From contig NZ_WOWO01000003.1 of assembly GCF_009831455.1 (NCBI RefSeq), positions 496,001 to 560,000 on the forward strand: a stretch of DNA of 64,000 nucleotides. The letters run 5' to 3'. The notes beneath the pieces were generated by a model. The model was not told the origin of the DNA. It did not search any database and saw only the letters and a program-made list of their open reading frames with translations. Positions 1-64,000 of the stretch are shown one piece after another. Source of the stretch: Salinirussus salinus (GTDB taxonomy: Archaea > Halobacteriota > Halobacteria > Halobacteriales > Haloarculaceae). Positions within the stretch are counted from its first letter, which is position 1. Each line of letters begins with the position of its first letter. The position numbers were made by a program, and so were the translations under genes.

Positions 1-1
1 G

Positions 2-1501
2 GCGCTCGGCCGACACGGCGACAGCGAGGAGACGGCGCTGCGGATCCGCGACTTCGGGACCGGCGACCTCGAAACGTACTCCTTCGCGGAGCTGAACGCC
101 GCCGCCAACCGCGTGGCGAACTACCTGGTCGAGCACACCGAGCGAGGTGCCCGCGTCGTGGCGATGCTGCCGACCCGGCTGGAGCTGTACGCCGTCGTCT
201 TTGGGACGCTGAAGGCCGGCCGCGTCTACGTCCCGATGGCGCCCGTCTTCGGCCCCGACGCGGCGGGCTACCGGCTGGACGACGCCGGCGCCGCCGTCTT
301 CGTCACGACCACCGACCACTACGGCCGCGTCGGCGACGCCATCCCCGAGGTCGTCAACCGCGTCGTCACCGTCGGCGGCGAGGTCGACGGCGACCGGACG
401 GAGGGGTACCGCGCCGTCGAGGACCACGGCAGCGACTTCGAGGCGGTCGACACCCACCCCGGCGACCCGTTCGCGCTCAGCTACACCTCGGGGACCACCG
501 GCCAGCCCAAGGGCGTCCCGATGACCCACGGCGACGTTCCCGACCTGCACGCCTACGTCGAGTTCGTCGTCGACCTCCGGCCCGACGACACCTACTTCGT
601 GGCGGCCTCGCCGGCGTGGTCCTACGGGCTGGTGATGGGGTCGCTGATGCCCGGGATCCGCGGGACCGCGATCGGCTGTTACCGCGGGGAGTTCGACGGG
701 GGCATGCTGATGGACACGCTGGCCCGGCTGGACGTCGACAACGCGATGGTCCCGCCGACCGCGCTCCGGCAGCTCGCCCAGGCCGGCGTCGACGCCGAGG
801 GGATCGACCTCCGGGTGCTGCTGGCGGCCGGGGAGTCGCTGGACGAGGACAGCGTCGGCTGGTGTCGGGACGTGCTCGGCACCGAGCCACAGGATTCCTA
901 CGGCCTGACCGAGGCCGGGATGTCGGTCTGTAACTACGCCTTCGAGGACTGGGAAGTCAAGCCCGGCAGCATGGGCCGGCCGCTCCCGGGCAAGGAAGTG
1001 GAGCTGCTCGACGACGACGAGGAACCCGTCGAGCAGGGCGAGACCGGCGAGATCTGCATCCGCCGGGAGGGCGACGACCGCGGCAGTTACTGGGGCCGGC
1101 CGGAGGCGACGACGGAGATGTTCACCGGCCGGTGGCTCCACACCGACGACCTCGCCCGCGAGGACGAGGACGGTTACTTCTGGTACGTCGGCCGGAAGGA
1201 CTCGGTGATCGTGAGTGCGGGCTACCGGATCGGCCCCGACGAGGTCGAGGAGACGCTGCTGAAACACGACGCCGTCGCCGAGGTCGCGGTCGTGGGCGTC
1301 CCCGACGAGACCCGCGGCGAGGTCGTCAAGGCTCACATCACGCCGACCCGGGAGCCCGACGAGGGGCTGGCCGAGGAGATCCAGGAGTTCGCCCGCGAAA
1401 CCCTCTCGAAACACGAGTACCCCCGCGAGGTCGAGTTCCACGACGAACTCCCCAAGACTGCCACCGGGAAGATCGCCCGCAGCGACCTCGAAGAGGACTG
1501 A
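2..1501 (+). CDS. Acyl-CoA synthetase (AMP-forming), 5' end outside window
   Basis: ATP-dependent ligase expected to activate a carboxylic acid to its CoA thioester through an acyl-adenylate. The frame is open from the first bases of the window, so the true start lies upstream and about 499 residues are visible. The phosphate-binding loop YTSGTTGQPKG, the adenylate motif DSYGLTEAG, the LHTDDLA hinge region and the C-terminal TATGKIARS with the catalytic lysine are all present. The sequence resembles medium-chain/acetyl-CoA synthetase-like ligases (compare GSMGRPLPG with GSMGKPLPG in the gene at 40454). The substrate cannot be read from the sequence. Confidence 0.93.
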   Translation, partial: ALGRHGDSEETALRIRDFGTGDLETYSFAELNAAANRVANYLVEHTERGARVVAMLPTRLELYAVVFGTLKAGRVYVPMAPVFGPDAAGYRLDDAGAAVFVTTTDHYGRVGDAIPEVVNRVVTVGGEVDGDRTEGYRAVEDHGSDFEAVDTHPGDPFALSYTSGTTGQPKGVPMTHGDVPDLHAYVEFVVDLRPDDTYFVAASPAWSYGLVMGSLMPGIRGTAIGCYRGEFDGGMLMDTLARLDVDNAMVPPTALRQLAQAGVDAEGIDLRVLLAAGESLDEDSVGWCRDVLGTEPQDSYGLTEAGMSVCNYAFEDWEVKPGSMGRPLPGKEVELLDDDEEPVEQGETGEICIRREGDDRGSYWGRPEATTEMFTGRWLHTDDLAREDEDGYFWYVGRKDSVIVSAGYRIGPDEVEETLLKHDAVAEVAVVGVPDETRGEVVKAHITPTREPDEGLAEEIQEFARETLSKHEYPREVEFHDELPKTATGKIARSDLEED

Positions 1502-1568
1502 GGCCGGATCTCCCGTCGTTTTGCGGTCTAGAGCAGGAACTCCCCACGAACAGCAGGAAAGCCCCGGG

Positions 1569-1800
1569 ACCACACGCCTCCCCAGCCGACTGCGGTGTCT
1601 GCTCACGGGCGCGCAGCGCCCGTTCCCACGGGCCGAGGCGGCTCCGCCGCCTCGCGGCTCGCTCACTGCGTTCGCTGCGCTCCTCATCCACCGGAAGGCT
1701 CGCCTGGCTCGCCTTCCGAGCCTTCTCTCGCTGCGCTCGGGAAGACCTCGCACGGCGGCTGTCGCAGCAGGGCCGCCGCGACAGCGTGCGCCCGACTCGA
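1569..1800 (+). repeat. Hairpin-rich intergenic element A, copy 1
   Basis: This non-coding stretch shares several blocks with the opposite strand of 63470-63579. They are a CACAC(G/A)CCTCCCCAGCCGA block, a CTCGCTCACT-like block and CCTCGCAC...GCGACAGCGTGCGCCCGACTC. The last block folds with an outer CGCAC/GTGCG stem around a different inner hairpin in each copy (GCTGTCGC/GCGACAGC here, GTCGCGGC/GCCGCGAC in the other). It also contains the hairpin GGAAGGC...GCCTTCC and the 55-bp double hairpin listed separately. The function is unknown. Confidence 0.6.
1601..1655 (+). repeat. 55-bp double-hairpin palindromic unit (intergenic copy)
   Basis: Two perfect 8-bp hairpins stand in tandem, ACGGGCGC/GCGCCCGT and GAGGCGGC/GCCGCCTC, each with a 3-nt loop. 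The unit aligns without gaps to 15839-15893 inside a protein-coding gene, with 48 of 55 positions identical. All seven differences fall in the loops or in the linker between the hairpins. Confidence 0.8.
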
Positions 1801-1820
1801 CTTCCGGGCTGGGCGGGACC

Positions 1821-1919
1821 GAAAGGGGCTGACCGCTCCGGGAAGCACGCTGACGCAAGCACGCGAGCGCAGCGAGCGCGCACAGCGAAGCGCGCGACCG
1901 GAGCGGTCAGGGGCTTTCT
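1821..1919 (+). repeat. Long-stem intergenic element B, copy 1 (possible structured RNA)
   Basis: A 13-bp perfect stem (1829-1841 with 1898-1910) encloses a GC-rich arm with GAAGCACGC at its 5' side and GCGCACAGCGAAGCGCGCG at its 3' side. It is bracketed by GAAAG and GGGCTTTCT, which can extend the pairing. The copy at 63593-63747 has the same flanks but a wholly different, equally perfect stem. The spacer 1502-2012 holds no gene I can support. A TATA-like box for the next gene is not obvious. Confidence 0.6.
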
Positions 1920-2012
1920 GGCTGTTCGCGTCGTCGAGTCCGACAGTCCTCGCTCGACTACCCACATCCTTACAGTCAGTAGCGTTAACCCGCATGCGGG
2001 AGAGACGACCGT

Positions 2013-2990
2013 ATGACACGCCGCGCAGCCGAACTCGACGAGGAGCTCCAGGAGATCGAGGCCATCCGCGAGGCCCGAAGGACTCCCGAGTCCCACGCCG
2101 TCACCCCCGAGACCGCCCGCGAGCAACTGGAGCGCAACACCGAGGGGATGAGCGACCGGATCGACACCCCCGGCGTCGACGAGGTCAACGACTTCGAGAT
2201 CGAGGGCCCCGAAGGAGCGCTTCCGGTCCGCTCCTATCACCCCGATGCCGAAGCCCCCCACCCCGTCACCGTCTTCTTCCACGGCGGCGGCTTCGTTTAC
2301 GGCAGCCCCGACACCCACGACAACGTCTGTCGCTACCTGACCGACGCCGCCGACACGCTCGTGCTCTCGGTCGACTACCGGAAGGCTCCCGAACACTCCT
2401 TCCCGGCGGCGGTGGAGGACGCCTACGCGGCCGTCGAGTGGGCCGACCGCTTCGCCGGCGACCTCCACGGTGACCCCGACCGGCTGGCCGTTGCCGGCGA
2501 CAGCGCCGGCGGGAACCTCGCTGCGGCCGTCTCGCTGCTGGCCCGCGACCGACGGGAGGGCGGCGGCCGCCTGGCCGCCGAGACCCCCGACATCGACCGG
2601 CAGGTCCTCATTTACCCGTGGCTCGACCCCGCCGGGCGCTTCGCGTTCGACAGCTACGCGGAGAACCGCGAGGAGGACACGTCGCCCGAGTGGCTCTACG
2701 GGAAGTACGCCCGCAGCGACGTCGACGCGGGCAACAGGTACTTCGCGCCGCTGCTCGCGGAGGACTGCTCGGGGCTGCCCCCCGCGACCGTCGTCACCGC
2801 GGGCTTTGACGCGCTCCGCGACGAGGGCTTTGCCTACGCCGACCGCCTGCAGGACGCCGGCGTCGAGGTGACGATGGCGAACTACGAGGCGATGAACCAC
2901 GGCTTCGTCAACCTCCTGGGGCTCGTGAGCCGGGCTCACGACGCCGCCGACCTGCTGGCCGAGGACCTCCGGGCGACCTTCGGGGAGTAG
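2013..2990 (+). CDS. Alpha/beta hydrolase, hormone-sensitive-lipase family esterase
   Basis: Predicted cytoplasmic carboxylesterase of 325 aa, the usual length for the bacterial and archaeal HSL family. The oxyanion motif HGGG lies at residues 90-93. The nucleophile elbow GDSAGG has Ser164. The probable acid is Asp266 in GFDALRDEG and the catalytic His296 is in NHGF. The first 60 residues form a charged cap region typical of the family. The gene sits alone on the plus strand after the repeat-filled spacer. The natural ester substrate is unknown. Confidence 0.92.
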   Translation: MTRRAAELDEELQEIEAIREARRTPESHAVTPETAREQLERNTEGMSDRIDTPGVDEVNDFEIEGPEGALPVRSYHPDAEAPHPVTVFFHGGGFVYGSPDTHDNVCRYLTDAADTLVLSVDYRKAPEHSFPAAVEDAYAAVEWADRFAGDLHGDPDRLAVAGDSAGGNLAAAVSLLARDRREGGGRLAAETPDIDRQVLIYPWLDPAGRFAFDSYAENREEDTSPEWLYGKYARSDVDAGNRYFAPLLAEDCSGLPPATVVTAGFDALRDEGFAYADRLQDAGVEVTMANYEAMNHGFVNLLGLVSRAHDAADLLAEDLRATFGE

Positions 2991-3025
2991 CCACTGACAC
3001 GCCGTTGCTGGCCCGCTGGCGCCGC

Positions 3026-3364
3026 TCAGAACCCCTCGAAGTAGTGTTCGTAGTGGGCGGCACACCCTGGATTGAACGCTACCCCACAGGCCGGGCAGGC
3101 GTGGTCGGCGTCGAGGTAGGCCCGCGCGGAGAGCGCGGCCCCGCAGACGCCACAGAGCACCGCCGGCTCGTCGAACCGGTCGCGGGGCCAGGGCCGGTGG
3201 TCGTGGTCGGCGACGGCGTCGTGACAGGACAGACACGGGTAAAAGCGCCCACAGCAGCCAAACCGCAGGGCGATGACGTCCCGGTCCGTGTCGTAGTGGG
3301 CACACCGCGTCTCCGGGCCGACGTCCACGCCGTGGACCGCCCAGTCGCCGACGGACCGGTGCAT
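3026..3364 (-). CDS. CHY zinc-finger protein
   Basis: A 112-aa protein, nearly all of it a zinc-binding CHY domain. It shows the Cys/His series RCAHYD, FGCCGRFYPCLSCHD, LCGVCG and CPACGVAFNPGCAAHY. I chose the ATG that begins MHRSVGD because the upstream in-frame residues are proline- and arginine-rich shadow sequence. In eukaryotes CHY domains occur in the RING protein Pirh2 and in Hot13; free-standing prokaryotic versions have no settled function. The gene is convergent with the esterase and divergent from the permease gene. Confidence 0.85.
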   Translation of the reverse strand: MHRSVGDWAVHGVDVGPETRCAHYDTDRDVIALRFGCCGRFYPCLSCHDAVADHDHRPWPRDRFDEPAVLCGVCGAALSARAYLDADHACPACGVAFNPGCAAHYEHYFEGF

Positions 3365-3478
3365 ACCCGGGCCGGGGGCGGAGCGGTACTTCAGTCCGCC
3401 GGGACGGGCCCGAACGGGGCTGCGCGGTGTGTGGGTTCGTGGCAAGATTCAAATACGCCGGCTCGGTGGGTTGGACGG

Positions 3479-4414
3479 ATGGCCGTCTTCGGACTCGAGC
3501 CGTGGATGCTCGCGCTGCTGGCAGCCGGCGGGTTCGCCTGCTACACCGTCACCGTCGAGTACGGGATGGCCTGGACCGAGGGGGAGGCGTCGCCGGTGCT
3601 GGGCGCGGTCTTCGTCAGCACGGTGGTCGTCACCGTCGCCTTCTGGGCCTTCGCGGCCGCCCGCGGGCTCCCCGACGCGCTGACCGACCCCGCGCGGGTC
3701 TGGCCCTTCGTCGTCGCCGGCGTGGCCTACCCCGCGGTCTTCCGGTTTCTCTACTACGAGGGGATCGACCGGGTGGGCTCCAGCGTCACCGCCGCCGTAC
3801 TCGGTGCCTATCCCGCGGTGTCGGTCCTGCTGGCCGTTGCCCTCCTGGACGAGGTACTCGGGCTGTTTGCCGCCGCCGGGGTCGCGCTCATCGTCGGCGG
3901 GGTGGTTCTCCTGCAGGTTACCCAGGAGAGCGCCGACTCGACGGACGTCGAGGACGTCGTCACCGGGAAGCTGGCCGCAGCGGACACCCGCGACCTGCTG
4001 TACCCCGCCGCCGCGACGCTGCTGACTGGCGGTGCCTTCGTCCTCATCGACTTCGGGCTGTCGGGCTTTCCGGACCCCGTCGCCGCCACTGCGGTCACCC
4101 AGACGCCCGCGCTCGTGCTCTTCACCGGGTGGGCGCTGATTGCCGGTATCGGGAGCGGCCGCCTTCGCCTTCGCCGGTCCGTACTCGGTGCGTTCGCGCT
4201 CGCGGGCGCGTTCAACTTCGTCGGCTGGCTCACCAACTTCTTCGCGCTCCAGTCCGGGAGCGTGGTCACCGTCGTCCCGCTGCTCAACACGACGCCGCTT
4301 CTGGTGATGGTCATCACCTACAGCGCCGAGCGGGAGGTCCCCCGGTCGACGCGGCTGGTCGGGGCCGTCGCCGCCATCGTCGTCGGCGTCACGCTGGTGC
4401 AGGTCGGGACCTGA
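3479..4414 (+). CDS. EamA/DMT-superfamily permease
   Basis: Integral membrane protein of 311 aa with about ten hydrophobic segments arranged as two repeated EamA halves of roughly 140 residues. Motifs such as RFLYYEGIDRVGSS in the first half and NFFALQSGSVVTVVPLLNT in the second match the conserved end-of-helix regions of drug/metabolite transporters. The start is the ATG about 27 nt after the TATA-like AAATAC, which fits a leaderless transcript. The substrate is unknown; the family exports amino acids, nucleotides or other metabolites. Confidence 0.88.
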   Translation: MAVFGLEPWMLALLAAGGFACYTVTVEYGMAWTEGEASPVLGAVFVSTVVVTVAFWAFAAARGLPDALTDPARVWPFVVAGVAYPAVFRFLYYEGIDRVGSSVTAAVLGAYPAVSVLLAVALLDEVLGLFAAAGVALIVGGVVLLQVTQESADSTDVEDVVTGKLAAADTRDLLYPAAATLLTGGAFVLIDFGLSGFPDPVAATAVTQTPALVLFTGWALIAGIGSGRLRLRRSVLGAFALAGAFNFVGWLTNFFALQSGSVVTVVPLLNTTPLLVMVITYSAEREVPRSTRLVGAVAAIVVGVTLVQVGT

Positions 4415-4498
4415 GACGCGCGCCCGCCAGCAGTGTGGCAGGGTCCCATATTGCGTACATCAGCAGTGTTAAGGCCGCCGGGGGTCCGGTAGAAACCG

Positions 4499-5494
4499 AT
4501 GAGTAGCGAGTGCGCGAGCGGCACTGAGGTGACTCCGTCGCTCGACTCCGTCTTCCGCATCGAGTTCGAGGTCGACTGGCCGCCCGGCCACGCCGTCGCG
4601 TGGCTGGTCGACGGGCCCGAGCCGATCCTCGTCGACGCCGGGTCGCCCGGCGAGGCCGCCGAGGAGACGCTGGCCGACGAGCTCGGGGCCCACGGGTACG
4701 ACATCGAGGACGTCGACCACGTCGTCGTCACCCACCCCCACAGCGACCACGTCGGGCAGGTCCCGACGCTACTCGAGGCCGGCGCGCGCCTGTACGCCCC
4801 CGGCCCCGCCCTCGAACAGCTCCGCCGGGACCCCGACGACCTGGAGGCGGCCGTCCGGCGGACCGCCCGGGAGGCGGGCCTGGACGGCGACCGGGCCGAC
4901 CGCGCCGTCGAGCAGGCCGTCGACTCCCTGGAGCGGGACTGGCGGCTGCTCCCGCCCGACGAGGTCGACGTCTCCTTCGACTTCGGCGAGCCCTTCGACA
5001 TCGGCGGTCACACCTTCACGCCGCTGTACACCCCGGGCCACCAGAAGACCCACGCCTCCTTCCTCGCGGACCTGGGCGAGACGGCTCTGTTCTCGGGTGA
5101 CGCCCTGATCGAGCCGTTCCGCGCGGCGGCCATCCACGCGGGCATCGACCGCGGCGCCTACGAGGCCATCGACGCCTTCTACGGCGCGATGGACAGCTTC
5201 GAAGCCCTCGAGGCCGACCGCGCCTTCCCCGGTCACGGCCCAGCCTTCGACGACGTCCAGGGAGCGGTCGACTCGACGCGGGAGAGCCTCGACGACCTCG
5301 TCGAGGACACCGCCGACGCGTTGCAGGCCGTCGAGCCAGCGAGCCCGGTCGAGGTGAGCTACGAGCGGGCCGGGCCGGCCGAACACCCCGCCACGCTGCT
5401 GGATACGCTGGGCTCGCTCGGCTATCTGGAGGACGCCGGTCGCGCGGAGTACCAGCTGGTCGACGGCGTCCGCCAGTACGAGTCGACAGAATAG
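4499..5494 (+). CDS. Metallo-beta-lactamase-fold hydrolase
   Basis: Probable binuclear-metal hydrolase of 331 aa. The metal motif THPHSDHVG gives His79, His81, Asp83 and His84. Further ligand regions are TPGHQKTHAS, FSGDALIEP and FPGHGPAF. The C-terminal 90 residues look like the winged-helix-like tail found in some MBL proteins. A TATA-like TTAAGG lies about 28 nt upstream of the ATG. The family includes thioesterases, glyoxalase II and many uncharacterised enzymes, so no substrate is proposed. Confidence 0.9.
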   Translation: MSSECASGTEVTPSLDSVFRIEFEVDWPPGHAVAWLVDGPEPILVDAGSPGEAAEETLADELGAHGYDIEDVDHVVVTHPHSDHVGQVPTLLEAGARLYAPGPALEQLRRDPDDLEAAVRRTAREAGLDGDRADRAVEQAVDSLERDWRLLPPDEVDVSFDFGEPFDIGGHTFTPLYTPGHQKTHASFLADLGETALFSGDALIEPFRAAAIHAGIDRGAYEAIDAFYGAMDSFEALEADRAFPGHGPAFDDVQGAVDSTRESLDDLVEDTADALQAVEPASPVEVSYERAGPAEHPATLLDTLGSLGYLEDAGRAEYQLVDGVRQYESTE

Positions 5495-5539
5495 CGCCCG
5501 TTCTCTTCGTCTCCGCTGGCGAGTCGGGGGCGAGGCTCG

Positions 5540-7111
5540 CTAGCTCTCGTCCTCGTCGCGGAGCTGGTACTTCTTGATCTTGCCGCTGGCAGTCCGGGGG
5601 AGTTCCTCGACGAACTCCACCTCGCGGGGGTGTTTGTACTCCGCGATCTCGTCGAGGACGAACTGCTTGATCTCCTCCGTGGTGACGTCCTCGCCGACCT
5701 CGACGCCGCGGGCGGGGACGACGAAGGCCTTGGGCACCTCGTTGCGGCGCTCGTCGGGGATGCCGACGACCGCGGCCTCGGCGACGGCCTCGTGTTCGGC
5801 GATCAGCGCCTCGACCTCGCTGGGGTAGATGTTGTACCCCGCCGAGACGATGACGTGTTTCTTCCGGTCGACGATCTCGTAGTAGTTGTCCTCGTCCCGG
5901 CGGGCGATATCGCCCGTCCGGAAGAAGCCGTCCTCGGTGAACGCCTGCTCGGTCTTCTCGGGCATGTTGTGATAGCCCTTCATGACCTGTGGGCCACGCA
6001 CGAGCAGTTCGCCCTCCTCGCCGGCCGGGACCTCCTCGCCCTCCGTGTCGACGATCCGGCAGTCGGTGTGTCGCAGCGGCTGGCCGATGGTGCCGTGGCG
6101 CAGCCCGTAGGTCGAGCCGGTCTGGGCGTGTGTCGCGCCGTTGGTCTCGGTCAGCCCGTACCCCTCGCTGATGTCGACGCCGGTCTCCTCCTCGAAGGCC
6201 TGCTGGACGGCGACGGACATCTTCGCGCCGCCCTCGCCGGCGCTGACCAGACTCGTGAGGTCGTAGTCGCCGAAGGTCTCGCTTTCGACCATGTCGACGT
6301 ACATCGCGGTGACGCCGACGTAGTGGGTGATCTCTTCCTCCTCGATCAGCGACATGGCGGCGTCGGCGTCCCAGTTCGTGGGGTTGCGCAGGAACACCGC
6401 ACCGCCGGCGATCAGCGGCTGGAAGGCCGTGTGGGTGAAGCCGGTGATGTGATACAGCGGGAGCCAGACGAGGCTGCGGACCTCCTCGGCGTCGAGGTCG
6501 TTGGTGCTCGAGGCCATCGTCGAGCACATCTGCGCCCGGAAGTTCCGGTGGGTGAGCTGGACGCCTTTGGGCTGACCGGTCGTCCCCGACGTGTAGGGGA
6601 GGATCGCCACGTCGTCGTCGTCGGCGTCGACCATCGTCGGCTCGCCACCGACGTCCCCGAAGGCGGTGTCACCCTCGGGCACCTCGTCGCCGACCGTGAC
6701 GACCGCCACGTCCCGTTCTGTCTCGGCGAGTACGTCGTCCAGTCGCCCGCGGATGGCCTCGTGGGTGAGCACCGCGTCCGCGCCCGAGTCGTTCAGCTGG
6801 TAGGTCAGCTCCCGGCCCTTGTACTGGGGGTTGACCGGCGAGATGGGGACGCCGGCCTTGAACGCCCCGAGCGAGGCGATGATGTACTGCGGGCAGTTGG
6901 GCAGGTAGACCAGCATCGCGTCCCCCTCCTCGATGCCCAGCTCGCTCAGCCCGCCGGCGAAGCGGTCCGAGGCCGCCTTCAGTTCGGCGTGGGTCAGCTC
7001 CGCCCCGTGGCTCTCGATGGCCAGCGCGTCGCCGTGGTGTTCCGCGGTCGCGTCGTGGAGCTTCGCCACGTTCCCGGTGAAATGCTCCTCCCGGAGGTCG
7101 TCGATGTCCAT
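5540..7111 (-). CDS. Acyl-CoA synthetase / class I adenylate-forming enzyme
   Basis: A 523-aa AMP-forming acid:CoA ligase. The loop LPYTSGTTGQPKG lies near residues 171-183, followed by EGYGLTETN, RTGDIARRDEDNYY and the C-terminal TASGKIKKYQL with the catalytic lysine. It resembles long-chain fatty-acyl or 4-coumarate:CoA ligase-like enzymes more than the two MACS-like ligases elsewhere in the window. I placed the start at MDIDDL because the TATA-like TTTATT about 28 nt upstream gives a leaderless message; earlier in-frame starts overlap that box. Confidence 0.93.
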   Translation of the reverse strand: MDIDDLREEHFTGNVAKLHDATAEHHGDALAIESHGAELTHAELKAASDRFAGGLSELGIEEGDAMLVYLPNCPQYIIASLGAFKAGVPISPVNPQYKGRELTYQLNDSGADAVLTHEAIRGRLDDVLAETERDVAVVTVGDEVPEGDTAFGDVGGEPTMVDADDDDVAILPYTSGTTGQPKGVQLTHRNFRAQMCSTMASSTNDLDAEEVRSLVWLPLYHITGFTHTAFQPLIAGGAVFLRNPTNWDADAAMSLIEEEEITHYVGVTAMYVDMVESETFGDYDLTSLVSAGEGGAKMSVAVQQAFEEETGVDISEGYGLTETNGATHAQTGSTYGLRHGTIGQPLRHTDCRIVDTEGEEVPAGEEGELLVRGPQVMKGYHNMPEKTEQAFTEDGFFRTGDIARRDEDNYYEIVDRKKHVIVSAGYNIYPSEVEALIAEHEAVAEAAVVGIPDERRNEVPKAFVVPARGVEVGEDVTTEEIKQFVLDEIAEYKHPREVEFVEELPRTASGKIKKYQLRDEDES

Positions 7112-7214
7112 ACGGTACCAACAGACAACACCCGAATAAACTTTGCTCTCGGGACTCAGTTCACGCCGCCCTCGGGCGGCTGTCACTCCCGGTAGCCGCT
7201 TCTCCTCCGCCCGC

Positions 7215-8342
7215 TCAGGCCACCAGTTCGCGGACGGCGTCGACCAGCTGCGTGACGCGGGCGTGGTGCTCGAAGGCCCCGTCGCGGATCCCGTTGGTGA
7301 CGTAGGCGAATGCGACCTCCTCCTGGGGGTCGCCCCAGGCGAAGCTGCTGCCCAGGCCGCCGTGGCCGAACTGGCGCTCGTGGCTCACAGTTCCAAAGCG
7401 GTCGGTCGGGAGCCCGCCCTTCGCGAAGCCCAGCGCGTACCGGCTCGGCCGTTCGAGGGTGCCGTCGACCTCCGCCTCGGCGTGTGTGCGGGTGGCCTCC
7501 GCGACGGTCTCCTCGGCCAGGATGCGGGTCCCGTCGAGCTCGCCGCCGTTGGCGATGCAGGCATAAAACCGGGCCATGTCCCGCGCCGTCCCGATCCCGT
7601 TGGCCGCGGGGATGATTGCCCGCTGGATCGCCTCGCTGTTGAAGAGCGCGGCGGAGTCGGCCGGTTCGGCCTCCAGCCCGTCGGCGGGCTCGCGACACCG
7701 GTCGGGGATCGCGAAACCGGAAAGCGTCGCCACGTCGGGGCCCTCCTCGGGTGCGAGGCCGATGCCGGTGTCGTCCATCCCCAGCGGCTCGAAGACGTGC
7801 TCGGCGCAGTACTCCCGGATGGACTGGCCGGTCACCCGCCGGACGAGTTCGCCCACCAGCCAGCCGTAGTTCATCGCGTGGTAGGCGGGCTGCGTTCCGG
7901 GTTCGAAGACCGGCTCGATGTCCTCCATCGCCGCCACGGCCGCCTCCCAGTCGGCCCAGTCGCCCACCTGCTCGTCGAACTCGCCGAAGGGGATACCCGA
8001 CTGGTGGCTGAGCACCTGCCGGACCGTGATCTCGGCTTTCGTCGAGCCTTCGTCGGCGAACTCCGGCCAGTACTCGACGAGGCGGTCGTCGTAGTCCAGT
8101 TCGCCCTGCTCGGCCAGCCGGTGGACCGCGGCGCCGGCGTAGGGTTTGGTACAGGAAAAGAGGACGTGGCGCTGGCCGCTGGTCTCCTCGCCGCCCTCGG
8201 GGTGGGGCTGGCCGCCCGCGAAGTCGACGACGAGGTCGCCCTCGTGGTAGACCGCAAGCTGTGCGCCGTGGTGGAGGCCGACCTCGAGCTGTCTGTCGAA
8301 GAGTGCGCGCAGGTGCGCCCGGTCCGCGTCGGTGAGTGGCAT
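7215..8342 (-). CDS. Serine hydrolase, class C beta-lactamase/EstB-like
   Basis: A 375-aa penicillin-binding-protein-fold hydrolase. The Ser-x-x-Lys motif is FSCTK (Ser63, Lys66), the tyrosine motif region is YHAMNYG (Tyr154), and GHGGLGS near the C-terminus is the third motif. No signal peptide is visible, so it is probably intracellular, which favours an esterase or peptidase role over antibiotic resistance. A TATA-like element about 28 nt upstream supports the ATG of MPLTDADR. It is one of two members of this family in the window; the other is at 44875. Confidence 0.9.
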   Translation of the reverse strand: MPLTDADRAHLRALFDRQLEVGLHHGAQLAVYHEGDLVVDFAGGQPHPEGGEETSGQRHVLFSCTKPYAGAAVHRLAEQGELDYDDRLVEYWPEFADEGSTKAEITVRQVLSHQSGIPFGEFDEQVGDWADWEAAVAAMEDIEPVFEPGTQPAYHAMNYGWLVGELVRRVTGQSIREYCAEHVFEPLGMDDTGIGLAPEEGPDVATLSGFAIPDRCREPADGLEAEPADSAALFNSEAIQRAIIPAANGIGTARDMARFYACIANGGELDGTRILAEETVAEATRTHAEAEVDGTLERPSRYALGFAKGGLPTDRFGTVSHERQFGHGGLGSSFAWGDPQEEVAFAYVTNGIRDGAFEHHARVTQLVDAVRELVA

Positions 8343-8418
8343 GGCTCCGGACTCTCCCTTCGGGCACTTAGTGGTACGTGTCCCGGGGCGGTCGTGTCCA
8401 GTTCTGACGGGACCCTCG

Positions 8419-9642
8419 CTATCCCAGTCCCCCTGCGAGTAACTCCGCTTCGGGACGGCGACGCAGCGCGAGCATCGCGACCGTGCCGACCAGGGGACCG
8501 ACTGCGAGCGGGGCGAACGCCCACTGCCAGCCGACCCAGTCCGCAACGACGGGCGTCAGCTGTATCGACCCGAGCGTCAGGAGGAATCCGACCGCAGTCT
8601 GGAAGGTCAGCGCGCTCCCGACGTAGGAGTCGTCTGCGAGCTCCGAAACGGCCGCCGAGAACTGTGCGGAGTCCGCGACGACGGCAAAGCCCCACACGAG
8701 CACGAACGGAACGACCACGACCGGCGGGGCGCCGAAGACGAACCCCGCACCCAGGCACGCGCCGCCGCTTATCACCATGCTGGCGCTGGTGACGGTCGTC
8801 CGGCCCAGCCGGTCAGCGCTGAGGCCGGCGACGACGGCACCGGCCCCGCCGACGGCGATGGTCCCGAACGTCACGAGCGCGGCGAAGGCGTCACTCTCGC
8901 CGCCGCTTGCGGTGAAACTCAGCGAGAGGTACACGGGGATCCAGGCCCAGACCGCGTACAGCTCCCACATGTGACCGAAGTAGCCGAGGTTGGCGAGAGT
9001 CGTCGCCCGGTCCCCGGCGATCCGGCGGAGTGCACCCGGGTCGAACGGGGCGGCCGGCGCCTGGTGCGGGCCGGGCTCCACGAACAGGACCAGCACGGCA
9101 CCGACCGCTGCGAGGCCCGCGGCGCCGAGCAACACCGGCGTGGGTCGCCCGACGCCACCGACGCCGCGCAGGAGGTGTGGCATCGCGGACCCGACGGTCA
9201 GCGCGCCGACCAGCACGCCGATCGCGAACCCTCTCCCGGCCCGGAACCAGCCCGCCATGACCTTCATTCCGGGGGGGTACACTCCCGCGAGAGCCACCCC
9301 GGTCAGGAATCGAAGGACGACCGCTGGCAGAAACGAACTGACGCTCGTCGCGATGACGACCGTCGCGGCCGCTCCCACGGCCGCCGAGGCCGAGAACAGG
9401 TACCGCGGCTTGACCACGTCGGAGACGGTAAACAGCGCCGAGAACAGTGCGCCGACGACGAACCCGAGCTGTACCGCGTTGGTGAGCCACGCGGTTTCGG
9501 CATCGGAGAGCCCCCAGGCAGTCGCCAGCTCCGGGCCGACTGCCGAGACGCTGAACCAGAGCGTCATCGCCAGTAGTTCCGCTGTCGCGAGCAGTGCGAG
9601 GATCCGGTATTTCCGGGAGCCCGCGCCGTGTTCGTCAGCCAT
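8419..9642 (-). CDS. MFS transporter
   Basis: A 407-aa major-facilitator permease with about twelve hydrophobic helices and a cytoplasmic loop near the middle. The N-terminal helix has LLAMTLWFSVSAVGPELA, typical of the cyanate/nitrate-like MFS branch, and the loop between helices 2 and 3 is short. The ATG overlaps the end of a 33-codon reading frame, which may couple its translation. The only strong TATA-like box lies about 130 nt upstream. The substrate is unknown. Confidence 0.88.
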   Translation of the reverse strand: MADEHGAGSRKYRILALLATAELLAMTLWFSVSAVGPELATAWGLSDAETAWLTNAVQLGFVVGALFSALFTVSDVVKPRYLFSASAAVGAAATVVIATSVSSFLPAVVLRFLTGVALAGVYPPGMKVMAGWFRAGRGFAIGVLVGALTVGSAMPHLLRGVGGVGRPTPVLLGAAGLAAVGAVLVLFVEPGPHQAPAAPFDPGALRRIAGDRATTLANLGYFGHMWELYAVWAWIPVYLSLSFTASGGESDAFAALVTFGTIAVGGAGAVVAGLSADRLGRTTVTSASMVISGGACLGAGFVFGAPPVVVVPFVLVWGFAVVADSAQFSAAVSELADDSYVGSALTFQTAVGFLLTLGSIQLTPVVADWVGWQWAFAPLAVGPLVGTVAMLALRRRPEAELLAGGLG

Positions 9643-9736
9643 CGTCCCACCCTGTGGGTGTGCCGTCCCAGCCGTGCCAGTAGCTCGAGACGTCTCCGAC
9701 GGTCCGAGTAACGTCGTGGATTACGCGCTGGTTCAT
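9635..9736 (-). CDS. Possible 33-aa leader peptide coupled to the MFS gene
   Basis: A small reading frame (MNQRVIHDV...GWDDG) begins 41 nt downstream of the centre of a strong TATA-like box at 9774-9781. Its TGA lies just inside the start of the MFS gene (ATGGCTGA arrangement). This geometry suggests that ribosomes terminating on the leader re-initiate on the permease. The peptide is rich in Trp and Gly and matches no family I recognise. The support is positional only; it could equally be an untranslated leader. Confidence 0.4.
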   Translation of the reverse strand: MNQRVIHDVTRTVGDVSSYWHGWDGTPTGWDDG

Positions 9737-9764
9737 CGGACGTGCTCTGAATAGTACGACCCTC

Positions 9765-9785
9765 CCTTTCCGGTATAAAAACCGA
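9765..9785 (-). promoter_or_regulatory. TATA-box promoter for the leader/MFS transcript
   Basis: On the minus strand the sequence reads CGGTTTTTATACC, a strong archaeal TATA element. It predicts a transcription start near 9750, upstream of the 33-codon frame and well upstream of the MFS start codon. Confidence 0.55.
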
Positions 9786-9913
9786 GTAACGCCCACGTAT
9801 GTGCATACCGTCGACCCGAAAACAGCCGGTCTCGTCGCAGTCCACGGGACTCGTCCGGACGGGGCCGTTCGGAACGACCGGGTTGGGGCTTTCGACCGTC
9901 GGGTGCCAGCCGC

Positions 9914-10756
9914 TCAGAACGGGTTCGGCGCGAGCAGCTGGCCGCCGTCGACGGTGAAGTAGCCGCCGGTGACGTAGCCCGCGGCGGGGCTCGCGAGAAA
10001 GAGGGTGATCGGCACGCAGTCGGCGGCGTCACCCAGCCGGCCCGCGGGAAGGTCAGAGACCACCCGCTCGCGGTGGTCGTCGGTGAGGATCTCCCGGATC
10101 GCGTCGGTCTCGATCACGCCCGGGGCGACGGTGTTGGCGCGGATGCCGGCGTCGGCCCACTCGCTGGCGACGGTTTGCATGAGGTTGTGGACGCCGGCCT
10201 TTCCGGCCCCGGAGTGGGCGTGATACGGCGCCCCCCAGACGCTGTTGGTCGCGCCCATCGCGATGACCGAGCCGCCGCCGTGCTCGCGCATGTGCTCGCC
10301 GGCCGCGAAGGTGCAGTAGGCGGTGCCGTCGAGGATGGTGCCGACGACCGACCGCCAGCCGTTCGGCGAGAGGTCCTCGGTTGGGGTGACGAAGTTCGCG
10401 CCGGCGTTGTTCACGAGCACGTCGATCCCGCCGAGTTCGTCGACGACGGTCTCGACCATCGCCTCGACCTGCTCGTACTCCCGGACGTCGACCGTCGTCG
10501 CACAGGCCTGGACGCCCCGCTCCTCGACGGCCTCGGCGACGGGTTCGAGGTGGTCCATGTTCCGGGAGGCGACCGCCACGTCCGCGCCGTGGTCGGCGAA
10601 CGCCAGCGCGAGTTCCTCGCCGATGCCCGTTCCGCCGCCGGTGATGAGAACGCGCTCGCCCTCGAACAGGTCGTCGGCGAAGACGTCCGTCGAGGGTGGC
10701 GTCCCGCTGAGGCCGACGCTCGTGCCGGCGCCATCGCTACCGCCCTCTTCGCTCAT
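9914..10756 (-). CDS. SDR-family oxidoreductase, 2,4-dienoyl-CoA reductase-like
   Basis: An NAD(P)-dependent short-chain dehydrogenase/reductase of 280 aa. The nucleotide motif TGGGTGIG lies at residues 39-46 and NNAG near 116-119. The catalytic region PYHAHSGAGKAGV contains Lys186, and APGVIETD follows. ASRNMDHL after the Rossmann motif and the AGKAGV segment resemble the dienoyl-CoA reductase branch. The first 28 residues are a poorly conserved extension. The gene overlaps the BKACE gene by 4 bp (ATGA), so it is the last gene of the operon. A 3-hydroxyacyl dehydrogenase role is an alternative. Confidence 0.88.
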   Translation of the reverse strand: MSEEGGSDGAGTSVGLSGTPPSTDVFADDLFEGERVLITGGGTGIGEELALAFADHGADVAVASRNMDHLEPVAEAVEERGVQACATTVDVREYEQVEAMVETVVDELGGIDVLVNNAGANFVTPTEDLSPNGWRSVVGTILDGTAYCTFAAGEHMREHGGGSVIAMGATNSVWGAPYHAHSGAGKAGVHNLMQTVASEWADAGIRANTVAPGVIETDAIREILTDDHRERVVSDLPAGRLGDAADCVPITLFLASPAAGYVTGGYFTVDGGQLLAPNPF

Positions 10757-11640
10757 TCGGGCACCTCCATGATCTCGCGGGCCTCGTCGGGGGTGGCGGG
10801 CTCGCGGCCGACGTCCCGGGCCATCCGCGCGGCCCGCGCGACCAGGTCGGCGTTGCTCTCGGCCATCTCCCCCTCCGGGAGGTAGAAGTTGTCCTCGAGG
10901 CCGACGCGGACGTTCCCGCCCATCGACAGCGCCGCGCCCACCAGCGGCCACTGGTCGCGGCTGATCCCGATCACCTGCCAGGTCGCGTCGTCGGGGAGCT
11001 GGCGGACCTGGTGGGCCAGGTTCTCGACCGTCGCCGGGATCCCGCCGAGCACGCCCATGATGAGGCTGAACTGGATGGGATGGGTAAGTTTCCCCTGCTT
11101 GACCAGCGGGCGGATGTTGCCGATGTGGCCGGTGTCGAAACACTCCAGTTCCGGCTTGACGCCGGCGTCGTTCATCGCCGAGAGGAAGGCCTGGATCTCC
11201 GAGAACGAGTTGTCGAAGACCTGGTCGAAGACGAAGTCCTCGCGGCGGTCGGAGTACTTCGCGTAGTTCATCGAGCCCATGTTCAGGGCGGCGACGTCCG
11301 GCGAGACCTCGCGGATGTAGTCGGTGCGGGTCTCGACGGGTTCGTCGACGGCGCCCGTCGAGAAGTTGATGATGATGTCCGTCCGGTCCCGGACCTCCTC
11401 GTAGATCTCGCGGTAGGTCTCCGTCGAGAAGGTGGGGTCGCCCTCGTCGGTGCGGGCGTGGATGTGCGCGACGGCCGCGCCGGCCTCGCGGGCGGCGGCG
11501 GCCTCCTCGGCGATCTCCGCGGGGGTGTAGGGGATCGCCTCGCACTGGTCGCGCGTGGTCAGCGCGCCCGTCAGCGCCGCCGAGATGACCACCCGCCCCG
11601 GGTCGTTGCCCTTGACTGAATCCTGTGTGTCGAAGCTCAT
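10753..11640 (-). CDS. Beta-keto acid cleavage enzyme (BKACE, DUF849 family)
   Basis: A zinc-dependent TIM-barrel enzyme of 295 aa. Family members condense a beta-keto acid with acetyl-CoA, giving acetoacetate and a shortened acyl-CoA. VISAALTGA near the N-terminus, the metal pair HIHAR (His59, His61), LNMGSMN, ELECFDTGHIGN and GGNVRVGLEDN are all family hallmarks. It starts 25 nt after the enoyl-CoA hydratase stop and overlaps the SDR, so it is embedded in a fatty-acid-like degradation operon. The side-chain specificity cannot be read by eye. Confidence 0.9.
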   Translation of the reverse strand: MSFDTQDSVKGNDPGRVVISAALTGALTTRDQCEAIPYTPAEIAEEAAAAREAGAAVAHIHARTDEGDPTFSTETYREIYEEVRDRTDIIINFSTGAVDEPVETRTDYIREVSPDVAALNMGSMNYAKYSDRREDFVFDQVFDNSFSEIQAFLSAMNDAGVKPELECFDTGHIGNIRPLVKQGKLTHPIQFSLIMGVLGGIPATVENLAHQVRQLPDDATWQVIGISRDQWPLVGAALSMGGNVRVGLEDNFYLPEGEMAESNADLVARAARMARDVGREPATPDEAREIMEVPE

Positions 11641-11665
11641 GTATGTGTCACTCTTGTCATGTGTA

Positions 11666-12472
11666 TTATCGCTGTTTCCACTCCGGTTCCCGGTCGTTCA
11701 GGTACGCGTCGATGCCCTCCTCGGTGGCCTCGCTCATCGCGATGATCGTGATGACCTCGCTGAGATAGTCCAGCGCCGACTCGAAACCCAGGTCGCGCTG
11801 GGTGTAGTAGGCCTCCTTGCCGATCTCGATGAGGACGGGGCTGTTGTCGGCGAGTTCGTCGACCAGTGCTGACAGCGTCTCTTCGAACTCCCCCTCGGGA
11901 GCGACGTCGGTCACCAGTCCCATCGACTCGGCCTCGGCGGCGTCGATGAACTCCCCCGTGAAGAGCAGCCGCAGGCCGGCCTTCTCGTCGGCCGCGCGCA
12001 TGATCGGGGCCATCGCCTGCGCGGGGAAGAGACCGACGTCGACCTCGGGAGTCCCGAAGACGGCCTCGGCGTCGGCGACGACGAACTCGCAGGCGGTCGC
12101 GAGCCCGAGGCCGCCGGCCAGGCAGTACCCCTCGACGGCCGCCACCGTCAGCACGGCCGCGTCGACCATCGACTCGACGAGGTCTGCGAGTCCGGAGAAG
12201 TTCTCGCGGTAGGCCTCCGAGCCCGCGCCGAAGGTCTCGCTCATCGAGGACAGGTCGCCGCCCGAGCAGAACGTCCCCTCCGCGCCCCGGATGACGAACA
12301 CCCGGGTCTCGCCCTCGTCGGCGTAGGAAAGGGCCTCCTGGAGCCCGCCGATGATGTCCGGACTGAGCGCGTTGCGCTCCTCGGGGCGGTCGAGGGTGGC
12401 CCACAGCACCAGCCCGTCCTCGCTTTCGGCGACGTCGAGGTCCGGGTTCGAGAGGTCCTCGTGGCGGTCCAT
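11666..12472 (-). CDS. Enoyl-CoA hydratase/isomerase family protein
   Basis: A crotonase-fold protein of 268 aa. TLDRPEERNALS and the oxyanion-hole segment EGTFCSGGDLS (near residue 70) are typical, as is the second oxyanion segment EGYCLAGGLGLATACE. The usual hydratase glutamates are not obvious in TPEVDVGLFPAQAM, so isomerase or thioesterase chemistry is possible. Its ATG overlaps the acyl-CoA dehydrogenase stop by one base (TGATG), implying translational coupling. Confidence 0.9.
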   Translation of the reverse strand: MDRHEDLSNPDLDVAESEDGLVLWATLDRPEERNALSPDIIGGLQEALSYADEGETRVFVIRGAEGTFCSGGDLSSMSETFGAGSEAYRENFSGLADLVESMVDAAVLTVAAVEGYCLAGGLGLATACEFVVADAEAVFGTPEVDVGLFPAQAMAPIMRAADEKAGLRLLFTGEFIDAAEAESMGLVTDVAPEGEFEETLSALVDELADNSPVLIEIGKEAYYTQRDLGFESALDYLSEVITIIAMSEATEEGIDAYLNDREPEWKQR

Positions 12473-13674
12473 CAGTACGAGCGGGGCAGGCCGAGTGCGT
12501 GCTCGGCGATGTGGTTGCGCATCATCTCCGAGGAGCCCGGCGCGACCCGGCCCAGCCGGCTCCCCTTCCACATCTCGACGACGTGATAATCGCGGCTGAA
12601 GCCGTTGCCGCCGTGGGTCTGCAGGGCGACGTCGGTGGCCTCGTGGCCGGCCTCGGTCGCCCGCAGTTTGGCCATGTTCGAGAGCTCGGCCACGCGGGCG
12701 GGGTCGTCGCCGTGGTCCATCATCCAGGCTGCCTTCTGGACCAGCAGCTTCGCGGCCTCCAGCTGGGAGTGTGACTCCGCGATGGGGTGCTGGATGGCCT
12801 GGTGGCCGCCGATGGGCTGGCCGAACACCTCCCGTTCCTTGGCGTAGTCGACCGCGCGCTGGATGGCGTTGCGCCCGGTCCCGATCGCGCCCGCGGCGCC
12901 GACCAGCCGCTCGGGGTTGACCGTGTCGAACAGCTGGTACAGCCCCTGGTCCCGCGTCCCGATGATGTCGTCCTCGGTGGCGACGTAGTCGTCGAAGCTG
13001 AGCTCGAACTGGTTTTCGGGGGTGGGGATGCCGACGTCGAGCTCGCGGAGTTCGATGTTGGGGTCGGAGGGGTCAGCCAGGAAGAGGGTGATCCCCTCGG
13101 TGCGCCGCTCGACCTGGTCTTTGGGGGTGGTGCGGGCGACCAGCAGCATCCGGTCGGCGTGGTCGACGCCGCTGATCCACTGCTTGCTGCCGTTGACGCG
13201 GAAGGTGCCGTCGCCCTGGTCCTCGGCGAAGGTGTCGAGGTTGGGGGCGTTGTGGCCGGCGTTTGGCTCGGTCAGCGCCATACAGAAGCGCAGGTCGCCG
13301 TCCATCAGCGGACCCAGCAGCTCGTCGCGTTGCTCTTCGGTGCCGTGCTCGACCAGCGTCACCGCGCCGAAGACGACGTTGACGACGAAGAGCATGTTCG
13401 CGCTCGTGCAGCCGTGGGCGCCCAGCTCCTCGACGATGGTGGTCAGTTCGACGACGCCCATCCCCTCGCCGCCGTATTTCTCGGGGACGGTCACGCCGAG
13501 AAAGCCGGCGTCGGCACAGTCCTGCCAGAACTCGGTCGGCCGGCGTTCGCCGTCGGTCACCTCCCGCCAGTACTCGTCGTCGTACCCCTCCGCGACCTCC
13601 CGGGCGGTCTGTTTGATGAGGCTCAGCTCCTCCGTTTCAACGAATCCAGGGTTGTTGGTTTCCGCTTTCGCCAT
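12472..13674 (-). CDS. Acyl-CoA dehydrogenase
   Basis: A flavoprotein of 400 aa, expected to oxidise an acyl-CoA to the 2-enoyl-CoA and pass electrons to an electron-transfer flavoprotein. MALTEPNAG (residues 132-140) and KQWISG mark the FAD domain, and QTHGGNGFSRDYHV is the C-terminal signature. The glutamate normally found in the YEGTSE motif is missing: the segment reads VAPGSSE, with Pro379. Glu255 in NPERLVGA aligns with the catalytic Glu of isovaleryl-CoA dehydrogenases, which hints at a branched substrate. It is the first gene of the operon, with TTTATC about 31 nt upstream. Confidence 0.93.
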   Translation of the reverse strand: MAKAETNNPGFVETEELSLIKQTAREVAEGYDDEYWREVTDGERRPTEFWQDCADAGFLGVTVPEKYGGEGMGVVELTTIVEELGAHGCTSANMLFVVNVVFGAVTLVEHGTEEQRDELLGPLMDGDLRFCMALTEPNAGHNAPNLDTFAEDQGDGTFRVNGSKQWISGVDHADRMLLVARTTPKDQVERRTEGITLFLADPSDPNIELRELDVGIPTPENQFELSFDDYVATEDDIIGTRDQGLYQLFDTVNPERLVGAAGAIGTGRNAIQRAVDYAKEREVFGQPIGGHQAIQHPIAESHSQLEAAKLLVQKAAWMMDHGDDPARVAELSNMAKLRATEAGHEATDVALQTHGGNGFSRDYHVVEMWKGSRLGRVAPGSSEMMRNHIAEHALGLPRSY

Positions 13675-13782
13675 GCGTGCTAACACGCATCAGGTCGTGA
13701 TAAATGTGCGTCCCTCGGGGGGAGCGGACTGGCCCGACCCGGACCGGGCCGCCCCCGGGACCGACGCCGGCCGGGACGACCG

Positions 13783-13800
13783 AACGGCTTACCACCGCCG
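13783..13800 (+). promoter_or_regulatory. Likely rnpB promoter
   Basis: The CGAACGGCTTACC segment has a BRE/TATA-like arrangement and ends about 25-30 nt before the expected 5' end of the RNase P RNA. Confidence 0.4.
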
Positions 13801-13819
13801 GTCGTCTACGTCGTGATGG

Positions 13820-14204
13820 CAGAGGGAGCCCGGCCCCCGTGTCCCAGCACGCCGACTGGCGCAAGGGACATGAGGAAAGTCCCCCCACCGTCCGGGCGGG
13901 TGACCGGGCGCAAGCCCGGGGCGGGAGACCGCCGGCTCTGGAACAGAAACGGGACCCCTCGTCCCGACCGATGAGGCGCGCGAACCCCGAGCGCAAGCGA
14001 GGGGGAGTTGACCCGCCGAGGGCGCGTTCCGCCACCCGGCGTGAACGAACTGGGCGCGCGGGCTCCGCCCGCGCGTCGACGGACGAGAACGGATGGAACG
14101 GCGAACCCTCACCGGTGCAAGTCCGGACCCACAGGTAGCCCGGACGCGGGTTCGGACGCTCAGCCGAATGCCGGCAGAACAGAAGGGGGCTTACTCCCCT
14201 CAGC
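13820..14204 (+). ncRNA. rnpB: RNase P RNA (archaeal type A)
   Basis: Catalytic RNA of ribonuclease P, which trims the 5' leaders of precursor tRNAs. The universally conserved blocks appear in the right order. TGAGGAAAGTCC is at 13871, GAACAGAAACGGG at 13941, the CACCGGTGCAAGTCCGG P15/L15-type block at 14110, and AGAACAGAAGGGGGCTTACT at the 3' end. The ends GAGGGAGCCC and GGGCTTACTCCCCTC can form the terminal helix. The length of about 385 nt fits haloarchaeal type A RNAs. The ends are approximate by a few bases. Confidence 0.96.
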
Positions 14205-14278
14205 CACATCCTACCGCCAGCGCTGCAGCCGTGTTCACCACCACATACCTTTCCCCCCACCGCCACGTAGCCAGGCGC

Positions 14279-14551
14279 ATGGACCGCGAGGAACTCGAAG
14301 CGCGGCTGGCCGCGGAGTTCGGCGAGGTCGGCCTGCGCACGGTCTCCCGCCAGGCCCGCGACCTCGCGGAGTCGGGCCGGGTCGCCGAGGACCTGGGCTT
14401 CGAGGTGACCGTCGAGACCGTCGTCTCGAACCTGCAGGACGCCCCCGACGGTCACACCCTGGCCGAGCGCTGGAACTGGTGGGTCGGGGCGCTGGACCTC
14501 TCCCACGGCGGCTACCTCCGCTTTCGCGTGCGCGAGGACGTCGTCGAATAG
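14279..14551 (+). CDS. Small conserved-looking hypothetical protein (90 aa)
   Basis: I do not recognise the family. The protein is acidic and soluble, with an N-terminal helix-rich part (MDREELEARLAAEFGEVG) and a Trp-rich segment, AERWNWWVGALDLSHGGY. A TATA-like ACATACC about 30 nt upstream supports the chosen ATG; longer in-frame versions would run into rnpB. It is the first gene after the RNase P RNA. Confidence 0.7.
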   Translation: MDREELEARLAAEFGEVGLRTVSRQARDLAESGRVAEDLGFEVTVETVVSNLQDAPDGHTLAERWNWWVGALDLSHGGYLRFRVREDVVE

Positions 14552-14610
14552 CTGGCGGCCGGCAGCGATGGCGGCGAAACGGTTAGGTGCCCGAGCTCGC
14601 CAGGAGGGCC

Positions 14611-15081
14611 ATGGGCGAGTTCGCGGCGACGGTCCAGGCGCGCATCCGCGACGGCCTCGCGGACCGACACCCACACTTCGCCTGGGAGACGGAGCTTGAC
14701 GTCGGCGGGACGCCGGTCGACGTGGCGGGCCAGTCCGAGGAGCGTCTAGTCGCCGTCGAACTGGAGTGGCGCCGTGCCGACCCCGTCGCCAACACCGCGA
14801 AGCTCTTCCGGCACCTCGAGTCGGGCGCGGTCGGCGCGAGCCGGGTCGCAGTCGTTCAGGTCTTCTCGGGGTACTACGACCTCGCCGGCGGCGGCGTCTC
14901 CTCGAAACGCCTGGATGCGGAGTTCGTCGGCCGGGTCGCCGCCGACGCCCTCGAAGCCTTCTCCTACTGCCCGCTGGACCTTCACGTCGACCCGCCGAAA
15001 CGCGGCGGCGACCGGCCGCCGGACTGGGAACGCGCCGTCGACGACGCCGTCGCTGCCATCTCCGACCGGGTCGGAACGTGA
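14611..15081 (+). CDS. Hypothetical protein, possible PD-(D/E)XK-like fold
   Basis: A 156-aa soluble protein. The segment GGTPVDVAG followed by RLVAVELEWRRADP resembles the beta-strand core of restriction-endonuclease-like domains (Asp, then Glu-x-Glu on the next strand). The usual lysine is not obvious, so this is only a fold guess. The ATG start is chosen because TTAGG lies about 27 nt upstream; a GTG 24 nt earlier overlaps that element. The gene is convergent with the beta-CASP nuclease gene. Confidence 0.65.
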   Translation: MGEFAATVQARIRDGLADRHPHFAWETELDVGGTPVDVAGQSEERLVAVELEWRRADPVANTAKLFRHLESGAVGASRVAVVQVFSGYYDLAGGGVSSKRLDAEFVGRVAADALEAFSYCPLDLHVDPPKRGGDRPPDWERAVDDAVAAISDRVGT

Positions 15082-15088
15082 ATCCCGT

Positions 15089-16399
15089 TCAGACCGACAC
15101 CGTCTCGCCGAGTTCGGGCGCGCTCGCGTCGTAGCCGTCGCCGCGGAGTTCGGCCGCGAAGTCGCCACACCGGTCGCCGTGGTTGACGAGCACCCTCGAG
15201 TCGCGGTAGGCGTCGAGGAAGGCGCACAGCCCGTCGCGGTCCGCGTGGGCGGAGAAGTCGTAGGATTCGACCTGCGCGGCGACGGGCATCACGCGGCCGT
15301 CGATCTCCGCGCTGCCGGTCTCCAGCAGTTCGCGGCCCGGCGTCCCCTCGACCTGGTAGCCCGTCAGCGTGATCTTGTTCGTCGGGTTGGACCGTATCTC
15401 GGGGATGTAGGTCATGGCAGGGCCACCAGACAGCATTCCACTGGTGGTGATGACCGCGGCCTTCTGATCGGTGATGCGCTTGCGCTGTCCATCGCGGCCG
15501 GTGACGAATCGCGCGTGAGACTTCGCACGTCGAAGCGCATCGGCATCGCGGACGAACCCGGGGTACTGACGAAGCATTTCGGTGACTTGCTTGCCCATTC
15601 CGTCGACGTAACACGGGATGTCGTACGCTTCACAGATGAGCATCATCTCCTGAGTGCGCCCGATGGCGAACGCCGGGACGACGACTGTCCCGCCTTCCCA
15701 GAGTGTCGTCTTGACGCTCTCGGCGAAGCGCTTCTCGACCTCCTCCCGGGGCCCGTGGTCGACGTCGGAGTAGGTGCTCTCGGTGAGGACGACGTCGGCG
15801 TCGGGCCGGGCCGTGGTGCCCGCCACCAGTCGCTGTCCGCTCACGGGCGCTTCGCGCCCGTTCGCGCGGCCCGAGGCGGCTCTGCCGCCTCGCTGATCCT
15901 CGGTGTGGAAGTCGCCGGTGTACAGCAGCCGGGTGTCGCCGTCGTCGACCAGGACGTGGGCGCTCCCGGGGATGTGGCCGGCGTCGAAGAACGTTATCTC
16001 GTGTCCCGCTGTCTCGAACGGTTCGCGGTAGCCGTGGGTCTCCGAGACCTGCGTGACCCGCTTGAGTTCGGCCTCGGTGAAGGGACAGTCGTAGGTCCCC
16101 CCGTGCAACTTCAGGGTGTCCCGGGCGAGCGTGAGCGCCAGCTCCCGGGTCGGCGGCGTCCAGTGGACCGGCGGCCGGCGGTCGCCGGAGAGGAGGGCGG
16201 GGACGGCTCCCGCGTGGTCGAGGTGACCGTGACTCACCACGACCGCCTCGGGGTCGAGCCCGGCGCCGCCGCGGGAGAGGCCGACCGGGAACTGCGGGGG
16301 GTTCGCGGTCTTCATCCCGTAATCGAGCAGGAGCTGGTCGTTGACGAGGACGGCGCTCCGGCCGACCTCGCCCGCCCCGCCGAGAAACCGCAGCTTCAT
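15089..16399 (-). CDS. MBL-fold beta-CASP-type nuclease with in-frame palindromic insert
   Basis: Predicted RNA-processing hydrolase of 436 aa, related to CPSF73/RNase J-type enzymes. The metal site is SHGHLDHAG (His57, His59, Asp61, His62), with further ligands in DAGHIPGSAH and YTGDFH. VVVPAFAIGRTQEMM and the later TSGMLSGGPA are beta-CASP features, and SAHADRDG is the C-terminal His motif. Residues 171-190 (GGRAASGRANGREAPVSGQR) interrupt the region between TGDFHTEDQR and LVAGTTARPDADVV. They are encoded by a palindromic repeat and look like an insertion into a surface loop. Confidence 0.92.
   Translation of the reverse strand: MKLRFLGGAGEVGRSAVLVNDQLLLDYGMKTANPPQFPVGLSRGGAGLDPEAVVVSHGHLDHAGAVPALLSGDRRPPVHWTPPTRELALTLARDTLKLHGGTYDCPFTEAELKRVTQVSETHGYREPFETAGHEITFFDAGHIPGSAHVLVDDGDTRLLYTGDFHTEDQRGGRAASGRANGREAPVSGQRLVAGTTARPDADVVLTESTYSDVDHGPREEVEKRFAESVKTTLWEGGTVVVPAFAIGRTQEMMLICEAYDIPCYVDGMGKQVTEMLRQYPGFVRDADALRRAKSHARFVTGRDGQRKRITDQKAAVITTSGMLSGGPAMTYIPEIRSNPTNKITLTGYQVEGTPGRELLETGSAEIDGRVMPVAAQVESYDFSAHADRDGLCAFLDAYRDSRVLVNHGDRCGDFAAELRGDGYDASAPELGETVSV
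15839..15893 (-). repeat. 55-bp double-hairpin unit inserted in a coding sequence
   Basis: This is the same two-hairpin unit as at 1601-1655, with both 8-bp stems perfect. It lies inside the beta-CASP gene and preserves the frame. The 6-bp sequence TCGCTG occurs at 15830-15835 and again at 15890-15895, exactly 60 bp apart. This looks like a target-site duplication plus a 20-codon expansion. Confidence 0.8.
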
Positions 16400-16437
16400 A
16401 CCCGAAACTGGCGCTTGCGGCGTTTGTCTCCGTCGGT

Positions 16438-17505
16438 TCAGGCCGACAGCGTCACCGGCTCCATCCCGCCCTGTAGCCCGCCGAAGGCCGTCTCGTACCC
16501 CTCGTGGCGGGCGGTCTGGGGCTGGGTCGTCGGTGTCAGCGTCAGCTCGTCGCCCGACTCGACCCCGTCGACCACGGCGCCGTAGTGATAGCCCAGGTCG
16601 GGGTCGAGCGTCCGGACGAGTTCGCCGTCGAACACGGGCTCGCCGTCGCGGCGCACCGCTCCTGCCAGCCCCATCGCCGGGACCACCATCCGGTTGTAGC
16701 GGGTCCGGGCCGAGACCGCGAGGTAGGCACCCTCGCCCTCGACCCCCGCGGGTGGGCTGTCGAGGGCAGTGGCCACCAGCACCGCGCCGTTGCTCCGCCC
16801 GCTGCCGAGCACGGTCCCGGGGAGGTCCTCGACGGCCGGGGCGAAGGAGTCGGGCATCATCTCCATCGCGTTGGGGTCGACCGCGCCGGGTTCACCCCCG
16901 CGGTCCAGCACCTCGTAGGCGAGTTCGTCCCGGGCGGACCGGCTGTACTCGAAGGGGATGTCGATGGTCGTCGGCTCGCCGAAGCGGTCCCGGAAGCTCC
17001 CGGTCCGCCGGGTCGAGACACCGCCGACCGAGAGGCGCACGGTGTAGCTCCCGTCGCCGTCGAGCCCGAAGTTCGCGCCGTAGTGAAAGCCCATGGGCTG
17101 GGAGAGCATCGGATAGATGACTTCCTCGGAGACCAGCGACCCGTCCCGGAGGATCTCGAGCGAGAGCCCGGTTTCGGGGAGGACGGTCCGGGTCTCGGGG
17201 TCCCAGATGCTCGCCATCAGGTGGACGTCGTCGCCGTCCTCGATGGAGGTGCGCTCGACGGTGTCGCCGGTGACGGTCCAGAAGCGGTGGGCGTAGCTGT
17301 ACATCAGGCCCGCGGCGAAGTCGCCGCGCTCGCCCGTGTCGACCATCCCCGTGCCCTCGACGTGGCCGGGGACGTATATCCCGTCGGGGCGGTTCTCGGG
17401 GACTGGGGCGTTGCCCGTCGCGCGACTCTCGAGGAGACCGGCACAGCCAGCGAGCGACAGCGCACTCACCCCCGCGCCGGCGCGGAGGAACGTCCGGCGG
17501 TCCAT
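16438..17505 (-). CDS. Lipoprotein resembling P19/Tp34 iron-transport proteins
   Basis: A 355-aa exported protein. The N-terminus MDRRTFLRAGAGVSALSLAG combines a twin-arginine motif with a lipobox (LAGCAG), so it should be a membrane-anchored extracellular lipoprotein. Residues from about 45 to 200 contain DVHLMASIWD, PMGFHYGANFGLDGDG and a beta-rich pattern like the periplasmic Fe(II)/Cu-binding P19/Tp34 family. The C-terminal half repeats a similar beta domain (DLGYHYGAVVDGVESGDE). No iron permease gene is adjacent, so the metal role is an inference. Confidence 0.75.
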   Translation of the reverse strand: MDRRTFLRAGAGVSALSLAGCAGLLESRATGNAPVPENRPDGIYVPGHVEGTGMVDTGERGDFAAGLMYSYAHRFWTVTGDTVERTSIEDGDDVHLMASIWDPETRTVLPETGLSLEILRDGSLVSEEVIYPMLSQPMGFHYGANFGLDGDGSYTVRLSVGGVSTRRTGSFRDRFGEPTTIDIPFEYSRSARDELAYEVLDRGGEPGAVDPNAMEMMPDSFAPAVEDLPGTVLGSGRSNGAVLVATALDSPPAGVEGEGAYLAVSARTRYNRMVVPAMGLAGAVRRDGEPVFDGELVRTLDPDLGYHYGAVVDGVESGDELTLTPTTQPQTARHEGYETAFGGLQGGMEPVTLSA

Positions 17506-17569
17506 ACCCGTCGTAGTGGACGTTCGGGAAAGTGGGTTCTGGTCCGGCCGTCGAACGGGGGAGGTCCGG

Positions 17570-18082
17570 CTACTCCGGGTCGAAGAAGCTGTCGACCAGC
17601 CGCGTGAACCGGTCGACCAGCCGGTCGGGTACGGACGGCTCGACGGTCGCCAGCAGCGCCGCGGTCTCGGCCGGCCGGGAGAGCGACAGCGTGACCCGGC
17701 CGCGCTCGTCGTAACGCTTCTCGACGAGGTCCTGCTCGAGGAGGTGGTCGAGGTGCCACTCCAGCGTGCTCCGGGCGATCCCGAGGTCGTCGGCGACGGC
17801 CGCCGGCGCGCTCTCCCCTTCGGCGGCGAGCACGCCCAGGATGTCGCGGGCGGTCTCCCGTCGCAGGACCGCCAGCGCCCCCCGCTCCCAGGCGTCGTAC
17901 TCCGGGGGGTAGTAGTGGGTGCGGCCGTACAGCGGCTCGGCGACGACCGCGTCGGGAGTGAGCCGCTTGAGGTGGTGCTGGACCTGGCCGGGCGCGAGGT
18001 CCAGCTCCCGGACCAGGGCGTTGAAGTGGACGCCAGGATGGGCGTCGACGTGGTCCCGGATGCGCTCCCGCGGGCCGCTCAC
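17570..18082 (-). CDS. Tandem winged-helix transcriptional regulator
   Basis: A 170-aa DNA-binding protein with two helix-turn-helix regions. Residues from about 5 to 55 contain HFNALVRELDLAPGQVQHHL. Residues from about 80 to 130 contain ILGVLAAEGESAPAAVADDL and RSTLEWHLDHLLEQDLVEK. Haloarchaea commonly fuse two such domains. The GTG start overlaps the preceding gene by 4 bp (GTGA), so it is co-translated with a membrane protein, a common arrangement for one-component sensory pairs. Confidence 0.82.
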   Translation of the reverse strand: MSGPRERIRDHVDAHPGVHFNALVRELDLAPGQVQHHLKRLTPDAVVAEPLYGRTHYYPPEYDAWERGALAVLRRETARDILGVLAAEGESAPAAVADDLGIARSTLEWHLDHLLEQDLVEKRYDERGRVTLSLSRPAETAALLATVEPSVPDRLVDRFTRLVDSFFDPE

Positions 18083-18480
18083 GTCGCGGCCCCCTCGCGT
18101 TCGACGGTCCGGGCGTAGTAGACGGCGCCGACGACCAGTCCGACCAGCACCACGTCCAGCCCGTGTTCGAGCAGGTGGTGACCGGCCGGCGAGACCATCC
18201 CGGCGAAGGTGACCCCGGCGACGACTGACCGGGCCAGAAGCGCTGCCACCGCGGCGACGACCAGCAGGTACGACCGGGACTTCCGGCGGACGTAGGCGGC
18301 GAAGGTGAGCCCGAGCAGGGCCGCCGTCGCTACCGTCGCGAGGGCGACGACCGCCAGTACCCACGGCGGGTCCGACGCCACTCCCCCGCCGGCGTGTAGC
18401 GGCACCGCGTCCGCGAGCGACAGCGCGTCGGCGCGCGGGACCGCGGTCGCGTCTGCGACCGTGGCTGCGTGCGAGACCAT
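18079..18480 (-). CDS. Small membrane protein paired with the winged-helix regulator
   Basis: A 133-aa protein with three to four hydrophobic helices (VLAVVALATVATAALLGLTF, SYLLVVAAVAALLARSVVAG, VVLVGLVVGAVYYA) and histidines near the third helix (GHHLLEHGLD). The ATG at MVSHAATV has a TATA-like element about 28 nt upstream. The overlap with the downstream regulator gene suggests a common function, perhaps sensing at the membrane. I recognise no named family with certainty. Confidence 0.75.
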   Translation of the reverse strand: MVSHAATVADATAVPRADALSLADAVPLHAGGGVASDPPWVLAVVALATVATAALLGLTFAAYVRRKSRSYLLVVAAVAALLARSVVAGVTFAGMVSPAGHHLLEHGLDVVLVGLVVGAVYYARTVEREGAAT

Positions 18481-18655
18481 GCCGGCGTTTGGGTCTGCCG
18501 GTATCTCAACGCTTCGACACGCGACCGGCGGCGTCTCCGTCTGCGACCCGGGTCGACGGCCGCGGGACGGGTGCCTGGCGAGTGCCCCCGGCTCCGCCGT
18601 GTGATTACGTCGTCCACACCAGGGAGTTACGTGGCAGGCCTCCATCGGCCCGCAC

Positions 18656-20098
18656 ATGCCATCCGACCGGGAGCCGTTCGTGGTCGTCGGCGGCGACGCC
18701 GCCGGCCTCAGCGCCGCCAGCAAGTGTAGACGCGAGTCCGACCGCGAAGTCGTCGTCTACGAGAAGGGTTCGTGGGTCTCCTACGCCCACTGCGGGACCC
18801 CCTACTTCGTCAAGGGGGAGGTCGACGAACTGACCGACCTGCTCTCGCTGTCGCCCGACGAGGTCGACGAGCGGGGGATCGAGCTCTGCCGGAACCACGA
18901 AGTGCTCGACGTCGACACCGAGGCCCGCACCGTCAGCGTCGCGGGGCCGGACGGGGAGTTCGAGCAACCGTACGGCGACCTGCTGGTCGCGACGGGTGCC
19001 CGCGCGCTGACGAGCCCCGTCGACGGGACGGACCTCGACGGGGCCCACACGCTACACGGCCTGGACTCCGCTGCGGGGATCCGCGCCCACCTGCTCGACC
19101 CCGATACTGACCACCTCGCCGATGTCGGCGGCGAAGCGTTCGTCGACCGCGAGCGCGTCGAGCGCTACGGCGCGATGGACCCGCCCGAAACGGTGGCCAT
19201 CGTCGGCGGCGGCTACGTCGGCATCGAGATGGCCGAGGCATTCAGTACGCACCAGTGCGACGTCCACCTCTTCCAGCGCGGCGCCCACGTCCTCCCGCCC
19301 TTCGGCGAGGCCGTCGCCGAGCGGGTCGAGGCGGAACTCCGCGAGCGGGGGGTGACGCTTCACCTGGAGACAGAGGTGGCGGAACTGACCGGCAGCGAGG
19401 GGCGGGTCGAGCACCTGGTCTGTACCGGCGGGACGGAGCTTGACACCGAGCTGGCGCTGGTCGGCGTCGGTATCCAGCCCAACACCGAACTCGTGGCGGA
19501 CGAGCCGGTTGGGACCGGGCCCGGCGGGGCCATCGTGGTCGACGACCACGGCCGGACGGGCGTCGACGGCGTCTACGCCGCGGGGGACTGCGCGACGATG
19601 GAACACGCCGTGACGGGCGAGCCCGAGTGGGTGCCGCTGGGGCTGACGGCCAACCGCGCCGGCCGCGCCATCGGCTCGACCGTGGCGGGCGACCCCGAAC
19701 CGGTGGGGACCATCGCCGGCACCGGGGTGCTGAAGGCCTTCGACTGCGAGGCCGGCCGGACGGGGATCATCGACCCCGACCGGGCCCGCGAGGCGGGCTT
19801 TGACCCCGTGAGCGAGACCGTCACCGCGGGCTCGCGGTCGGGCTACTACCCCGGCGGGTCGGAGACCGACGTGACGCTCGTGGCCGACCGGAACTCGGGG
19901 CTGTTGCTCGGGGGGAGCATCGTCGGCACCGACCGCGCGGCCATCCGGGTCGATATCCTCGCGACGGCCATCGAGCAGGGCGCGACAGTCGGAGAACTCG
20001 AACGGACGGATCTCGCGTACGCGCCGCCGTTCAGCCCGGTCTGGGACCCCGTGCTCGTCGGCGCGAAGGTGCTCCGGGGGTCGGTCGAGGCGGAGTAG
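18656..20098 (+). CDS. CoA-disulfide reductase-type FAD-dependent oxidoreductase
   Basis: A pyridine-nucleotide-disulfide oxidoreductase of 480 aa. VVVGGDAAGLSAA binds FAD, VAIVGGGYVGIEMAE binds NAD(P)H, and GVYAAGDCATM is the second FAD motif. The redox cysteine lies in SYAHCGTPY, as in CoA-disulfide reductases and NADH oxidases that use a single active-site Cys. The C-terminal dimerisation domain is present (LAYAPPFSPVWDPV). A TATA-like TTACG about 28 nt upstream fits a leaderless message. The role is thiol redox balance or polysulfide reduction. Confidence 0.9.
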   Translation: MPSDREPFVVVGGDAAGLSAASKCRRESDREVVVYEKGSWVSYAHCGTPYFVKGEVDELTDLLSLSPDEVDERGIELCRNHEVLDVDTEARTVSVAGPDGEFEQPYGDLLVATGARALTSPVDGTDLDGAHTLHGLDSAAGIRAHLLDPDTDHLADVGGEAFVDRERVERYGAMDPPETVAIVGGGYVGIEMAEAFSTHQCDVHLFQRGAHVLPPFGEAVAERVEAELRERGVTLHLETEVAELTGSEGRVEHLVCTGGTELDTELALVGVGIQPNTELVADEPVGTGPGGAIVVDDHGRTGVDGVYAAGDCATMEHAVTGEPEWVPLGLTANRAGRAIGSTVAGDPEPVGTIAGTGVLKAFDCEAGRTGIIDPDRAREAGFDPVSETVTAGSRSGYYPGGSETDVTLVADRNSGLLLGGSIVGTDRAAIRVDILATAIEQGATVGELERTDLAYAPPFSPVWDPVLVGAKVLRGSVEAE

Positions 20099-20341
20099 TT
20101 CGGGTCGAGCGGTCTCGTTGCCCCCTTGAGCCGGATGGGGTTCAGCATTCCTGCTGAGCGCAGGGTGCGTATCACTCACCGCAGTCGAACCGGGAGACGG
20201 CTGAAGGAATCGGTTGTTACAGCACCCTGCCGTATATGTATAATATCTTAAATACTGTCTGCCAGACATGGGGGCTGGTCACACACAAAGAGTGGTTTGT
20301 GTTACCTCAATCACTTTCGTTACCCGGGGTGTCGTTCCGGT

Positions 20342-21502
20342 GTGGAACGATATACAGTAGTCCTCGTACTCGTCTCAGCACTCGTCCTGGCGGGCTGTGC
20401 CGGCGGTTTGGGCGCGGAGACAGGACCCTCCGATTCAACACACGTATCGCCCGACCAGGTACCTGGCGTCACGAACGGGACGCTCTCGAACGCCTCGGCT
20501 CTTGTTGAGGCAAATCGGAACGCGGTGACGACTCGTGGAGTTGTCCTTCAGGTCAACCGGTCCTCGGCTCAAGGGACCATTGACGCCCGTCTCGTCGTTG
20601 GGGCGAACCTCTCGACGTACACCATCTCAGGTACAGGGTCGCTGAGTGACGGGCAGTCCACGACCATCGACCAGTGGAGCAACGAAACCACGCGATTCGT
20701 TCGGACCTCCTCAGACGAGAAGACGAACTACCGAGTCCTTGAGGGGCACAACAACCGGCTCACTATCCTTTCCCAAGTCTACCGGTTTCTCTCGGCAGGC
20801 GATTTCGAGGTTGCCAACGAAACGTCCGGTGATAGCAACGTCGTTCTCACTGCGGACAGCGTTTCAGCAGCAAGCACCTCGACAGGTGACGTTGAGTCCT
20901 TCGAAGGCCGTCTCGTCGTCACCGAATCCGGCCGGATTCAGAATCTGTCGGTCACAGCCACTCAAGACGGCGAGACAGTGACCTACAGCTACGAGTTGCG
21001 CCAGGCCGGTGTCGACAGTGTCCCCGAACCGGACTGGATAGACGACGTGCCACCGGGTGCGAGCGTTCAGGCCCAACTCTCCATTGACGTAGAAAACAAC
21101 TCATATCTCACACTCAAACACATCAGGGGCGATGTGGTCCCGAGTGCGACGACGGTGCGAGTAGAATCCAACGGGACAACTGACACGGTGAGTTTGGATG
21201 GTTCACTCTCGGCCGGCGACACGCGCTACGTCTACTTCGACGCCTCCTCGCAGGAACTCCGGGTGACGGCTGACCGCCCCGAGACACGTACTGTCTCGCC
21301 TGTCACCAGCCCGGCGTCTGTTCGGATTGTCACCGAAGGCGGTGCTGTCCTCCACAGTGGAAGCATGGCCTGGGAATCCACGAGTGAGTCCGCAAGCGGT
21401 GCCGACAGTTCCAGCGAGACGATGACCACGGAGAGCGCAAACGCAACCGCAGCGGCCATCACGCGTGGTTGCACATCGAAGCGGCGGCCAGTGAACCCGT
21501 GA
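20342..21502 (+). CDS. Haloarchaeal lipoprotein of unknown function
   Basis: An exported protein of about 386 aa. I start it at GTG because this places the lipobox ALVLAGCAG close to the N-terminus (VERYTVVLVLVSALVLAG), and TCGTTACC lies about 25 nt upstream. The rest is Ser/Thr-rich, beta-strand-rich and has many N-x-S/T sequons, as in cell-surface proteins. The general look matches the DUF7537 lipoproteins, which I say with moderate confidence only. The last 30 residues are low complexity. Codon use is less GC-rich than in neighbouring genes, suggesting acquisition. The 243-bp spacer before it has AT-rich TATA-like sequence at 20233-20255. Confidence 0.75.
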   Translation: MERYTVVLVLVSALVLAGCAGGLGAETGPSDSTHVSPDQVPGVTNGTLSNASALVEANRNAVTTRGVVLQVNRSSAQGTIDARLVVGANLSTYTISGTGSLSDGQSTTIDQWSNETTRFVRTSSDEKTNYRVLEGHNNRLTILSQVYRFLSAGDFEVANETSGDSNVVLTADSVSAASTSTGDVESFEGRLVVTESGRIQNLSVTATQDGETVTYSYELRQAGVDSVPEPDWIDDVPPGASVQAQLSIDVENNSYLTLKHIRGDVVPSATTVRVESNGTTDTVSLDGSLSAGDTRYVYFDASSQELRVTADRPETRTVSPVTSPASVRIVTEGGAVLHSGSMAWESTSESASGADSSSETMTTESANATAAAITRGCTSKRRPVNP

Positions 21503-21524
21503 GCCTCGAACCCGTCCCCTCTTC

Positions 21525-22217
21525 CTACACCCCCTCGAGCCCGGCAAGCACTTCACCGGTCAGTTCGAGGTCGTCAGTCCAGAACCCAGCGTAGCGCCCG
21601 TTCTCGGCACGCGCGACGAGCGCACAGGACTCCGCCCCACCATCGAACGCGAGCACCCAGTACCGGGTTAGCCCGCCGGCGATTTCGTGATAGGTAACCC
21701 CCGGGATCGCCGGCGGGTCCCAGTCGTCGATACCGTAGATGTGGAGTTCCAACTCGGTGTCGACGGCGAGGCGACGGTACGTCTCGACCTGGGCTTCAAA
21801 CGCGGAGAGCCGTTGAAAGGCCACACGAAGCGTTCCCTGGCCAACCCGGAACGCACGGTCCTCTATCTCCCGGCTGACCGCAAGTAGGTCCTGCCGCCCG
21901 AGTGCTGTGAACACGGTTCCATCGAGTACCTCGAACAGGGCCCGGTAGCCCTCGGAAATCTCCTCGGAGTCACCCGGCCGGACGAGTGGCGGCTCGAGGA
22001 GCCCCTCTAACGCGTCCAAGCCGAGGGCGCCGACAAATTCGCCGTTGTCTTCGATAGCGACAAACGGGTCCGGCCTTCCCGGCGGGAGGTCTCGCCGCTC
22101 GACGGTGACCCGGTGGTTCGCAAACCGGTCGCTCAGGCCGTCTTCGTCGTCTCGTGTGTGGACGATAAACCGCTTCCCGTGGCTCTGGACCTCGTCAAAT
22201 AGTGTATCGAACATCAT
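21525..22217 (-). CDS. DICT-domain sensory protein
   Basis: A 230-aa soluble protein recognisable as a DICT sensor domain (named after diguanylate cyclases and two-component systems). Characteristic stretches are FIVHTRDDEDGLSDRF, FQRLSAFEAQVETYRRLA and ELHIYGIDDWDPPAIPG. Its ATG overlaps the winged-helix gene stop by one base, so the two form an operon. The family is often combined with output domains; here the output is presumably the adjacent DNA-binding protein. The ligand is unknown. Confidence 0.8.
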   Translation of the reverse strand: MMFDTLFDEVQSHGKRFIVHTRDDEDGLSDRFANHRVTVERRDLPPGRPDPFVAIEDNGEFVGALGLDALEGLLEPPLVRPGDSEEISEGYRALFEVLDGTVFTALGRQDLLAVSREIEDRAFRVGQGTLRVAFQRLSAFEAQVETYRRLAVDTELELHIYGIDDWDPPAIPGVTYHEIAGGLTRYWVLAFDGGAESCALVARAENGRYAGFWTDDLELTGEVLAGLEGV

Positions 22218-22603
22218 CAGTCACCCCGTTGCTCGCCCTCGACACTGCGGGCGATTAGTGACGCGACATCATCGCTGAGCGGCCTCAGGGTGATAGAGTC
22301 GGTCGCCTGGTGGTACTCGACGAGTCCCGCATCCTCGAGGACCGGTAAGTCCCGGTGGTGGAGTTCGCTCCGGATCCGTCGGTAATCGTCTGCTCCACGC
22401 ATCGTGCCCGCCTCCGTTGCCTCCCAGCCGGCCAGGACAGTCGTGAGGTCGTCAAGCGTGGCCGCGTCCTGAACAAGCAGGATATACAACACCCGGCGTC
22501 GCTGGGTCGAGGCCATTGCCCGATAGAAGTCGTCCTCAGACAAGCGCACCCCCCAGTCCCCGCGCTGCCCCCCGGGATCTGGCTCTGTCGTACGCTCATC
22601 CAT
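22217..22603 (-). CDS. Winged-helix regulator (DUF7344-like)
   Basis: A 128-aa protein with one winged-helix domain: AMASTQRRRVLYILLVQD, then IRSELHHRDLPVLEDAGLVE and the wing YHQATDSITL. This is the common haloarchaeal architecture in which an N-terminal recognition of 'the gene' part is followed by an acidic tail. The start MDERTT is placed 27 nt after TTTATTTTT, a good TATA box. It is co-transcribed with the DICT protein and probably delivers its signal. Confidence 0.82.
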   Translation of the reverse strand: MDERTTEPDPGGQRGDWGVRLSEDDFYRAMASTQRRRVLYILLVQDAATLDDLTTVLAGWEATEAGTMRGADDYRRIRSELHHRDLPVLEDAGLVEYHQATDSITLRPLSDDVASLIARSVEGEQRGD

Positions 22604-22744
22604 AGGGTATGGTACTCGTTCACAAGGAAAAATAAACCTTCCGCGCACTCCAGAGGTCGCCGTCGGCGGTTTCGACAATGATCACGAGGTCCTCCTTGCT
22701 CGAGGTCGTACTCACGCCTCCGGGCCGTCTTCAGTGGCTCGGGG

Positions 22745-22975
22745 TCACCCCTCGTCGTCCGAGTCGCGCCCGTCGGCGAGCCAGTCGACCTCGCTGGATG
22801 CTTGCAACGACACCGTCGTAGTGTCGGTAGCGGTATCATCGCGCCCTTCGGTTCCATCGACATCCGCACTCGGTGCATCGGGGTCCGGATCACCAAGTCG
22901 GTCCTTCGGTGGACCCCTGGCCTCGACCTGCGCGAGTAGGGTCTCCAGTTCGCCTGGGTCGCCCTCGTAGCGCTC
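22745..22975 (-). pseudogene. C-terminal fragment of a protein gene
   Basis: An open frame of 76 codons reads YEGDPGELETLLAQVEARG and ends in the acidic VDWLADGRDSDDEG. It is composition-typical haloarchaeal coding sequence, but it begins directly after an in-frame TGA and has no usable upstream start. It is therefore likely a remnant of a longer gene. I do not recognise the family. Confidence 0.45.
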
Positions 22976-22980
22976 TCAGA

Positions 22981-23318
22981 ACGCGGGAGCGGGAGTGGAC
23001 GGAGACGTGTGGCGTGGGCGGTCACCCGCCTGGGGTGCCGGCGTGACTGTCGGGTGCGGCCTGGACGAGGCGAATCCAGGCCGCCGCTTGAATGCCAGAC
23101 GGTGCGGGCGTGTCGGCGGGTGCCATCCACACCTCGGATGTGGAGCCGACTAAAGGCATCCCAATTCGTGGGTTCTCGTGTCTGTTCGCGACCATGTGAA
23201 CCCGCTTGTGGTGGTTTGAGACCGTCCAACCATCCGGTTTTGTTCAAACCCGTGACCGCTGGGAGGCTTCAGCGAGCCTGCGTGATACACCGTACGTATC
23301 CGTCACCACGAACTGCTT
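22981..23318. other. Gene-free stretch with several hairpins
   Basis: There is no convincing gene here. Three hairpins stand out: GGCGG/CCGCC at 23017-23030, a perfect 10-bp stem GCGGCCTGGA/TCCAGGCCGC at 23056-23084, and TCCACA/TGTGGA at 23126-23144. A weaker inverted repeat, GTTTGA/TCAAAC, lies around 23215-23250. A 45-codon minus-strand frame starting at 23159 exists, but its reality is uncertain. The stretch could be a structured RNA or the remains of an element. Confidence 0.35.
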
Positions 23319-24185
23319 CTATCCGAGAGACGACCTGCGGGATTCCAGCCCGATATACAGAAGAGATACGACGATCAGATACAGCCCCATCCCTCCGACG
23401 ACGCCCCACGTCAGGGCGTTCGATTGGTCGAAGTTGGCCCAGACACGGACGACACCAATCAGGACCAACGTGAACCCAAGTAGTTGACTTTGGACCAGTA
23501 TTCTGGCAGCGCTCCAGCGAGGGTCAAGCACGACGACGCTGTTAACGACGCCGAAGAGAGCAAACCATCCCGCCAAAATCCGCGCCGTGAAAGGGGACAC
23601 GGTCCATGGCCACACCCCAATCATGAGTTCCGGCGCGATAAACAGGGCGACAGCACTGACTGTGATGAGCACTCCTAAGCCACCGCCGAGCACCCGCACC
23701 ACTTGTGGGAGAAGGACCTCGCCCCCCTCCAGTTCCTCAGGATCGGCCCGGCGATTGAGCACCCAAATTGCTGGAATAAGGACGGGAGTGACTGCGTAGA
23801 GAAACACCCAGAGACCGAACGTGAAGTGACTGTGGTTGAAGTTTTCCCAGTGGAGCACGGTGGCGATAGCCATCAGCCACGTGAATGCGGCGATCCCGAG
23901 GAAGACCGGGGCGACCGTGTGCCACTTGTTGACGGAGGCGACCCGATAAAAGAAATACACTCCCGCCCCGTAGCCTGCGCCCATTATGATCGGCGTCATC
24001 TCGGGTTGGATCGTCCACGCGAAGTACGTCGTGGTCTGGTCGGGCAGTCCGTAGAGAACCAGAAACGCCGCAGCTAAAAACGGGATAATGAAGCGCGCGA
24101 CCCATCGGGTAATCGGAAGGACCCGCCCATTACGGTCAGAGGTGCCCAGTATCCACCTTCGAAAAACTGCTTTCCGTTCGTTCAT
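23319..24185 (-). CDS. Polytopic membrane protein of unknown function
   Basis: A 288-aa protein with about eight hydrophobic helices. The conserved-looking loop HWENFNHSHFTFGLWVFLY contains clustered His and Asn that could bind metal or substrate. I cannot assign a family. A TATA-like GATATATTC lies about 40 nt upstream, followed by a direct repeat GATTCAGTCTGATTCAG that could be an operator. It stands alone in the accessory block between gene fragments. Its GC content is lower than that of the flanking core genes. Confidence 0.75.
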   Translation of the reverse strand: MNERKAVFRRWILGTSDRNGRVLPITRWVARFIIPFLAAAFLVLYGLPDQTTTYFAWTIQPEMTPIIMGAGYGAGVYFFYRVASVNKWHTVAPVFLGIAAFTWLMAIATVLHWENFNHSHFTFGLWVFLYAVTPVLIPAIWVLNRRADPEELEGGEVLLPQVVRVLGGGLGVLITVSAVALFIAPELMIGVWPWTVSPFTARILAGWFALFGVVNSVVVLDPRWSAARILVQSQLLGFTLVLIGVVRVWANFDQSNALTWGVVGGMGLYLIVVSLLYIGLESRRSSLG

Positions 24186-24471
24186 TGAAACTACCTGATT
24201 CAGTCTGATTCAGCATGCGAGAATATATCCGTTCCTTCCATTTGGTGGCTGTACACTCAATATTTCGCACGCCGTTCCTACCGGCTGCTGCTGGGTTTAA
24301 CAGGGCCAAATATCCCGCACACGGGGGTCGTCAGTCATACACCGATGTATGAGCGAAACCCGAAGGACAGACGCTAAGCGGAGTTCGATTCCCACGCTCA
24401 CACGCAGAATAGACGGGCCAGCGTTCCGGGCCGCGCGCGTGGCGTGGTGAGCAGTCGGCTTGCTGCACTCC

Positions 24472-25056
24472 TCAAAACGGCAGGGAACGGAGGCCGTCGT
24501 CGTACTCGAGTTTGATTTCGGTGAACTTCCGGAGCCTCCCGAAGGAGTTGTACTGGGGATCGTGCCAGAGCTGTCCCGCGAAAGTAAGCCACTGGTCGCG
24601 CCGGCTCTCGAGGTGTCCAGTCCGGGCGAGCACGCCGTGGATGGCGGCCTCAAACACGTCTCTGGAAAACTCGGGAATGTACGCCGACGTACCCTCGCCG
24701 GCGACTCTCCCCGTCTCGGGGTTGTACCGCCGGCCCGAGGGTTCCTGATACACATCTCTCGTCCGGTCCCCGCCCTCGTGTTGGTGTGGGAGGAACACCT
24801 CCTCATCGGAGAGGGCGACCCGCGCCCCGTCCTCGAGATAGCTATCGCGTGCGACTGGCTCCGGGTGTGCGGTCACTGTGAAGCGAGCGATGCGGTGCGC
24901 TCGCTTCCGCTGCTGCCAGCTGCCGGGGTTCGAGTGTGTCCGCTCACCGTTGCTCTGTTCGTCGCTGGAGTCCGTCTCGTCGAACCACCAGTTTTTGCGA
25001 CTGTATTGCGCATCGGACGTGGCCGGTGGGTAGCCGCCCGCAGATGTGACTCTCCG
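24472..25056 (-). pseudogene. 5'-truncated gene of unknown function
   Basis: The frame is open for 194 codons, but no ATG, GTG or TTG occurs before codon 61. Even so, the upstream part reads like real haloarchaeal protein (RKNWWFDETDSSDEQSNGER, then SWQQRKRAHRIARF). An in-frame TGA precedes it immediately. The remaining C-terminal part is FLPHQHEGGD, YIPEFSRDVFEAAIHGVLAR and FGRLRKFTEIKLEYDDGLRS. A shortened product starting from the GTG at 24876 (134 aa) is possible. The family is not recognised. Confidence 0.55.
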
Positions 25057-25162
25057 TCAGATCGTGACTACTCCCGGGCGCTCAGGAACGGCACTCGAGG
25101 CTGCGTGGGTGGCTTACGACCGAGTGAGAACCTTGAGAAGGATGCCACGAGAGGAGCGAATC

Positions 25163-25450
25163 ATGAGTCCGACCGTCCAGGAGCTTCGGAACGCGATTCG
25201 AGCGGCAACGGGGCGCTTCGAACGGGAGGTGGAGGCGTCGTTCACGAAAGAAGAACTCCAGGCGATCTGTGAGACACTCGAGATTGCTGTCGACGATCCT
25301 GAGCGCCCGTCGACGACGCGAATGCGCCGGCGCATCCGGGCGCAGGTCGGCATCACCGAGTCGCCCGAAGCGGCGGACGAGTCCACCTTCCGGAAGGCCG
25401 ACCTCCGAGTGATTGCCGACGCGGTTGGGGCGTCGTCCACTGGGAGTTGA
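25163..25450 (+). CDS. Small protein with two SAP/HeH-like helical repeats
   Basis: A 95-aa protein with an internal repeat: ASFTKEELQAICETLEIAV and STFRKADLRVIADAVGASS share a Ser-Phe-x-Lys-x-(Glu/Asp)-Leu-x-x-Ile pattern. This resembles SAP or HeH DNA-binding helices. GAGGAG lies six bases before the ATG, a Shine-Dalgarno-led start unusual for this window. Its stop overlaps the next frame (TTGA). Such small proteins are common in haloarchaeal viruses and plasmids. Confidence 0.55.
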   Translation: MSPTVQELRNAIRAATGRFEREVEASFTKEELQAICETLEIAVDDPERPSTTRMRRRIRAQVGITESPEAADESTFRKADLRVIADAVGASSTGS

Positions 25451-25791
25451 CCGACCGGGATGACGGCCGGCACATCGGGCCGATGGCCGGGGACTTCCAC
25501 AGTACGTTCGACTTCGGGGACGACGAGGAGACGATTGCGACCGTCGATGCCGACGGTGTGGCACTGGCCGCCATCCAGGGCCTCTCGCAAAAGCTCAACG
25601 AGAAGACCGACCAGATCGACGACCTGAAAGCCGGCCGCGAGCGCAGAGACGAGCGCATCGACGCCCAACAAGACCGGATTGACGAACTCAGCCGCGAGAA
25701 CGAGCAGTTGCGCGAGCGCCTGGCTGCCGTGGAGGCTCGGCTCTCTGAGCTGGAAGCTGCCGAGATATCACCGCCGTCGGCTAACGACTGA
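25447..25791 (+). pseudogene. C-terminal remnant of a tail-fibre-type S74 chaperone protein
   Basis: The 114 codons contain DGRHIGPMAGDFHSTFDFGD and ATVDADGVALAAIQGL. This is the end of an intramolecular chaperone (peptidase S74) domain found at the C-terminus of virus tail fibres and spikes. It is followed by a coiled coil with heptads of Glu, Arg and Leu. Full proteins are hundreds of residues longer, so only the 3' end remains here. The apparent TTG start overlapping the previous stop is probably fortuitous. It marks a decayed virus-derived element. Confidence 0.65.
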
Positions 25792-25983
25792 CGACTGTCG
25801 GTCCGGTGATCGTCACGAGCCTGCTGAACCCAACACCTCTGTATTCAGCACCCGGTTCCTATCAGTCAGCGGGGGGCGCGATCGTCGAGCCTTCGAGAGT
25901 TTTCCTGTTGTCGTGAACTCCTTCGGCCGTGGCCACTGCTGATAGCACCGGCTTACAAATACCGGCGGACCGACGTGGCGCAC

Positions 25984-26766
25984 ATGGCATACGAGCATCT
26001 CGACTACGCCGTCGAGGAGGGGATCGCGACGATCACACTGGACCGACCCGAGGTCTACAACGCCTTCAACCGGCCGATGGTCCTCGAGATAAACGAGGCC
26101 GTCAGAACCGCGGAGGCCGACGACGGGGTCTACGCGATGGTACTGACCGGCGCGGGCGACGGCTTCTGTGCCGGCGCGGACACCACGGACATGCGCGACT
26201 GGGACGACGCCACCGAGGAGGAGTACGGCGCCTACCTCTGGATGGTCCAGCGCGTGGTCGCCAACCTCCGCGGGGCCTCGACCCCATCGGTCGCGGCGGT
26301 CAACGGCCCCGGGGTGGGTGCGGGCTGTGACTTCGCGCTGGCCTGCGACCTGCGGGTGATGGCTCCCGAGAGCTTGCTCCGCGAAGGGTTCGTCAACATC
26401 GGGCTGATCCCCGGGGACGGCGGCGCGTGGCTGCTCCCCCGGCTGGTCGGCGAGTCAAAGGCCCGGGAGTACCTGCTGACGGGCCGCGATATCACCCCCG
26501 AGGACGCCGTCGACATCGGGCTCGCGGTCGAGGAGGCCGAGGACGCGCTCGGCGCGGCCCGCGAACTCGCCGCGGAGATCCGCGACAAGCCGGCAGTGGC
26601 CGTCCGGCGGACCAACGACCTGGTCGACCCGCAGCGGACCTTCGAGGACTACTGCGCGCTGGCCTGCGAGTACCAGTGGGAGTGTGTCACCGACGAGGAA
26701 CACGACGAGGCCGTCGCCGCGTTCAACGAGGGCCGCGAGCCCGACTACGGCCGCAGCTACGAGTAG
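25984..26766 (+). CDS. Enoyl-CoA hydratase/isomerase family protein
   Basis: A crotonase-fold enzyme of 260 aa. TLDRPEVYNAFNRPM and the first oxyanion segment GDGFCAGADTTDM are clear, as is the second, GPGVGAGCDFALACD. FVNIGLIPGDGGAWLLPRLVG carries acidic residues typical of active hydratases. The ATG is chosen because TTACAAATACC lies about 27 nt upstream; a GTG nine bases earlier is less likely. It is separate from the operon-encoded crotonase at 11666 and differs clearly from it. Confidence 0.92.
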   Translation: MAYEHLDYAVEEGIATITLDRPEVYNAFNRPMVLEINEAVRTAEADDGVYAMVLTGAGDGFCAGADTTDMRDWDDATEEEYGAYLWMVQRVVANLRGASTPSVAAVNGPGVGAGCDFALACDLRVMAPESLLREGFVNIGLIPGDGGAWLLPRLVGESKAREYLLTGRDITPEDAVDIGLAVEEAEDALGAARELAAEIRDKPAVAVRRTNDLVDPQRTFEDYCALACEYQWECVTDEEHDEAVAAFNEGREPDYGRSYE

Positions 26767-26802
26767 CGCGTCGAGTACCGCCTCGCGGAGCGCGCACCGC
26801 GG

Positions 26803-27351
26803 TCAGTCCAGCAACGACCGCGCCCGGTCGAGAAACGCTGCCCGGGCATCCGACGGCGAGGCCGGGACGGACGCGTCGAGGTCGTAGCGCAGCTCCGGTG
26901 CCTCCGTGGCCCAGGAGCCGTCGTCGAGCAGGCGGTCGGCCTCGTGAGCCAGCAGGCGGTCGTCGGCGGCCATCACCGCCTCCCACTCGGATTCGGTCGG
27001 TGCGGGCAGGCCGAGCGCCTCCCAGACCGCGTCCTGGATGCGCGCCTCGACGGCCTCGAAGTCACCCAGCCGCGACTTGACCGGCCGCGGAACGTCACCG
27101 ACGTATGCCTCCCCGGCGTCGTGCAGCAGGCCGTAGGCCTGGACGCGCTCGCCGTGGTCGGCCAGCTCGCGGGCGACGTACAGGGAGTGCTCGGCCACGC
27201 TGTAGAAGCGTTGACAGTGCCCGCCGAACCGGCAGGTGTGTGCAAGCGACCCGGCGATGTCTTCCAGCCGAACCTCCGCCGGGCGAGGGTCGAAGGGGTA
27301 GAACCGCCCGCCGGTGAACGTCTCGATGGGCTTTCCCTCGCGGCTGTCCAT
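26803..27351 (-). CDS. HD-domain phosphohydrolase (YfbR-like)
   Basis: A metal-dependent phosphohydrolase of 182 aa. The HD motif series is RFYSVAEHSLYVAREL, YGLLHDAGEAYVGD and a later MAADDRLLAHEADRL. The opening TFTGGRFYPFDPRPAEV and the order of motifs match YfbR-like 5'-deoxynucleotidases. A nucleotide clean-up role is therefore plausible but not proven. TGATTTTTGAG about 28 nt upstream is a TATA-like element for the chosen ATG. Confidence 0.87.
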   Translation of the reverse strand: MDSREGKPIETFTGGRFYPFDPRPAEVRLEDIAGSLAHTCRFGGHCQRFYSVAEHSLYVARELADHGERVQAYGLLHDAGEAYVGDVPRPVKSRLGDFEAVEARIQDAVWEALGLPAPTESEWEAVMAADDRLLAHEADRLLDDGSWATEAPELRYDLDASVPASPSDARAAFLDRARSLLD

Positions 27352-27438
27352 GGAGACAGCAGGAGACGCCGGCTCAAAAATCACCCGAGACGCCGGCCTA
27401 CCCAACGCTTAATCGGTTTCCGCTCTCCGTGTGAACTG

Positions 27439-28887
27439 ATGACAGACGACGACCTCGTGGCGGCGGTCGAGGCCGCCGCGGCAACCTACGGGATCGACCT
27501 CTCCGAGGAGGAACGGGAGGGCTACGCGCTCGAGGCCGAGATGACCGAGGACCTCCTGGGTGACCTCGAACCGACCGCCTTCGAATCCGCGCCGGCGGCC
27601 GACGTCGAACCCGGCGACGACGAGCACAACGCCTTCCTGTATCGGTGTGACCTGCCCGGTGCCGACGTGGGGCCACTGGCGGGGATGGATGTGGCGGTCA
27701 AGGACAACATCGCGGTCGCGGGCGTCCCGATGACCTGCGGGTCGGCGGCGGTGGACTTCGAGCCCGGCTACCACGCGGCAGTCGTCGAGCGCCTGCTCGG
27801 GGCGGGGGCGGACCTGGTCGGGACGACCAACATGGACGAGTTCGCCTACCACACGACCAGCGAAACCTGCGCCCACGGGCCCGTCGAGAACCCCGGCGCC
27901 GACGGCGTGCCGGGCGGCTCCTCCAGCGGCAGCGGCGCGGCCGTCGCCGCCGGCCTCGTCGACGCCGCCCTCGGGACCGACACCGGCGGCTCGGTCCGTA
28001 TCCCGGCTTCCTTCTGTGGCGTGGTCGGGTTCAAGCCGACCTTCCGGACCGTCCCCCGGTTCGGCTTCGCGGACCTGGCGTCCTCGCTCGACCACGTCGG
28101 GCCGCTCGCGCCGGACGTCGAGACTGCCGCCCGCGTCCTCGCGGAACTCAACGGCCCCGACCGCCGGGACCCCTCGACCCACGGGACGCCCGTCCCGGAC
28201 CCGACCGGGGGGCTGGACGGCGACACGGGCGCCAGCGCCGCGGACTACCGCGTCGGCCTCGTCACCGAGGCCCAGGAGGGGGCCGACGACGCGGTCGCGG
28301 CAGCGGTCGAGGACGCCGCCGACGGGCTCGCCGACGCCGGCGCGACCGTCGAGGAGGTGTCGCTGCCGGGCTTCGGCGCCCAGCCGCTCGTCAACTCCGC
28401 GGTGACAGCCACGGAGTTTACGACCCTCGTCGCCCAGGCCGGCCAGGACTACGGCGTCGGCACGGGCTACAGCGAGGCCTGGCGGGCGGCAGTTGCCGGG
28501 ATGGACGCCGGCGAGCTAGGTGAGAACGTCCGCGGGCGGCTGGTGGTCGGCCGGGCGCTGACGGAGGCGACGGGCGGTGCGGGCTACGTCGCCGCCCAGA
28601 ACGCCCGCCACGAGTTTCACGCCGTCGTCGACGACCGCCTCTCCGAGTACGACGCACTCTTCCTCTCGACGACGCCGACGACCGCACCCGACTTCGGCGA
28701 GGTGACCGAGGACGCCGACTTGTTGCGGACCATCGCCCACACCTCGCCCTTCAACCTCACCGGCCACCCCGCGCTCTCTGTGCCCGTGGAGGCGGGCGGC
28801 GAGCCGGTCGGCTGCCAGGTCGTGACCGACTGGTACGACGAGGCGACGGCCGTGGCGCTCGGGCGCGCGGTCGAGGCGGCTGCGTGA
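27439..28887 (+). CDS. Amidase-signature-family hydrolase
   Basis: A 482-aa amidase with the Ser-cisSer-Lys triad. Lys88 lies in DVAVKDNIAVAG, the serine cluster at 161-163 in GGSSSGSGAA, and Ser185 in DTGGSVRIPA. The family includes GatA, but the adjacent genes are not Gat subunits. The N-terminal 60 residues (acidic, helical) and the C-terminus are those of a stand-alone amidase. CTTAATCGG about 27 nt upstream is a TATA-like box. The amide substrate is unknown. Confidence 0.92.
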   Translation: MTDDDLVAAVEAAAATYGIDLSEEEREGYALEAEMTEDLLGDLEPTAFESAPAADVEPGDDEHNAFLYRCDLPGADVGPLAGMDVAVKDNIAVAGVPMTCGSAAVDFEPGYHAAVVERLLGAGADLVGTTNMDEFAYHTTSETCAHGPVENPGADGVPGGSSSGSGAAVAAGLVDAALGTDTGGSVRIPASFCGVVGFKPTFRTVPRFGFADLASSLDHVGPLAPDVETAARVLAELNGPDRRDPSTHGTPVPDPTGGLDGDTGASAADYRVGLVTEAQEGADDAVAAAVEDAADGLADAGATVEEVSLPGFGAQPLVNSAVTATEFTTLVAQAGQDYGVGTGYSEAWRAAVAGMDAGELGENVRGRLVVGRALTEATGGAGYVAAQNARHEFHAVVDDRLSEYDALFLSTTPTTAPDFGEVTEDADLLRTIAHTSPFNLTGHPALSVPVEAGGEPVGCQVVTDWYDEATAVALGRAVEAAA

Positions 28888-28905
28888 GTCACCCTCCCGC
28901 GTGAG

Positions 28906-29337
28906 TCACTTCTGATAGGTCATCCGCACGAGCTGCTCGGTCCCGCCCTCCGGGACGGCGACCGGGCGCTCGAACTCGGTGAACCCGACCGACTCGTAGA
29001 AGGGGACCAGCCCTTCCCGGCAGAGCAGGCTGATACCGTCCACAGAGTCGAGGACGGGGTGGTCGCGGACCCCTTCCATGAGCGCCCTGCCGACGCCCTC
29101 CCTGCGGCGGTCGGTCGCCACGATGACGTCGTAGACGGCCGCGTAGAAGGTGCGGTCAGTGAGGACTCGAGCCGCGGCGACGAGGTCGCCGCCAGCGGTC
29201 TCGACGCCGACGGCCACGTCCGACCCGGCCAGCGCCCGGCGGACGCGGCTCTGCTCGCGGTCAGCCCACCACTCGTACTCCCCGTAGAGAGCCGTCAGCG
29301 CCGGGGCGTCCTCGGGGGCGAGGTCGCGAACGCGCAT
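28906..29337 (-). CDS. GNAT-family N-acetyltransferase
   Basis: A 143-aa acetyl-CoA-dependent transferase of normal single-domain length. The acetyl-CoA site is VIVATDRRREGVGRALME, with the R-x-x-G-x-G/A core, and the C-terminal VPFYESVGFTEFERP is the usual last motif. It is convergent with the amidase gene, 18 bp away. The acceptor substrate cannot be predicted. Confidence 0.9.
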   Translation of the reverse strand: MRVRDLAPEDAPALTALYGEYEWWADREQSRVRRALAGSDVAVGVETAGGDLVAAARVLTDRTFYAAVYDVIVATDRRREGVGRALMEGVRDHPVLDSVDGISLLCREGLVPFYESVGFTEFERPVAVPEGGTEQLVRMTYQK

Positions 29338-29435
29338 CGGCTGCTCTCTCGATACCGGGCGATGAAAACCTGACGGGATCGGGCCGGCGGGGCCGGGCCG
29401 TCGCCGGGCTCCCGGCCGGGCGGCGGTCGGGGCCG

Positions 29436-29582
29436 TTACTCCTCGTCCTCGTCGCCGCCGTCGGTCAGCAGCTCCGTCTCCGTCGAAGACTCCTCAGCGA
29501 GGAATGAGGGTGTCTCCTCTTCCTCCTCGTCGTAGACGGTCCTCCGGGCGCTGTCCCACTCCGGGTGGTATCCGTGGCACAT
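29436..29582 (-). CDS. 48-aa acidic small protein
   Basis: A short frame encodes MCHGYHPEWDSARR followed by an extremely acidic tail (DEEEEE, GGDEDEE). The amino-acid bias is that of genuine haloarchaeal proteins, and the Cys/His residues near the start could bind metal. It lies between the acetyltransferase and cysteine-hydrolase genes. No family is recognised. Confidence 0.6.
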   Translation of the reverse strand: MCHGYHPEWDSARRTVYDEEEEETPSFLAEESSTETELLTDGGDEDEE

Positions 29583-29692
29583 GGTACACCGACATACAGT
29601 CCTGTAGACACATCAATGTTTCGGGAAAACGGGAGTGTTCGCCGCTCTCGGGGCGATATTTGCGACGTTCGGGATCGACCGGTCCGCGTGGC

Positions 29693-30265
29693 TCACCCGA
29701 ACGAGAGGGCGTCGCGGTCGGTCACCTCGCCGAACAGCCAGTCGGCGTGCTCCAGCGCGTACTCGCGGTGGTCCTCCTCGATGTAGCCGACGGCGTCCCC
29801 GACCAGCACCGGCCGGTAGTCGCGCAGTCCCGCCGAGCCGGCGGTGTGGAGCACGCAGACGTTTGCGAGCGTGCCACAGAAGACGAGGTCCGTGATATCG
29901 CGCGCCGAGAGCCACCCGTCGAGGTCGGTCTGGTGGAAGGCGTCGTAGGTGTGTTTCTCGACGACGTGGTCTTCCTCCTGGACCGGGAGGTCGTCGACGA
30001 CCTCTGCCTCCCAGGAGCCCTCGAGGACGTGCTCGCCCCAGCGCTCGAACTCGTCGTAGTAGTGAGCGTCCTCGAACTGCTCGGGCGGGTGGACGTCGCG
30101 CGTGTAGACGACCTGTGCACCCGCCCCGCGGGCGCGCTCGACCAGGCCGGCGCAGGGCTCGATGGCGTCCTCGCTGGGCGGGGCGTAGAGGCTGCCGTCG
30201 GGGTGACAGAAGCCGTTCTGCATGTCGACGACCACGAGCGCGGTGGTGTCGGGGTCGAGGTTCAT
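29693..30265 (-). CDS. Isochorismatase-family cysteine hydrolase (possible nicotinamidase)
   Basis: A 190-aa hydrolase with the family triad: Asp14 in VVVDMQNGFCHPDG, a lysine in VVEKHTYDAF, and a cysteine in GTLANVCVLHT. The family includes nicotinamidases, isochorismatases and biuret hydrolases. A nicotinate phosphoribosyltransferase gene lies 3 kb away, making nicotinamide deamidation for NAD salvage an attractive guess, although the genes are not in one operon. The metal-site His residues of classical PncA are not clear. The start is at MNLDPD with a TATA-like element about 27 nt upstream. Confidence 0.85.
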   Translation of the reverse strand: MNLDPDTTALVVVDMQNGFCHPDGSLYAPPSEDAIEPCAGLVERARGAGAQVVYTRDVHPPEQFEDAHYYDEFERWGEHVLEGSWEAEVVDDLPVQEEDHVVEKHTYDAFHQTDLDGWLSARDITDLVFCGTLANVCVLHTAGSAGLRDYRPVLVGDAVGYIEEDHREYALEHADWLFGEVTDRDALSFG

Positions 30266-30385
30266 GTCCGCCCGTTCGGCGCCGAGGCTCAAGAAAACTT
30301 CTCCGGGCTCCCTGCCGGTCGTCGGCCCGCCACCGGCCGGCCGGCGCCCGCGTCACTTTTGTCGGCGCGGTCGTAAGGGAGGGCA

Positions 30386-31882
30386 ATGCGACGGACCGCC
30401 CTGCTCGCCCTGGTCGGAGCCCTCCTGCTCGCCGGCTGTGGCGGCACGCTCGCCCCGGCGACCGACAGCCCGGACACGTCGACGGAAGGTCCCGACGGAC
30501 CCGGCACGGCGACCCCGGCGGAGCCCGGACCCGGTGACGGCCCGACGGTGAACGGGACCGAGATGGCCGACGAGCCCCGGCCGGACCCGGAGACCGACCG
30601 GCTGGGCTGGGAGAACGGCTACTGGTACAACGACCCGCTGTCGGTCGAGAACACGGCGAACCTCACCGCCGAGCAGCGGGAGGCAGTCCTCGCCCGGGCG
30701 ATGGCCCGCGTCGAGCGGGTCCGTGACCTGGAGTTCAACAGCACCGTCGAGGTGAGCGTCCGCAGCCGCGAGAACGCCAGCATCGGTGGCGGCGGCGACC
30801 GCGACCCTGCACTCCGGTCTTTCGACAACGCGAAGTTCGAGGCCGCATTCCTCATCGGCGAGGACGAGGACTCGCTGTCGGTCCAGCAGGAGAGCCGCAA
30901 CCAGACGGTTGCGGGCTACTACGACTCCGAGGCCGACGCGATCGTGCTCGTCAGCGACTCGGCGACGCCCACGCTCGACGGCGAGGGGACGCTCGCGCAC
31001 GAACTCACCCACGCCATCCAGGACCAGCGGCTGAACCTCTCGGTCCAGCGCCGCGTCGACACCCGCGACGGCTACAACGGCGTCCTCGGGCTGGTCGAGG
31101 GCGAGGCGAACACCGTCCAGCAGGCCTACACCGCCCGGTGTGGCGAGGAGTGGACCTGTCTCAGCCCGCCCGACTCCGGCGAGGGGGGCGACCCGAGCCC
31201 GCCGCCGAACTGGGGGACCTACTTCCTGCAGTTTTTCCCGTACAGTGACGGGCCGGGCTTCATCGCCTCGCTCCGTGACGGGGACGACTGGTCGCGGGTG
31301 GACGCCGCCTACGAGAACCCGCCGCGAAGTGCGCGGGTGGTCATCGACCCCGACGACTACGGCAGCTTCGAGGTCGAGGACGTCGAGCTGGCCGACCGCG
31401 CGACCGGCGGCTGGGAGCGGGTCCGCCCCCCGGACCGACCGGACTACGGCCGCCTCGGCCGGTCCGGGCTGGGCGCGATGTTCGCCCGGACGCTGTACGA
31501 CGACTCGAACCGGACATCACTCGTTGCTGCACAGGAGTGGCTCAACCTCGACGGCGGCGAGGTCAACGCCACCGACCCGCTGAACTACGACCTGGCGGTC
31601 ACCCGCGGCTGGACCGGCGACCGCCTGCACGTCTACCGCAACGGCGAGGAGCTGGCCTACGTCTGGCGGCTGGCCTGGGAGTCGCCGGCCGACGCAGAAC
31701 GGTTTGCCGGCGCCTATCGCGCGCTGCTGTCCTACTGGGGCGGGGACCGGGTCGCCGAGGGCGTCTGGGTCGTCGAGGACGGCCCCTTCGCCGACGCCTT
31801 CCGCGTGACCGTCGACGGGTCGCGGGTGACCGTCACCAACGCGCCCACGCGGGCCGGGCTGGACGAGGTGCGGGCTCCGTGA
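30386..31882 (+). CDS. Hvo_1808-type surface lipoprotein with HExxH metallopeptidase motif
   Basis: A 498-aa exported lipoprotein (lipobox LLLAGCGG, Cys18) with a low-complexity Pro/Thr/Asp linker to about residue 70. The central domain has LAHELTHAIQDQ (His205, Glu206, His209) and LVEGEAN about 30 residues later, giving the HExxH...E pattern of gluzincin-like zinc peptidases. The C-terminal GVWVVEDGPFADAFRV is shared with the next gene. Peptidase activity on the cell surface is inferred, not shown. It overlaps the next gene by 4 bp. Confidence 0.85.
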   Translation: MRRTALLALVGALLLAGCGGTLAPATDSPDTSTEGPDGPGTATPAEPGPGDGPTVNGTEMADEPRPDPETDRLGWENGYWYNDPLSVENTANLTAEQREAVLARAMARVERVRDLEFNSTVEVSVRSRENASIGGGGDRDPALRSFDNAKFEAAFLIGEDEDSLSVQQESRNQTVAGYYDSEADAIVLVSDSATPTLDGEGTLAHELTHAIQDQRLNLSVQRRVDTRDGYNGVLGLVEGEANTVQQAYTARCGEEWTCLSPPDSGEGGDPSPPPNWGTYFLQFFPYSDGPGFIASLRDGDDWSRVDAAYENPPRSARVVIDPDDYGSFEVEDVELADRATGGWERVRPPDRPDYGRLGRSGLGAMFARTLYDDSNRTSLVAAQEWLNLDGGEVNATDPLNYDLAVTRGWTGDRLHVYRNGEELAYVWRLAWESPADAERFAGAYRALLSYWGGDRVAEGVWVVEDGPFADAFRVTVDGSRVTVTNAPTRAGLDEVRAP

Positions 31883-33168
31883 GGCGCGCGGCGGTTCTCA
31901 CACTCGCGCTCGCCGCGCTGGCGGTACTCGCGGGGTGTGGCGCCGTCGGTCCGGCCGACGACGGCGAGCTCGGCGTCGAGAACGGCTATAGCTACGACGA
32001 CGACCTATCGGTCACAACAGAGGACGGGCTCAACGGGACGGAACTGACGGCGGTCAAGAGCCGGGCGATGGCCCGCCTCGAGCGCCTGCGCGGCCTGGAG
32101 TTCACCGAAGACGTACCCGTCCGCGTCATCACGCGCGAGCAGTACCGCGCCAACGCGACCTCGACACCCAACCGGACCCACCAGCTGTGGAACAACCAGG
32201 TCTGGGAGGGCCTGTTCCTGGTCGGCGAGGACAGGAACGTCTCGGCAGTCTTCGACGACCTCCGCGGGAGCACGGTCCAGGGCTACTACTCGCCGGGCCG
32301 CGACGAGATCGTGATCGTCAGCGACTCCGCGACCCCGCGGCTCCGCAGGGGGACACTGGTCCACGAACTCGTCCACGCCCTCCAGGACCAGCAGTTCGGG
32401 CTGGACGAGTCGATGGACACCCAGGACCGCCAGCTGGCCCACAGCGCCGTCGTCGAGGGGGAGGCGAACCTCCTGACCGCCCGCTACCAGGGGCGGTGTG
32501 ACGGTGAGTGGTCCTGTGTCACCGTCCCCGGGGGCGGCGGTGGCGGCGGGAGCCTCTCGAACCCCGGCGTGTTCGTCGTGCTCTACCAGCCCTACGCCAG
32601 CGGGCCGGGTTTCGTCGCGGCCATCGAGGGACGCGGTGGCTGGGACGCCGTCGACGACCTCCACGAGGCGTACCCCGCGAGCACCGAGCAGGTCATCCAC
32701 CCCGAGCGCTACCCCGACGACGAGCCTGTCGACGTCTCCGTGCCGGACCGTTCGTCGGCGGCGTGGGACCGCTTCGACCACGACCCCGTCGCCGACACCG
32801 TCGGCGAGGCATCGGTCTACGCGATGCTGGTCGCCAACGGCGTCGGCGAGACGCCGCCCTCGCGGTACAGCTACAGCCACCCCGCGGCCGACGGCTGGGC
32901 CGGCGACGCGCTCGTCCCCTACCGGTCGGGCGGCGAGTACGGCTACGTCTGGGAGACCGCCTGGGAGAACCCCGGAGAGGCCAGGGAGTTCCACGACGCC
33001 TACCGCGAACTGCTGGAGAAGCGGGGGGCGGTATCCCGCGGTGACGGGGTCTGGGTCATCCCGGAGGGGGCCTTCGCCGACGCCTTCCGGGTCACCCGCG
33101 AGGGCAGCCGCGTCCGGGTCGTCAACGCCCCGACCGCCGGGAGCCTCGACGGCGTTCACGCGGAGTGA
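31879..33168 (+). CDS. Second Hvo_1808-type HExxH lipoprotein (tandem paralogue)
   Basis: A 429-aa paralogue of the preceding protein. It begins with GTG overlapping the previous TGA (GTGA), giving VRRAAVLTLALAALAVLAGC with lipobox Cys20 and a shorter linker. The metal motif is VHELVHALQDQ (His162, Glu163, His166) with VVEGEAN downstream. A Gly-rich loop (eight glycines in a row) separates the catalytic part from the C-terminal part. SRYSYSHPAADGW and GVWVIPEGAFADAFRV align with the first copy, showing an old duplication. Confidence 0.87.
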   Translation: MRRAAVLTLALAALAVLAGCGAVGPADDGELGVENGYSYDDDLSVTTEDGLNGTELTAVKSRAMARLERLRGLEFTEDVPVRVITREQYRANATSTPNRTHQLWNNQVWEGLFLVGEDRNVSAVFDDLRGSTVQGYYSPGRDEIVIVSDSATPRLRRGTLVHELVHALQDQQFGLDESMDTQDRQLAHSAVVEGEANLLTARYQGRCDGEWSCVTVPGGGGGGGSLSNPGVFVVLYQPYASGPGFVAAIEGRGGWDAVDDLHEAYPASTEQVIHPERYPDDEPVDVSVPDRSSAAWDRFDHDPVADTVGEASVYAMLVANGVGETPPSRYSYSHPAADGWAGDALVPYRSGGEYGYVWETAWENPGEAREFHDAYRELLEKRGAVSRGDGVWVIPEGAFADAFRVTREGSRVRVVNAPTAGSLDGVHAE

Positions 33169-33301
33169 GCGGCGAGCCGTGGCGGCCACCCCGGCGGGAC
33201 CACCCCGATGCCCGCCGACCGGCCCGCCATGAGGGTCGCTGGTCTTCATCACCCTCGAATGAAGAGAAAATCGTTTCAACCGGGCCCGAGTAGGGCTGGC
33301 C

Positions 33302-34447
33302 ATGGAGTTCGACATCGTGAGCCCGGACGCGATAGCCGAAGGGCGAGCGACGGACGCGTACTTCGACCGGACGGTCGAGACGCTTTCCCACGCCGGACGG
33401 AACCCGAACGTCGTCGCCGAGGTGACCGCGAACCAGTTCCCCACCGGCGAGTGGCACCTGCTGGCGGGGGTGAAAGACGCCGCCGCGCTGTTCGAGGGGC
33501 GCGCCGTCGACGTGGAGGCGCTCCGGGAGGGGCGGCTGTTCGACGGCGGTCCCGTCCTCCGGGTCGAGGGGCCGTACCTGGAGTTCTGTCGGCTGGAGAC
33601 CGCGCTGCTCGGCTTTCTCTCTCACGCCACGGGCGTCGCCACGAGGGCCCTGCGCGCCAGGCGGGCCGCGCCGGACTCGACGGTGCTGAGCTTCGGGACC
33701 CGCCACGTCCACCCCGCCATCGGGGCGATGGTCGAGCGGTCGGCGCTTCTGGGCGGGCTCGATGGCATCTCCAACGTCGCGGCCGGCGAGGTGGTCGGCC
33801 GCGAGGCCGGCGGGACGATGCCCCACGCGCTGGTGATCTGTTTCGGCCGCGGCAACCAGGAGGCCGCCTGGCGGGCCTTCGACGAGGCCGTCGCCGAGGA
33901 CGTCCCCCGGGTGGCGCTCTGTGACACCTACGACGACGAGGTCGAGGAGGTCCTGCGCGCGGTCGACGCCGTCGAAGACCTGGACAGCGTCCGGATCGAC
34001 ACCACCGGTTCGCGGCGCGGGGACTTCAGACACATCCTCCGGGAGCTCCGCTGGAAGCTCGAGGCCCGCGACGAAGACGTGGGCATCTTCGCTAGCGGCG
34101 GGCTGGGTGCCGAGGAACTGCGTGAACTGCGGGACGTAGCCGACGGGTTCGGCGTCGGCAGCTACGTCAGCAACGCCGACCCGCTCGATTTCGCGCTCGA
34201 CATCGTCGAGGTGGAGGGCGAGCCGGCCGCCAAGCGGGGGAAACTCGACGGCAAAAAGCAGGTCTACCGGACGCCCGACGGCGGCCACCACGTCGGGCTG
34301 GCCGACCGGCCGGGCCCCGCCGACGGGGAGCCGCTGCTGGAGCCGCTCGTCCGGGACGGCGAGGCCGTCCGGGACTTCTCGGTGGCGGCGGCGAGCGAGC
34401 GGGCGCTGGCCGACGCCGACCGGGTCGGGTTCGGCGACGGAAAGTAA
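33302..34447 (+). CDS. pncB: Nicotinate phosphoribosyltransferase
   Basis: Converts nicotinate and PRPP to nicotinate mononucleotide in the NAD salvage pathway. It is 381 aa, the short archaeal form. HAGRNPNVVAEVTANQFP, the loop FGTRHVHPAIG, EAGGTMPHALV and RIDTTGSRRGDF are recognisable phosphoribosyl-transfer and substrate motifs, and GIFASGGLG binds phosphate near the end of the barrel. A Gly/Pro-rich tail follows. It is likely functionally linked to the cysteine hydrolase at 29693. Confidence 0.92.
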   Translation: MEFDIVSPDAIAEGRATDAYFDRTVETLSHAGRNPNVVAEVTANQFPTGEWHLLAGVKDAAALFEGRAVDVEALREGRLFDGGPVLRVEGPYLEFCRLETALLGFLSHATGVATRALRARRAAPDSTVLSFGTRHVHPAIGAMVERSALLGGLDGISNVAAGEVVGREAGGTMPHALVICFGRGNQEAAWRAFDEAVAEDVPRVALCDTYDDEVEEVLRAVDAVEDLDSVRIDTTGSRRGDFRHILRELRWKLEARDEDVGIFASGGLGAEELRELRDVADGFGVGSYVSNADPLDFALDIVEVEGEPAAKRGKLDGKKQVYRTPDGGHHVGLADRPGPADGEPLLEPLVRDGEAVRDFSVAAASERALADADRVGFGDGK

Positions 34448-34479
34448 CCGTTTTTTATCCGGGGTGGCCACCTTCCCGT

Positions 34480-35352
34480 ATGCAACGACGCGCCGCGGCG
34501 GTCTACTTCGTGCTCTTCGTCCTCATCGGGGCGGGTGCGCTCGGGTTCGTCCAGGTCGGGATGACCCAGCCCACTGTCCAGTTCCCGGACGCCCCGGAGT
34601 ACGCATCGGATGATACGATCACCGTCGACGGGCGGACACACACGGTCGCGAACGTCACGACCGTGACGACCGGAGGGGAGGGCGGACACGGTGGCGGCGG
34701 CGGCGAGGAAGTCATCCGCGGGAACCTCACGTGGGTCAACGACTCCGCGCGCATGACCGCGACGCTCGAGAGCGGGTCGACGACGACCTACGAGGGGACG
34801 GAGTACAACGTCAGTCTCGACAACGAGACCGGGGAGATCACGCTGACGGCACTCCAGAACGTCTCGGCCATCCTCGCGGCCGACCCGGCCGTCGAGGACG
34901 AGCCGTTCGACCAGAACGGTACGCAGTACGTCCGGTACGTCGAGGACGGCACGCTCCAGCCGCTCTCGGAGTACCTGCCCGAGCCCGAGCGGCTGACCTT
35001 CGCGGTCGGCGACGACTACCGGTACCCCGCAGACTCCGGTAACGTCACCGCGACCGTGACGGCGGTCACCGCCGACACGGCGACGCTGTCCTGGACCACC
35101 AGCGTGACCAACCGGATCCCCCTCCAGGAGGGCGCGAACGTGACGCTCAACGGCCAGCAACACTTCGTCCACTTCCCCAGCGAGGAGAGCGTCCAGCTCC
35201 TCCCCAACGACGAGTACTACGGCAACTACCAGTCACAGCTCACGGAGATCGACTACTTCGAGGAGCGGCGCAACGGCGTGTGGGGGGTCGTGATCCTCGC
35301 GTTCCTGGCGGGACTGTTCCTGCTCGCGACGGCGTTCATGCCGGTCAAATAG
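34480..35352 (+). CDS. Exported membrane-anchored protein with two terminal helices
   Basis: A 290-aa protein with one N-terminal hydrophobic helix (AAAVYFVLFVLIGAGALGFV) and one C-terminal helix (VVILAFLAGLFLLATAFMPV). Between them lies a beta-rich, acidic ectodomain with several N-x-T/S sequons. The ectodomain contains a Gly/His run (GGEGGHGGGGGEE). The topology suggests an extracellular domain held by helices at both ends. TTTTTTATCC about 27 nt upstream is a strong TATA box. The family is not recognised. Confidence 0.75.
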   Translation: MQRRAAAVYFVLFVLIGAGALGFVQVGMTQPTVQFPDAPEYASDDTITVDGRTHTVANVTTVTTGGEGGHGGGGGEEVIRGNLTWVNDSARMTATLESGSTTTYEGTEYNVSLDNETGEITLTALQNVSAILAADPAVEDEPFDQNGTQYVRYVEDGTLQPLSEYLPEPERLTFAVGDDYRYPADSGNVTATVTAVTADTATLSWTTSVTNRIPLQEGANVTLNGQQHFVHFPSEESVQLLPNDEYYGNYQSQLTEIDYFEERRNGVWGVVILAFLAGLFLLATAFMPVK

Positions 35353-35556
35353 TCAGGACGCGCCCGCACCGTAGCTCAGCCACGCCAGCCCCACCCCGAC
35401 CCCGACGCCGAGTACGACCCCGACGAGCTGCAGGACGGTGACGACTGCACTTCCGGTCGACCACGGCGACCCGAGCAGCGTCCCCAGCGAGCCCAGCACC
35501 AGGACGACCCCGACGGCGACCCCGAGCGGCTCCAGCCTGTCCTCGACGGTTACCAT
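35353..35556 (-). CDS. Two-helix small membrane protein (67 aa)
   Basis: Two hydrophobic helices (LGVAVGVVLVLGSLGTLLGS and TVLQLVGVVLGVGVGVGLAW) make up almost the whole protein, with short polar ends. It is convergent with the preceding gene, their stops adjacent. The function is unknown. Confidence 0.65.
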   Translation of the reverse strand: MVTVEDRLEPLGVAVGVVLVLGSLGTLLGSPWSTGSAVVTVLQLVGVVLGVGVGVGLAWLSYGAGAS

Positions 35557-35660
35557 GCACGGGCGCTCGTGGGGCGCGAACCTAAGTGGTGCGGTTCGCG
35601 ACCTCGCCCCTCACGCCGCCGGCTGCGGCTTGCGTTCGCCACGTCCGCTTCTCGCAAAAG

Positions 35661-35682
35661 CGGGCCGGGAGGGGTTTGAACC
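35661..35682 (-). repeat. Duplicated tRNA 3' end (possible att remnant)
   Basis: This 22-bp stretch repeats the last T-arm and acceptor bases of the tRNA-Lys at 35789 in the same orientation with one mismatch, then diverges. An inverted partial T-arm-like match (12 bp, GGATTTGAACCC) lies at 35729-35740. Such partial tRNA copies are typical scars of integrase-mediated insertion into a tRNA gene. The 35557-35788 spacer holds nothing else I can support. Confidence 0.45.
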
Positions 35683-35788
35683 GAGTGGAGACGGACCGCT
35701 CGCCCCGCTCACGGTTGCGACTCCCCGGGTTCAAATCCTTCCGGGCCGGTTCGGTCACCGCTTCGCTGTCGCTCAGCGGTTCCCTGCA

Positions 35789-35899
35789 CGGGCCGGGAGG
35801 GATTTGAACCCCCGACCATCTGGTCTCTTCCGTGACTTCCCGTACGACCGGGCTGTCACGATAAAAGCCAGACGCTCTCCCTCACTGAGCTACCGGCCC
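35789..35899 (-). tRNA. tRNA-Lys(UUU) with a 37-nt intron
   Basis: The minus strand folds as a complete tRNA. The acceptor is GGGCCGG/CCGGCCC with discriminator G, the D arm is GCTC/GAGC, the anticodon stem is TCTGG/CCAGA and the T arm is GGGGG-TTCAAAT-CCCTC. The mature anticodon loop is CTTTTAA, anticodon UUU. Bases 35825-35861 interrupt the loop after position 37, the canonical archaeal intron site. The intron carries its own hairpin (CGTGAC/GTCACG), and its AAGA can pair with the anticodon to form a bulge-helix-bulge. The mature length is 74 nt; CCA is not encoded. Confidence 0.93.
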
Positions 35900-35939
35900 T
35901 CGGATCAATGGGAGGTCCCCCGGAGGTAAATCCTTACGA

Positions 35940-36614
35940 TCAGCCGTCTTCGAGCCAGCCCTCGAGCGCGTCATCGACGAGCTCGCCCGGCCTGCTGTCG
36001 TCAAGCGAGGCCTGCCGGCGGAGCTTGCAGTAGACCTCCGGGGAGAGCCGGAGGTCGAACGCCCCGAGCGTGACCCCTTCGTCGGCCAGCGCCGCCTCGA
36101 TGTCGGTCCCGTCGCCGACGGTGCTCGCTACCGAGCGGACCTGCCGGACGGTCATGTCGTGGTCCAGCACGGCCCACGCGAGGTGGAGCCGGTCGGGGCC
36201 AGAGAGGCGGGCGATGTGTTTCGCGGCCGTCGGCGCGATCTCCCCGCGGGCGACGTGACGGCGGATCGCCTGGGGGAGGTCGTGGACCCGCGACCACTTC
36301 CGGATGAATGAGACGGTGACGCCCTCACCGGCGCGGGCGGCCGCGTCCTTGTAGGAGCCCTCGCCGCGCACCAGCGCGGCACACGCCGCCGCCCCCCGGA
36401 GCATCAGGACGTTGTCGTCGGCCCCGGCCTCGTTGTCGGCGAACGCGCGGACCGTCTCCGCCGCGAGCGCGAGACTCTCGGGGTCCTCGGGGTCGAACTC
36501 GACGGCCCGCTCGGCGTGCTCGCCGGTCAGCGACGGGTCGCCGCGGATCACCGGCGCGCCGACCGGCGACTCGCGGTCCGTCGGGATCGCCTCGTCGGGG
36601 CCCTCGCCACTCAT
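35940..36614 (-). CDS. ParB-HTH-like DNA-binding protein (DUF7119-like)
   Basis: A 224-aa acidic protein whose middle contains a helix-turn-helix resembling the KorB/ParB DNA-binding region. The motifs are YKDAAARAGEGVTVSFIRKW, DLPQAIRRHVARGEIAPTAA and KHIARLSGPDRL. The ParB N-terminal nuclease/CTPase motif is not visible. The C-terminus SPEVYCKLRRQASLDD may mediate oligomerisation. I recall such proteins as DUF7119 in haloarchaea, without certainty. The stop codon lies 41 bp from the 5' end of the tRNA-Lys gene. Confidence 0.75.
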   Translation of the reverse strand: MSGEGPDEAIPTDRESPVGAPVIRGDPSLTGEHAERAVEFDPEDPESLALAAETVRAFADNEAGADDNVLMLRGAAACAALVRGEGSYKDAAARAGEGVTVSFIRKWSRVHDLPQAIRRHVARGEIAPTAAKHIARLSGPDRLHLAWAVLDHDMTVRQVRSVASTVGDGTDIEAALADEGVTLGAFDLRLSPEVYCKLRRQASLDDSRPGELVDDALEGWLEDG

Positions 36615-36657
36615 CGAGTTACCGTAGCGTGCTCAGCGTCAAAAGTGTCCCGTAGGT

Positions 36658-36804
36658 TCAGTCCTCGTCGGTCTCGGACTCCCGGCGCTCCGAGAGGTGC
36701 TCCCAGACCTCGGCACAGCCACACCCGTCGTCGATGTCCTCTAGGTGGTCGCCGTCCCGCGCCTCGTCCTCGGTGTCAGATGTCGTTGTCATTGCTTCAG
36801 TCAT
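36658..36804 (-). CDS. 48-aa acidic small protein with Cys-Gly-Cys motif
   Basis: A short frame encodes MTEAMTTTSDTEDEARD, then EDIDDGCGCAEVWEHLSERR and an acidic end. The Cys-Gly-Cys pair and the acidic bias argue for a real small metal- or partner-binding protein. GGAGGT lies about 13 nt before the first ATG, and CCTTATGAA about 55 nt upstream could be a TATA box. A second in-frame ATG four codons on is an alternative start. Confidence 0.65.
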   Translation of the reverse strand: MTEAMTTTSDTEDEARDGDHLEDIDDGCGCAEVWEHLSERRESETDED

Positions 36805-36932
36805 GCCACCGACAGACCTCCGGGGTCAGTCGTGTCCCTCCCTAAGAGCCTCCACTTCATAAGGCTCGCCGCACCTGTAAACGCTACCAGGGCTCGGGTA
36901 TGCCGGCAACGAGCACCGGTATCGTTGACGCC

Positions 36933-36955
36933 CGGCCGCCGGCGCCCGGCGGCCG
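36933..36955 (-). terminator. Perfect 10-bp GC hairpin downstream of the ZIP gene
   Basis: CGGCCGCCGG and CCGGCGGCCG pair perfectly around a 3-nt loop in the spacer after the ZIP gene stop. No T-tract follows. It could mark a transcript end or stabilise the 3' end. The rest of the spacer 36805-37076 shows nothing else I can support. Confidence 0.35.
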
Positions 36956-37076
36956 AGTGCCGCCGAAACTGGCAGATCCTGGGGACGAGACAGATCTTCC
37001 AGTGACGACGGCCGTCCACACACAGACCAGCACCGCGCCCGGAGGGGGCAAAACCATCCGCTTTCGGCGGGTAACC

Positions 37077-37937
37077 TCAGGCCGCGAGCGCGACGTCGAG
37101 ATACAGCATGACGACGATGCCGACCATCGTCCCGAGGGTCGCGACCCGCTCGTTGCCACGGAGGTGGGTTTCGGGGACGATCTCGTCGCTGATGACGAAG
37201 AGCATCGCGCCGGCGGCAAACCCCATGGCGTAGGGGAGAAGCGGGGCGGCAAGCGTCACCGCGACGGCGCCGAAGACCGCGAGCGGGATCTCGACGACGC
37301 CGGCCCGGACGCCAGCGACGGCGGCGTAGAGCCGCCGGTCCAGGCCGGCGTTGACGGCGGCGATCGACACCGCGAGCCCCTCGGGGATGTTCTGGATCCC
37401 GATCGCGAGCATCAGTGCCAGCGCCTCACCGACCCGCCCGGAGCCAAAGCCCACCCCGACAGCCAGCCCCTCCGGCATGTTGTGGAGGGTGATCGCGAGG
37501 ACGAACAGGACCACGGAGGCAAGCCGGGCGTCGTCGACCGGCAGCGAGTCGCCGGGCTCGGCGGCGTCGGCGCGGCGCTCGCCGGTCAGCAGGTAGTGGG
37601 CGTGGGGGACCAGCATGTCCGCCCGGTCCAGAAAGAGCGTGCCGAGCAACACGCCCGCGAGGACGGGGACGGGCTGGAGGAACCCGGTCGCCTCGATGCC
37701 GGGGACGACCACCTCCGTCAGCTCGATCCCGGGGACGATGAGGCTCGTGAAGCTGGCGGCGAGCATGACGCCGGCGGCGAACCCCAGCGCCCCGTCGAGC
37801 GCGCGCTGGCTCGGGTCCCGCACCACGAAGATCAGCGCGGCACCGAAGACGTTCAGCAGGGCGATGAAGATCCCCCCCACCAGCCCGTGGACCAGCGGGT
37901 TCGTCCCGAAGACGTCCACGAACGTGTCGACGACCAT
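37077..37937 (-). CDS. ZIP-family divalent metal transporter
   Basis: A membrane transporter of 286 aa for zinc or other divalent metals, with about eight helices. The metal-binding helices are LAITLHNMPEGLAVGVGFG and IGIQNIPEGLAVSIAA, as in ZupT. A His-containing loop (VPHAHYLLTGERR) lies between helices 3 and 4. I start at ATG (MVVDTFVDVFG) rather than at a GTG 36 bp upstream, because the TATA box ACTTATACG lies within that extension, about 27-30 nt before the ATG. Confidence 0.9.
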   Translation of the reverse strand: MVVDTFVDVFGTNPLVHGLVGGIFIALLNVFGAALIFVVRDPSQRALDGALGFAAGVMLAASFTSLIVPGIELTEVVVPGIEATGFLQPVPVLAGVLLGTLFLDRADMLVPHAHYLLTGERRADAAEPGDSLPVDDARLASVVLFVLAITLHNMPEGLAVGVGFGSGRVGEALALMLAIGIQNIPEGLAVSIAAVNAGLDRRLYAAVAGVRAGVVEIPLAVFGAVAVTLAAPLLPYAMGFAAGAMLFVISDEIVPETHLRGNERVATLGTMVGIVVMLYLDVALAA

Positions 37938-38064
37938 CCCCTGCGCGTACTCCACGTTCGCGTATAAGTTCACACCCTGGCGGCGTATCAGGACGCCGAC
38001 TGCCGGGGAGGCGCCGCCCGTGATCCTCGGCCGGGGCCTGGACGCCGACCCCGGCCCGGGATGG

Positions 38065-38622
38065 CTACCGTTCGGGGAGGATGTCCCCGAGCGAGGCCCC
38101 GACGGCCATCACGACAGCCGTCACGAGCGTCTGGCTCCCGGCGACCACCGGCGTCGTCCAGTCGACCCGCCCCCAGACGGTCATCAACAGGAGCGCCGCC
38201 CCGCACGAGACCACGAGGATCCCGACCAGGCGGAACGGGACGACCCCGGCGAGCAGGTCCTCCTCGACCTCGGCGAACCCGGCAGCGTACAGGATCCCGA
38301 GGACGAAGCCCAGCCCCAGTATTGCGGTTAGCCCGATGTAGGCCGGACGCGCGGCGATGTAGGCCCCGATCTCGAGGGTCCCCTCCTCGACGATCATCGG
38401 GATGCCGAAGATGAAACTCCCCACCAGCGCCTCCCCGGCGTCCCGGCGCCCGAAGGCGCTGCGCAGGCGCCCGAACGGGCGTGCCCGGGCCCGCCGGAGC
38501 GTGCGCATCGCCTCGCGGACCTGCTCGCGCTCGGCCGGCGAGTCGACCAGTTCCTCCAGCTCCTCCAGTTCGTCCATCGCGTCCTCGAGGTCCGGGTCCT
38601 CGGGGGCGTCGGAACTGCCCAC
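38065..38622 (-). CDS. DUF2391-type membrane protein
   Basis: A 185-aa protein with a charged coiled N-terminus (EDAMDELEELEELVDSPAE) and about four to five hydrophobic helices. These include GSFIFGIPMIVEEGTLEIG and RLVGILVVSCGAALLLMTVW. The FGIPMIVEEGTLEIG segment is the DUF2391 hallmark as I recall it. Its GTG directly follows the corA stop with no gap, so it is probably expressed with the Mg transporter. The function is unknown. Confidence 0.75.
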   Translation of the reverse strand: MGSSDAPEDPDLEDAMDELEELEELVDSPAEREQVREAMRTLRRARARPFGRLRSAFGRRDAGEALVGSFIFGIPMIVEEGTLEIGAYIAARPAYIGLTAILGLGFVLGILYAAGFAEVEEDLLAGVVPFRLVGILVVSCGAALLLMTVWGRVDWTTPVVAGSQTLVTAVVMAVGASLGDILPER

Positions 38623-39606
38623 TCAGATCCACCCCCGCTTGCGAAACGAGTACAGCAGCACCACTCCGACGAGCGTCATCCCGACCATCACGGCCGGGTA
38701 GCCGTAGGTCCACCCCAGTTCGGGCATGGCGAAGGGGGTGCCGGCGAAGTTCATCCCGTAGACGCCCGCGATGAACGTCAGGGGAATGAAGACCGTGGCG
38801 ACGACCGTCAGCGCCTTTGTGACCTCGTTGGTCGACTGCGAGAGCGTGTTGAGGTAGATGTCGCGGGCGCCGGCTGTCAGGTCCCGGTAGGTCTCGGTCA
38901 GGTCGACCACCTGGACGAGGTGGTCGTAGACGTCGCGGTAGTACTTCTCGGTCTCGGCGTTGACCTGCTCCGGACGCCCGCGCGCGAAGGCACTGACCGC
39001 CTCCCGGGTCGGCCAGGCGATCTTGCGGAAGGCGAGCAGGTCACGCCGGACGGCGTTGAGCCCCTCGAGGGTGGCGATGTCGGTCGACTCGAGGACCTCG
39101 TCCTCGATGACCTCGATCTGGGTCTCCACCTGGTCGAGGATGGCGAAGTACTCGTCGACGAGCAGGTCGACGACGCGGTAGGCGGCGAAGTCCGGACCCC
39201 GGCTCAGCAGGCGCTCGTCGCCCGACAGCGCCCGCTCCCAGACGGTCCCGACGGCGGGGACGGGGTTCAGCGAGAGGGTCACAAGCCAGTCGTCGCCGAC
39301 GTAGAGCCCGACCGGCTGGTCGTCGATCTCCTCCTCGAAGGTCTGCTCGCCCCGCCGGAGGTCGGCGTCTTTCACCAGCAGGAAGGCGTAGTCGGCGAAC
39401 TCCTCGCTTTTCGGGCGGACGTGCCCGCGGACGTCCTCGACGGTCAGCGCGTGCAGCCCGAACGCCTCGGCGACGGCGTCGATGTCGGCCCCGCTCGCGC
39501 GGACCCAGGTGGTCCCGGCCGCCTCCTTCGCGGCCCGGAGCTGCGCCGGGGTTTCGGCGGGCCGGGTGCTGACGGTTCCGTCGCTGTAGACGAGCGCGTC
39601 GGTCAC
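38623..39606 (-). CDS. corA: CorA-family magnesium/cobalt channel
   Basis: A pentameric Mg2+ channel subunit of 327 aa. A long soluble N-terminal domain and stalk helix (VQVVDLTETYRDLTAGARD) lead to two C-terminal helices. The universal YGMNF selectivity motif ends the first of these, and the basic FRKRGWI tail follows the second. The GTG start overlaps a 51-aa membrane-protein gene by 4 bp, giving a three-gene unit with DUF2391 downstream. Confidence 0.94.
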   Translation of the reverse strand: MTDALVYSDGTVSTRPAETPAQLRAAKEAAGTTWVRASGADIDAVAEAFGLHALTVEDVRGHVRPKSEEFADYAFLLVKDADLRRGEQTFEEEIDDQPVGLYVGDDWLVTLSLNPVPAVGTVWERALSGDERLLSRGPDFAAYRVVDLLVDEYFAILDQVETQIEVIEDEVLESTDIATLEGLNAVRRDLLAFRKIAWPTREAVSAFARGRPEQVNAETEKYYRDVYDHLVQVVDLTETYRDLTAGARDIYLNTLSQSTNEVTKALTVVATVFIPLTFIAGVYGMNFAGTPFAMPELGWTYGYPAVMVGMTLVGVVLLYSFRKRGWI

Positions 39607-39758
39607 CGGCGGTCACCTCCGACGGCGACGAGCGTGAGCCCGAGCATGACCGCCGCGACCGCGAACGCCCGGCCGGGGTACTCGACCGCGACCCCGGCGA
39701 CGTACCCGGCCACGCCGAGCGCTGTGACACCGCCGCCGAGCAGACGGATCCCCTGCAT
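39603..39758 (-). CDS. 51-aa two-helix membrane protein upstream of corA
   Basis: Two hydrophobic stretches (LLGGGVTALGVAGYVAGVAV and AFAVAAVMLGLTLVAVG) form a small hairpin-like membrane protein. The start MQGIRLL lies 27 nt after TTACTGTG, a TATA-like element, and the stop overlaps the corA start. It may regulate or stabilise the channel, but that is a guess from context. Confidence 0.7.
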   Translation of the reverse strand: MQGIRLLGGGVTALGVAGYVAGVAVEYPGRAFAVAAVMLGLTLVAVGGDRR

Positions 39759-39931
39759 GTCCGGCCCGTCGGGGCCCGACACAGTAACCCTTCGGGCGCC
39801 GCTACGGCACCGCCTCCGTGAGCGTATCCCCTGCGAGCCTGGGCTCCGGGGAGCCGGCGTCGTGGGGCGGACGGGCCGTTCCGGGGCGCCCCATCGCATC
39901 ACTTACCACTGCCGGGTATCCTCGGCAGAGT

Positions 39932-40387
39932 ATGAGACGTCTTGAGCGAGACGAGATCGACGAACTGCTCGTGCGGAAGGGGGTCGGCGTCCTCGCCATG
40001 GTCGACGACGGGCAGCCGTACGCGGTCCCGGTGTCGTTCGGCTACGACTCCGACCGGATGGTGTTCCCGATGCAGTGGGGTGGCGGGTACGGGAGCCGGA
40101 AAAGCCGGGCTATCGACGCCAATCCCAACGTGTGTCTCACCGTCTACGAGCAGGACACTGACGACGAGGCAGTCTGGCGGAGTGTCGTCATCACGGGTGA
40201 GATAGCGGAGATCGGGGAGAACGAGCAGGAGCAGGCGTACGCGAGCCTGGCCGCGAACGCGGAGTTCCCCGCCGACTTCGGTATCTGGGGGATCCCGTTC
40301 GAAGAGGTCGAGTTCCGGTTGTTCGGCCTGAGCACGAACCACTGCACGGGGCGGGAGTTCGCGGCGAAGTACGGGGGACGGGACTAG
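39932..40387 (+). CDS. Pyridoxamine 5'-phosphate oxidase-family FMN-binding protein
   Basis: A split-barrel flavin-binding protein of 151 aa. VGVLAMVDDGQPYAVPVSFG and the phosphate-binding segment SRKSRAIDANPNVCLTV are typical of the PPOX/NimA-like branch. VVITGEIAEIGEN follows. A CTTACC element about 28 nt upstream supports the ATG of MRRLERDEID. The enzymatic role is unknown; relatives reduce nitroimidazoles or bind F420 or heme. Confidence 0.87.
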   Translation: MRRLERDEIDELLVRKGVGVLAMVDDGQPYAVPVSFGYDSDRMVFPMQWGGGYGSRKSRAIDANPNVCLTVYEQDTDDEAVWRSVVITGEIAEIGENEQEQAYASLAANAEFPADFGIWGIPFEEVEFRLFGLSTNHCTGREFAAKYGGRD

Positions 40388-40453
40388 CGGACCGGTCCCG
40401 GACCTGCCAGCGGCGACCGAACCCTAAAGCCGGCGTCGGTCGAACGGCGGGGT

Positions 40454-42154
40454 ATGAGCTGGGAGCCGATGCCGGACTACGACAGCTACGAGCGGGCCCG
40501 CGCGGACTTTTCCTGGAACCTGCCCGACCGCTACAACCCGGCCCGGTACTGCCTGCGGGGTCACGACGACCCGGGACCGGCCGACCGGGTCGCGCTGGTC
40601 GACGCCGCCACCGGCGAGGAGCACTCCTTCCGTGATATCGGGGCGGCGGCCGGCCGGCTGGCGACGGCACTCGCCGACCGCGGCATCGAGCCCGGCGACC
40701 GCGTCGGCGTCGTCGCGCCACAGCGCCCGGAGACCCCCATCACCCACATGGCCTGCTGGCTGCTCGGCGCGGTCACCATCCCCCTGACGACGCTGTTCGG
40801 CCGGGACGCGCTCGCCTACCGGCTCGACGACGCCGGCGCGCGCGCGGTCGTCTTCGCGCCCTCCGTCCGCGACGACCTGGCGGCCGCGAGCAGCGAGTCT
40901 CCGGCGCTGGAGGTCGCTATCGCCCTCGACGACCGGCCCTACTACGTCGGCGAGCCCGACGTGTCCGCGGAGGGCGGGGCCGACATCGACTGCGAGGTCG
41001 TCGACTACGACCCCTTCGTCGCGGACCGCGACCCCGACGTCGAGCCCTACGACGCGACACCGGCGACGGATTCGGCGGTCATGTACACCTCCGGGTCGAC
41101 GGGGCCGCCGAAGGGCGTCCGGCACGGGCACGCGCTGTGGGCCGGCCGGGGAGCCGCCGCGTTCAACTTCTTCGAGGGCGGGCTCGGCGCCGACACCGTC
41201 GCCTGGACCCCCGCGGACTGGGCGTGGGGGTCGGCGCTCGGCGGACTCCTCATGGGGACGTGGCACTACGGCGGGACTGTGGTCGCCGCGCCGATGGAGG
41301 GGTTCGACGCCGGCGCTGCCTTCGAGATCCTCGAGGCGTACGACGTCACCGAGGCGCTGGTCCCCCCCACCGCGCTCCGGATGATGATGAGCGCCGAGGC
41401 CCCGGAGGACCTCGCCCTGGAGACGGTCGCCTCCGCGGGCGAGCCGGTCACCCCCGAGATCCTCGAGTGGGCCGACGAGACGCTCGAAGGCGTGTCGGTC
41501 AACGAGTACTACGGCCAGACCGAGCTCAATCTGGTGGTCGCGAACGCTTCCCGGTGGTTCGAGACGAAGCCGGGGAGCATGGGCAAACCCCTCCCCGGAT
41601 ACGACGTGCGGATCGTCGACCCCGACCTCCCGGAGGACGCCGAGGACCCCGACGAGCTCCCCCGGGGAGAGGTCGGGGAGATCGCCGTCCGACCCGACGA
41701 CGACCGCGTGTTCTTCAGGGAGTTCTGGAACCGCCCGGAGGCCACGGCGGCGAAGCAGCGCGGCGGGTGGTATCTCACGGGCGACCTCGCCCGTCAGGAC
41801 GAGGACGGCTATCTCTGGTTCGAATCCCGCAAGGACGACGTGATCATCACCAGCGGCTACCGCGTCGGCCCGCTGGAGGTCGAGGAGTCGCTGCTCGGCC
41901 ACCCCGCGGTCGAACAGGCCGGCGTGGTCGGCGTCCCCGACGACACCCGCGGCGAGGTGATCAAAGCGTTCATCGAGCTGGTCGGGGACGCGACGGGCGA
42001 TGACGACCTGCGCGAGGAGCTCCGCGAGCGAGCCCGGGACCGCCTCGCGGAGTACGAGTACCCCCGCGAGATCGAGTTCGTCGACGCGCTCCCCAAGACC
42101 TCGACGGGGAAGATCCGCCGGGTCGACCTCCGTGAGCGGGAGCGAGAGAACTGA
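40454..42154 (+). CDS. Acyl-CoA synthetase (MACS/acetyl-CoA synthetase-like)
   Basis: A 566-aa AMP-forming ligase. MYTSGSTGPPKGV, NEYYGQTELN, YLTGDLARQDEDGYL and the C-terminal TSTGKIRRVDL with the catalytic lysine are complete. The opening YERARADFSWNLPDRYNPA is typical of medium-chain or propionyl/acetyl-like synthetases. CCTAAAGCC about 28 nt upstream is TATA-like. The stop overlaps the next ATG by one base (TGATG), coupling it to an unexpected partner, a formyl-THF cyclo-ligase-like gene. Confidence 0.94.
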   Translation: MSWEPMPDYDSYERARADFSWNLPDRYNPARYCLRGHDDPGPADRVALVDAATGEEHSFRDIGAAAGRLATALADRGIEPGDRVGVVAPQRPETPITHMACWLLGAVTIPLTTLFGRDALAYRLDDAGARAVVFAPSVRDDLAAASSESPALEVAIALDDRPYYVGEPDVSAEGGADIDCEVVDYDPFVADRDPDVEPYDATPATDSAVMYTSGSTGPPKGVRHGHALWAGRGAAAFNFFEGGLGADTVAWTPADWAWGSALGGLLMGTWHYGGTVVAAPMEGFDAGAAFEILEAYDVTEALVPPTALRMMMSAEAPEDLALETVASAGEPVTPEILEWADETLEGVSVNEYYGQTELNLVVANASRWFETKPGSMGKPLPGYDVRIVDPDLPEDAEDPDELPRGEVGEIAVRPDDDRVFFREFWNRPEATAAKQRGGWYLTGDLARQDEDGYLWFESRKDDVIITSGYRVGPLEVEESLLGHPAVEQAGVVGVPDDTRGEVIKAFIELVGDATGDDDLREELRERARDRLAEYEYPREIEFVDALPKTSTGKIRRVDLREREREN

Positions 42155-42867
42155 TGCCCGCGAAAGAGAACCTCAGAGAGCGCGTCTGGGGCGAACTCGA
42201 GGAGAGTGGAGAGGCCCGTTTCCCATTTCCGCCGCGGGGGAGAATTCCCAATTTTGCGGGTGCAGAGCAGGCTGCGGAGCGTCTCGCCGGGACCGACGTC
42301 TGGAACAATGCAGACGTAATCAAGTCGAACCCGGATTCGCCTCAGCGCCCGGTTCGTCGGCGGGCACTGGAGGCTGGCAAGGTCGTCTATATGGCTGTCC
42401 CCCGGTTACGGGACGAGGAGTGTTTCTTGCGGCTGGACCCCGACGAGATAGATGACATCGACCACGCGACAACGATTGGTGGTTCGTCGGAACTGGGGGA
42501 GCAGGTGGGCCCCGAGGAGATGGAGCCTATCGAGTTGATCGTCTCCGGGAGCGTCGCGATGACCGAGGACGGTGAACGAGTCGGGAAAGGCGAGGGGTAC
42601 AGCGACCTGGAGTTCGCGATCCTCCGCGAGTTCGGACTGGTCGACGACAACACGACGACCGTCACGACCGTTCACGAAATTCAGGTCGTCGACGAAGCGG
42701 TCCCGACGACGCCGCAAGACGTTCCGATAGACTGGCTCTTCACCCCGGAACGGTCAGTTCGGACGGAGGCTGCCGACGACAAACCGGTCGGGATCGAGTG
42801 GGGCCTCCTCGACGAACAGCGGCGCGATGAGATCCCGATTCTACGACGCATCGAACGGCACCGTTGA
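42154..42867 (+). CDS. 5-formyltetrahydrofolate cyclo-ligase-like protein
   Basis: A 237-aa protein of the MTHFS family, which uses ATP to convert 5-formyl-THF to 5,10-methenyl-THF. The most telling segment is GKGEGYSDLEFAIL, with VVYMAVPRLRDEECF and the C-terminal VDWLF-like region. It is longer than bacterial enzymes (about 190 aa), as in other archaeal members, whose real substrate is not established. Codon use is visibly less GC-rich than in the ligase gene to which it is coupled. Confidence 0.85.
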   Translation: MPAKENLRERVWGELEESGEARFPFPPRGRIPNFAGAEQAAERLAGTDVWNNADVIKSNPDSPQRPVRRRALEAGKVVYMAVPRLRDEECFLRLDPDEIDDIDHATTIGGSSELGEQVGPEEMEPIELIVSGSVAMTEDGERVGKGEGYSDLEFAILREFGLVDDNTTTVTTVHEIQVVDEAVPTTPQDVPIDWLFTPERSVRTEAADDKPVGIEWGLLDEQRRDEIPILRRIERHR

Positions 42868-43001
42868 AACCCCGCGAATAGTGTTCGGTGCTGGGCTTGC
42901 CGTCTGGTCTCACCTTCTCCAGCACTGTGTTTGTTGTTCGGGAGCTGCGTATGCAACTCGCGGTCCAGTTCCGAGAGTTCCCGAGGGCCGGTGTGAGTTC
43001 C

Positions 43002-44420
43002 TCAGCTGTGGGGTACTGACCTGTACTCGAAAGAGCTGGGTGAGGCGGTTTGCACGAACACGATCCCGTCGTAGACCGTGCCGGGGGGTGCTGGGAGCGG
43101 CACCGAACCTCGGTCAGCGGCGCTCGGCGTCGAGAACTGGACATCGGACACAGTATCAAGCCAAGAGTCGATACGGGCGCGTTCTCGAGCGGACTCGAGG
43201 TCCAAGAAGAACTCGGGATGTTGCACATCGACCAGGGTGGCTGCTGGTGTCCCATCGGTCGGCTCACCGAGTTCGTAGGTCGAGAATGGCTCTCGCGGCT
43301 GACTCTGAGGTGCTCTGAACTGTCCAGAGCCAAACAGCAACCCCAGCGAGTAGTAATCCTCGCCGAATGTCTCGGTGAGGTGCTGGCCCATGCGAGCGCC
43401 ATGACCGCCGGACCCACTCGATCCCCGCATCGTGTGGTTCGAGTTCCCGAGCACGACTGTCCGGTCTTTGCCAGCCCACTCACGTAGCCAGCGCACGTTT
43501 CGTGCCATCGCTGCGTCACGGATCGTCTTGCCCTGTGTGAACTTGTGTGCGCGGAGTTTCTGCTGGAACTGGAGACTTCGGTTGAGTGTCCAGACGTGAC
43601 GGCGTGCGAGTTTCCATGCTGACCGCGAACTCGCATCGACGTAGGCCGTCTCGTGAGAGTGGAGTCGAGCCTGGAGGTCCGAGATGAGCGAGGTCTGCGC
43701 GTCGGTCATATAGCTGACCTCGTCCTGTTCGTACAGGGGCTGCGTCAGCGGGTCCAGCCGGTCCTCGACCTCGTTCAGGTAGTCAGGGTCGACCCGTTTG
43801 AAGTACGAGCGCAGGGCGGTCGCGTTCACGTCATGGAACTGCGCATCGTAGCCGTAGACAACAGCCTGGTCGTCTGCAGGGCGCCCGTCGTTGAACGACC
43901 GAAGCCACTCGAAGAGCTGGCGGATCGCCTCCGTCTGCCAGAAGTAAAACTCGAGCCCCGAGAGTGCACTGTCGAGGTCGTCCGAGGTACCGGTGACGTA
44001 CTCGTTCACGGGCCCGAACTCTCCGAGTGTGCCCTCGATTGCGATCAATCGGTATCCTTCAGCAGCTACCAGCCGTTCGACGAGGAGTTTCTGGAGGGTC
44101 TTGAACTCCTGGATCCCGTGTGAGTTCTCCCCGATCCCGACAATCGGAGCCGACGCAAGCGTTGAGGCCACACTGTCAAGGCCGTCACCGCCGGAGAGCG
44201 CAATGGGGACCGATTCGGCTTCGATGGCTGAGACGGGGGACTTTGCCCCGTCGCTGGGGGTCGGTGTCCCCGCACCCGCAGACTGAGTGGGTGTGTTCGA
44301 ACGGGGGGTCGTCGTTCCGTCACCGGGGGCACTGCTGGCACAGCCAGCGAGGGTTCCAATTCCTGCAGTGCTTGCAGCCACAACAAACTGTCGACGTGAG
44401 AGGCGGCGCTGTCTCGACAT
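43002..44420 (-). CDS. Erythromycin-esterase-family lipoprotein
   Basis: A 472-aa exported protein. The twin-arginine motif SRRQFVV and the lipobox TLAGCASS (Cys27) are followed by a Thr/Ser/Pro linker to about residue 60. The catalytic segment GIGENSHGIQEF (Glu98, His101) and AIEGTLGEFGPV (Glu129) match the Glu/His/Glu set of EreA/EreB-like enzymes. GNSNHTMRGS is the later His motif. Macrolide hydrolysis is unlikely to be its natural role; the substrate is probably another ester. It is anchored outside the membrane and lies in a lower-GC stretch. Confidence 0.88.
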   Translation of the reverse strand: MSRQRRLSRRQFVVAASTAGIGTLAGCASSAPGDGTTTPRSNTPTQSAGAGTPTPSDGAKSPVSAIEAESVPIALSGGDGLDSVASTLASAPIVGIGENSHGIQEFKTLQKLLVERLVAAEGYRLIAIEGTLGEFGPVNEYVTGTSDDLDSALSGLEFYFWQTEAIRQLFEWLRSFNDGRPADDQAVVYGYDAQFHDVNATALRSYFKRVDPDYLNEVEDRLDPLTQPLYEQDEVSYMTDAQTSLISDLQARLHSHETAYVDASSRSAWKLARRHVWTLNRSLQFQQKLRAHKFTQGKTIRDAAMARNVRWLREWAGKDRTVVLGNSNHTMRGSSGSGGHGARMGQHLTETFGEDYYSLGLLFGSGQFRAPQSQPREPFSTYELGEPTDGTPAATLVDVQHPEFFLDLESARERARIDSWLDTVSDVQFSTPSAADRGSVPLPAPPGTVYDGIVFVQTASPSSFEYRSVPHS

Positions 44421-44874
44421 GATCCGTCCGGGTGGTTGTCGCCACGGGAGTAACGTACCAACCGCCGAAGTGCTCAGTCAGCAACGGCGGGCGAGTATTT
44501 ATGCCCGCTGCCGGGAAACAATCCAGTTTGTGCTAGTACGACGCGTTACCAGGCCGGTCTTCGCCGTTGTCCGGGCCGGCCGAGGCGAGATATGCGCGCT
44601 GCAGCCAGCACGGCTTCTGAAATCTATCACCGGTTGAGACCCTCAACAATACCGTCTACTGGTACAGAGGGTGCGACAGAAAACGGTCAGTAGAAGCCTC
44701 TGGAAACGTTCAGAGACCGCCTCGCTCTCATCGGTGCCGGTCACTATCCAATCAACCACTCCTCCCCCGGTCTTCCCGAGACTCTCTCCAAGTACGACTT
44801 CTTGTCGAAGACTTCCTTCGGACCCGGGGACGGTACTACCATTTAAAACCCCCAAAACATAATATTCGACCATT
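44421..44874. other. Gene-free 454-bp spacer
   Basis: It contains a probable TATA element (TACGTTACTCC) about 30 nt upstream of the esterase-like gene on the minus strand and CATTTAAAAC about 30 nt before the next gene on the plus strand. Short frames on both strands have no coding character I trust. Confidence 0.5.
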
Positions 44875-46005
44875 ATGGAATGCCAAGAAGCCAAATCCCG
44901 TCTGGAATCCAGGTTACGATCTGCGGTCGAAGACAACTCCGACCTCCACTCCGCGTACCTGCTGGTCCATTCCGACAGCCGTGACCTTCACTGGAATCTA
45001 GCCACCGGTCAGACGGAGGGCATCGAAGCCGCTCCAGAGCAGCCATACTACGCAGCCAGCATTGGCAAGACCTTCACCTCGACAATCGTGGCTATGCTCG
45101 CCGACGACGGGCAACTGAGTTTCGATGACCCGGTCTCGGAGTACCTGTCGGAGTCACTTCTCGACGGTCTTCACACGATCAACGGCACGGACTACACAGA
45201 CGATATCCGTATCCGTCACCTCCTCGGTCACACCTCCGGACTCCCTCATTCCCTTCCCGAAGGCGGGAAGATGTTCTTGAACACTCGATCGGAAGAATCC
45301 CCCGAGGGGAAAACACTGTTCGACGAGATGCTGGAGGAACCCGACCGGATGTGGGAACCCGAAGAGACGATCGAGTGGGCAAAACACCATCTGGAACCGC
45401 ACTTCCCGCCCGGGGAGGACTGCTACTATTCGGAGTTCGGGTACAACCTGCTCGGGTTGACCATCGAAAGCGTAACTGAGCAACCGTACCACGAGGCTCT
45501 GGAGGAGTTCCTTTTTGATCCGTTGGGGATGGAGCATTCGTACTTACCGCCGTTCTCTGACCCTGCTGTCGAAAGTGAGCTTCCCACGGCCCCGTTTTAC
45601 ATCGACGAGACGAGGATCGATGTGGATGACGTGCCCTCGTTGAGCGCATTCTACGCCGGTGGGCAGACGGTGAACACCGGGGAAGAACTATTCCGGTTCC
45701 AGCGGGCCTTGGTCGAGGGGGAACTCGTAGCCGAGGAGACGCTCCAGGAGATGCAGCAGTGGAACAAACTGTGGCAGGGGATCGACTACGGCTACGGCCT
45801 CGTCCGCATCCGTCCGTTGCCGTTTCTCAAACGCTTCCACTCGTGGGGCGGATTGGGTGCGAGCAGTGCGTTCATGGTGTACAATCCCACGATCGACGTC
45901 TATCTGGTCGGGACCTTCAACCAGTGGTCGTATATGCGGAAGAGCATGATGTTCCTCTTCCGAACGTTGCGTTTGATTTCGAAGGTAGAGCGACCCGGCC
46001 AGTAG
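44875..46005 (+). CDS. Serine hydrolase, class C beta-lactamase-like
   Basis: A 376-aa PBP-fold hydrolase. The SxxK motif is YYAASIGKTF (Ser62, Lys65), and the HxG region is HSWGGLGASSAF. The tyrosine motif reads YSEFGYNLLG, so the usual Asn of YSN is Glu here. No signal peptide is seen. It is less GC-rich than the genome average and unlike the homologue at 7215, arguing for separate acquisition. CATTTAAAAC supports the ATG as a near-leaderless start. Confidence 0.9.
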   Translation: MECQEAKSRLESRLRSAVEDNSDLHSAYLLVHSDSRDLHWNLATGQTEGIEAAPEQPYYAASIGKTFTSTIVAMLADDGQLSFDDPVSEYLSESLLDGLHTINGTDYTDDIRIRHLLGHTSGLPHSLPEGGKMFLNTRSEESPEGKTLFDEMLEEPDRMWEPEETIEWAKHHLEPHFPPGEDCYYSEFGYNLLGLTIESVTEQPYHEALEEFLFDPLGMEHSYLPPFSDPAVESELPTAPFYIDETRIDVDDVPSLSAFYAGGQTVNTGEELFRFQRALVEGELVAEETLQEMQQWNKLWQGIDYGYGLVRIRPLPFLKRFHSWGGLGASSAFMVYNPTIDVYLVGTFNQWSYMRKSMMFLFRTLRLISKVERPGQ

Positions 46006-46423
46006 CTTTGGAGGGAATGAACACCCGCTTTATGAGTCCACAGCAGGAGCCTCCGTACCACCCCTGGGCATATCGGTGAGTGATCGACACGGTGGCTGCG
46101 TCGGGCGAGTGGGGAGGTCAGAAGATGGGTGTGGCAACCGTTCTGTGACACCCTGATTCGTATATCCAAACAGCTCCCGTCCCGCGGCCGGACCGATTTC
46201 GCGGGGGCAAAGGAGACAGCAGGGCGCCTGACCGAACGGGAGGTGCGGGACGAACGGGAGGTCCGGGAGACAACGACGATGGAGTGCCACTCATACGGAT
46301 TGCTGTGCGTCAGTACCGGGTCGACCGCGCGACTGCGTGCGGGCGTATCGGCAAAACCGTATCAGTTGGTCTCCGGCACTGTGCTATTAGTCACTGGCCG
46401 TGGATCGTGTGGTGTGACCGAAC
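46006..46423. other. Gene-free 418-bp spacer with a short tandem repeat
   Basis: An 18-bp unit (GAACGGGAGGTNCGGGAN) occurs twice in tandem at 46234-46269. GCTATTAGTC near 46385 may be the TATA box of the next gene. No coding sequence is supported. Confidence 0.45.
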
Positions 46424-46816
46424 GTGACCAGGCTCAGAGGGCTACTCACCGAACAGAAGACGGTTGCGGGAGGGGTCGCTGGAGCGTTGGTACTACTCGG
46501 GGTGGCACTTTACCCGGCGCTCCCGGACCGGGTGGCGTTCTACTGGCTCGGTCCGGGTGAGGCCGACGGTACCGTCCCGAAGCTGGTCGCGGTCCTCTTC
46601 ATGCCGGCGGTCGTCGTGTTCATGAGTCTCCTGTTCGAGCGCGTGGGTGTCGACGCCGACAACCGGGTCGTCGGGTCGCTGGCGATGCTCCTGTTACTGG
46701 TCGTGCAGGTGATGGTCTTCATGGTCAACCTGGGCGTCGACGTGCCGGTCGTCCCGGTTTCGCTGGCGCTGGTCTCCGCTCTGGTTGCTGTCGCAGTCTG
46801 GCTCGAAGTCCGGTGA
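46424..46816 (+). CDS. Membrane protein with DUF1648-like N-terminus
   Basis: A 130-aa protein with four hydrophobic helices. The loop YPALPDRVAFYWLGPGEADG resembles the Pro-Asp-x-hydrophobic-x-x-His/Trp motif of DUF1648/SdpI-type proteins. It starts with GTG (VTRLRGLL), and GAGGGG-like sequence is absent. The function is unknown; relatives include immunity proteins to toxic peptides. Confidence 0.65.
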   Translation: MTRLRGLLTEQKTVAGGVAGALVLLGVALYPALPDRVAFYWLGPGEADGTVPKLVAVLFMPAVVVFMSLLFERVGVDADNRVVGSLAMLLLLVVQVMVFMVNLGVDVPVVPVSLALVSALVAVAVWLEVR

Positions 46817-46944
46817 CAGCCGTTGCCGCCGTCCGGCGCACTCCTGCCGCTACCGGGAACGAAAAGCGTCGAGGTCAGGTTCGGTCGACTCCGCAGTGTT
46901 TCGCTACCGACCGGAGTTTTGTACCCCGGGACCGACACGCCGGT

Positions 46945-47334
46945 ATGGGATACCACCACGTCGACCCCGACACCCTGGAACAGTGGGACGACCGCCCCGT
47001 CGATGTCCGCTCGATAAGCGCCGCCGCGGGCCTGGATTACCAGGACGCGAAACTCGGCATGCGCGTCTACGAGGCCGACCCCGGCGAGCAGTTCCCGCTT
47101 TCCTATCACTACCACGACGAGCAGGTCGAGGTCTTTTACGTCCTCGAGGGGACGTTACACGTCCAGACGCCGGAGGGAGAGCTGACCGTCGGCGCCGACG
47201 AGGCGCTGGTCGTCGAGCCGGGGAGCCCACAGCGGGCGTTCAACCCCGAGAGCGCCGAGGGGCGCGTGCGCGCACTCGCCATCGGTGCGCCCTCCGTCGA
47301 CGACGCCCAGCCCTACGAGCCCGGGGAGGAGTAG
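46945..47334 (+). CDS. Single-domain cupin protein
   Basis: A 129-aa beta-barrel protein. The first cupin motif is PLSYHYHDEQVEVFYVLEG, with the metal-binding His-x-His and Glu, and the second is GSPQRAFNPE, in which the usual His is replaced. It probably binds a metal or sugar-like ligand. The ATG of MGYHHVDPD is 27 nt after TTTTGTACC. Longer in-frame extensions overlap the preceding gene and are discarded. Confidence 0.85.
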   Translation: MGYHHVDPDTLEQWDDRPVDVRSISAAAGLDYQDAKLGMRVYEADPGEQFPLSYHYHDEQVEVFYVLEGTLHVQTPEGELTVGADEALVVEPGSPQRAFNPESAEGRVRALAIGAPSVDDAQPYEPGEE

Positions 47335-47376
47335 CGGGCGACGGCCCGGGACGTGGGCGGCCGGACGACCGCCCGC

Positions 47377-48231
47377 TCAGGGTGCGTAGCCGGCGTCCTC
47401 GAGAAAGCCCCGGAGCCGCTCGACCAGGTAGTCGGGGCGCTCCTCGGGGATCCAGTGGCCGGCGCGCTCGACGACCTCGCCGTCGACGTCGGTCGCGACG
47501 GCCTCCATATCCTCGACGGGCATCGACCCGAAGGAGGCCTCGCCCCCGAGCGCGAGCACCGGCATCTCCAGGGCCTGCTGGGTGTGTTCTTTGTTGTGTT
47601 CGGCGTCCTCGTCGTAGGCGCGGTAGTACTCGAAGCCCCCGCGGAGCCCGCCCGGCGCGGAGTACGCGCGGACGTACTCCTGGAGGGCCTCGCGGTCGAT
47701 GGCCGAGGGGTCGTAGGCGCCCTCCCGGTAGAACCACTTGAGGTAGGTCTCCTCGTTGCCGGAGACCAGTCGCTCGGGGAGGTCCCGGACCTGGTGAAAG
47801 CGGACGTGCCAGAGCATCCCCAGCTTGTCGTCCTCCCGGACCCCCGGCAGCATCGCCTCCATGACGGCGAGCGCCTGCACCTCCTCGCGGTAGCGGGCGG
47901 CGTAGGCGTAGGCCGTGGGCATCCCCCAGTCGTGGCCCACGACCGCCACCTCCTCGAAGCCCAGCTCGTGGACGAGTGCGCGGGTGTCGTCGGCGACGGT
48001 CCGCTTGTCGTACCCCTCCCGTGGCTTGCCGGAGTCGCCCATCCCCCGCAGGTCCGGGGCGATGACGGTGTACTGCTGGGCCAGCGGCCCGATCACCTCC
48101 CGCCACTCGTACCAGGTCTGGGGCCAGCCGTGCAACAGCAACAGCGGCGGGCCCTCCCCCGCCCGGACGTAGTGGAGGTCGACGCCGTTGACGTACGCGG
48201 AGCCGTGGGTCGGCTCGCCAGGTTGTGCCAT
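47377..48231 (-). CDS. Alpha/beta hydrolase, epoxide hydrolase-like
   Basis: A 284-aa hydrolase. LLLHGWPQTWYEW provides the oxyanion HGxP motif, and VVGHDWGMPTAY has the Asp nucleophile typical of epoxide hydrolases and haloalkane dehalogenases. ERAGHWIPEERP contains the catalytic His. The cap region is rich in Tyr and Trp, as in epoxide hydrolases. The start is MAQPGEP; upstream in-frame codons are shadow sequence of the divergent thioesterase gene. Confidence 0.9.
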   Translation of the reverse strand: MAQPGEPTHGSAYVNGVDLHYVRAGEGPPLLLLHGWPQTWYEWREVIGPLAQQYTVIAPDLRGMGDSGKPREGYDKRTVADDTRALVHELGFEEVAVVGHDWGMPTAYAYAARYREEVQALAVMEAMLPGVREDDKLGMLWHVRFHQVRDLPERLVSGNEETYLKWFYREGAYDPSAIDREALQEYVRAYSAPGGLRGGFEYYRAYDEDAEHNKEHTQQALEMPVLALGGEASFGSMPVEDMEAVATDVDGEVVERAGHWIPEERPDYLVERLRGFLEDAGYAP

Positions 48232-48357
48232 GCCGCCACGTCTCTCCGGGGGGTCGTCAATCTGGCGGCGCGCCGGTGTGGCACACCGACGGCCGGAGCG
48301 GCACGCGCCGGGGCGGGACCGCCCCACGTTAAGTCGGTCCGCGTGGGAGGGGTCGGC

Positions 48358-48780
48358 ATGGACGCCGACGCCAACAGGCGCTTTCTCGCGAACCACGACC
48401 ACCTGCAGGACCTCGGCATCGCGCTCGACCACCAGGAGGAGGGGCGGGTCGTGCTCTCGCTGCCACACGACGACTCGCTCGCGAACCCGGGGTCGAACAC
48501 CATGCAGGGCGGGGTGGTGGCGACGCTTATCGACCACGGCGGCGGCGCGGCCATCCGGACTGTCCTCGATGACCCCTTCGGGACGCCCCACGCCACGACG
48601 GATCTCAATGTCACCTACCTCCGGCCGGCGACGGGCGACCTGACCGCGGAGGCGGAGGTCGTCCGCGCCGGTACCTCGATGGGCGTGGTGGAGGTGGACG
48701 TGACCGGCGACACGCCCGTCGGACGGAAGGACGTCGCGACGGGGCGGGTCTCCCTGCACATCAAGCGCGAGGGGGACTGA
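48358..48780 (+). CDS. PaaI-type hotdog-fold thioesterase
   Basis: An acyl-CoA thioesterase-like protein of 140 aa. NTMQGGVVATLIDHGGGAAI contains the Gly-Gly-x-x-x-x-x-x-Asp signature with the catalytic Asp, and TTDLNVTYLRPATGD follows. A CGTTAAG element about 27 nt upstream fits a leaderless start. The several acyl-CoA synthetases in the window make a CoA-thioester clean-up role plausible. Confidence 0.9.
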   Translation: MDADANRRFLANHDHLQDLGIALDHQEEGRVVLSLPHDDSLANPGSNTMQGGVVATLIDHGGGAAIRTVLDDPFGTPHATTDLNVTYLRPATGDLTAEAEVVRAGTSMGVVEVDVTGDTPVGRKDVATGRVSLHIKREGD

Positions 48781-48830
48781 GCGAGTCGACACCCCCGGCT
48801 ATTTGACGCCGCCGCCCGTTCCCCGGAGGC

Positions 48831-50150
48831 GTGTCACGGAGCCAGGCCGCGACGGCGGCGGACGCGACCGCGACAGCCGGCGGGTCGCGCCGCGCCGTCG
48901 CGGTCGTCGTCGGCGTCGTCTTTCTGGACCTGCTCGGCTTCGGGATCATCATCCCGATCCTCCCCTTCTACGTCCGGTCGTTTGCCATCAGCGACGTCTT
49001 CATCGGGCTGCTCGCGGCCTCGTACTCGCTGGCGCAGTTCGTCGCCGCTCCCTACCTCGGGCGGATCTCCGACGAGCGGGGCCGCCGGCCCGTGCTGATG
49101 CTCTCGGTCGGCGCGGCGGGGGTCGCCTGGCTGGTCTTCGGCGTCGCCGCCGAGGTGGGGGCGGCCGCCGGGACGACCGCGGCGGTCCTGACCCTCTTTG
49201 CGGCCCGCCTGCTCGCGGGCGCCGCCGGCGGGAACATCGCCGCCGCGCAGGCGTACATCGCGGACGTGACCCCCCGGGAGTCCCGCGCGAGCGCGCTCGG
49301 CCTCGTGGGCGCGGCCTTCGGCCTGGGTTTCGTCTTCGGCCCGGCCATCGGCGGCCTGATGGCAAGCGACGGCGTCGTCGCGCTCGCCCGGGACGTCCTG
49401 CCGGGGGTCGTCCCGGCGACCCGCTTCTCGCTGCCGAGTTTCACCGCCGCCGGCCTCTCCTTTCTGGCGCTCGGGGCTGCCGCCGTCGTCCTGAAAGAGC
49501 CCGACCGACAGCGCGCGCCCGCCCGCCGGGTCACCTTCGTCTCGCAGTTCCGCGAGGCGCTGGCCGACGCCGCCATCCGCCCGCTCGTGCTCTCCTTTTT
49601 CCTGACCTCTTTCGCCTTCGCCGGCGTCCAGGTGATGTTCATCCCCTTCCTCGCCGATTTCTTCGGCTACGACGCCACCGGCGCGGCCCTGTTTCTCACC
49701 TACATCGGCGTCCTCGGAACGATAAACCAGGGCGTCGTCGTCGGCCGGCTGGCCCGCCGCTTCGGCCCCCGCCGGGTCGTCCTCGCCGGCGTCGGGTCGC
49801 TCTTTGCCGCGCTCGTCGTCCTCGCGGTCTCGCCGGCGCTTGCCGGGCTGGTTCCGCCGCTGGGTGGTCCGACCTGGCTCACCGGCGGGGTCGTCGTCCT
49901 GCTCGGCTTCGCGACGCTGGCCTCCTTCGGAAACGGCGCGCTCACGGTCGGGCTCGCGACGCTCGTCTCCGAGCGTGCCTCGGCCGACGCCCAGGGCAGC
50001 GCCTTCGGCGTCACTCAGGGAGCCGGGAGTCTGGGCCGGACCGTCGGCCCGCCGCTTGCCGCCGCCGCCTACGTCGCGGTCGCCTGGTCACCCTTCGCCG
50101 CGGGGGCGCTCGTGCTCCTCCCGGTCGTCGCTCTCCTGTGGCGCGGGTGA
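48831..50150 (+). CDS. MFS transporter, TetA-like
   Basis: A 439-aa twelve-helix permease. The signature DLLGFGIIIPILPFYVRSF and the loop GRISDERGRRPVLM match the tetracycline/multidrug-proton antiporter group. GAAFGLGFVFGPAIGG is the helix 5 antiporter motif. It starts with GTG, with CTATTTGACG about 27 nt upstream. Drug export is the family's best-known role; the natural substrate is unknown. Confidence 0.9.
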   Translation: MSRSQAATAADATATAGGSRRAVAVVVGVVFLDLLGFGIIIPILPFYVRSFAISDVFIGLLAASYSLAQFVAAPYLGRISDERGRRPVLMLSVGAAGVAWLVFGVAAEVGAAAGTTAAVLTLFAARLLAGAAGGNIAAAQAYIADVTPRESRASALGLVGAAFGLGFVFGPAIGGLMASDGVVALARDVLPGVVPATRFSLPSFTAAGLSFLALGAAAVVLKEPDRQRAPARRVTFVSQFREALADAAIRPLVLSFFLTSFAFAGVQVMFIPFLADFFGYDATGAALFLTYIGVLGTINQGVVVGRLARRFGPRRVVLAGVGSLFAALVVLAVSPALAGLVPPLGGPTWLTGGVVVLLGFATLASFGNGALTVGLATLVSERASADAQGSAFGVTQGAGSLGRTVGPPLAAAAYVAVAWSPFAAGALVLLPVVALLWRG

Positions 50151-50218
50151 CCGGCCGCGGCCCGGCCGACACTCCCGACTCCTGTGGTTATTTGCGGCCC
50201 CGCGCCCTGCGCGCCGGC

Positions 50219-51445
50219 ATGGTCGACCTCGCGATCGACGCCGACCGGCTGTTCGACGGGACCGACGCCGAACCGCTCGCCGACGGCCGCCTGCTCGTCT
50301 CGGAGGGACGGGTCGAGGCCGCCGGCACCCAGGAGGACCTGGCTGTACCGGACGACGCCGACCACCGCCGCTACGCCGGGACGGCCATCCCCGGCCTGGT
50401 CGACGCCCACCTCCACCTCTGGGGGGCGCGGTCGATGGACCCCTTCGAGTGGCTCAAGCGCACCGACACCCACGCCGCCGCGCGGGCGACCGCCGACCTC
50501 CGGGACCTGCTCGCCGCGGGGTTCACGACCGTCCGGGACGTCGGCAGCGGTACCGGCCTGGGACTCCGGGACGCGGTCGCCGAGGGAGCCGTTCCCGGTC
50601 CACGGGTCTACACCTCCGGGCTGGCGATGTCCCAGACCGGCGGCCACGGGGACTCACACTTTCTGCCCCACCAGTGGGTCCGCGAGGAGGACCCCCGCGG
50701 GGTGTCGACGCTCGCGGACGGCCCCGCGGAGTGTCGCAAGGAGGCCCGCAAGCGGGTCCGCGAGGGCGTCGACCTGGTCAAGATCATGACAACCGGCGGC
50801 GTCCTCTCGGAGAAAGACCACCCCAGACAGAGCCAGATGACCGACGCCGAGATCAGCGCGGTCGTCGAGGAGGCCCACCGCGTCGGCATCCCGGTCGCCA
50901 GCCACGCCCAGGGCACGCCCGGCGTGAAGAACGCGCTGCGCAACGGCGTCGACACCGTCGAGCACGGCATCTGGCTCGACGACGAGGCGGTCGACCTGTT
51001 CCACGAGACCGGCGCGACGCTGGTCCCCACGCTGGCGGTCATGCACCGGATCTGCGAGCGCGGCGCCGAGCACGGCCTCCCGGAGTACGGCCTTGAGAAG
51101 GCCTACGAGGCCCGCGAGGCCCACTTCGAGTCCGCACGGAAAGCACACGAGGCGGGCGTGCCGGTCGCGCTCGGAACCGACTTCCTCGGCCCGGAGCTGC
51201 TCCCCCACGGCGAGAACGCTCTCGAAGCCGAGCTGTTCGTCGAGGAGGTGGGGATGAGCGAACGGGAGGCCATCCGCGCCGGGACCGGGGTGGCCGCCCG
51301 GACGCTTCCCGACGACGACGTCGGGACGCTCACTGAAGGGGACCACGCCGACGTTCTCGTGGTCGACGGCGACCCCTTTACCGACATCTCGGCGCTGCAC
51401 GACGTCGCCACGGTGTTCAAAGGCGGCGAGGAGGTCGAGCGCTGA
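50219..51445 (+). CDS. Amidohydrolase-family metal-dependent hydrolase
   Basis: A 408-aa TIM-barrel hydrolase of the imidazolonepropionase/prolidase-like branch. The first metal pair is GLVDAHLHLWG, Lys in DLVKIMTTGG probably bridges the metals, and ASHAQGTPG and VEHGIWLDD provide His ligands. ALGTDFLG has the catalytic Asp. It is next to and convergent with an M24 peptidase gene, consistent with dipeptide or cyclic amide degradation, although the substrate is unproven. The ATG follows GTTATTTG by about 30 nt. Confidence 0.9.
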   Translation: MVDLAIDADRLFDGTDAEPLADGRLLVSEGRVEAAGTQEDLAVPDDADHRRYAGTAIPGLVDAHLHLWGARSMDPFEWLKRTDTHAAARATADLRDLLAAGFTTVRDVGSGTGLGLRDAVAEGAVPGPRVYTSGLAMSQTGGHGDSHFLPHQWVREEDPRGVSTLADGPAECRKEARKRVREGVDLVKIMTTGGVLSEKDHPRQSQMTDAEISAVVEEAHRVGIPVASHAQGTPGVKNALRNGVDTVEHGIWLDDEAVDLFHETGATLVPTLAVMHRICERGAEHGLPEYGLEKAYEAREAHFESARKAHEAGVPVALGTDFLGPELLPHGENALEAELFVEEVGMSEREAIRAGTGVAARTLPDDDVGTLTEGDHADVLVVDGDPFTDISALHDVATVFKGGEEVER

Positions 51446-52603
51446 TCACTCTACGATGTTCGACTCCAGGTCCCGCGGGTAGTCGGTCAGAAAGTCCAGG
51501 CCGTCCTCGGTGACGGCGACGGTGTCGGAGTGACGGTAGCCCGCATTTTCGGTGTAGATGCCGGGTTCGATGGTGTAGACGTGGCCGGGCTCCATCTCCC
51601 CCTCGCTGCCGCGGTCGATGTAGGGGGGCTCGTGGGCGCCCAGCCCGATGTTGTGGCCGACGTGGTGCCGGGCCAACTCGGCGATCCCCTGCTCCTCGAA
51701 GTAGCTGTGCACGGCGTCGTCGACGTATGCCAGGTCGACGCCGGGGGCCATCGCCTCGAAGGCGGTCTCCTGGGCCTCGCACATCAGCTCGAAGTAGTGT
51801 TCGTCCTCCTCGCTCGCCTCGCCGACGAACATCGTCCGCTCCAGCTCCGAGTAGTAGCCGTCGACGTTCGCGGTCGCGCCGGTGACCAGCACGTCGCCCC
51901 GGGAGAGCCGTTCGTTGGGGGTGTGGCCGTGCGGGAGGGCGGTCTCCTCGCCGCTGATGTAGCCGGCGTGGACGGGGCCGTCACCGCGGGTCCGGACGGC
52001 GTACTCGCTGCCCAGCGCGTCGAGCATGGCCCGGGACCCCTCCATCGAGGCGCGCTGGCTGACGGTGACGGGATGGGCGCCGGGCTCGGTGTACTCGGCG
52101 AGGTACCGGTGGGCGAGGTTGGCCCACCGCGCCGACTCCCGGATCAGGTCGACCTCGACGTCGCTTTTGGCCTCGCGCATCCCGTCGACCCAGGACTGGG
52201 TCTCCACGTCCAGAAACTCCGAGAGGGCCGGGCCATCGTAGCCCATCACACCCGGGGCGCCGTCGGCGTCCGCCCGGACGGCCCCGACCTCGAGTTCCTC
52301 GAGCATTCCCACGGCGGTTTCGACCGGCTCGCCGCCGGGATAGTCGAAGTAGCTGTGGACGGCGTCGACCCGGGGGTTGGACGAGACCCGTTCGACCTCC
52401 AGGCGCGGGACGGTTAGCTCGACGCGCTCCGGGGTGACGGCCAGACAGACCGGTCGCTCGGTCTGGATGTGGTGGAAGCCGGTCAGGTACTCGATGGCCG
52501 TCGCGCCGAACCAGACGGCGGCGTCGGCGCCGGTCTCCCCCAGCCGCGCCCGGACCGCGGCCAGCCGGTCCGCGAACTCCCCGTCGGGTACTTCGGTGGG
52601 CAT
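51446..52603 (-). CDS. M24-family (Xaa-Pro peptidase-like) protein with altered metal motif
   Basis: A 385-aa pita-bread-fold protein with the creatinase-like N-terminal domain to about residue 140. Expected ligand regions are GATANVDGYYSELERTMF, HHVGHNIGLGAHEPPY, TIEPGIYTENAGYRH and TVAVTEDG. In the first, the canonical second aspartate (GxxxDxTRT) is Glu, so binuclear metal binding may differ or be lost. It may still be a peptidase or a creatinase-like hydrolase. The start MPTEVPDG is chosen over an upstream in-frame extension. Confidence 0.87.
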   Translation of the reverse strand: MPTEVPDGEFADRLAAVRARLGETGADAAVWFGATAIEYLTGFHHIQTERPVCLAVTPERVELTVPRLEVERVSSNPRVDAVHSYFDYPGGEPVETAVGMLEELEVGAVRADADGAPGVMGYDGPALSEFLDVETQSWVDGMREAKSDVEVDLIRESARWANLAHRYLAEYTEPGAHPVTVSQRASMEGSRAMLDALGSEYAVRTRGDGPVHAGYISGEETALPHGHTPNERLSRGDVLVTGATANVDGYYSELERTMFVGEASEEDEHYFELMCEAQETAFEAMAPGVDLAYVDDAVHSYFEEQGIAELARHHVGHNIGLGAHEPPYIDRGSEGEMEPGHVYTIEPGIYTENAGYRHSDTVAVTEDGLDFLTDYPRDLESNIVE

Positions 52604-52692
52604 ACCTCCGGCGAGGGTTCCGGGCGGGAAAAATCCGGGGTCCGGTGCCACGAGCCGACACGCATAAGCGGCCGGTGGGTCGACTGCCGGGC

Positions 52693-53556
52693 ATGTGGCT
52701 CGACGCCACTCCCGGCCTGCTCGCCGGAGCGGTCGCGCTGGGGGCCGTCCACGGCGTCGAACCCGGCCACGGCTGGCCCGTCGCCGCCTCCTACGCGCTG
52801 GACCGGTCGCACAAGTGGCTCTACGGGTTCGCCGCCAGCCTCGTCATCGGCGTCGGCCACCTCGTCAGTTCCGTCGCGATGGTGCTCGCCTTCTTCTACG
52901 CCAAGTCCTACTTCGACCTCGCGCAGGTCAACGAACCACTGACCGTCGGCGGCCTGGAGGTCGGCGGCCCCGTCAGCCTCGTCGCCGGCGTCCTGCTCAT
53001 CGTGCTCGGCATCCGAGAGTACCGTCACGGACACGACCACTCCCACGGCGACGGCCACTCCCACGCCGGCGAGCACTCCCACGGCGGCCACGACCACGGC
53101 GGGAGCGGACACGCTCACGACCACTCTCACGGCGACGCTCACGCCCGCCACGACCACGGCGGCGCTCACGCCGGACCGCTCGCGCGGGTCCGGGGCGCCC
53201 TGCCGTTCGTGGGGGGCGATGACGGCGACCACTCGCACGGCCACGACCACGGCGACGCCAGCGAGGCCGCCGACCGCGGGATGCTCGGCATCGCGTGGTT
53301 CGCCTTCGTCCTCGGCTTTGCCCACGAGGAGGAGTTCGAGATCATCGCGCTCTGTACCGGCTCCTCGTACTGCCTGGAGCTGATGCTCGCCTACGCGCTG
53401 ACGGTCGTCGCCGGCATCGTCGGTCTGACACTGCTGCTTATCGCCGGCTACAAGCACTTCGAGGAGCGCGTCGAGCGGTACACGCCGTACCTCCCGCTGT
53501 TCTCGGCGGTCGTCCTCGTGGGAATGGGCGTCGGATTCGTTCTCGGGCTGTTCTAG
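52693..53556 (+). CDS. NicO/RcnA-like nickel-cobalt transporter with His-rich loop
   Basis: A 287-aa membrane protein with six hydrophobic helices. HGVEPGHGWPVA in the first helix is the His-containing motif of the family, and GFAHEEEFEIIALC lies near helix 4. A cytoplasmic loop of about 90 residues is packed with His, Asp and Gly (DHSHGDGHSHAGEHSHGGHD), as expected for transition-metal sensing. It probably exports or imports Ni2+ or Co2+. GCATAAGCGG about 27 nt upstream is TATA-like. Confidence 0.88.
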   Translation: MWLDATPGLLAGAVALGAVHGVEPGHGWPVAASYALDRSHKWLYGFAASLVIGVGHLVSSVAMVLAFFYAKSYFDLAQVNEPLTVGGLEVGGPVSLVAGVLLIVLGIREYRHGHDHSHGDGHSHAGEHSHGGHDHGGSGHAHDHSHGDAHARHDHGGAHAGPLARVRGALPFVGGDDGDHSHGHDHGDASEAADRGMLGIAWFAFVLGFAHEEEFEIIALCTGSSYCLELMLAYALTVVAGIVGLTLLLIAGYKHFEERVERYTPYLPLFSAVVLVGMGVGFVLGLF

Positions 53557-53596
53557 GTTCGGGCGCGACCGCAGGCGAGAACTCGCACGCCTGTCG

Positions 53597-54607
53597 CTAC
53601 TCGGGGGCGAGGTGTTCCAGGGTCTCCCGGCGCTCCTCCTCGCCCATCGGGCCGAAGAAGCTCACCTGCACGGTATCCAGCCCGTCGATGGCCTCGAAGC
53701 GCTCGACCTGCTCGCGGGCCTTCTCGGGGGTGCCCGCCGCGACGAGTTCGTCGAGTAGCTCGTCGGGGACGGCCTCGTAGGCGCCCTCGCGGTCGCCGTC
53801 GTGCCAGCGCGCCCTGACCTCCTCGGTGACGTCCTCCCAGCCGGCGTCGGCGATGGCCTTCCGGTAGTAGGGGCCGTACAGCGCGACCATGAAGGCGACG
53901 TGCTGGCGGGCGTACTGGCGGGCCCGCTCGCCGTCTTCCAGGGCGCCACACCGGAAGTTCAGCGAGACGCGGACGTCGTCGACCGAGCGGTCGCCGAGTT
54001 CGGCCCCGCGCTTCAGGTCCTCCATGCGCTCCTCGATGGCCTCCACCGTCAGCAGCTGTGGGACCCAGCCGTCGGCGAAGCGGCCGGCCATCTCGACGGA
54101 CTTGGGGCCGAGCGCGGCGACGTCGACGGGGGCGGGCTCCTCCGGGACCGGGCCCTCGAAGGCCATCCCCTCCGGCGAGAAGAAGTCGCCGTCGTAGTCC
54201 AGACGGTCGCCGGACTGGACCTGCCGGACGATCTCGACGGCCTCCCGGACCTGCCGGAGCGGGCGCTCGAAGTCGACGCCGTGCCAGCGCTCGGCCAGTG
54301 CCGGCGAGGAGGCTCCGATCCGGAGCCGGAAGCGGCCGCCGCTCAGCTCCTGGAGGGTGGCCGCCGTCTGCCCCAGCGTGGAGGGCGTCCGGCTGTACGG
54401 CGAGAGCACGTCGTCGGTGATCCCGATCTCGTCGGTGCGCTCGGCGAGCAGCCCCATGACGATCGGGATCGACCGTCCGGAGGTCTCGCCCATCGAGACG
54501 TAGCCGTAGCCCAGCTCCTCGGCGAACTGGACCATGTCGACGGCGTCCTCGACGTCGTCGTAGGAATTCAGTGGCAGTACCATGTCGCGGCCGTACTCCT
54601 CTGGCAT
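53597..54607 (-). CDS. Luciferase-like (LLM) F420/FMN-dependent oxidoreductase
   Basis: A 336-aa TIM-barrel flavin- or F420-dependent oxidoreductase. FAEELGYGYVSMGE near the N-terminus, TLQELSGGRFRLRIGAS and ALGPKSVEMAGRFADGWVPQ are hallmarks, and PEKAREQVERF follows. In haloarchaea such enzymes probably use F420, which I infer from taxonomy and not from sequence. TCTTTAGCC lies about 28 nt upstream of the chosen ATG (MPEEYGRD). Confidence 0.9.
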   Translation of the reverse strand: MPEEYGRDMVLPLNSYDDVEDAVDMVQFAEELGYGYVSMGETSGRSIPIVMGLLAERTDEIGITDDVLSPYSRTPSTLGQTAATLQELSGGRFRLRIGASSPALAERWHGVDFERPLRQVREAVEIVRQVQSGDRLDYDGDFFSPEGMAFEGPVPEEPAPVDVAALGPKSVEMAGRFADGWVPQLLTVEAIEERMEDLKRGAELGDRSVDDVRVSLNFRCGALEDGERARQYARQHVAFMVALYGPYYRKAIADAGWEDVTEEVRARWHDGDREGAYEAVPDELLDELVAAGTPEKAREQVERFEAIDGLDTVQVSFFGPMGEEERRETLEHLAPE

Positions 54608-54688
54608 ACGACCCCGTACACCCCGGGGGGCTAAAGAAGCAACCCAAATCGAGCCGCCACTCACAGCCCCCTCGCGTGCGGCCCGCGC

Positions 54689-55708
54689 TCACTCACCGGC
54701 CCCGTCGAGCACCCGCCGAAGTGCCCGCCGGTGGAAGGCGACCGACCCCTCGCGGTCGCGTTCGGGATAGGAGGGCCGGGTGACGGCGCCGGCGGTGTCG
54801 ACCGCGCTCGCCGCGACCGCGACGGCCCGGTGGACCGGCCGGACCTCGGGGACGGGCCGCACGCTCCCGTACCCCTCCCGGAACGCCGCCCGGAGCGGCT
54901 CCGGGTCGTCGACGTACCAGTCCACGACCAGATACTCCGCCTTCGCGACCGGGAGCGCGGGCGCGGCCGAAAGCGGCTGCTCCCAGTCCAGCACGGCGGT
55001 GACCGCTCCGTCGCGGTACAGCACGTTCCCCGGCCGGAAGTCCCAGGGAAACAGCGTGGCGGGCGGGTCCGGTTCGGGGAGCGGGCCCGCGAGTAGCTCC
55101 CCGAGCTCCCTCTGGAGGTCGTCGAACGCCGGCGGCAGCCGCCCGACTGCCGCCTGGCCATAGGCGCAGAACCACGTTCCCCACTGGTCCGCGCGCGGCG
55201 TCAGGCCGTCCCCCGTGGCGTCGAGCGGCCCGTACCCCGCAAAGGAGAATGCGTCGTGGACGGCGGCGAGGTGTCGGCCGAACGTCCGGGCGAGCCGGCG
55301 CTGGACGTCGCCGTCGAGCCCGGCGAACCGCTCGTGGAGGTCCTCGCCGCCGACGCGCTCGGTGACGAGATAGTCCGTCCCGCGGACGGTCCCGTCTGCG
55401 AGGACAGCCGGCACTGGCACGTCAGTCCGCTCGCGGAGTGCGCGGAGAACCAGCGCCTCCGCCCGGAGCCCCGCCTGGTCGCTGGTCTCCGCGACCGCCC
55501 CGTCGCCGGTCGCCGCGAGCTGGACGACGACCGGGTCGCCGTGCTCGAAGCGGACCAGCCGCGTCAGCTTTCGGTTTCCCCGACCCAGCTTCTCGATTGC
55601 GGTCGGCTGTCGGTCCGGACAGGCCGCCTCCAGCGCGGCACTGAACGCAGCGGTGTCGGTGACTGCCGTGGCTTCGACATCACCGGGGGGGTCGTCGGGG
55701 TCGGCCAT
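54689..55708 (-). CDS. Aminoglycoside phosphotransferase-family kinase-like protein
   Basis: A 339-aa APH-fold protein. YLVTERVGGEDLHERFAG is the hinge region, LFPWDFRPGNVLYRDG is the Brenner-type catalytic loop (Asp and Asn retained, with Trp where the family often has His-Gly) and VLDWEQP has the metal-binding Asp. It probably phosphorylates a small molecule; resistance to drugs is not implied. Two HAD-phosphatase genes lie immediately upstream on the same strand. Confidence 0.85.
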   Translation of the reverse strand: MADPDDPPGDVEATAVTDTAAFSAALEAACPDRQPTAIEKLGRGNRKLTRLVRFEHGDPVVVQLAATGDGAVAETSDQAGLRAEALVLRALRERTDVPVPAVLADGTVRGTDYLVTERVGGEDLHERFAGLDGDVQRRLARTFGRHLAAVHDAFSFAGYGPLDATGDGLTPRADQWGTWFCAYGQAAVGRLPPAFDDLQRELGELLAGPLPEPDPPATLFPWDFRPGNVLYRDGAVTAVLDWEQPLSAAPALPVAKAEYLVVDWYVDDPEPLRAAFREGYGSVRPVPEVRPVHRAVAVAASAVDTAGAVTRPSYPERDREGSVAFHRRALRRVLDGAGE

Positions 55709-55756
55709 CTCGGCTCCGGTCCGGAAGGGAGGGACGCGGGTGCAAAACGGTGGCGC

Positions 55757-56425
55757 TCACAGCAGGTCGGAGAGGTCGCCGACCGACTCGAGGACGAGGT
55801 CCGGGCAGTACTCGCCGGGGTCGCCACCGTCGTCGACCCAGGCGACCGGGAGACCGGCGTTGTGCGCGCCCGCCACGTCGTACGCCAGCGAGTCGCCGAC
55901 GTACAGGGTCCGCTCGGGCGAGGTCCCCAGGTCGGCGAGCGCGCGCTCGAAGGGCTCGGCGTGTGGCTTCCGGCGGGACAGGTCGCCGGCGTAGACGACG
56001 GGGTCGAGGTCTTCCTCGAGCCCGAGGCTCCGGACTTTCGGGCGCTGGCGGCTGCTCGGTCCGTTGGTCAACAGCCCGGCAGGGCCGCGCGCGGCTGCCC
56101 ACTCGAGGGCCCGCTCGGCGCCGTCGACAAGGGCGACCTGCGTGTTGTCCACGCCCGAAATAAAGGCCTCGGCGAGGGCGACGGCGTCGACGCGGCGGCC
56201 GTGCCTGGCAGCCAGCCGTGCAAACCCGGCTGCGAGGTGGCCGACCTGGTCGTCTGGGTCCGGGGGGCCGTCGAGCAGCGGCCACAGCGCGGCGGGCTCG
56301 CCGAAGGGCTCGACTCCTGCTCGCTCGAAGGCCGCCTCGTAGAGCGCCGCGACGTCCTGGGTGCGCCGGCAGAGCGTCCCGTCCAGGTCGAACAGGACCG
56401 CCTCGATGTCGTCGACAGGGGACAC
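55757..56425 (-). CDS. HAD-superfamily hydrolase (phosphatase-like)
   Basis: A 222-aa HAD protein. FDLDGTLCRR gives the nucleophile Asp and acid/base Asp, LLTNGPSSRQ is motif II, a lysine lies in LSRRKPHAEPF, and LYVGDSLAYDVAGAH is motif IV. The helical cap between residues 20 and 90 is of the C1 type. The GTG start is used. The paralogue next door suggests local duplication. Confidence 0.9.
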   Translation of the reverse strand: MSPVDDIEAVLFDLDGTLCRRTQDVAALYEAAFERAGVEPFGEPAALWPLLDGPPDPDDQVGHLAAGFARLAARHGRRVDAVALAEAFISGVDNTQVALVDGAERALEWAAARGPAGLLTNGPSSRQRPKVRSLGLEEDLDPVVYAGDLSRRKPHAEPFERALADLGTSPERTLYVGDSLAYDVAGAHNAGLPVAWVDDGGDPGEYCPDLVLESVGDLSDLL

Positions 56426-56518
56426 ACCTCCGGTAGGGGTGTCGGCGGCAAAACGCTGCCGGGCGCCCGAGCGACGGCCGGCCGGGTCCGCCGGAGCGGC
56501 CGCGCCGCTGTGGCCGGC

Positions 56519-57181
56519 TCAGCCCGACTCGGCGACCAGCGCGGCCACCTCGTCCAGCCCCTGGACCTCGTAGGTCGGCGTCTCCCCGAGGCTCCGGTCG
56601 GCGTTGTGTGGGCGCCGGAGGAAGGCGGTGTCGACGCCCGCGCGCCGCCCGGCCTCCACGTCGCTCTCGCTGTCGCCGACGTAGAGGGGGTTCTCGAGAG
56701 CCAGGTCAGCCATCGCCTCCTCCAGGTAGGTCGGGCGGGGCTTCTTCCGCGAGAGGCTCTCGCGGGTCGGGGCGCGAGCCCGGACAGTCCCGAACAGGCC
56801 CCGGAGGTCGTAGTGGTCGAGCACCGACTCGACGATCCGGGTCTGGTTGTTGCTGACGATCCCCATCGGCACGTCGAGCTCGCGCAGCCGGGCGGTGTCG
56901 TCGTAGGGGGCCTTCCGGCCTGCGGTGGTCTCAGCGAGCAGCGCATCCCGGACGCGGTCGTCGCGGTGGCGCCACAGCCGCTCGGCGGGGAGGCCGTGCC
57001 GGCGGCTCAGCCCCGCGAGTTCGTCGTTCGAGACGGCGATGGCGAGCGTGTCGACGGCCGACTCGTCGGGCTCGGAGACGCCGGCGTCCAGCAGCGCGTC
57101 GCGGGCGGCCCGGCGCAGCGCCGTCTGGTCGCCCAGCGTGACGACGACGCCGTCGTGGTCGAGCAGGAGTCCGTCGTACAT
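56519..57181 (-). CDS. HAD-superfamily hydrolase
   Basis: A 220-aa HAD protein. LLLDHDGVVVTL carries the two aspartates with the less usual Asp-His-Asp-Gly motif. MGIVSNNQTRIVE is motif II, LSRKKPRPTYLE has the lysine, and LYVGDSESDVEAGRRAG is motif IV. Its ATG directly follows the stop of the bifunctional-nuclease gene (TAGATG), so the two are co-expressed. The substrate is unknown; phosphoglycolate-like phosphatases are a possibility. Confidence 0.9.
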   Translation of the reverse strand: MYDGLLLDHDGVVVTLGDQTALRRAARDALLDAGVSEPDESAVDTLAIAVSNDELAGLSRRHGLPAERLWRHRDDRVRDALLAETTAGRKAPYDDTARLRELDVPMGIVSNNQTRIVESVLDHYDLRGLFGTVRARAPTRESLSRKKPRPTYLEEAMADLALENPLYVGDSESDVEAGRRAGVDTAFLRRPHNADRSLGETPTYEVQGLDEVAALVAESG

Positions 57182-57673
57182 CTATCGGTCGCCGAAGCCG
57201 CCGCCCTCTCCGCCCAGTCCCGGACCCGCCCCGGAGTCGTCGTCGGTCTCGAACTCCTCGGGCGACCGACCGGCCTCGTCGACCACCTCGTCGGAGACGA
57301 TGATGGGGCAGTCGACGCGTAGCGCCAGCGCGATCCCGTCGGAGGGGCGGGCGTCGAAGACCGCCTGCTTGCGCTCCCCGCCGGCGTACTGCTCGGCGTC
57401 GACCTTCGCGTAGAAGGTGCCGTCGGCGAGGTCGTCGATCCGGACGCGGTCGATGGCGGCCCCGAACTCAGCGACCATCTCGACGAACAGGTCGTGGGTC
57501 AGCGGGCGCTCGAACGGTTCCCCCTCCAGGGCGAGCTGCATCGACTGGGCCTGGTCGGAGCTGACGAAGATCGGGACCAGCTCCCCGCGGGCCTCCAGGA
57601 GGACGACCGGCGCGCCGGGACCCTCGTCGCTGACGCCGACGCCGACTCCCTCGACGGTGGCCTCGTGTTCCAT
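57182..57673 (-). CDS. Bifunctional nuclease-family protein (DUF151)
   Basis: A 163-aa protein. LLEARGELVPIFVSSDQAQS, PLTHDLFVEMVAEFGA and DARPSDGIALALRVDCPIIV are the family signatures, the last being the most conserved. The C-terminal 35 residues are a Gly/Asp-rich tail. Some plant and bacterial relatives cut DNA and RNA, but the role in archaea is not established. It is the first gene of a set with the HAD protein. Confidence 0.88.
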   Translation of the reverse strand: MEHEATVEGVGVGVSDEGPGAPVVLLEARGELVPIFVSSDQAQSMQLALEGEPFERPLTHDLFVEMVAEFGAAIDRVRIDDLADGTFYAKVDAEQYAGGERKQAVFDARPSDGIALALRVDCPIIVSDEVVDEAGRSPEEFETDDDSGAGPGLGGEGGGFGDR

Positions 57674-57957
57674 GACTCGGTCAAGGGTGCGAGGGGTGAA
57701 AAGGCTATCCGACCCCCCCAGGTCTCCGTCCCGGACCCGGCTCCCTTTTACCCCGGATCCCCGCGATTGGCGCGCGTCCGACCCGGCCGGTGGCGCGGGC
57801 AGCCGGCGAAACGCGGCCTCCGGGGCTCCCGGCCCGGTCGAGGCCGATTGATCGGCATTGAACGCGGATAAATCCGGCTTAACCGTCCGAAAACCGGCTG
57901 TAGACGGCTTGAGCGCTTGTCCCTTTCATATCCCTCCGGCGGGGAGTGGCGAGTGCA

Positions 57958-58425
57958 ATGGCACCGACCAAGCCCCTCGGCGCGCTGCTCGCGCTGCTCG
58001 TGGTCGCCACCGGGGCGGCCGCGGCCATGCCGGGCAACGCGCCCGTGGACGTTCCGGACCAGGCCGACAACCAGACTGGCGACACGGAAGCGGACGCACA
58101 GGCCGAGATGAACGAGACCGCCGAGGACGAGCGCGACGCTGACGAGGAGCGCCAGGCCGGCAGTCCGCCCGAGGATGTCGCCGGTGAGCGCGGCCCGCCC
58201 GCGGACATGCCCGGGGCCGCGCCCGACTTCGTGAGCGAGATCCACGCGACGATCAACGACTACCTGAGCGGTGCCGTCGAGGACCTCGGGTCGGCGATCA
58301 GCGAGGTCACGCCCGGCGGCGAGACCGGCGGTGACGCCGACGAGGAGACGGGTCAGGACGGTCGGGACGCGACCGAGACGCCCGACAGCGAGGAGACCGA
58401 CCGTCCGGCCGGAACGCCCGCCTGA
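57958..58425 (+). CDS. Secreted acidic protein of unknown function
   Basis: A 155-aa exported protein. The signal peptide KPLGALLALLVVATGAAAA is followed by a very acidic region with one N-x-T sequon and a short conserved-looking core (FVSEIHATINDYLSGAVEDL). TTTCATATCCC about 27-30 nt upstream is a strong TATA box. The promoter region at 57870-57920 has CGGCTTAACCG and CGGCTTGAGCG, partial repeats that may be operators. The spacer 57674-57957 holds nothing else I can support. Confidence 0.7.
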   Translation: MAPTKPLGALLALLVVATGAAAAMPGNAPVDVPDQADNQTGDTEADAQAEMNETAEDERDADEERQAGSPPEDVAGERGPPADMPGAAPDFVSEIHATINDYLSGAVEDLGSAISEVTPGGETGGDADEETGQDGRDATETPDSEETDRPAGTPA

Positions 58426-58542
58426 CGTCACCGGGCTCTCGCCCCACCACTCCACCGCTGACACTCCGCTCTGACACCCGCTGACGCCTCCCGCACGCTG
58501 TGCAAGCGCGGCGCTTTTTTGCCTGCGCCCCGAACCCCGGGT

Positions 58543-58770
58543 ATGGCGACGGCTACGGGGCAGGACGACGGATACCCCATCACCCGCAAGCGGGCGGTGC
58601 TGTGGGCACTCCCCTTCCTCGCGCTGGGGGTCATCAACCTCGTCCTGCTGCTCGGCTGGGGACTCAAACCGCTGTGGGGCTTTCTGATCTTCCCGCCGAT
58701 CGCCTTCGTATCGATACTCTGTTATCTCGCCCTCCGGACCGGCCTGGCGAGCAGCCGGCTCGAGGAGTAG
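58543..58770 (+). CDS. Two-helix small membrane protein (75 aa)
   Basis: After a polar N-terminus (MATATGQDDGYPITRKR), two hydrophobic helices follow (AVLWALPFLALGVINLVLLL and LWGFLIFPPIAFVSILCYLA). CTTTTTTGCC about 27 nt upstream is TATA-like and fixes the ATG. The function is unknown. Confidence 0.7.
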   Translation: MATATGQDDGYPITRKRAVLWALPFLALGVINLVLLLGWGLKPLWGFLIFPPIAFVSILCYLALRTGLASSRLEE

Positions 58771-58795
58771 CGGCCCCTGCCCGCATGCCGGGCGC

Positions 58796-59053
58796 TCAGA
58801 GCAACAGGTCGTCGGCAGCCCCGCGTGCAGCCAGGGCGGCGTCGTCGGCCACCCGGTCCGGGTCCCCGCCCTCCGCGTCGAGGTAGACGTCCACCTCGAG
58901 GACCCCGTCCTCGAAGGTGACAGTCACGTCCAGGTCCCGCACCGCGGCGCGGTCGTACCGCGAGAACACGACGTCCTCGGCGGCCTGCGCGGCGGCCCGG
59001 ACGACCTCGTCGTCGCTCGGCTCGGCCGTGCCGTCGTCGGTGTTGTCTGTCAT
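58796..59053 (-). CDS. DUF3194 protein (prefoldin-linked)
   Basis: An 85-aa protein of the DUF3194 family, which in archaea regularly lies just downstream of the prefoldin beta gene, as here. The segment VTVTFEDGVLEVDVYLDA and the following helix match the family layout. The function is unknown; the constant linkage suggests a role with prefoldin. Confidence 0.85.
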   Translation of the reverse strand: MTDNTDDGTAEPSDDEVVRAAAQAAEDVVFSRYDRAAVRDLDVTVTFEDGVLEVDVYLDAEGGDPDRVADDAALAARGAADDLLL

Positions 59054-59089
59054 CGATGCTGAAAAGAGGGGCGGGGATTCGCCGTCGGA

Positions 59090-59470
59090 TTACGCGCCGC
59101 CGGCCGGGCCGAGCCCGCCGCCGCCGGCACCGCCGAGCATCTGCTGGAGCTCCTCCTGGAGTTCCTCGAACTGGGTCTGGACGCGCTCTTCCTGCTTTTC
59201 GAGGGTCTCGACGCGGACCTGGAGGCTGTCGACTTTCTCCTCCAGGTCCTCCTTGGCTTCGGCGTAGTCGGTCTTCACGAGGAGTTCGCCGACCTCGCGG
59301 TACATGGTGGCGTCCTCGTCGACGTTCTCGAGCTCCTCGAGGGCGGTCTCGGATTCCTCGAGGGTGGTCTCGGCCTGCTGTTTCTGGGCGGCGACCTGCT
59401 GGGCCGTCTCCTGGAGGTCCTGGAGCTCCTCGAGCTTCTCCTGCGCTTCCGGCGGCAGATTCCCTTGCAT
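59090..59470 (-). CDS. pfdB: Prefoldin beta subunit
   Basis: A chaperone subunit of 126 aa that captures unfolded proteins for the thermosome. [20 protein letters not shown] starts the first coiled-coil helix, the beta-hairpin region [19 protein letters not shown] lies in the centre, and a second coiled coil and a Gly-rich tail follow. GTTTATCC about 27 nt upstream gives a leaderless start at this ATG; the longer in-frame extension is not translated. Confidence 0.95.
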
Positions 59471-59513
59471 GTCCGTCACCTCGTGACCCGCAGGGATAAA
59501 CCCAAGCTTTCGG

Positions 59514-59837
59514 TCATCCGGCGGCTCCGTCCCCGTCTCGGTCGACACCCGGCCTGCTGTCGTCGCCACTGTCGCCCTCCCCGCCTGTGGACCCGCTCCC
59601 GCCAGCTCCGCCGGCTCGCTCGGCCACGTCGACCAGCCCGAGCCAGGTGTTCAGCCCGGCCCGCAGTGCCGTCAGGTCGGTCGCCCGGACCGTGACTTCG
59701 AGGGTGTCGCCCTCGCGGGCCAGCCCGACTGTCGTCCGGTCACCGTCGATATCGCCGACCTCCGGGCGGAGCGCCCGCTCGACGCGGCGGGCGCGCTCGG
59801 GAGTGTCGTAGACGGCAGAGAAGACGGCTTCGTTCAC
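59514..59837 (-). CDS. pcc1: KEOPS complex subunit Pcc1-like protein
   Basis: A 107-aa protein of the Pcc1 family, the dimerising subunit of the KEOPS complex that makes t6A37 in tRNAs. [20 protein letters not shown] and [20 protein letters not shown] are the core. The last 35 residues are a Gly/Ser/Asp tail. Its place between rpoP and pfdB is the usual archaeal order, which supports the assignment. Confidence 0.87.
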
Positions 59838-59885
59838 GGTCCGTTCACAGAGTGTCGGCTCCGGCCTCCTGGCCGACAGTCGGGG

Positions 59886-60020
59886 TCAGTTGACCTCGAC
59901 TTCCTTGACGTCGCGGCTGCGCTCCTTCAGGAGCACGCGGTGGCCGCAGTAGGGGCAGCGAACGCCGCCGTACTCGTCGAGGGTGACGTCGCGCTTGCAG
60001 CGGGCGCACTTGTAGCTCAT
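59886..60020 (-). CDS. rpoP: RNA polymerase subunit P
   Basis: A 44-aa zinc-ribbon subunit of archaeal RNA polymerase (counterpart of eukaryotic Rpb12). [19 protein letters not shown] and [15 protein letters not shown] carry the two Cys pairs. It overlaps the eL43 gene by 4 bp (ATGA). Confidence 0.96.
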
Positions 60021-60298
60021 TCCTCGGCGTCCTCGGCGAGTGCCGCGCGGATCGACCGGTTGACGGTGCGGCCGGCGGGCGTCTCCGGGCGGTAGGCCCC
60101 CCCGGTGTAGGTGTGTCCGCAGTAGCTACACTCCCAGACGCCGGTGCCCTGCCGCGAGACCCGGTCCTCGCCGCACTCGGGGCAGGTGTGGTCGTCGTTC
60201 GTGTCCCTCTCGATCTCGGCGACCCGTCGTCGGGCGACCCGGCCGTAGCGGGCCCCGAAGCGGCCGGCGCTGCCGACGCTACCGCGCTGTTCGCTCAT
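60017..60298 (-). CDS. rpl37ae: Large ribosomal subunit protein eL43 (L37ae)
   Basis: A zinc-binding ribosomal protein of 93 aa. [19 protein letters not shown] binds rRNA, and TCPECGEDR with [15 protein letters not shown] forms the zinc ribbon. It leads the cluster eL43 - rpoP - pcc1 - pfdB - DUF3194. A clear TATA box, GTTTATACC, lies about 30 nt before the ATG. Confidence 0.96.
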
Positions 60299-60323
60299 GG
60301 TGACACACCATCCGGCAGGCGGC

Positions 60324-60336
60324 GGTATAAACGCTA
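60324..60336 (-). promoter_or_regulatory. TATA box of the eL43-rpoP cluster
   Basis: GCGTTTATACCGC on the minus strand lies about 30 nt upstream of the eL43 start. It is one of the clearest archaeal promoter elements in the window and probably drives the first two or three genes. Confidence 0.65.
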
Positions 60337-60407
60337 CGAGTCCGAACCGCGCGCCACAGGCCCGGACTGGGCGGTCCGGGTCCGGGCCCCCAGCGAGAGC
60401 GCGGCCG

Positions 60408-60668
60408 CTACTCGGGCCGGTCACCCTCCCCGGTCCACCTGACCTCGTACTCGAGCTCGTAGCGCTGCTCCCCGGTCTCCGAGTCCGTGAGCACCTCGAG
60501 TTCGACCTCGAACCGGGGGTTCTCGGGGACTGCAACCTCCCGGCTGTCAGTGTCGCTCTCCAGGGTCACGGACCCGGATTCGACCCCTTCGGCAGCGCCG
60601 CGCAGCGCCTCTGCGACCTCGGTCCGCGAAAGCCGTCTCTCGGTCTTGAACAGCTGTTCTTCGGGCAT
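60408..60668 (-). CDS. Amphi-Trp domain protein
   Basis: An 86-aa protein matching the amphi-Trp family: [20 protein letters not shown], then [16 protein letters not shown] and a closing YELEYEVRW with the hallmark Trp. The function is not known. CTATATGTATATCC about 30 nt upstream is a double TATA-like element. The gene is followed by the eL43 cluster but probably has its own transcript. Confidence 0.83.
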
Positions 60669-60736
60669 CTAGTGTGGCTACGCTCGCCGCCCGGATATAC
60701 ATATAGGCCGTGCTACACGAGTGGGGATGCGGGCGC

Positions 60737-62548
60737 TCAGAACAGCCGCCGGAGGAACCCCCGCCTGGTGGATCGTTCGGCCAGCACCACCGAGCAGTCG
60801 ACGTCCTCGACGACGCCGAGGTGGAGCGACCCGGTGACCAGCCGGGCGAGCAGCCCGCGGTCGGTCGCGCCGATCACGAGCAGGGTGCTCTCGCGCGCCT
60901 CCCGCTCGATCGCGCGCTCGATGTCCCCGGAGTCGTCGACGACGAGCTCGGCGTCACCGAGACCCCGCTCGGCGGCCCAGTCCGCCAGGAACGCCTCGCC
61001 GCGCTCGCGCTCTTCGGGGTTGTCGACGACGTGCATCAGCGTCACCTCGGCGTCGGCAGTCGTCCGGAGACCCTCGACGACCTCGGCGCTCAGGTCGGCG
61101 TGGGGGCTCCGGGCGACCGGGAGGAGGAGTCGCGAGAAGTCGAGGTCCTGGTCCCGCAACACCAGGAAGTCGGAGGGGAGCCGGTGGGTCATCTCGGTCA
61201 GGGGGCGCTCGGTGCGGACGGCGCTCCAGAGCCGGTCGTCGCCCCACTCCATCACCGTCAGGTCCGCGTCCTTCCGGCGTGCGATGTCGAATATCTCCTC
61301 GAAGGAGCGGTGTGACACGACCGTCGACGTCTCGCAGTTCACGTCGTACTGCCCGACGCGCTCGCGGACGTCCGCGAGGAGGTCGTCGGACTCGGCGACG
61401 ATCCGGGCCCGCTGGCTCCGGCCGTACGCGCGGGCACGGCGCTGTGGCATCTGGACGACGTGGACCGCGTGGACGGTGGCGTCCTCGTGTGCGCTGGCGA
61501 CCCGGCAGGCCAGCTCGAGCACGCCCGACTCGGTCCGCGGGTTCGCGATGGGGACGACGACCCGGTACCCTCCCGAGCTTTCGCCCTCGGTCGCGGTGTC
61601 GACCAGCGGGACGTACGAGCGACCGACGAACCCGCCGAAGGCCCACTCCCGGAGCGACAGCTGGCGGGCGGCTCCCTGGAACCGGGCCGACTCGAGGCGG
61701 GTCTCGGTCGTCTGGAAGTAGTTGACGGCCGTCACGAGCACGACCCCGCCGACGGTGTTGCCGGCGAGGACCGGGAGGACGAACTCCCGGAGCCCGAGCA
61801 GCAGGCCGAGGTCGTTGCGGAACACGAGATACAGCATCTCGGTGAAGGAGACGACGACGTGGAACAGCCCCCCCAGCGGGATGGCCAGGAAGGCCAGGTA
61901 GACGACCACCAGCCGGGAGATGGTGTCCCTGGCGGCGTACTCCACCCAGACGACGCCGGCCACGATCAGCCCGGCGAAGACGGCTTTCACGAAGAGCGTT
62001 CCAGGGCTCGTCTCGATGCCCTTCTGGGCGAGGCTCAGGGCGGCCGCCGCACCGTCGGCGGAGAGGACGCCGCCGTAGGCCAGCACCGCCGCGCCGAGCG
62101 CCCCGCCGGCGAAGTTGCCGGCCAGCACCACGACCCAGTTGCGCAACAGCGCCGGGATGCTGGCGAGCCGCTCCAGCGTCAGCGCCACCGGGGGGAGCGT
62201 GTTCTCGGTGTAGAGCTGGTAGCCGCCGATGATGATGTAGATGAAACCCAGCGGGTAGAGCATCGCGCTCAACACCGGGTCGCCGTCGGTCGAGGCTGTC
62301 AGCGACGCGTACAGCAGGAAGGTGATCGTGATGGCGAAGCCGGCCGCGAGCGCGCTGAAGAACAGCTCCCGGCTCCCGGAGGTGATCTCCTCGTCGGCCG
62401 CCGCGACGATCCGCTGGAAGATCTCGTTGGAGGTGAACCGGTCCCGGACGACCGACCCCACGGCCGGCGCCCCGCTGCGGGACTGCTCGACGGCCTCGCG
62501 GACGGTCTCGACCTCGCTCTCCTCCTCGGGGTCGTCTGGCGGTGTCAC
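60737..62548 (-). CDS. Formate/nitrite transporter fused to two UspA domains
   Basis: A 603-aa fusion. Residues from about 35 to 290 form an FNT-type channel with six helices (ELFFSALAAGFAITITFLLY, VVVLAGNFAGGALGAAVLAY). Residues from about 320 to 455 and 460 to 600 are two universal-stress-protein domains. The second ends with VIGATDRGLLARLVTGSLHL, a nucleotide-binding G-x2-G-x9-G-(S/T) pattern; the first lacks a clear one. The UspA pair probably gates the channel in response to nucleotide. The GTG start follows CATTTAACC by about 27 nt. Confidence 0.88.
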   Translation of the reverse strand: MTPPDDPEEESEVETVREAVEQSRSGAPAVGSVVRDRFTSNEIFQRIVAAADEEITSGSRELFFSALAAGFAITITFLLYASLTASTDGDPVLSAMLYPLGFIYIIIGGYQLYTENTLPPVALTLERLASIPALLRNWVVVLAGNFAGGALGAAVLAYGGVLSADGAAAALSLAQKGIETSPGTLFVKAVFAGLIVAGVVWVEYAARDTISRLVVVYLAFLAIPLGGLFHVVVSFTEMLYLVFRNDLGLLLGLREFVLPVLAGNTVGGVVLVTAVNYFQTTETRLESARFQGAARQLSLREWAFGGFVGRSYVPLVDTATEGESSGGYRVVVPIANPRTESGVLELACRVASAHEDATVHAVHVVQMPQRRARAYGRSQRARIVAESDDLLADVRERVGQYDVNCETSTVVSHRSFEEIFDIARRKDADLTVMEWGDDRLWSAVRTERPLTEMTHRLPSDFLVLRDQDLDFSRLLLPVARSPHADLSAEVVEGLRTTADAEVTLMHVVDNPEERERGEAFLADWAAERGLGDAELVVDDSGDIERAIEREARESTLLVIGATDRGLLARLVTGSLHLGVVEDVDCSVVLAERSTRRGFLRRLF

Positions 62549-62647
62549 GCGGGGGGTGTTTCAGCCCGACCGGTTAAATGAGTTGTAGTTCGGCCACCCC
62601 GCGCCAGCCGTCCGGGTCCCGGGATACCCGGGACGGTCAGTCCGTGG

Positions 62648-63370
62648 CTACTCCTTCAGGTCGGCCTCGGAGAGCGCCTCGTTGAGGTCGGCCCGGACCC
62701 GCTCGCCGAGCTCGCGGTCCCGCGCCGTGGTGACCACGCGGTTCTCCTGGACGCTCGAGCCCTCCCGGACCAGCAGGCGGACGTTGCCGGTCCCGTCCGC
62801 GCGGGTGGCCTTGGCGCGCAGCCCCGAGTCCGAGGAGACTCCACCCGCGTCGATGGGACCGGGGATGATCTTCTTGACGTGTGGGTGCTCGGCCACGACC
62901 TCCAGGGCCGCCCGGCCGTCGCGGCCGCCGATCAGCGTCGAGTGGGTTCCGCCGAGTTTCTCGGCGACGGGTGCCTCCACCACCTCCAGGGGCTCCTCGC
63001 CGCCGTGCTCGACGACGTGGGCGACCGGGTCCTCCGCCTCGACGCGGTAGAACTCGTAGCGCAACTGGGCCCGGACCGCCCGCAGCACCTCGCGGTCGCC
63101 GGTGGCGTAGACTTCCTCGGGGCGCTTCCGGCGGACCTCGTCGGCGACCTGCCCGGCAAAGGCGCGCAGCTCCGGCGGCTCGCGCTCGCCGTCGGTCTCG
63201 GGGGTGGTGGTCACCTCCCGCTGTCCGAGGACCTCGCCGTCGGCGATGGTGGTCACGCGGGCCCGCTCGCGGGAGAGTTCCAGGACGACGGTGTCGGCGT
63301 TCTCCGAGCGACAGACCAGACAGTAGTCGCCCGGGCGGGCGAGCGGCGAGCCACAGCGACCGCACTCCAT
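62648..63370 (-). CDS. DUF2103 protein with N-terminal zinc ribbon
   Basis: A 240-aa protein. MECGRCGSPLARPGDYCLVC is a zinc ribbon with two Cys pairs. The rest (RKRPEEVYATGDREVLRAVR, KKIIPGPIDAGG, VQENRVVTTARDRELGERVR) matches the archaeal DUF2103 family, described as predicted metal-binding. CACTTATCGG about 27 nt upstream supports the ATG. Nucleic-acid or ribosome association is plausible but unproven. Confidence 0.85.
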   Translation of the reverse strand: MECGRCGSPLARPGDYCLVCRSENADTVVLELSRERARVTTIADGEVLGQREVTTTPETDGEREPPELRAFAGQVADEVRRKRPEEVYATGDREVLRAVRAQLRYEFYRVEAEDPVAHVVEHGGEEPLEVVEAPVAEKLGGTHSTLIGGRDGRAALEVVAEHPHVKKIIPGPIDAGGVSSDSGLRAKATRADGTGNVRLLVREGSSVQENRVVTTARDRELGERVRADLNEALSEADLKE

Positions 63371-63469
63371 ACCGGATCTGGGGCGCTCGCGCCGATAAGT
63401 GAGGCGATTCGGGGCCCAGTTGTCGTGACTCCCGTCGGTCCGCGAGGCGGGAGAAGTGAGCGTAAATTG

Positions 63470-63579
63470 AGTCGGGCGCACGCTGTCGCGGCTCCGGCCG
63501 CGACGACATCGTGCGAGGGGTGAGCGAGCGAGGGAGCAATAGCGACCGAGTGAGCGAATCGGCTGGGGAGGTGTGTGGT
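63470..63579 (-). repeat. Hairpin-rich intergenic element A, copy 2 (inverted)
   Basis: Read on the minus strand, this matches element A at 1569-1800: CACACACCTCCCCAGCCGAT, CGCTCACTCGG, then CCTCGCAC and GCGACAGCGTGCGCCCGACTC. The inner hairpin is different (GTCGCGGC/GCCGCGAC) but the outer CGCAC/GTGCG pairing is kept. It is much shorter because it lacks the 55-bp double hairpin and adjoining sequence. Confidence 0.6.
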
Positions 63580-63592
63580 GTTGGGTGGAGCT

Positions 63593-63747
63593 GAAAAGGG
63601 CGAGGCGTTGCGGGAAGCACGCCGTCCGCGGCGCGTCGCGCCGCGGGCTCGGGAGAGTTTCGCCCTCCCGGTGACGCAGGCACCGCAGGGAGCGAAGCGA
63701 CTGAGGCGCACAGCGAGGCGCGCGCCCGCAACGCCTCGGGGCTTTCT
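63593..63747 (+). repeat. Long-stem intergenic element B, copy 2
   Basis: A 14-bp perfect stem (63601-63614 with 63725-63738) replaces the stem of the copy at 1821. The flanks GAAAAGGG, AAGCACGC, GCGCACAGCGAGGCGCGCG and GGGCTTTCT are kept. An extra hairpin, CCGCGGCG/CGCCGCGG, lies inside (63626-63646). The spacer 63371-63939 holds no gene. Confidence 0.6.
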
Positions 63748-63939
63748 CACCTGGCTCTCCGCCTTCCGCAATCCCCGAACCAACCATCTCGGCTCTGTTG
63801 AAACGCTCAATCGCTGATATATCGTTGGAGCCGTGCTGAATACACAGCGCGAATGCAGCAGTCGGGGACTGGCGGGACAACGGAGAAGCAGGTAGATCCA
63901 CGCCCTAAAATTAATAAAAGATTGAAATAATGTTCTGTT

Positions 63940-64000
63940 ATGGCAAACTATCGGAGTGCATGGACGCAACGTGTCATCTCGGTCGGTCTGGCAGTGTTGG
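63940..64000 (+). CDS. Start of a probable exported protein, truncated by window end
   Basis: Only 20 codons are visible (MANYRSAWTQRVISVGLAVL), which look like a signal peptide or first membrane helix. The start follows an AT-rich promoter-like stretch (CTAAAATTAATAAAAG). The motif GGCTCTGTTGAAAC and the sequence GTGCTGAATACA lie 100-150 bp upstream and may be insertion-sequence remnants. Confidence 0.45.
   Translation, partial: MANYRSAWTQRVISVGLAVL

Follow-up and report, generated by a model that had tools for sequence, protein, structure and literature searches.

Four adjacent genes of the haloarchaeon Salinirussus salinus probably make up the core of a pathway, akin to the Atu and Liu pathways, for beta-methyl-branched acids, in which a beta-keto acid cleavage enzyme (BKACE) takes the slot of the lyase. 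If true, this is a new version of a known route of branched-acid degradation, with BKACE where a different lyase is expected. The proposal gives an unassigned BKACE clade, represented among archaea and in several bacterial phyla, a testable role, and it puts forward an enzyme that could supply the lyase missing from haloarchaea; should BKACE indeed fill that slot, genes of the clade named 3-keto-5-aminohexanoate cleavage enzyme are misnamed. Judged by title and start of abstract, no paper among the matches listed, which cover part of the literature, ties BKACE to methylcrotonyl/geranyl-CoA carboxylase or to HMG-CoA lyase; the available part of PMC12133276 holds nothing on substrates.

The operon and its partners

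The window, that is, the whole stretch of DNA analysed, comprises 64,000 nucleotides and contains the following features:

2..1501, plus strand: acyl-CoA ligase, a tentative partner that runs past the window's left edge; 63% identity to the carboxyltransferase-adjoining ligase of haloarchaeal genome G303
8419..9642, minus strand: MFS transporter, a probable further member of the pathway; 65% identity to the MFS gene adjoining ECH-AtuA in Natrinema halophilum
9914..10756, minus strand: SDR, 2,4-dienoyl-CoA-reductase-like but under that model's cut-off; adh_short_C2 above the curated cut-off
10753..11640, minus strand: BKACE (PF05853), sole copy in the genome, the proposed C-C-cleaving enzyme of the pathway
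11666..12472, minus strand: enoyl-CoA hydratase-like protein (ECH), resembling AtuE; ECH_1 above the curated cut-off
12472..13674, minus strand: acyl-CoA dehydrogenase (ACAD), first gene; Acyl-CoA_dh above the curated cut-off
13675..13688, minus strand: inverted repeat GCGTG-TTAG-CACGC immediately before the ACAD start codon, a possible operator (by inspection only)
13699..13704, minus strand: TTTATC, TATA-like, 25-30 bases upstream of the ACAD start codon (by inspection only)

The predicted four-gene operon is real, with the ACAD, ECH, BKACE and SDR reading frames all on the minus strand (9914-13674). Coupling by overlaps of 1 and 4 bp was seen between ACAD and ECH (1 bp, TGATG) and between BKACE and SDR (4 bp, ATGA), but ECH and BKACE are 25 bp apart. 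The other clade loci inspected showed no such MFS transporter, and the inverted repeat was not seen upstream of the ligase at L075:8000.

The dehydrogenase has the isovaleryl-type Glu255 and lacks the YEG glutamate, as had been predicted: Glu255, which we take to be the catalytic residue, is present in 13/13 aligned relatives, and the position presumably occupied by the YEG-type glutamate in other families is an invariant Pro379 in the same 13. Its family has 22 other members in the clusters fetched. ECH retains Glu164, with Gly at position 144 in place of Glu, a single-glutamate pattern that recurs in 48 of the 49 loci where both positions align; its third-best PDB match (113 bits) is AtuE (4zu2), which likewise has Glu164 only in the alignment. 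The SDR resembles dienoyl-CoA reductases, as was claimed for it, but scores below the equivalog cut-off of NF005811 (208.6 vs 318 bits).

Neighbourhoods were counted by tblastn in 35 haloarchaeal loci of the clade (L031-L065, from 34 genomes, the window left out). Gene calls in fetched loci came from in-house codon-score and longest-ORF callers that missed some genes, among them BKACE in L055 and ECH in some loci, the latter recovered by tblastn. The association of ECH with BKACE is not due to chance: an ECH gene is found no more than 10 kb from BKACE at 35/35 clade loci and at 1 of 20 control loci of other haloarchaeal BKACEs, where carboxyltransferase (0/20) and ACAD (2/20) are similarly scarce. 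By the same 10-kb limit, 21 of the 35 clade loci have an SDR homologue.

The strongest association is with a gene that lies beyond the window. A clade of acyl-CoA carboxyltransferases is present in all 35 haloarchaeal genomes that carry the BKACE clade, as against 2 of the 356 that do not (391 genomes; Fisher 6e-48, uncorrected for relatedness). In S. salinus it is encoded at C3:569879-571585, ∼62 kb from the operon and adjoining an acyl-CoA ligase, and so this key partner could not be seen from the window. The original prediction of an unusual route, perhaps for branched acids, holds in those respects, but given the carboxyltransferase in 35/35 genomes the route looks like an Atu/Liu-type carboxylation rather than plain beta-oxidation ending in a beta-keto acid. 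Biotin carboxylase was not seen at the haloarchaeal clade loci (0/35); the S. salinus genome has two matches elsewhere.

The BKACE clade and its bacterial relatives

BKACE scores as a member of its family (PF05853; 343.7 bits vs a cut-off of 24.8) and falls outside the assigned subfamilies, missing all four NCBIfam subfamily models: against the 3-keto-5-aminohexanoate cleavage enzyme (Kce) model NF052387 it scores 297.5 bits, where the equivalog cut-off is 382, and four bacterial orthologues score 254-285. By an E-value gap in homologue searches it is assigned to a new clade with haloarchaeal and bacterial members, the bacterial orthologues having 51-64% identity; cultured carriers of an orthologue include Halorientalis regularis TNN28 and Actinarchaeum halophilum YIM 93972. 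The haloarchaeal group of the tree has 42 rows, 38 of them distinct (L137, L138, L140 and L173 are repeat genomes, judging by contigs of equal length); plasmid records held no BKACE relative at E 1e-60. The original prediction was to fall if BKACE grouped with an assigned subfamily and its neighbours were not conserved; this refutation fails because the neighbours are kept in both haloarchaea and bacteria.

His46, His48 and Glu230 (Kce numbering), which we take to be the Zn ligands, are identical in 116/116 rows of clade members and bacterial orthologues, as are Glu171 and Arg254 (BKACE15 numbering), the position of Kce Glu14 being non-acidic and hydrophobic in all 116. The predicted model (pLDDT 93.6) adopts the TIM-barrel fold of the family and superimposes on Kce (2y7f; Z 41.0, rmsd 1.4, 270 residues) and on BKACE15 (Z 41.0, rmsd 1.8, 283 residues); HMG-CoA lyase is not among the 50 entries of the VIA list, which shows nothing either way. 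Fold, Zn ligands and catalytic Glu and Arg are common to the window BKACE, Kce (2y7d) and BKACE15 (8rio, 9hnf), whereas the clade is separate, scores under the assigned-subfamily cut-offs, occurs in another gene context and, in haloarchaea, replaces Kce Glu14 by Leu or Met. Glu171 and Arg254 correspond to the bases discussed for BKACE15 (PMC11961710).

Around the bacterial orthologues, many of which come from incomplete MAGs, the same partners recur. Sixty-three of the 74 loci have ECH or carboxyltransferase, 35 have both, and 28 have biotin carboxylase; 11 have neither ECH nor carboxyltransferase, short contigs being included in the 74. Many bacteria have BKACE directly after carboxyltransferase, biotin carboxylase and single-glutamate ECH. 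HMG-CoA lyase and AtuA were each found at 0/74, and no other lyase was recognised among the conserved neighbours.

The two bacterial carboxyltransferases that were compared with solved structures, L150 and L179, are classified by score as methylcrotonyl/geranyl type (MCC 660 and 501 bits vs 248 and 242 for the best PCC-type chain, 1vrg). According to the available part of PMC4673880, MCC has Phe as its gate residue and GCC has Gly; in BKACE-linked enzymes of the methylcrotonyl/geranyl family the gate is Gly in 23/24 and Ala in 1/24, and Phe in L222, the only HMG-CoA-lyase liu operon with an enzyme of that family. The haloarchaeal carboxyltransferase is PCC-type overall (PCC 360 bits, MCC 272, GCC 232) and has Gly at the gate position (the count of 35 omits four paralogue rows, I, S, D and Y, three of which repeat genomes already counted, and 4 gap rows). 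We rejected this Gly as proof of bulky haloarchaeal substrates: of six actinobacterial carboxyltransferases encoded close to HMG-CoA lyase, five have Ala at the gate (the sixth, L223, has Pro in a poorly aligned stretch), so the residue is not diagnostic in enzymes of the haloarchaeal type.

Proposed pathway and alternative readings

We infer every reaction and substrate of the pathway as follows. An acyl-CoA ligase would activate the acid and ACAD would yield the 2-enoyl-CoA; biotin carboxylase and the co-occurring carboxyltransferase would carboxylate the beta-methyl group; single-glutamate ECH would hydrate the product to 3-hydroxy-3-alkylglutaryl-CoA; and BKACE would finish the C-C cleavage, in the slot of HMG-CoA lyase in Liu and of AtuA in Atu. 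Overall, the route would release acetoacetate, together with acetyl-CoA when the side chain is methyl and with a shortened acyl-CoA when it is longer. Counting against this pathway are the PCC-like haloarchaeal carboxyltransferase, the lack of biotin carboxylase at the haloarchaeal loci and the 11 bacterial loci with neither ECH nor carboxyltransferase. BKACE may cut 3-hydroxy-3-alkylglutaryl-CoA directly, or else act only on the 3-oxo acid formed from it, and the initial substrate may be isovalerate-like or terpenoid.

The original prediction held that BKACE acts on free beta-keto acids and not on CoA thioesters; for this clade, an inability to act on the CoA-thioester product of the pathway is a premise that is not established. 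Tentatively, the clade may be a new 3-hydroxy-3-alkylglutaryl-CoA lyase, whose Zn site would perform a retro-aldol cut to acetyl-CoA and a Zn-bound 3-oxo acid and then, with longer side chains, carry the classical BKACE reaction to its end at that same site, so that one enzyme would yield acetoacetate and a shortened acyl-CoA; it would have independently replaced HMG-CoA lyase and AtuA in haloarchaea, Chloroflexi, Deltaproteobacteria, Myxococcota, Bacteroidetes and Actinobacteria. To our knowledge no BKACE has been shown to do retro-aldol chemistry. PDB 9HNF contains acetoacetate and acetyl-CoA together (PMC11961710), both products of HMG-CoA cleavage, and we count this for BKACE as lyase.

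It is plausible, if short of probable, that BKACE retains only its classical activity, another lyase (an HMG-CoA lyase elsewhere or an HpcH/HpaI-type enzyme) cutting 3-hydroxy-3-alkylglutaryl-CoA to acetyl-CoA and a free 3-oxo acid that BKACE would convert to acetoacetate and a shortened acyl-CoA. An HMGL-type lyase would yield exactly the two substrates of BKACE; all classical catalytic residues are kept in 116/116 rows, and the hydrophobic residue at the Kce Glu14 position fits an alkyl substrate. A separate lyase is possible, since 19 of the 50 bacterial genomes tested encode an HMG-CoA lyase above cut-off away from the BKACE locus, and S. salinus has four genes of HpcH/HpaI type, whose superfamily also contains an (R)-HMG-CoA lyase (Rv2498c of Mycobacterium tuberculosis) according to the available part of PMC6689899. 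Against it, no known lyase is conserved beside BKACE at the 74 bacterial and 35 haloarchaeal loci, and 31/35 haloarchaeal clade genomes have no HMG-CoA lyase above cut-off.

That the route is simply leucine/isovalerate catabolism (Liu), its substrate the size of 3-methylcrotonyl-CoA and BKACE serving as a non-orthologous HMG-CoA lyase, appears unlikely. S. salinus has no match to HMG-CoA lyase (NF004283) at E 1e-20, its two HMGL-like genes being LeuA-type (67 and 53 bits vs a cut-off of 246), an absence that speaks for the preferred pathway as well; the isovaleryl-type glutamate, the MFS transporter (which suggests a small acid) and the 2-oxo acid dehydrogenase genes of the N. halophilum cluster also agree with this reading. 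That leucine catabolism can employ a non-orthologous HMG-CoA lyase has a precedent in Rv2498c (PMC6689899, available part), although this enzyme belongs to a CitE-like family and not to BKACE. The Gly and Ala gates of BKACE-linked enzymes, set against Phe in the L222 liu operon, speak against plain Liu catabolism, as does the presence in some genomes of both a liu operon and a BKACE locus. A carboxylation-free route, in which beta-oxidation turns a branched or functionalised acid into a free beta-keto acid for BKACE to cut, is very improbable: it accounts for the adjacency of ACAD, ECH, BKACE and SDR, but not for the strict genome-level link to carboxyltransferase, both carboxylase subunits in bacterial operons, or an ECH devoid of Glu144.

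The preferred Atu/Liu-like pathway shares with Atu (atuABCDEFGH, Pseudomonas) an ACAD, a carboxyltransferase, an AtuE-like hydratase, an SDR and an acyl-CoA ligase, together with the wide-gate carboxyltransferase of bacterial BKACE operons and the presence of AtuA in two haloarchaea that lack the BKACE clade. Unlike Atu, S. salinus and the 74 bacterial loci have BKACE in place of AtuA, and haloarchaeal clusters lack biotin carboxylase and have a carboxyltransferase nearer PCC overall. With Liu (liuABCDE) it shares the order carboxylase, hydratase, C-C cleavage and a dehydrogenase with isovaleryl-type glutamate; unlike Liu, the loci have no HMG-CoA lyase (LiuE), and the MCC/GCC-family gate is Gly, not Phe.

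HMG-CoA lyase and AtuA in haloarchaea

HMG-CoA lyase scores above cut-off in 40/391 haloarchaeal genomes, namely 4/35 with the BKACE clade and 36/356 others (Fisher p 0.77); simple replacement of HMG-CoA lyase by BKACE across haloarchaea was rejected, there being no association either way. At the loci opened, the haloarchaeal enzyme lies in a separate operon with CoA-transferase III, aconitase-like and amidohydrolase genes.

The lyase of acyclic terpene utilisation is suspected to be AtuA. No match to it (PF07287) was found in S. salinus, while both haloarchaea with the carboxyltransferase and without the clade BKACE (G303 and G352) carry it, beside an SDR of the same family (69% identity) and in clusters whose ACADs have 62% identity to that of the window. 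We count this for the proposal, and against it that among the sampled genomes AtuA takes the place of BKACE in no more than these two. A third case, from the plasmid search and not the class scan, is the cluster of N. halophilum, where an ECH (54%) overlaps AtuA and a carboxyltransferase (56%) is present; its ACAD, at 27% identity, belongs to a different family, and its SDR reaches only 31%, differences that weigh against the proposal. In 6 haloarchaeal loci AtuA follows a gene for HMG-CoA reductase, an arrangement consistent with a lyase that cleaves HMG-CoA-like esters.

The four-gene operon and its BKACE clade

The operon comprises four minus-strand ORFs, each with a Pfam family above cut-off:

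12472-13674, minus, acyl-CoA dehydrogenase (ACAD)
11666-12472, minus, enoyl-CoA hydratase-like protein (ECH)
10753-11640, minus, beta-keto acid cleavage enzyme (BKACE; PF05853)
9914-10756, minus, short-chain dehydrogenase/reductase (SDR)

The original prediction described four genes coupled by overlaps. The ORFs and families bear this out, as do the first junction (ACAD/ECH, 1 bp) and the last (BKACE/SDR, 4 bp), but ECH and BKACE are separated by 25 bp. An inverted repeat (GCGTG-TTAG-CACGC, 13675-13688) stands immediately ahead of the ACAD start codon. Downstream on the same strand are a second acyl-CoA ligase (5540-7111) and a beta-lactamase-fold hydrolase (7215-8342), a pair showing no conservation next to other clade loci. 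Elsewhere in the window 20001-24000 and 44001-48000 are lower in G+C (0.617 and 0.630, compared with about 0.70) and hold few predicted genes.

The window's BKACE, single-copy in its genome, belongs to a distinct clade. A search of 391 Halobacteria genomes returned 36 matches at E < 1e-130 (66-100% identity; 35 genomes), below which identity falls to 45% or less. Scanning named genomes with the clade alignment gave at least 80 loci, six haloarchaeal and 74 bacterial, the latter at 51-64% identity and, among the loci listed, from Chloroflexi, Deltaproteobacteria, Myxococcota, Bacteroidetes, Actinobacteria and others. A FastTree phylogeny with 137 rows groups the haloarchaeal sequences together (42 rows, 38 of them distinct; support 0.99) and unites them with the 74 bacterial rows in a group of 116 (support 0.999), which excludes Kce, BKACE15, 3lot, 3e49 and a further 17 BKACEs from haloarchaea. 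Clade BKACEs score below the cut-offs of the curated models for assigned subfamilies.

Zinc ligands and the residues aligned with E171 and R254 of BKACE15 are invariant in 116/116 rows. At the position of Kce Glu14, haloarchaeal rows have a Leu or a Met, and bacterial rows have L, V, A, I or F. In BKACE15 mutants support E171 as the base, and structure 9HNF of this enzyme contains acetoacetate and acetyl-CoA (PMC11961710). The predicted structure of the window's enzyme (pLDDT 93.6) superposes on Kce (Z 41.0, rmsd 1.4, 270 residues) and on BKACE15 (Z 41.0, rmsd 1.8, 283 residues).

A carboxyltransferase partner and its substrate gate

ECH, SDR, ACAD, acyl-CoA ligase and carboxyltransferase (PF01039) recur around haloarchaeal clade BKACEs. 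Across 35 such loci (L031-L065, 34 genomes; tblastn, E 1e-12) ECH was found in 35, ACAD in 29, carboxyltransferase in 26, SDR in 21 and ligase in 15; the corresponding counts at 20 other haloarchaeal BKACE loci were 1, 2, 0, 7 and 3. In the Salinirussus genome, orthologues of the carboxyltransferase (79% to L031) and the ligase (67-69%) lie at 568000-571585 of the window's contig, 8-12 kb past its right edge and about 62 kb from BKACE. The unusual route originally proposed, perhaps for branched or functionalised acids, pointed in the right direction but missed the carboxylase. The carboxyltransferase clade occurs in 37/391 genomes: every one of the 35 that have the BKACE clade, plus two that lack it (G303 and G352; Fisher 6e-48, counting genomes as independent despite kinship).

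The haloarchaeal carboxyltransferase is overall nearer to propionyl-CoA carboxylase (PCC), which counts against a simple geranyl-CoA carboxylase (GCC) label. Its partner would be one of two biotin carboxylase matches elsewhere in the genome. Outside the window this genome has seven carboxyltransferase-domain genes, at seven places, against two biotin carboxylase C-terminal domain matches, so some of the carboxyltransferases must either use a common partner or act alone.

Among the bacterial matches listed, ECH or carboxyltransferase accompanies BKACE at 63/74 loci (both at 35), ACAD at 39 and biotin carboxylase at 28; the genes often run ACAD, carboxyltransferase, biotin carboxylase, ECH, BKACE, followed by SDR or ACAD. 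Comparison with solved structures covered two bacterial carboxyltransferases: L150 scored 660 bits against methylcrotonyl-CoA carboxylase (MCC), 468 against GCC and 248 against the best PCC-type (1vrg), and L179 scored 501, 486 and 242. ECH positions 164 and 144, the sites of the two functional glutamates, both align at 49 loci (six haloarchaeal); 48 of these have Glu at the former and G, L or F at the latter, and the sole exception, at L172, is another ECH.

Phe191 of MCC stands at Gly162 of GCC, and swapping them alters substrate preference (PMC4673880). At this gate the BKACE-linked bacterial MCC/GCC-family enzymes have Gly (23/24) or Ala (1/24); 35 haloarchaeal-clade rows that show a letter at this site, plus four named rows, likewise have Gly. 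In a third, PccB-like type the residue is S, T or A (23/24) or Phe (1/24); it is Tyr in the PccB of Salinirussus and Ile in a paralogue. As controls, a liu operon with HMG-CoA lyase (L222), from a genome also carrying a clade BKACE, has Phe, but of six actinobacterial carboxyltransferases encoded near HMG-CoA lyase five have Ala. Because of this Ala, the gate residue argues for bulky substrates in MCC/GCC-family operons only. The actinobacterial enzymes (L223-L228) are 43-47% identical to the haloarchaeal clade, and their context hints that a haloarchaeal-type carboxyltransferase can serve leucine breakdown.

The lyase position

A review assigns the lyase step to liuE (PMC4097962), the HMG-CoA lyase of leucine/isovalerate utilisation (Liu); AtuA is the suspected lyase of acyclic terpene utilisation (Atu). 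The Salinirussus genome gave no match to AtuA, and HMG-CoA lyase was not found in it. Strong AtuA matches (E < 1e-70) occur in 12/391 genomes, including G303 and G352, and in 0/35 BKACE-clade genomes, one of which (G305) matches weakly, at 75 bits. Counting strong matches only, the AtuA pair is exactly the BKACE-less pair among the 37, a coincidence with a random chance of 1 in 666. In G352 AtuA is accompanied by ECH, SDR, carboxyltransferase, ligase, thiolase and two ACADs; on a 4.7-kb contig of G303 it (68% to that of G352) adjoins an SDR that shares 69% identity with the one in the window. Natrinema halophilum has ECH (54%) and AtuA (61%) overlapping by 16 bp, beside a carboxyltransferase (56%) and an MFS transporter with 65% identity to the window's 8419-9642 gene; its ACAD and SDR belong to other families.

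AtuA stands directly behind an HMG-CoA reductase gene in 6/13 fetched haloarchaeal AtuA stretches (L125, L128, L129, L131, L132, L135) and, according to the annotation, in Salinigranum marinum (L283:4733-7350), whose reductase is annotated as degradative. This fits AtuA cleaving an HMG-CoA-like ester and suggests that it is the lyase of mevalonate degradation in haloarchaea.

Neither HMG-CoA lyase nor AtuA was seen at the 74 bacterial clade loci (0/74 each, among the matches listed). Where a BKACE ORF was recognised (49 loci), conservation among the remaining neighbours extends to SDR, a CoA-transferase III-like protein (seven loci; named from inspection of its sequence) and regulator-like proteins, and no further lyase was seen among them. 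The substrates would be acids with a beta-methyl branch, acted on in turn by ligase, ACAD, carboxylase, ECH and BKACE. The final C-C cleavage would fall to BKACE, since its gene comes after ECH at the place expected for LiuE or AtuA and conservation extends to no other known lyase. An HMGL-type cut would yield acetyl-CoA and a 3-oxo acid, exactly BKACE's substrates, so we infer that one zinc site could carry out both reactions. A separate lyase may act besides BKACE: of the 50 bacterial genomes tested (from 50 of the 74 listed loci), 19 encode HMG-CoA lyase at another place, and the Salinirussus genome has four genes of the HpcH/HpaI type, a superfamily that contains a proven (R)-HMG-CoA lyase from M. 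tuberculosis (PMC6689899). With BKACE as the cleaving enzyme, the predicted pathway is a novel version of the Atu/Liu type and a member of neither, because AtuA, which defines Atu, and HMG-CoA lyase, which defines Liu, were tested and are absent.

HMG-CoA-lyase-like genes of haloarchaea (L097-L101, L103-L106) lie beside CoA-transferase III and aconitase-like large and small subunits, often with an amidohydrolase and an isochorismatase-like gene; these loci represent another pathway, not that of leucine.

Follow-up and report, generated by a model that had tools for sequence, protein, structure and literature searches.

In-frame double-hairpin palindromic repeats in a haloarchaeal beta-CASP nuclease gene and in other coding sequences of Halobacteria

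Introduction

Rickettsia palindromic elements (RPEs) are palindromic repeats of about 150 bp that, according to two published accounts, comprise several families, lie in frame within unrelated protein genes, where they are translated, and also occur between genes (PMC10969869, PMC3733652). REPs (GTAG/CGTC, RAYT transposases) are small hairpin repeats that are mostly intergenic, with some intragenic copies, including one at about the same site in recB of two Xanthomonas species (PMC3733652). Among haloarchaea, Haloquadratum walsbyi harbors PATEs and small mobile repeats (SMRs), both short and transposase-free. PATEs have near-terminal palindromes, lack target duplications and include terminal-only forms of 52 bp; in-frame coding insertion of PATEs or SMRs was not found described in the same paper (PMC3119063).

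The present study concerns a 64,000-nucleotide stretch of Salinirussus salinus DNA (hereafter the window), for which an earlier note, made from the letters alone, had proposed that a palindromic element lies in frame in a beta-CASP nuclease gene. To our knowledge, most known cases of palindromic repeats invading genes in frame come from Rickettsia and a few bacteria rich in REPs. The note had named no comparable haloarchaeal system, and we likewise found no prior account of in-frame coding palindromes in archaea among the open-access papers searched. MITEs, a further class considered here, are small non-autonomous repeats with terminal inverted repeats and often target duplications. In our reading, the feature is a double-hairpin palindromic repeat, mobile now or in the past, that entered the nuclease gene in frame at a tolerant surface loop; we assign this reading a probability of roughly 0.7.

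Results

The host gene, the insert and its two hairpins are listed in Table 1. Because the hexamer TCGCTG is repeated, all placements of the 60-bp insert from 15830-15889 to 15836-15895 are equivalent, and cutting these 60 bp out of the gene leaves exactly the empty site that most orthologues have, reading ...HTEDQRLV... in the protein. The insert belongs to a family termed type A, whose covariance model R1 matched it at 15831-15895 on the minus strand (75.8 bits, E 4.9e-13); since the pairing in R1 proved to be out of register, all R1 matches rest on sequence. We reproduced the gap-free alignment of positions 15839-15893 with the intergenic segment 1601-1655, in which 48 of 55 nucleotides are identical. 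All seven differences had been placed outside the stems; this holds for the two main stems, which are intact, but position 15864 belongs to the short outer helix of 3 bp past the GA/GA internal loop. Low-complexity GC composition fails to explain the match, as R1 reached E values of ~1e-12 at only two places in the window and the family search returned 14 copies in the genome (E<=1e-3). An Rfam search with the element yielded no credible family.

Table 1 Features of the nuclease locus and of the related intergenic repeat in the window
Feature	Position	Strand	Basis
Host gene, beta-CASP metallo-beta-lactamase nuclease (KH domains absent), 436 aa	15089..16399	-	ORF; domain search: metallo-beta-lactamase PF00753, Beta-Casp PF10996, RMMBL PF07521
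60-bp in-frame insert, type A double hairpin	15836..15895	-	absent from same-genus and most family orthologues; R1 match
Hairpin 1, 9-bp stem and 3-nt loop	15872..15892	-	sequence; covarying family helix, 6/9 pairs changed on both sides
Hairpin 2, 8-bp stem, symmetric GA/GA internal loop, then 3-bp helix	15838..15866	-	sequence; family covariation
TCGCTG, left copy of apparent duplication	15830..15835	.	sequence
TCGCTG, right copy	15890..15895	.	sequence
Intergenic copy of type A family (L002), non-coding flanks	1593..1657	-	R1 71.6 bits, E 3.2e-12; 48/55 identical to insert

The two TCGCTG copies are present and spaced 60 bp apart, as first described. Their reading as a target-site duplication marking the element did not survive comparison across the family, where direct repeats at the borders were no more common than between unrelated copies. 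With border repeats at the chance rate, TCGCTG is poor evidence for target duplication, which we rule out as a mark of the insertion mechanism of type A.

Orthologues were drawn from the family to which the window's genome (G000) belongs, represented by 146 genomes, one per species; all 146 contained a nuclease match, and about 90 orthologues were extracted. Most of them read HTxDQRLV and lack an insert, including the orthologue from the same genus (G145; protein 88% identical). The alignment confirmed that the 20 additional residues are absent at an empty HT-DQRLV site in most homologues, which supports the proposal of an in-frame palindromic insertion into a coding gene at a site that is empty in close relatives. 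The opposite pattern, with many genera carrying the same residues and no palindrome, was not seen: most homologues lack the residues, and those bearing an insert mostly have a double hairpin. The extra residues of insert-bearing orthologues are located at exactly the point of the window insert. One genome from another genus (G062) contains a near-identical type A copy, encoding the peptide RGGDAASGRANGREAPVSG, almost that of the window.

A different element, type B, occupies the window site in eleven genomes from six genera of the family and, outside it, in three orthologues from three other families of the order, giving four families overall. It is a double hairpin with the length and layout of type A, has different stem sequences and encodes peptides similar to RGSDAPASRTDRxGEPIRG, which are conserved over several families; the hairpins are conserved as well. 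Stem pair 34/54 of type B occurs as GC (nine), AU (four) and GU (one), with pairing kept even where the amino acid changes. When aligned in register, types A and B share 39-42 of 62 positions, whereas random double hairpins share 19 +/- 4 (the best of 5000 reaching 35). Because the agreement exceeds that of random double hairpins, type B looks like a diverged relative of type A. Type B was seen only at one site in the nuclease gene and is known from few genomes. Confinement to a single site is unexpected of an element that moves freely and would be consistent with a long-lived sequence that stays with the gene and is exchanged by recombination.

To locate the insert in the protein, the earlier note had suggested an RNase J/CPSF structure. 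An AlphaFold2 model of the nuclease (pLDDT 80.5) indeed had the archaeal CPSF subunit 3af5 as its closest PDB entry (TM 0.84). The insert, preceded by the YTGDFH motif of the metallo-beta-lactamase core, lies within residues 168-193, the longest stretch of the model with pLDDT <50. We infer that the insert is translated into a disordered loop that need not serve any function.

The window site is one of several in this gene. An all-insertion scan of the orthologues detected in-frame palindromic inserts at five core positions, 22, 96, 148, 165 (the window site) and 282; several palindromic families have inserted into the nuclease gene, at about five sites in all. At position 148, 11 extracted genes carry type C, a 45-bp double hairpin encoding DDSEVRSTSGSRTQS, and at position 96, six carry type D, for which the nuclease copies come from few genomes. 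Type C is also found in tandem at site 148, with three copies in L062 (G128) and two in L068 (G125), indicating that coding copies can expand in frame. Mutual exclusion between sites 148 and 165 was considered and rejected: no gene contains both inserts, yet this is not significant (P 0.16).

In a nuclease tree computed with the insert removed, insert-bearing genes clustered with congeneric genes that lack the insert. G000 paired with G145, G062 with G061 and G047-G049 with G050, and G090 was placed among empty g13 genes. The tree requires at least nine state changes at the window site and at least nine at site 148. The inserts themselves are more similar than their surroundings: the type A copies of G000 and G062 are 91% identical, compared to 74% for the gene, and the type B copies of G077 and G047 are 95% identical, compared to 78% for the gene and 78-80% for the adjacent 90-bp flanks. 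Insert identity exceeded flank identity also at third positions. Whole-gene transfer as the source of patchiness is ruled out by the grouping of insert-bearing genes with empty congeners, and movement of the small unit itself explains the pattern better.

The main rival to such movement, which we consider unlikely, is a single early insertion in Halobacteria, with hairpin and peptide selected where kept and with repeated precise deletion between short direct repeats restoring the empty gene. Palindromes flanked by direct repeats are a classic substrate for deletion. An ancient insertion would also suit the presence of type B at the same site in four families, the conservation of both its peptide and its hairpins, and a likeness between types A and B that goes beyond chance. 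However, for the inserts to be so much more similar than their flanks, selection would have to act strongly on a segment which the majority of lineages discarded without harm, and several other insert families at other sites of the same gene are equally patchy. Improbable to a greater degree is the idea that the 20-residue loop alters nuclease activity and is favored in some lineages, the palindrome being a by-product of its origin. The position of the loop beside a metal-binding motif, after YTGDFH, and the conservation of the type B peptide across several families are consistent with this idea, but the distribution is very patchy, the loop is predicted to be disordered, and a purely peptide constraint would not predict the paired changes that hold the type B stem at pair 34/54 despite amino-acid change.

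Type A sequences are dispersed: of 146 genomes, 100 had R1 matches, covering 21 of the 22 genera. A strict gapped pattern identified seven copies in G000 versus none for a reversed control, which again speaks against low-complexity composition as the source of the match. In the corrected register, 96.3% of the type A cells are paired, with a covariation score of 0.261 versus 0.080 after shuffling. For types A and C alike, none of 500 shuffles scored as high, and slid registers all scored far lower. Stem 1 of type A is freely variable with compensating changes; stem 2 contains the conserved GA/GA internal loop (helix 2: 97.9% of cells paired, 8/11 pairs changed on both sides). A codon-likelihood test on the flanks assigned coding flanks to only three of 62 distinct type A copies, two being the nuclease inserts and the third doubtful. 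The type A family is, therefore, essentially intergenic, and the two nuclease copies are exceptions. The original view of the element as a gene invader thus stands for the in-frame nuclease insert but was too narrow, as the window's own family is intergenic and the habitual in-frame families are types C and D. Copies of type A in G060 are identical over 65 bp, and their flanks soon diverge. In the window, GC-rich palindromic sequence continues past the intergenic type A copy (~1655-1760), so that a cluster of hairpins occupies a single spacer (1590-1780).

Most copies of types C and D lie within genes and, with few exceptions, in a single reading frame. The type C model found matches in every one of the 22 genera and in 134 of 146 genomes (at least 40 matches in one of them); its core pattern is Halobacteria-wide, and the matches listed included two bacterial ones that are probably due to chance. 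Its stems covary (score 0.372 versus 0.133 after shuffling). Among 57 type C copies with coding flanks, 54 share one frame (52 directly and two in the same frame with a shifted start), and the other three are weak antisense calls; these figures may overstate the coding share, since the model was seeded with coding copies. Eight of the 57 are from the nuclease itself. The other hosts comprise a short-chain dehydrogenase, pyridine-nucleotide reductases, histidine kinases, an enolase-superfamily enzyme, PolX, LeuC (aconitase family), P-type ATPases and PpsA, and further copies lie inside annotated CDS on plasmid records. For type D, coding flanks were found at 17 of 20 loci, in one frame after allowing for the alignment start. 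Inserts in many unrelated genes are thus a property of types C and D; type A is limited among genes to the nuclease, in two genera.

Empty sites also exist for type C. A dehydrogenase gene of G000 contains a copy as 48 bp between GAC and GAC, with a clean empty site in relatives. This insert is absent in the same genus (protein 91% identical) and in 27 other genes listed, and is shared only with G003. In Haloterrigena PpsA, the type C insert corresponds to a gap relative to the solved PpsA structure 8a8e. Histidine kinase genes (L237 1125-1265, L238 1109-1247, L241 1254-1304) contain type C units in tandem with the host motif SVEHGST of the N-box region, in arrays of SVEHGSTSSRTQSDDSVEHG; these look as if insertion had duplicated part of the ATP-binding motif. 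Type C-like units were also observed in non-coding DNA (L236, L261, L228, L233 and L234), in some cases arrayed and in three with TAG in the second hairpin.

It is very unlikely that the hairpins act in the mRNA and that the peptide is incidental, as would be the case if, for instance, the nuclease regulated its own transcript through an element controlling cleavage or stability. In favor of this reading, the host enzyme is of an RNA-processing type, the stems covary, the GA/GA internal loop of type A is typical of RNA, and types C and D have the sense orientation in their coding copies. However, coding constraint accounts for the orientation bias, most orthologues do without the element, similar elements are present in dehydrogenases, PpsA, LeuC, PolX, kinases and ATPases, and an Rfam match is absent.

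Candidate movers and carriers were sought in the genomes and in viral and plasmid sequences. Y1 transposase (PF01797) gave no match in G000, which is 99.8% complete, and was present in nine of 20 relatives; a resident Y1/IS200 transposase as the mover is thereby ruled out. Around 19 Y1 genes of relatives, we found no type A match and only weak, unconvincing type C matches. Viral carriage was rejected, as type A was absent from the viral contigs and type C occurred in one of them only; phage records contained no type C. The plasmid search returned a single chance match in Streptomyces for type A and nothing for type B. The one viral contig, L407 (IMGVR_UViG_3300035698_004408), contains the type C core pattern.

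Discussion

Halobacteria hold several families of 45-65 bp elements composed of hairpin 1, a short linker and hairpin 2, with covarying stems. Their insertion into genes is precise and in frame, relatives have empty sites, copies are dispersed, stems are conserved by paired changes, and one frame is preferred. We propose that the elements insert at new sites as short units of DNA, with the hairpins acting as putative recognition features for a copying or inserting machinery; such recognition would explain the conservation of the stems by paired changes. Purifying selection would then leave only harmless in-frame copies, in which length, frame and a polar, disordered, loop-compatible peptide are tolerated. 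Repeated insertion at the same sites may reflect a shortage of tolerant positions or a suitable target sequence. A wider proposal is that coding palindromic elements form a class-wide system in haloarchaea, in which several 45-65 bp double-hairpin families with a fixed frame provide ready-made disordered loops, hit genes such as that of the beta-CASP nuclease multiple times and move without a known host-genome transposase. This proposal is tentative, and we rate it at somewhat less than even odds.

The described systems closest in kind are RPEs and intragenic REPs. The resemblance to RPEs noted at the outset is borne out by in-frame position, palindromic structure and sites that are empty in relatives (nuclease, dehydrogenase and PpsA). 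RPEs and the haloarchaeal elements further share a structure kept across copies (covariation) and, for types C and D, unrelated host genes. They differ in size, with 100-150 bp for RPEs and 45-65 bp for the haloarchaeal double hairpins, a comparison made by description. Like the REP/RAYT system, the elements are small hairpin repeats that in some cases lie in genes, at roughly the same site in related species. Unlike REPs, the aligned copies have no conserved GTAG or CGTC at either end, G000 lacks a Y1 transposase and two of the haloarchaeal families are mainly coding. PATEs are likewise short, transposase-free haloarchaeal repeats and, as with type A, occur without target duplication, but a link to IS605-type ends was not found around the Y1 genes of relatives, where type C matches were weak. 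With MITEs, the elements share small size, dispersal and the lack of a transposase gene; they differ in consisting of two separate hairpins and in showing no excess of duplications.

With several families in Halobacteria, near relatives that have the empty sites, and species amenable to genetics, it becomes testable how repeats spread through coding sequence without protein breakage and whether such inserts supply new protein loops. There is also a warning for annotation, as some short haloarchaeal protein loops, for example DSExRSxSGSRTQSGD, are repeat-derived. In the haloarchaeal PpsA genes L191 and L229, the type C insert is located at two different positions. The window itself contains a weak type C-like double hairpin at 63621-63675 (17.4 bits).
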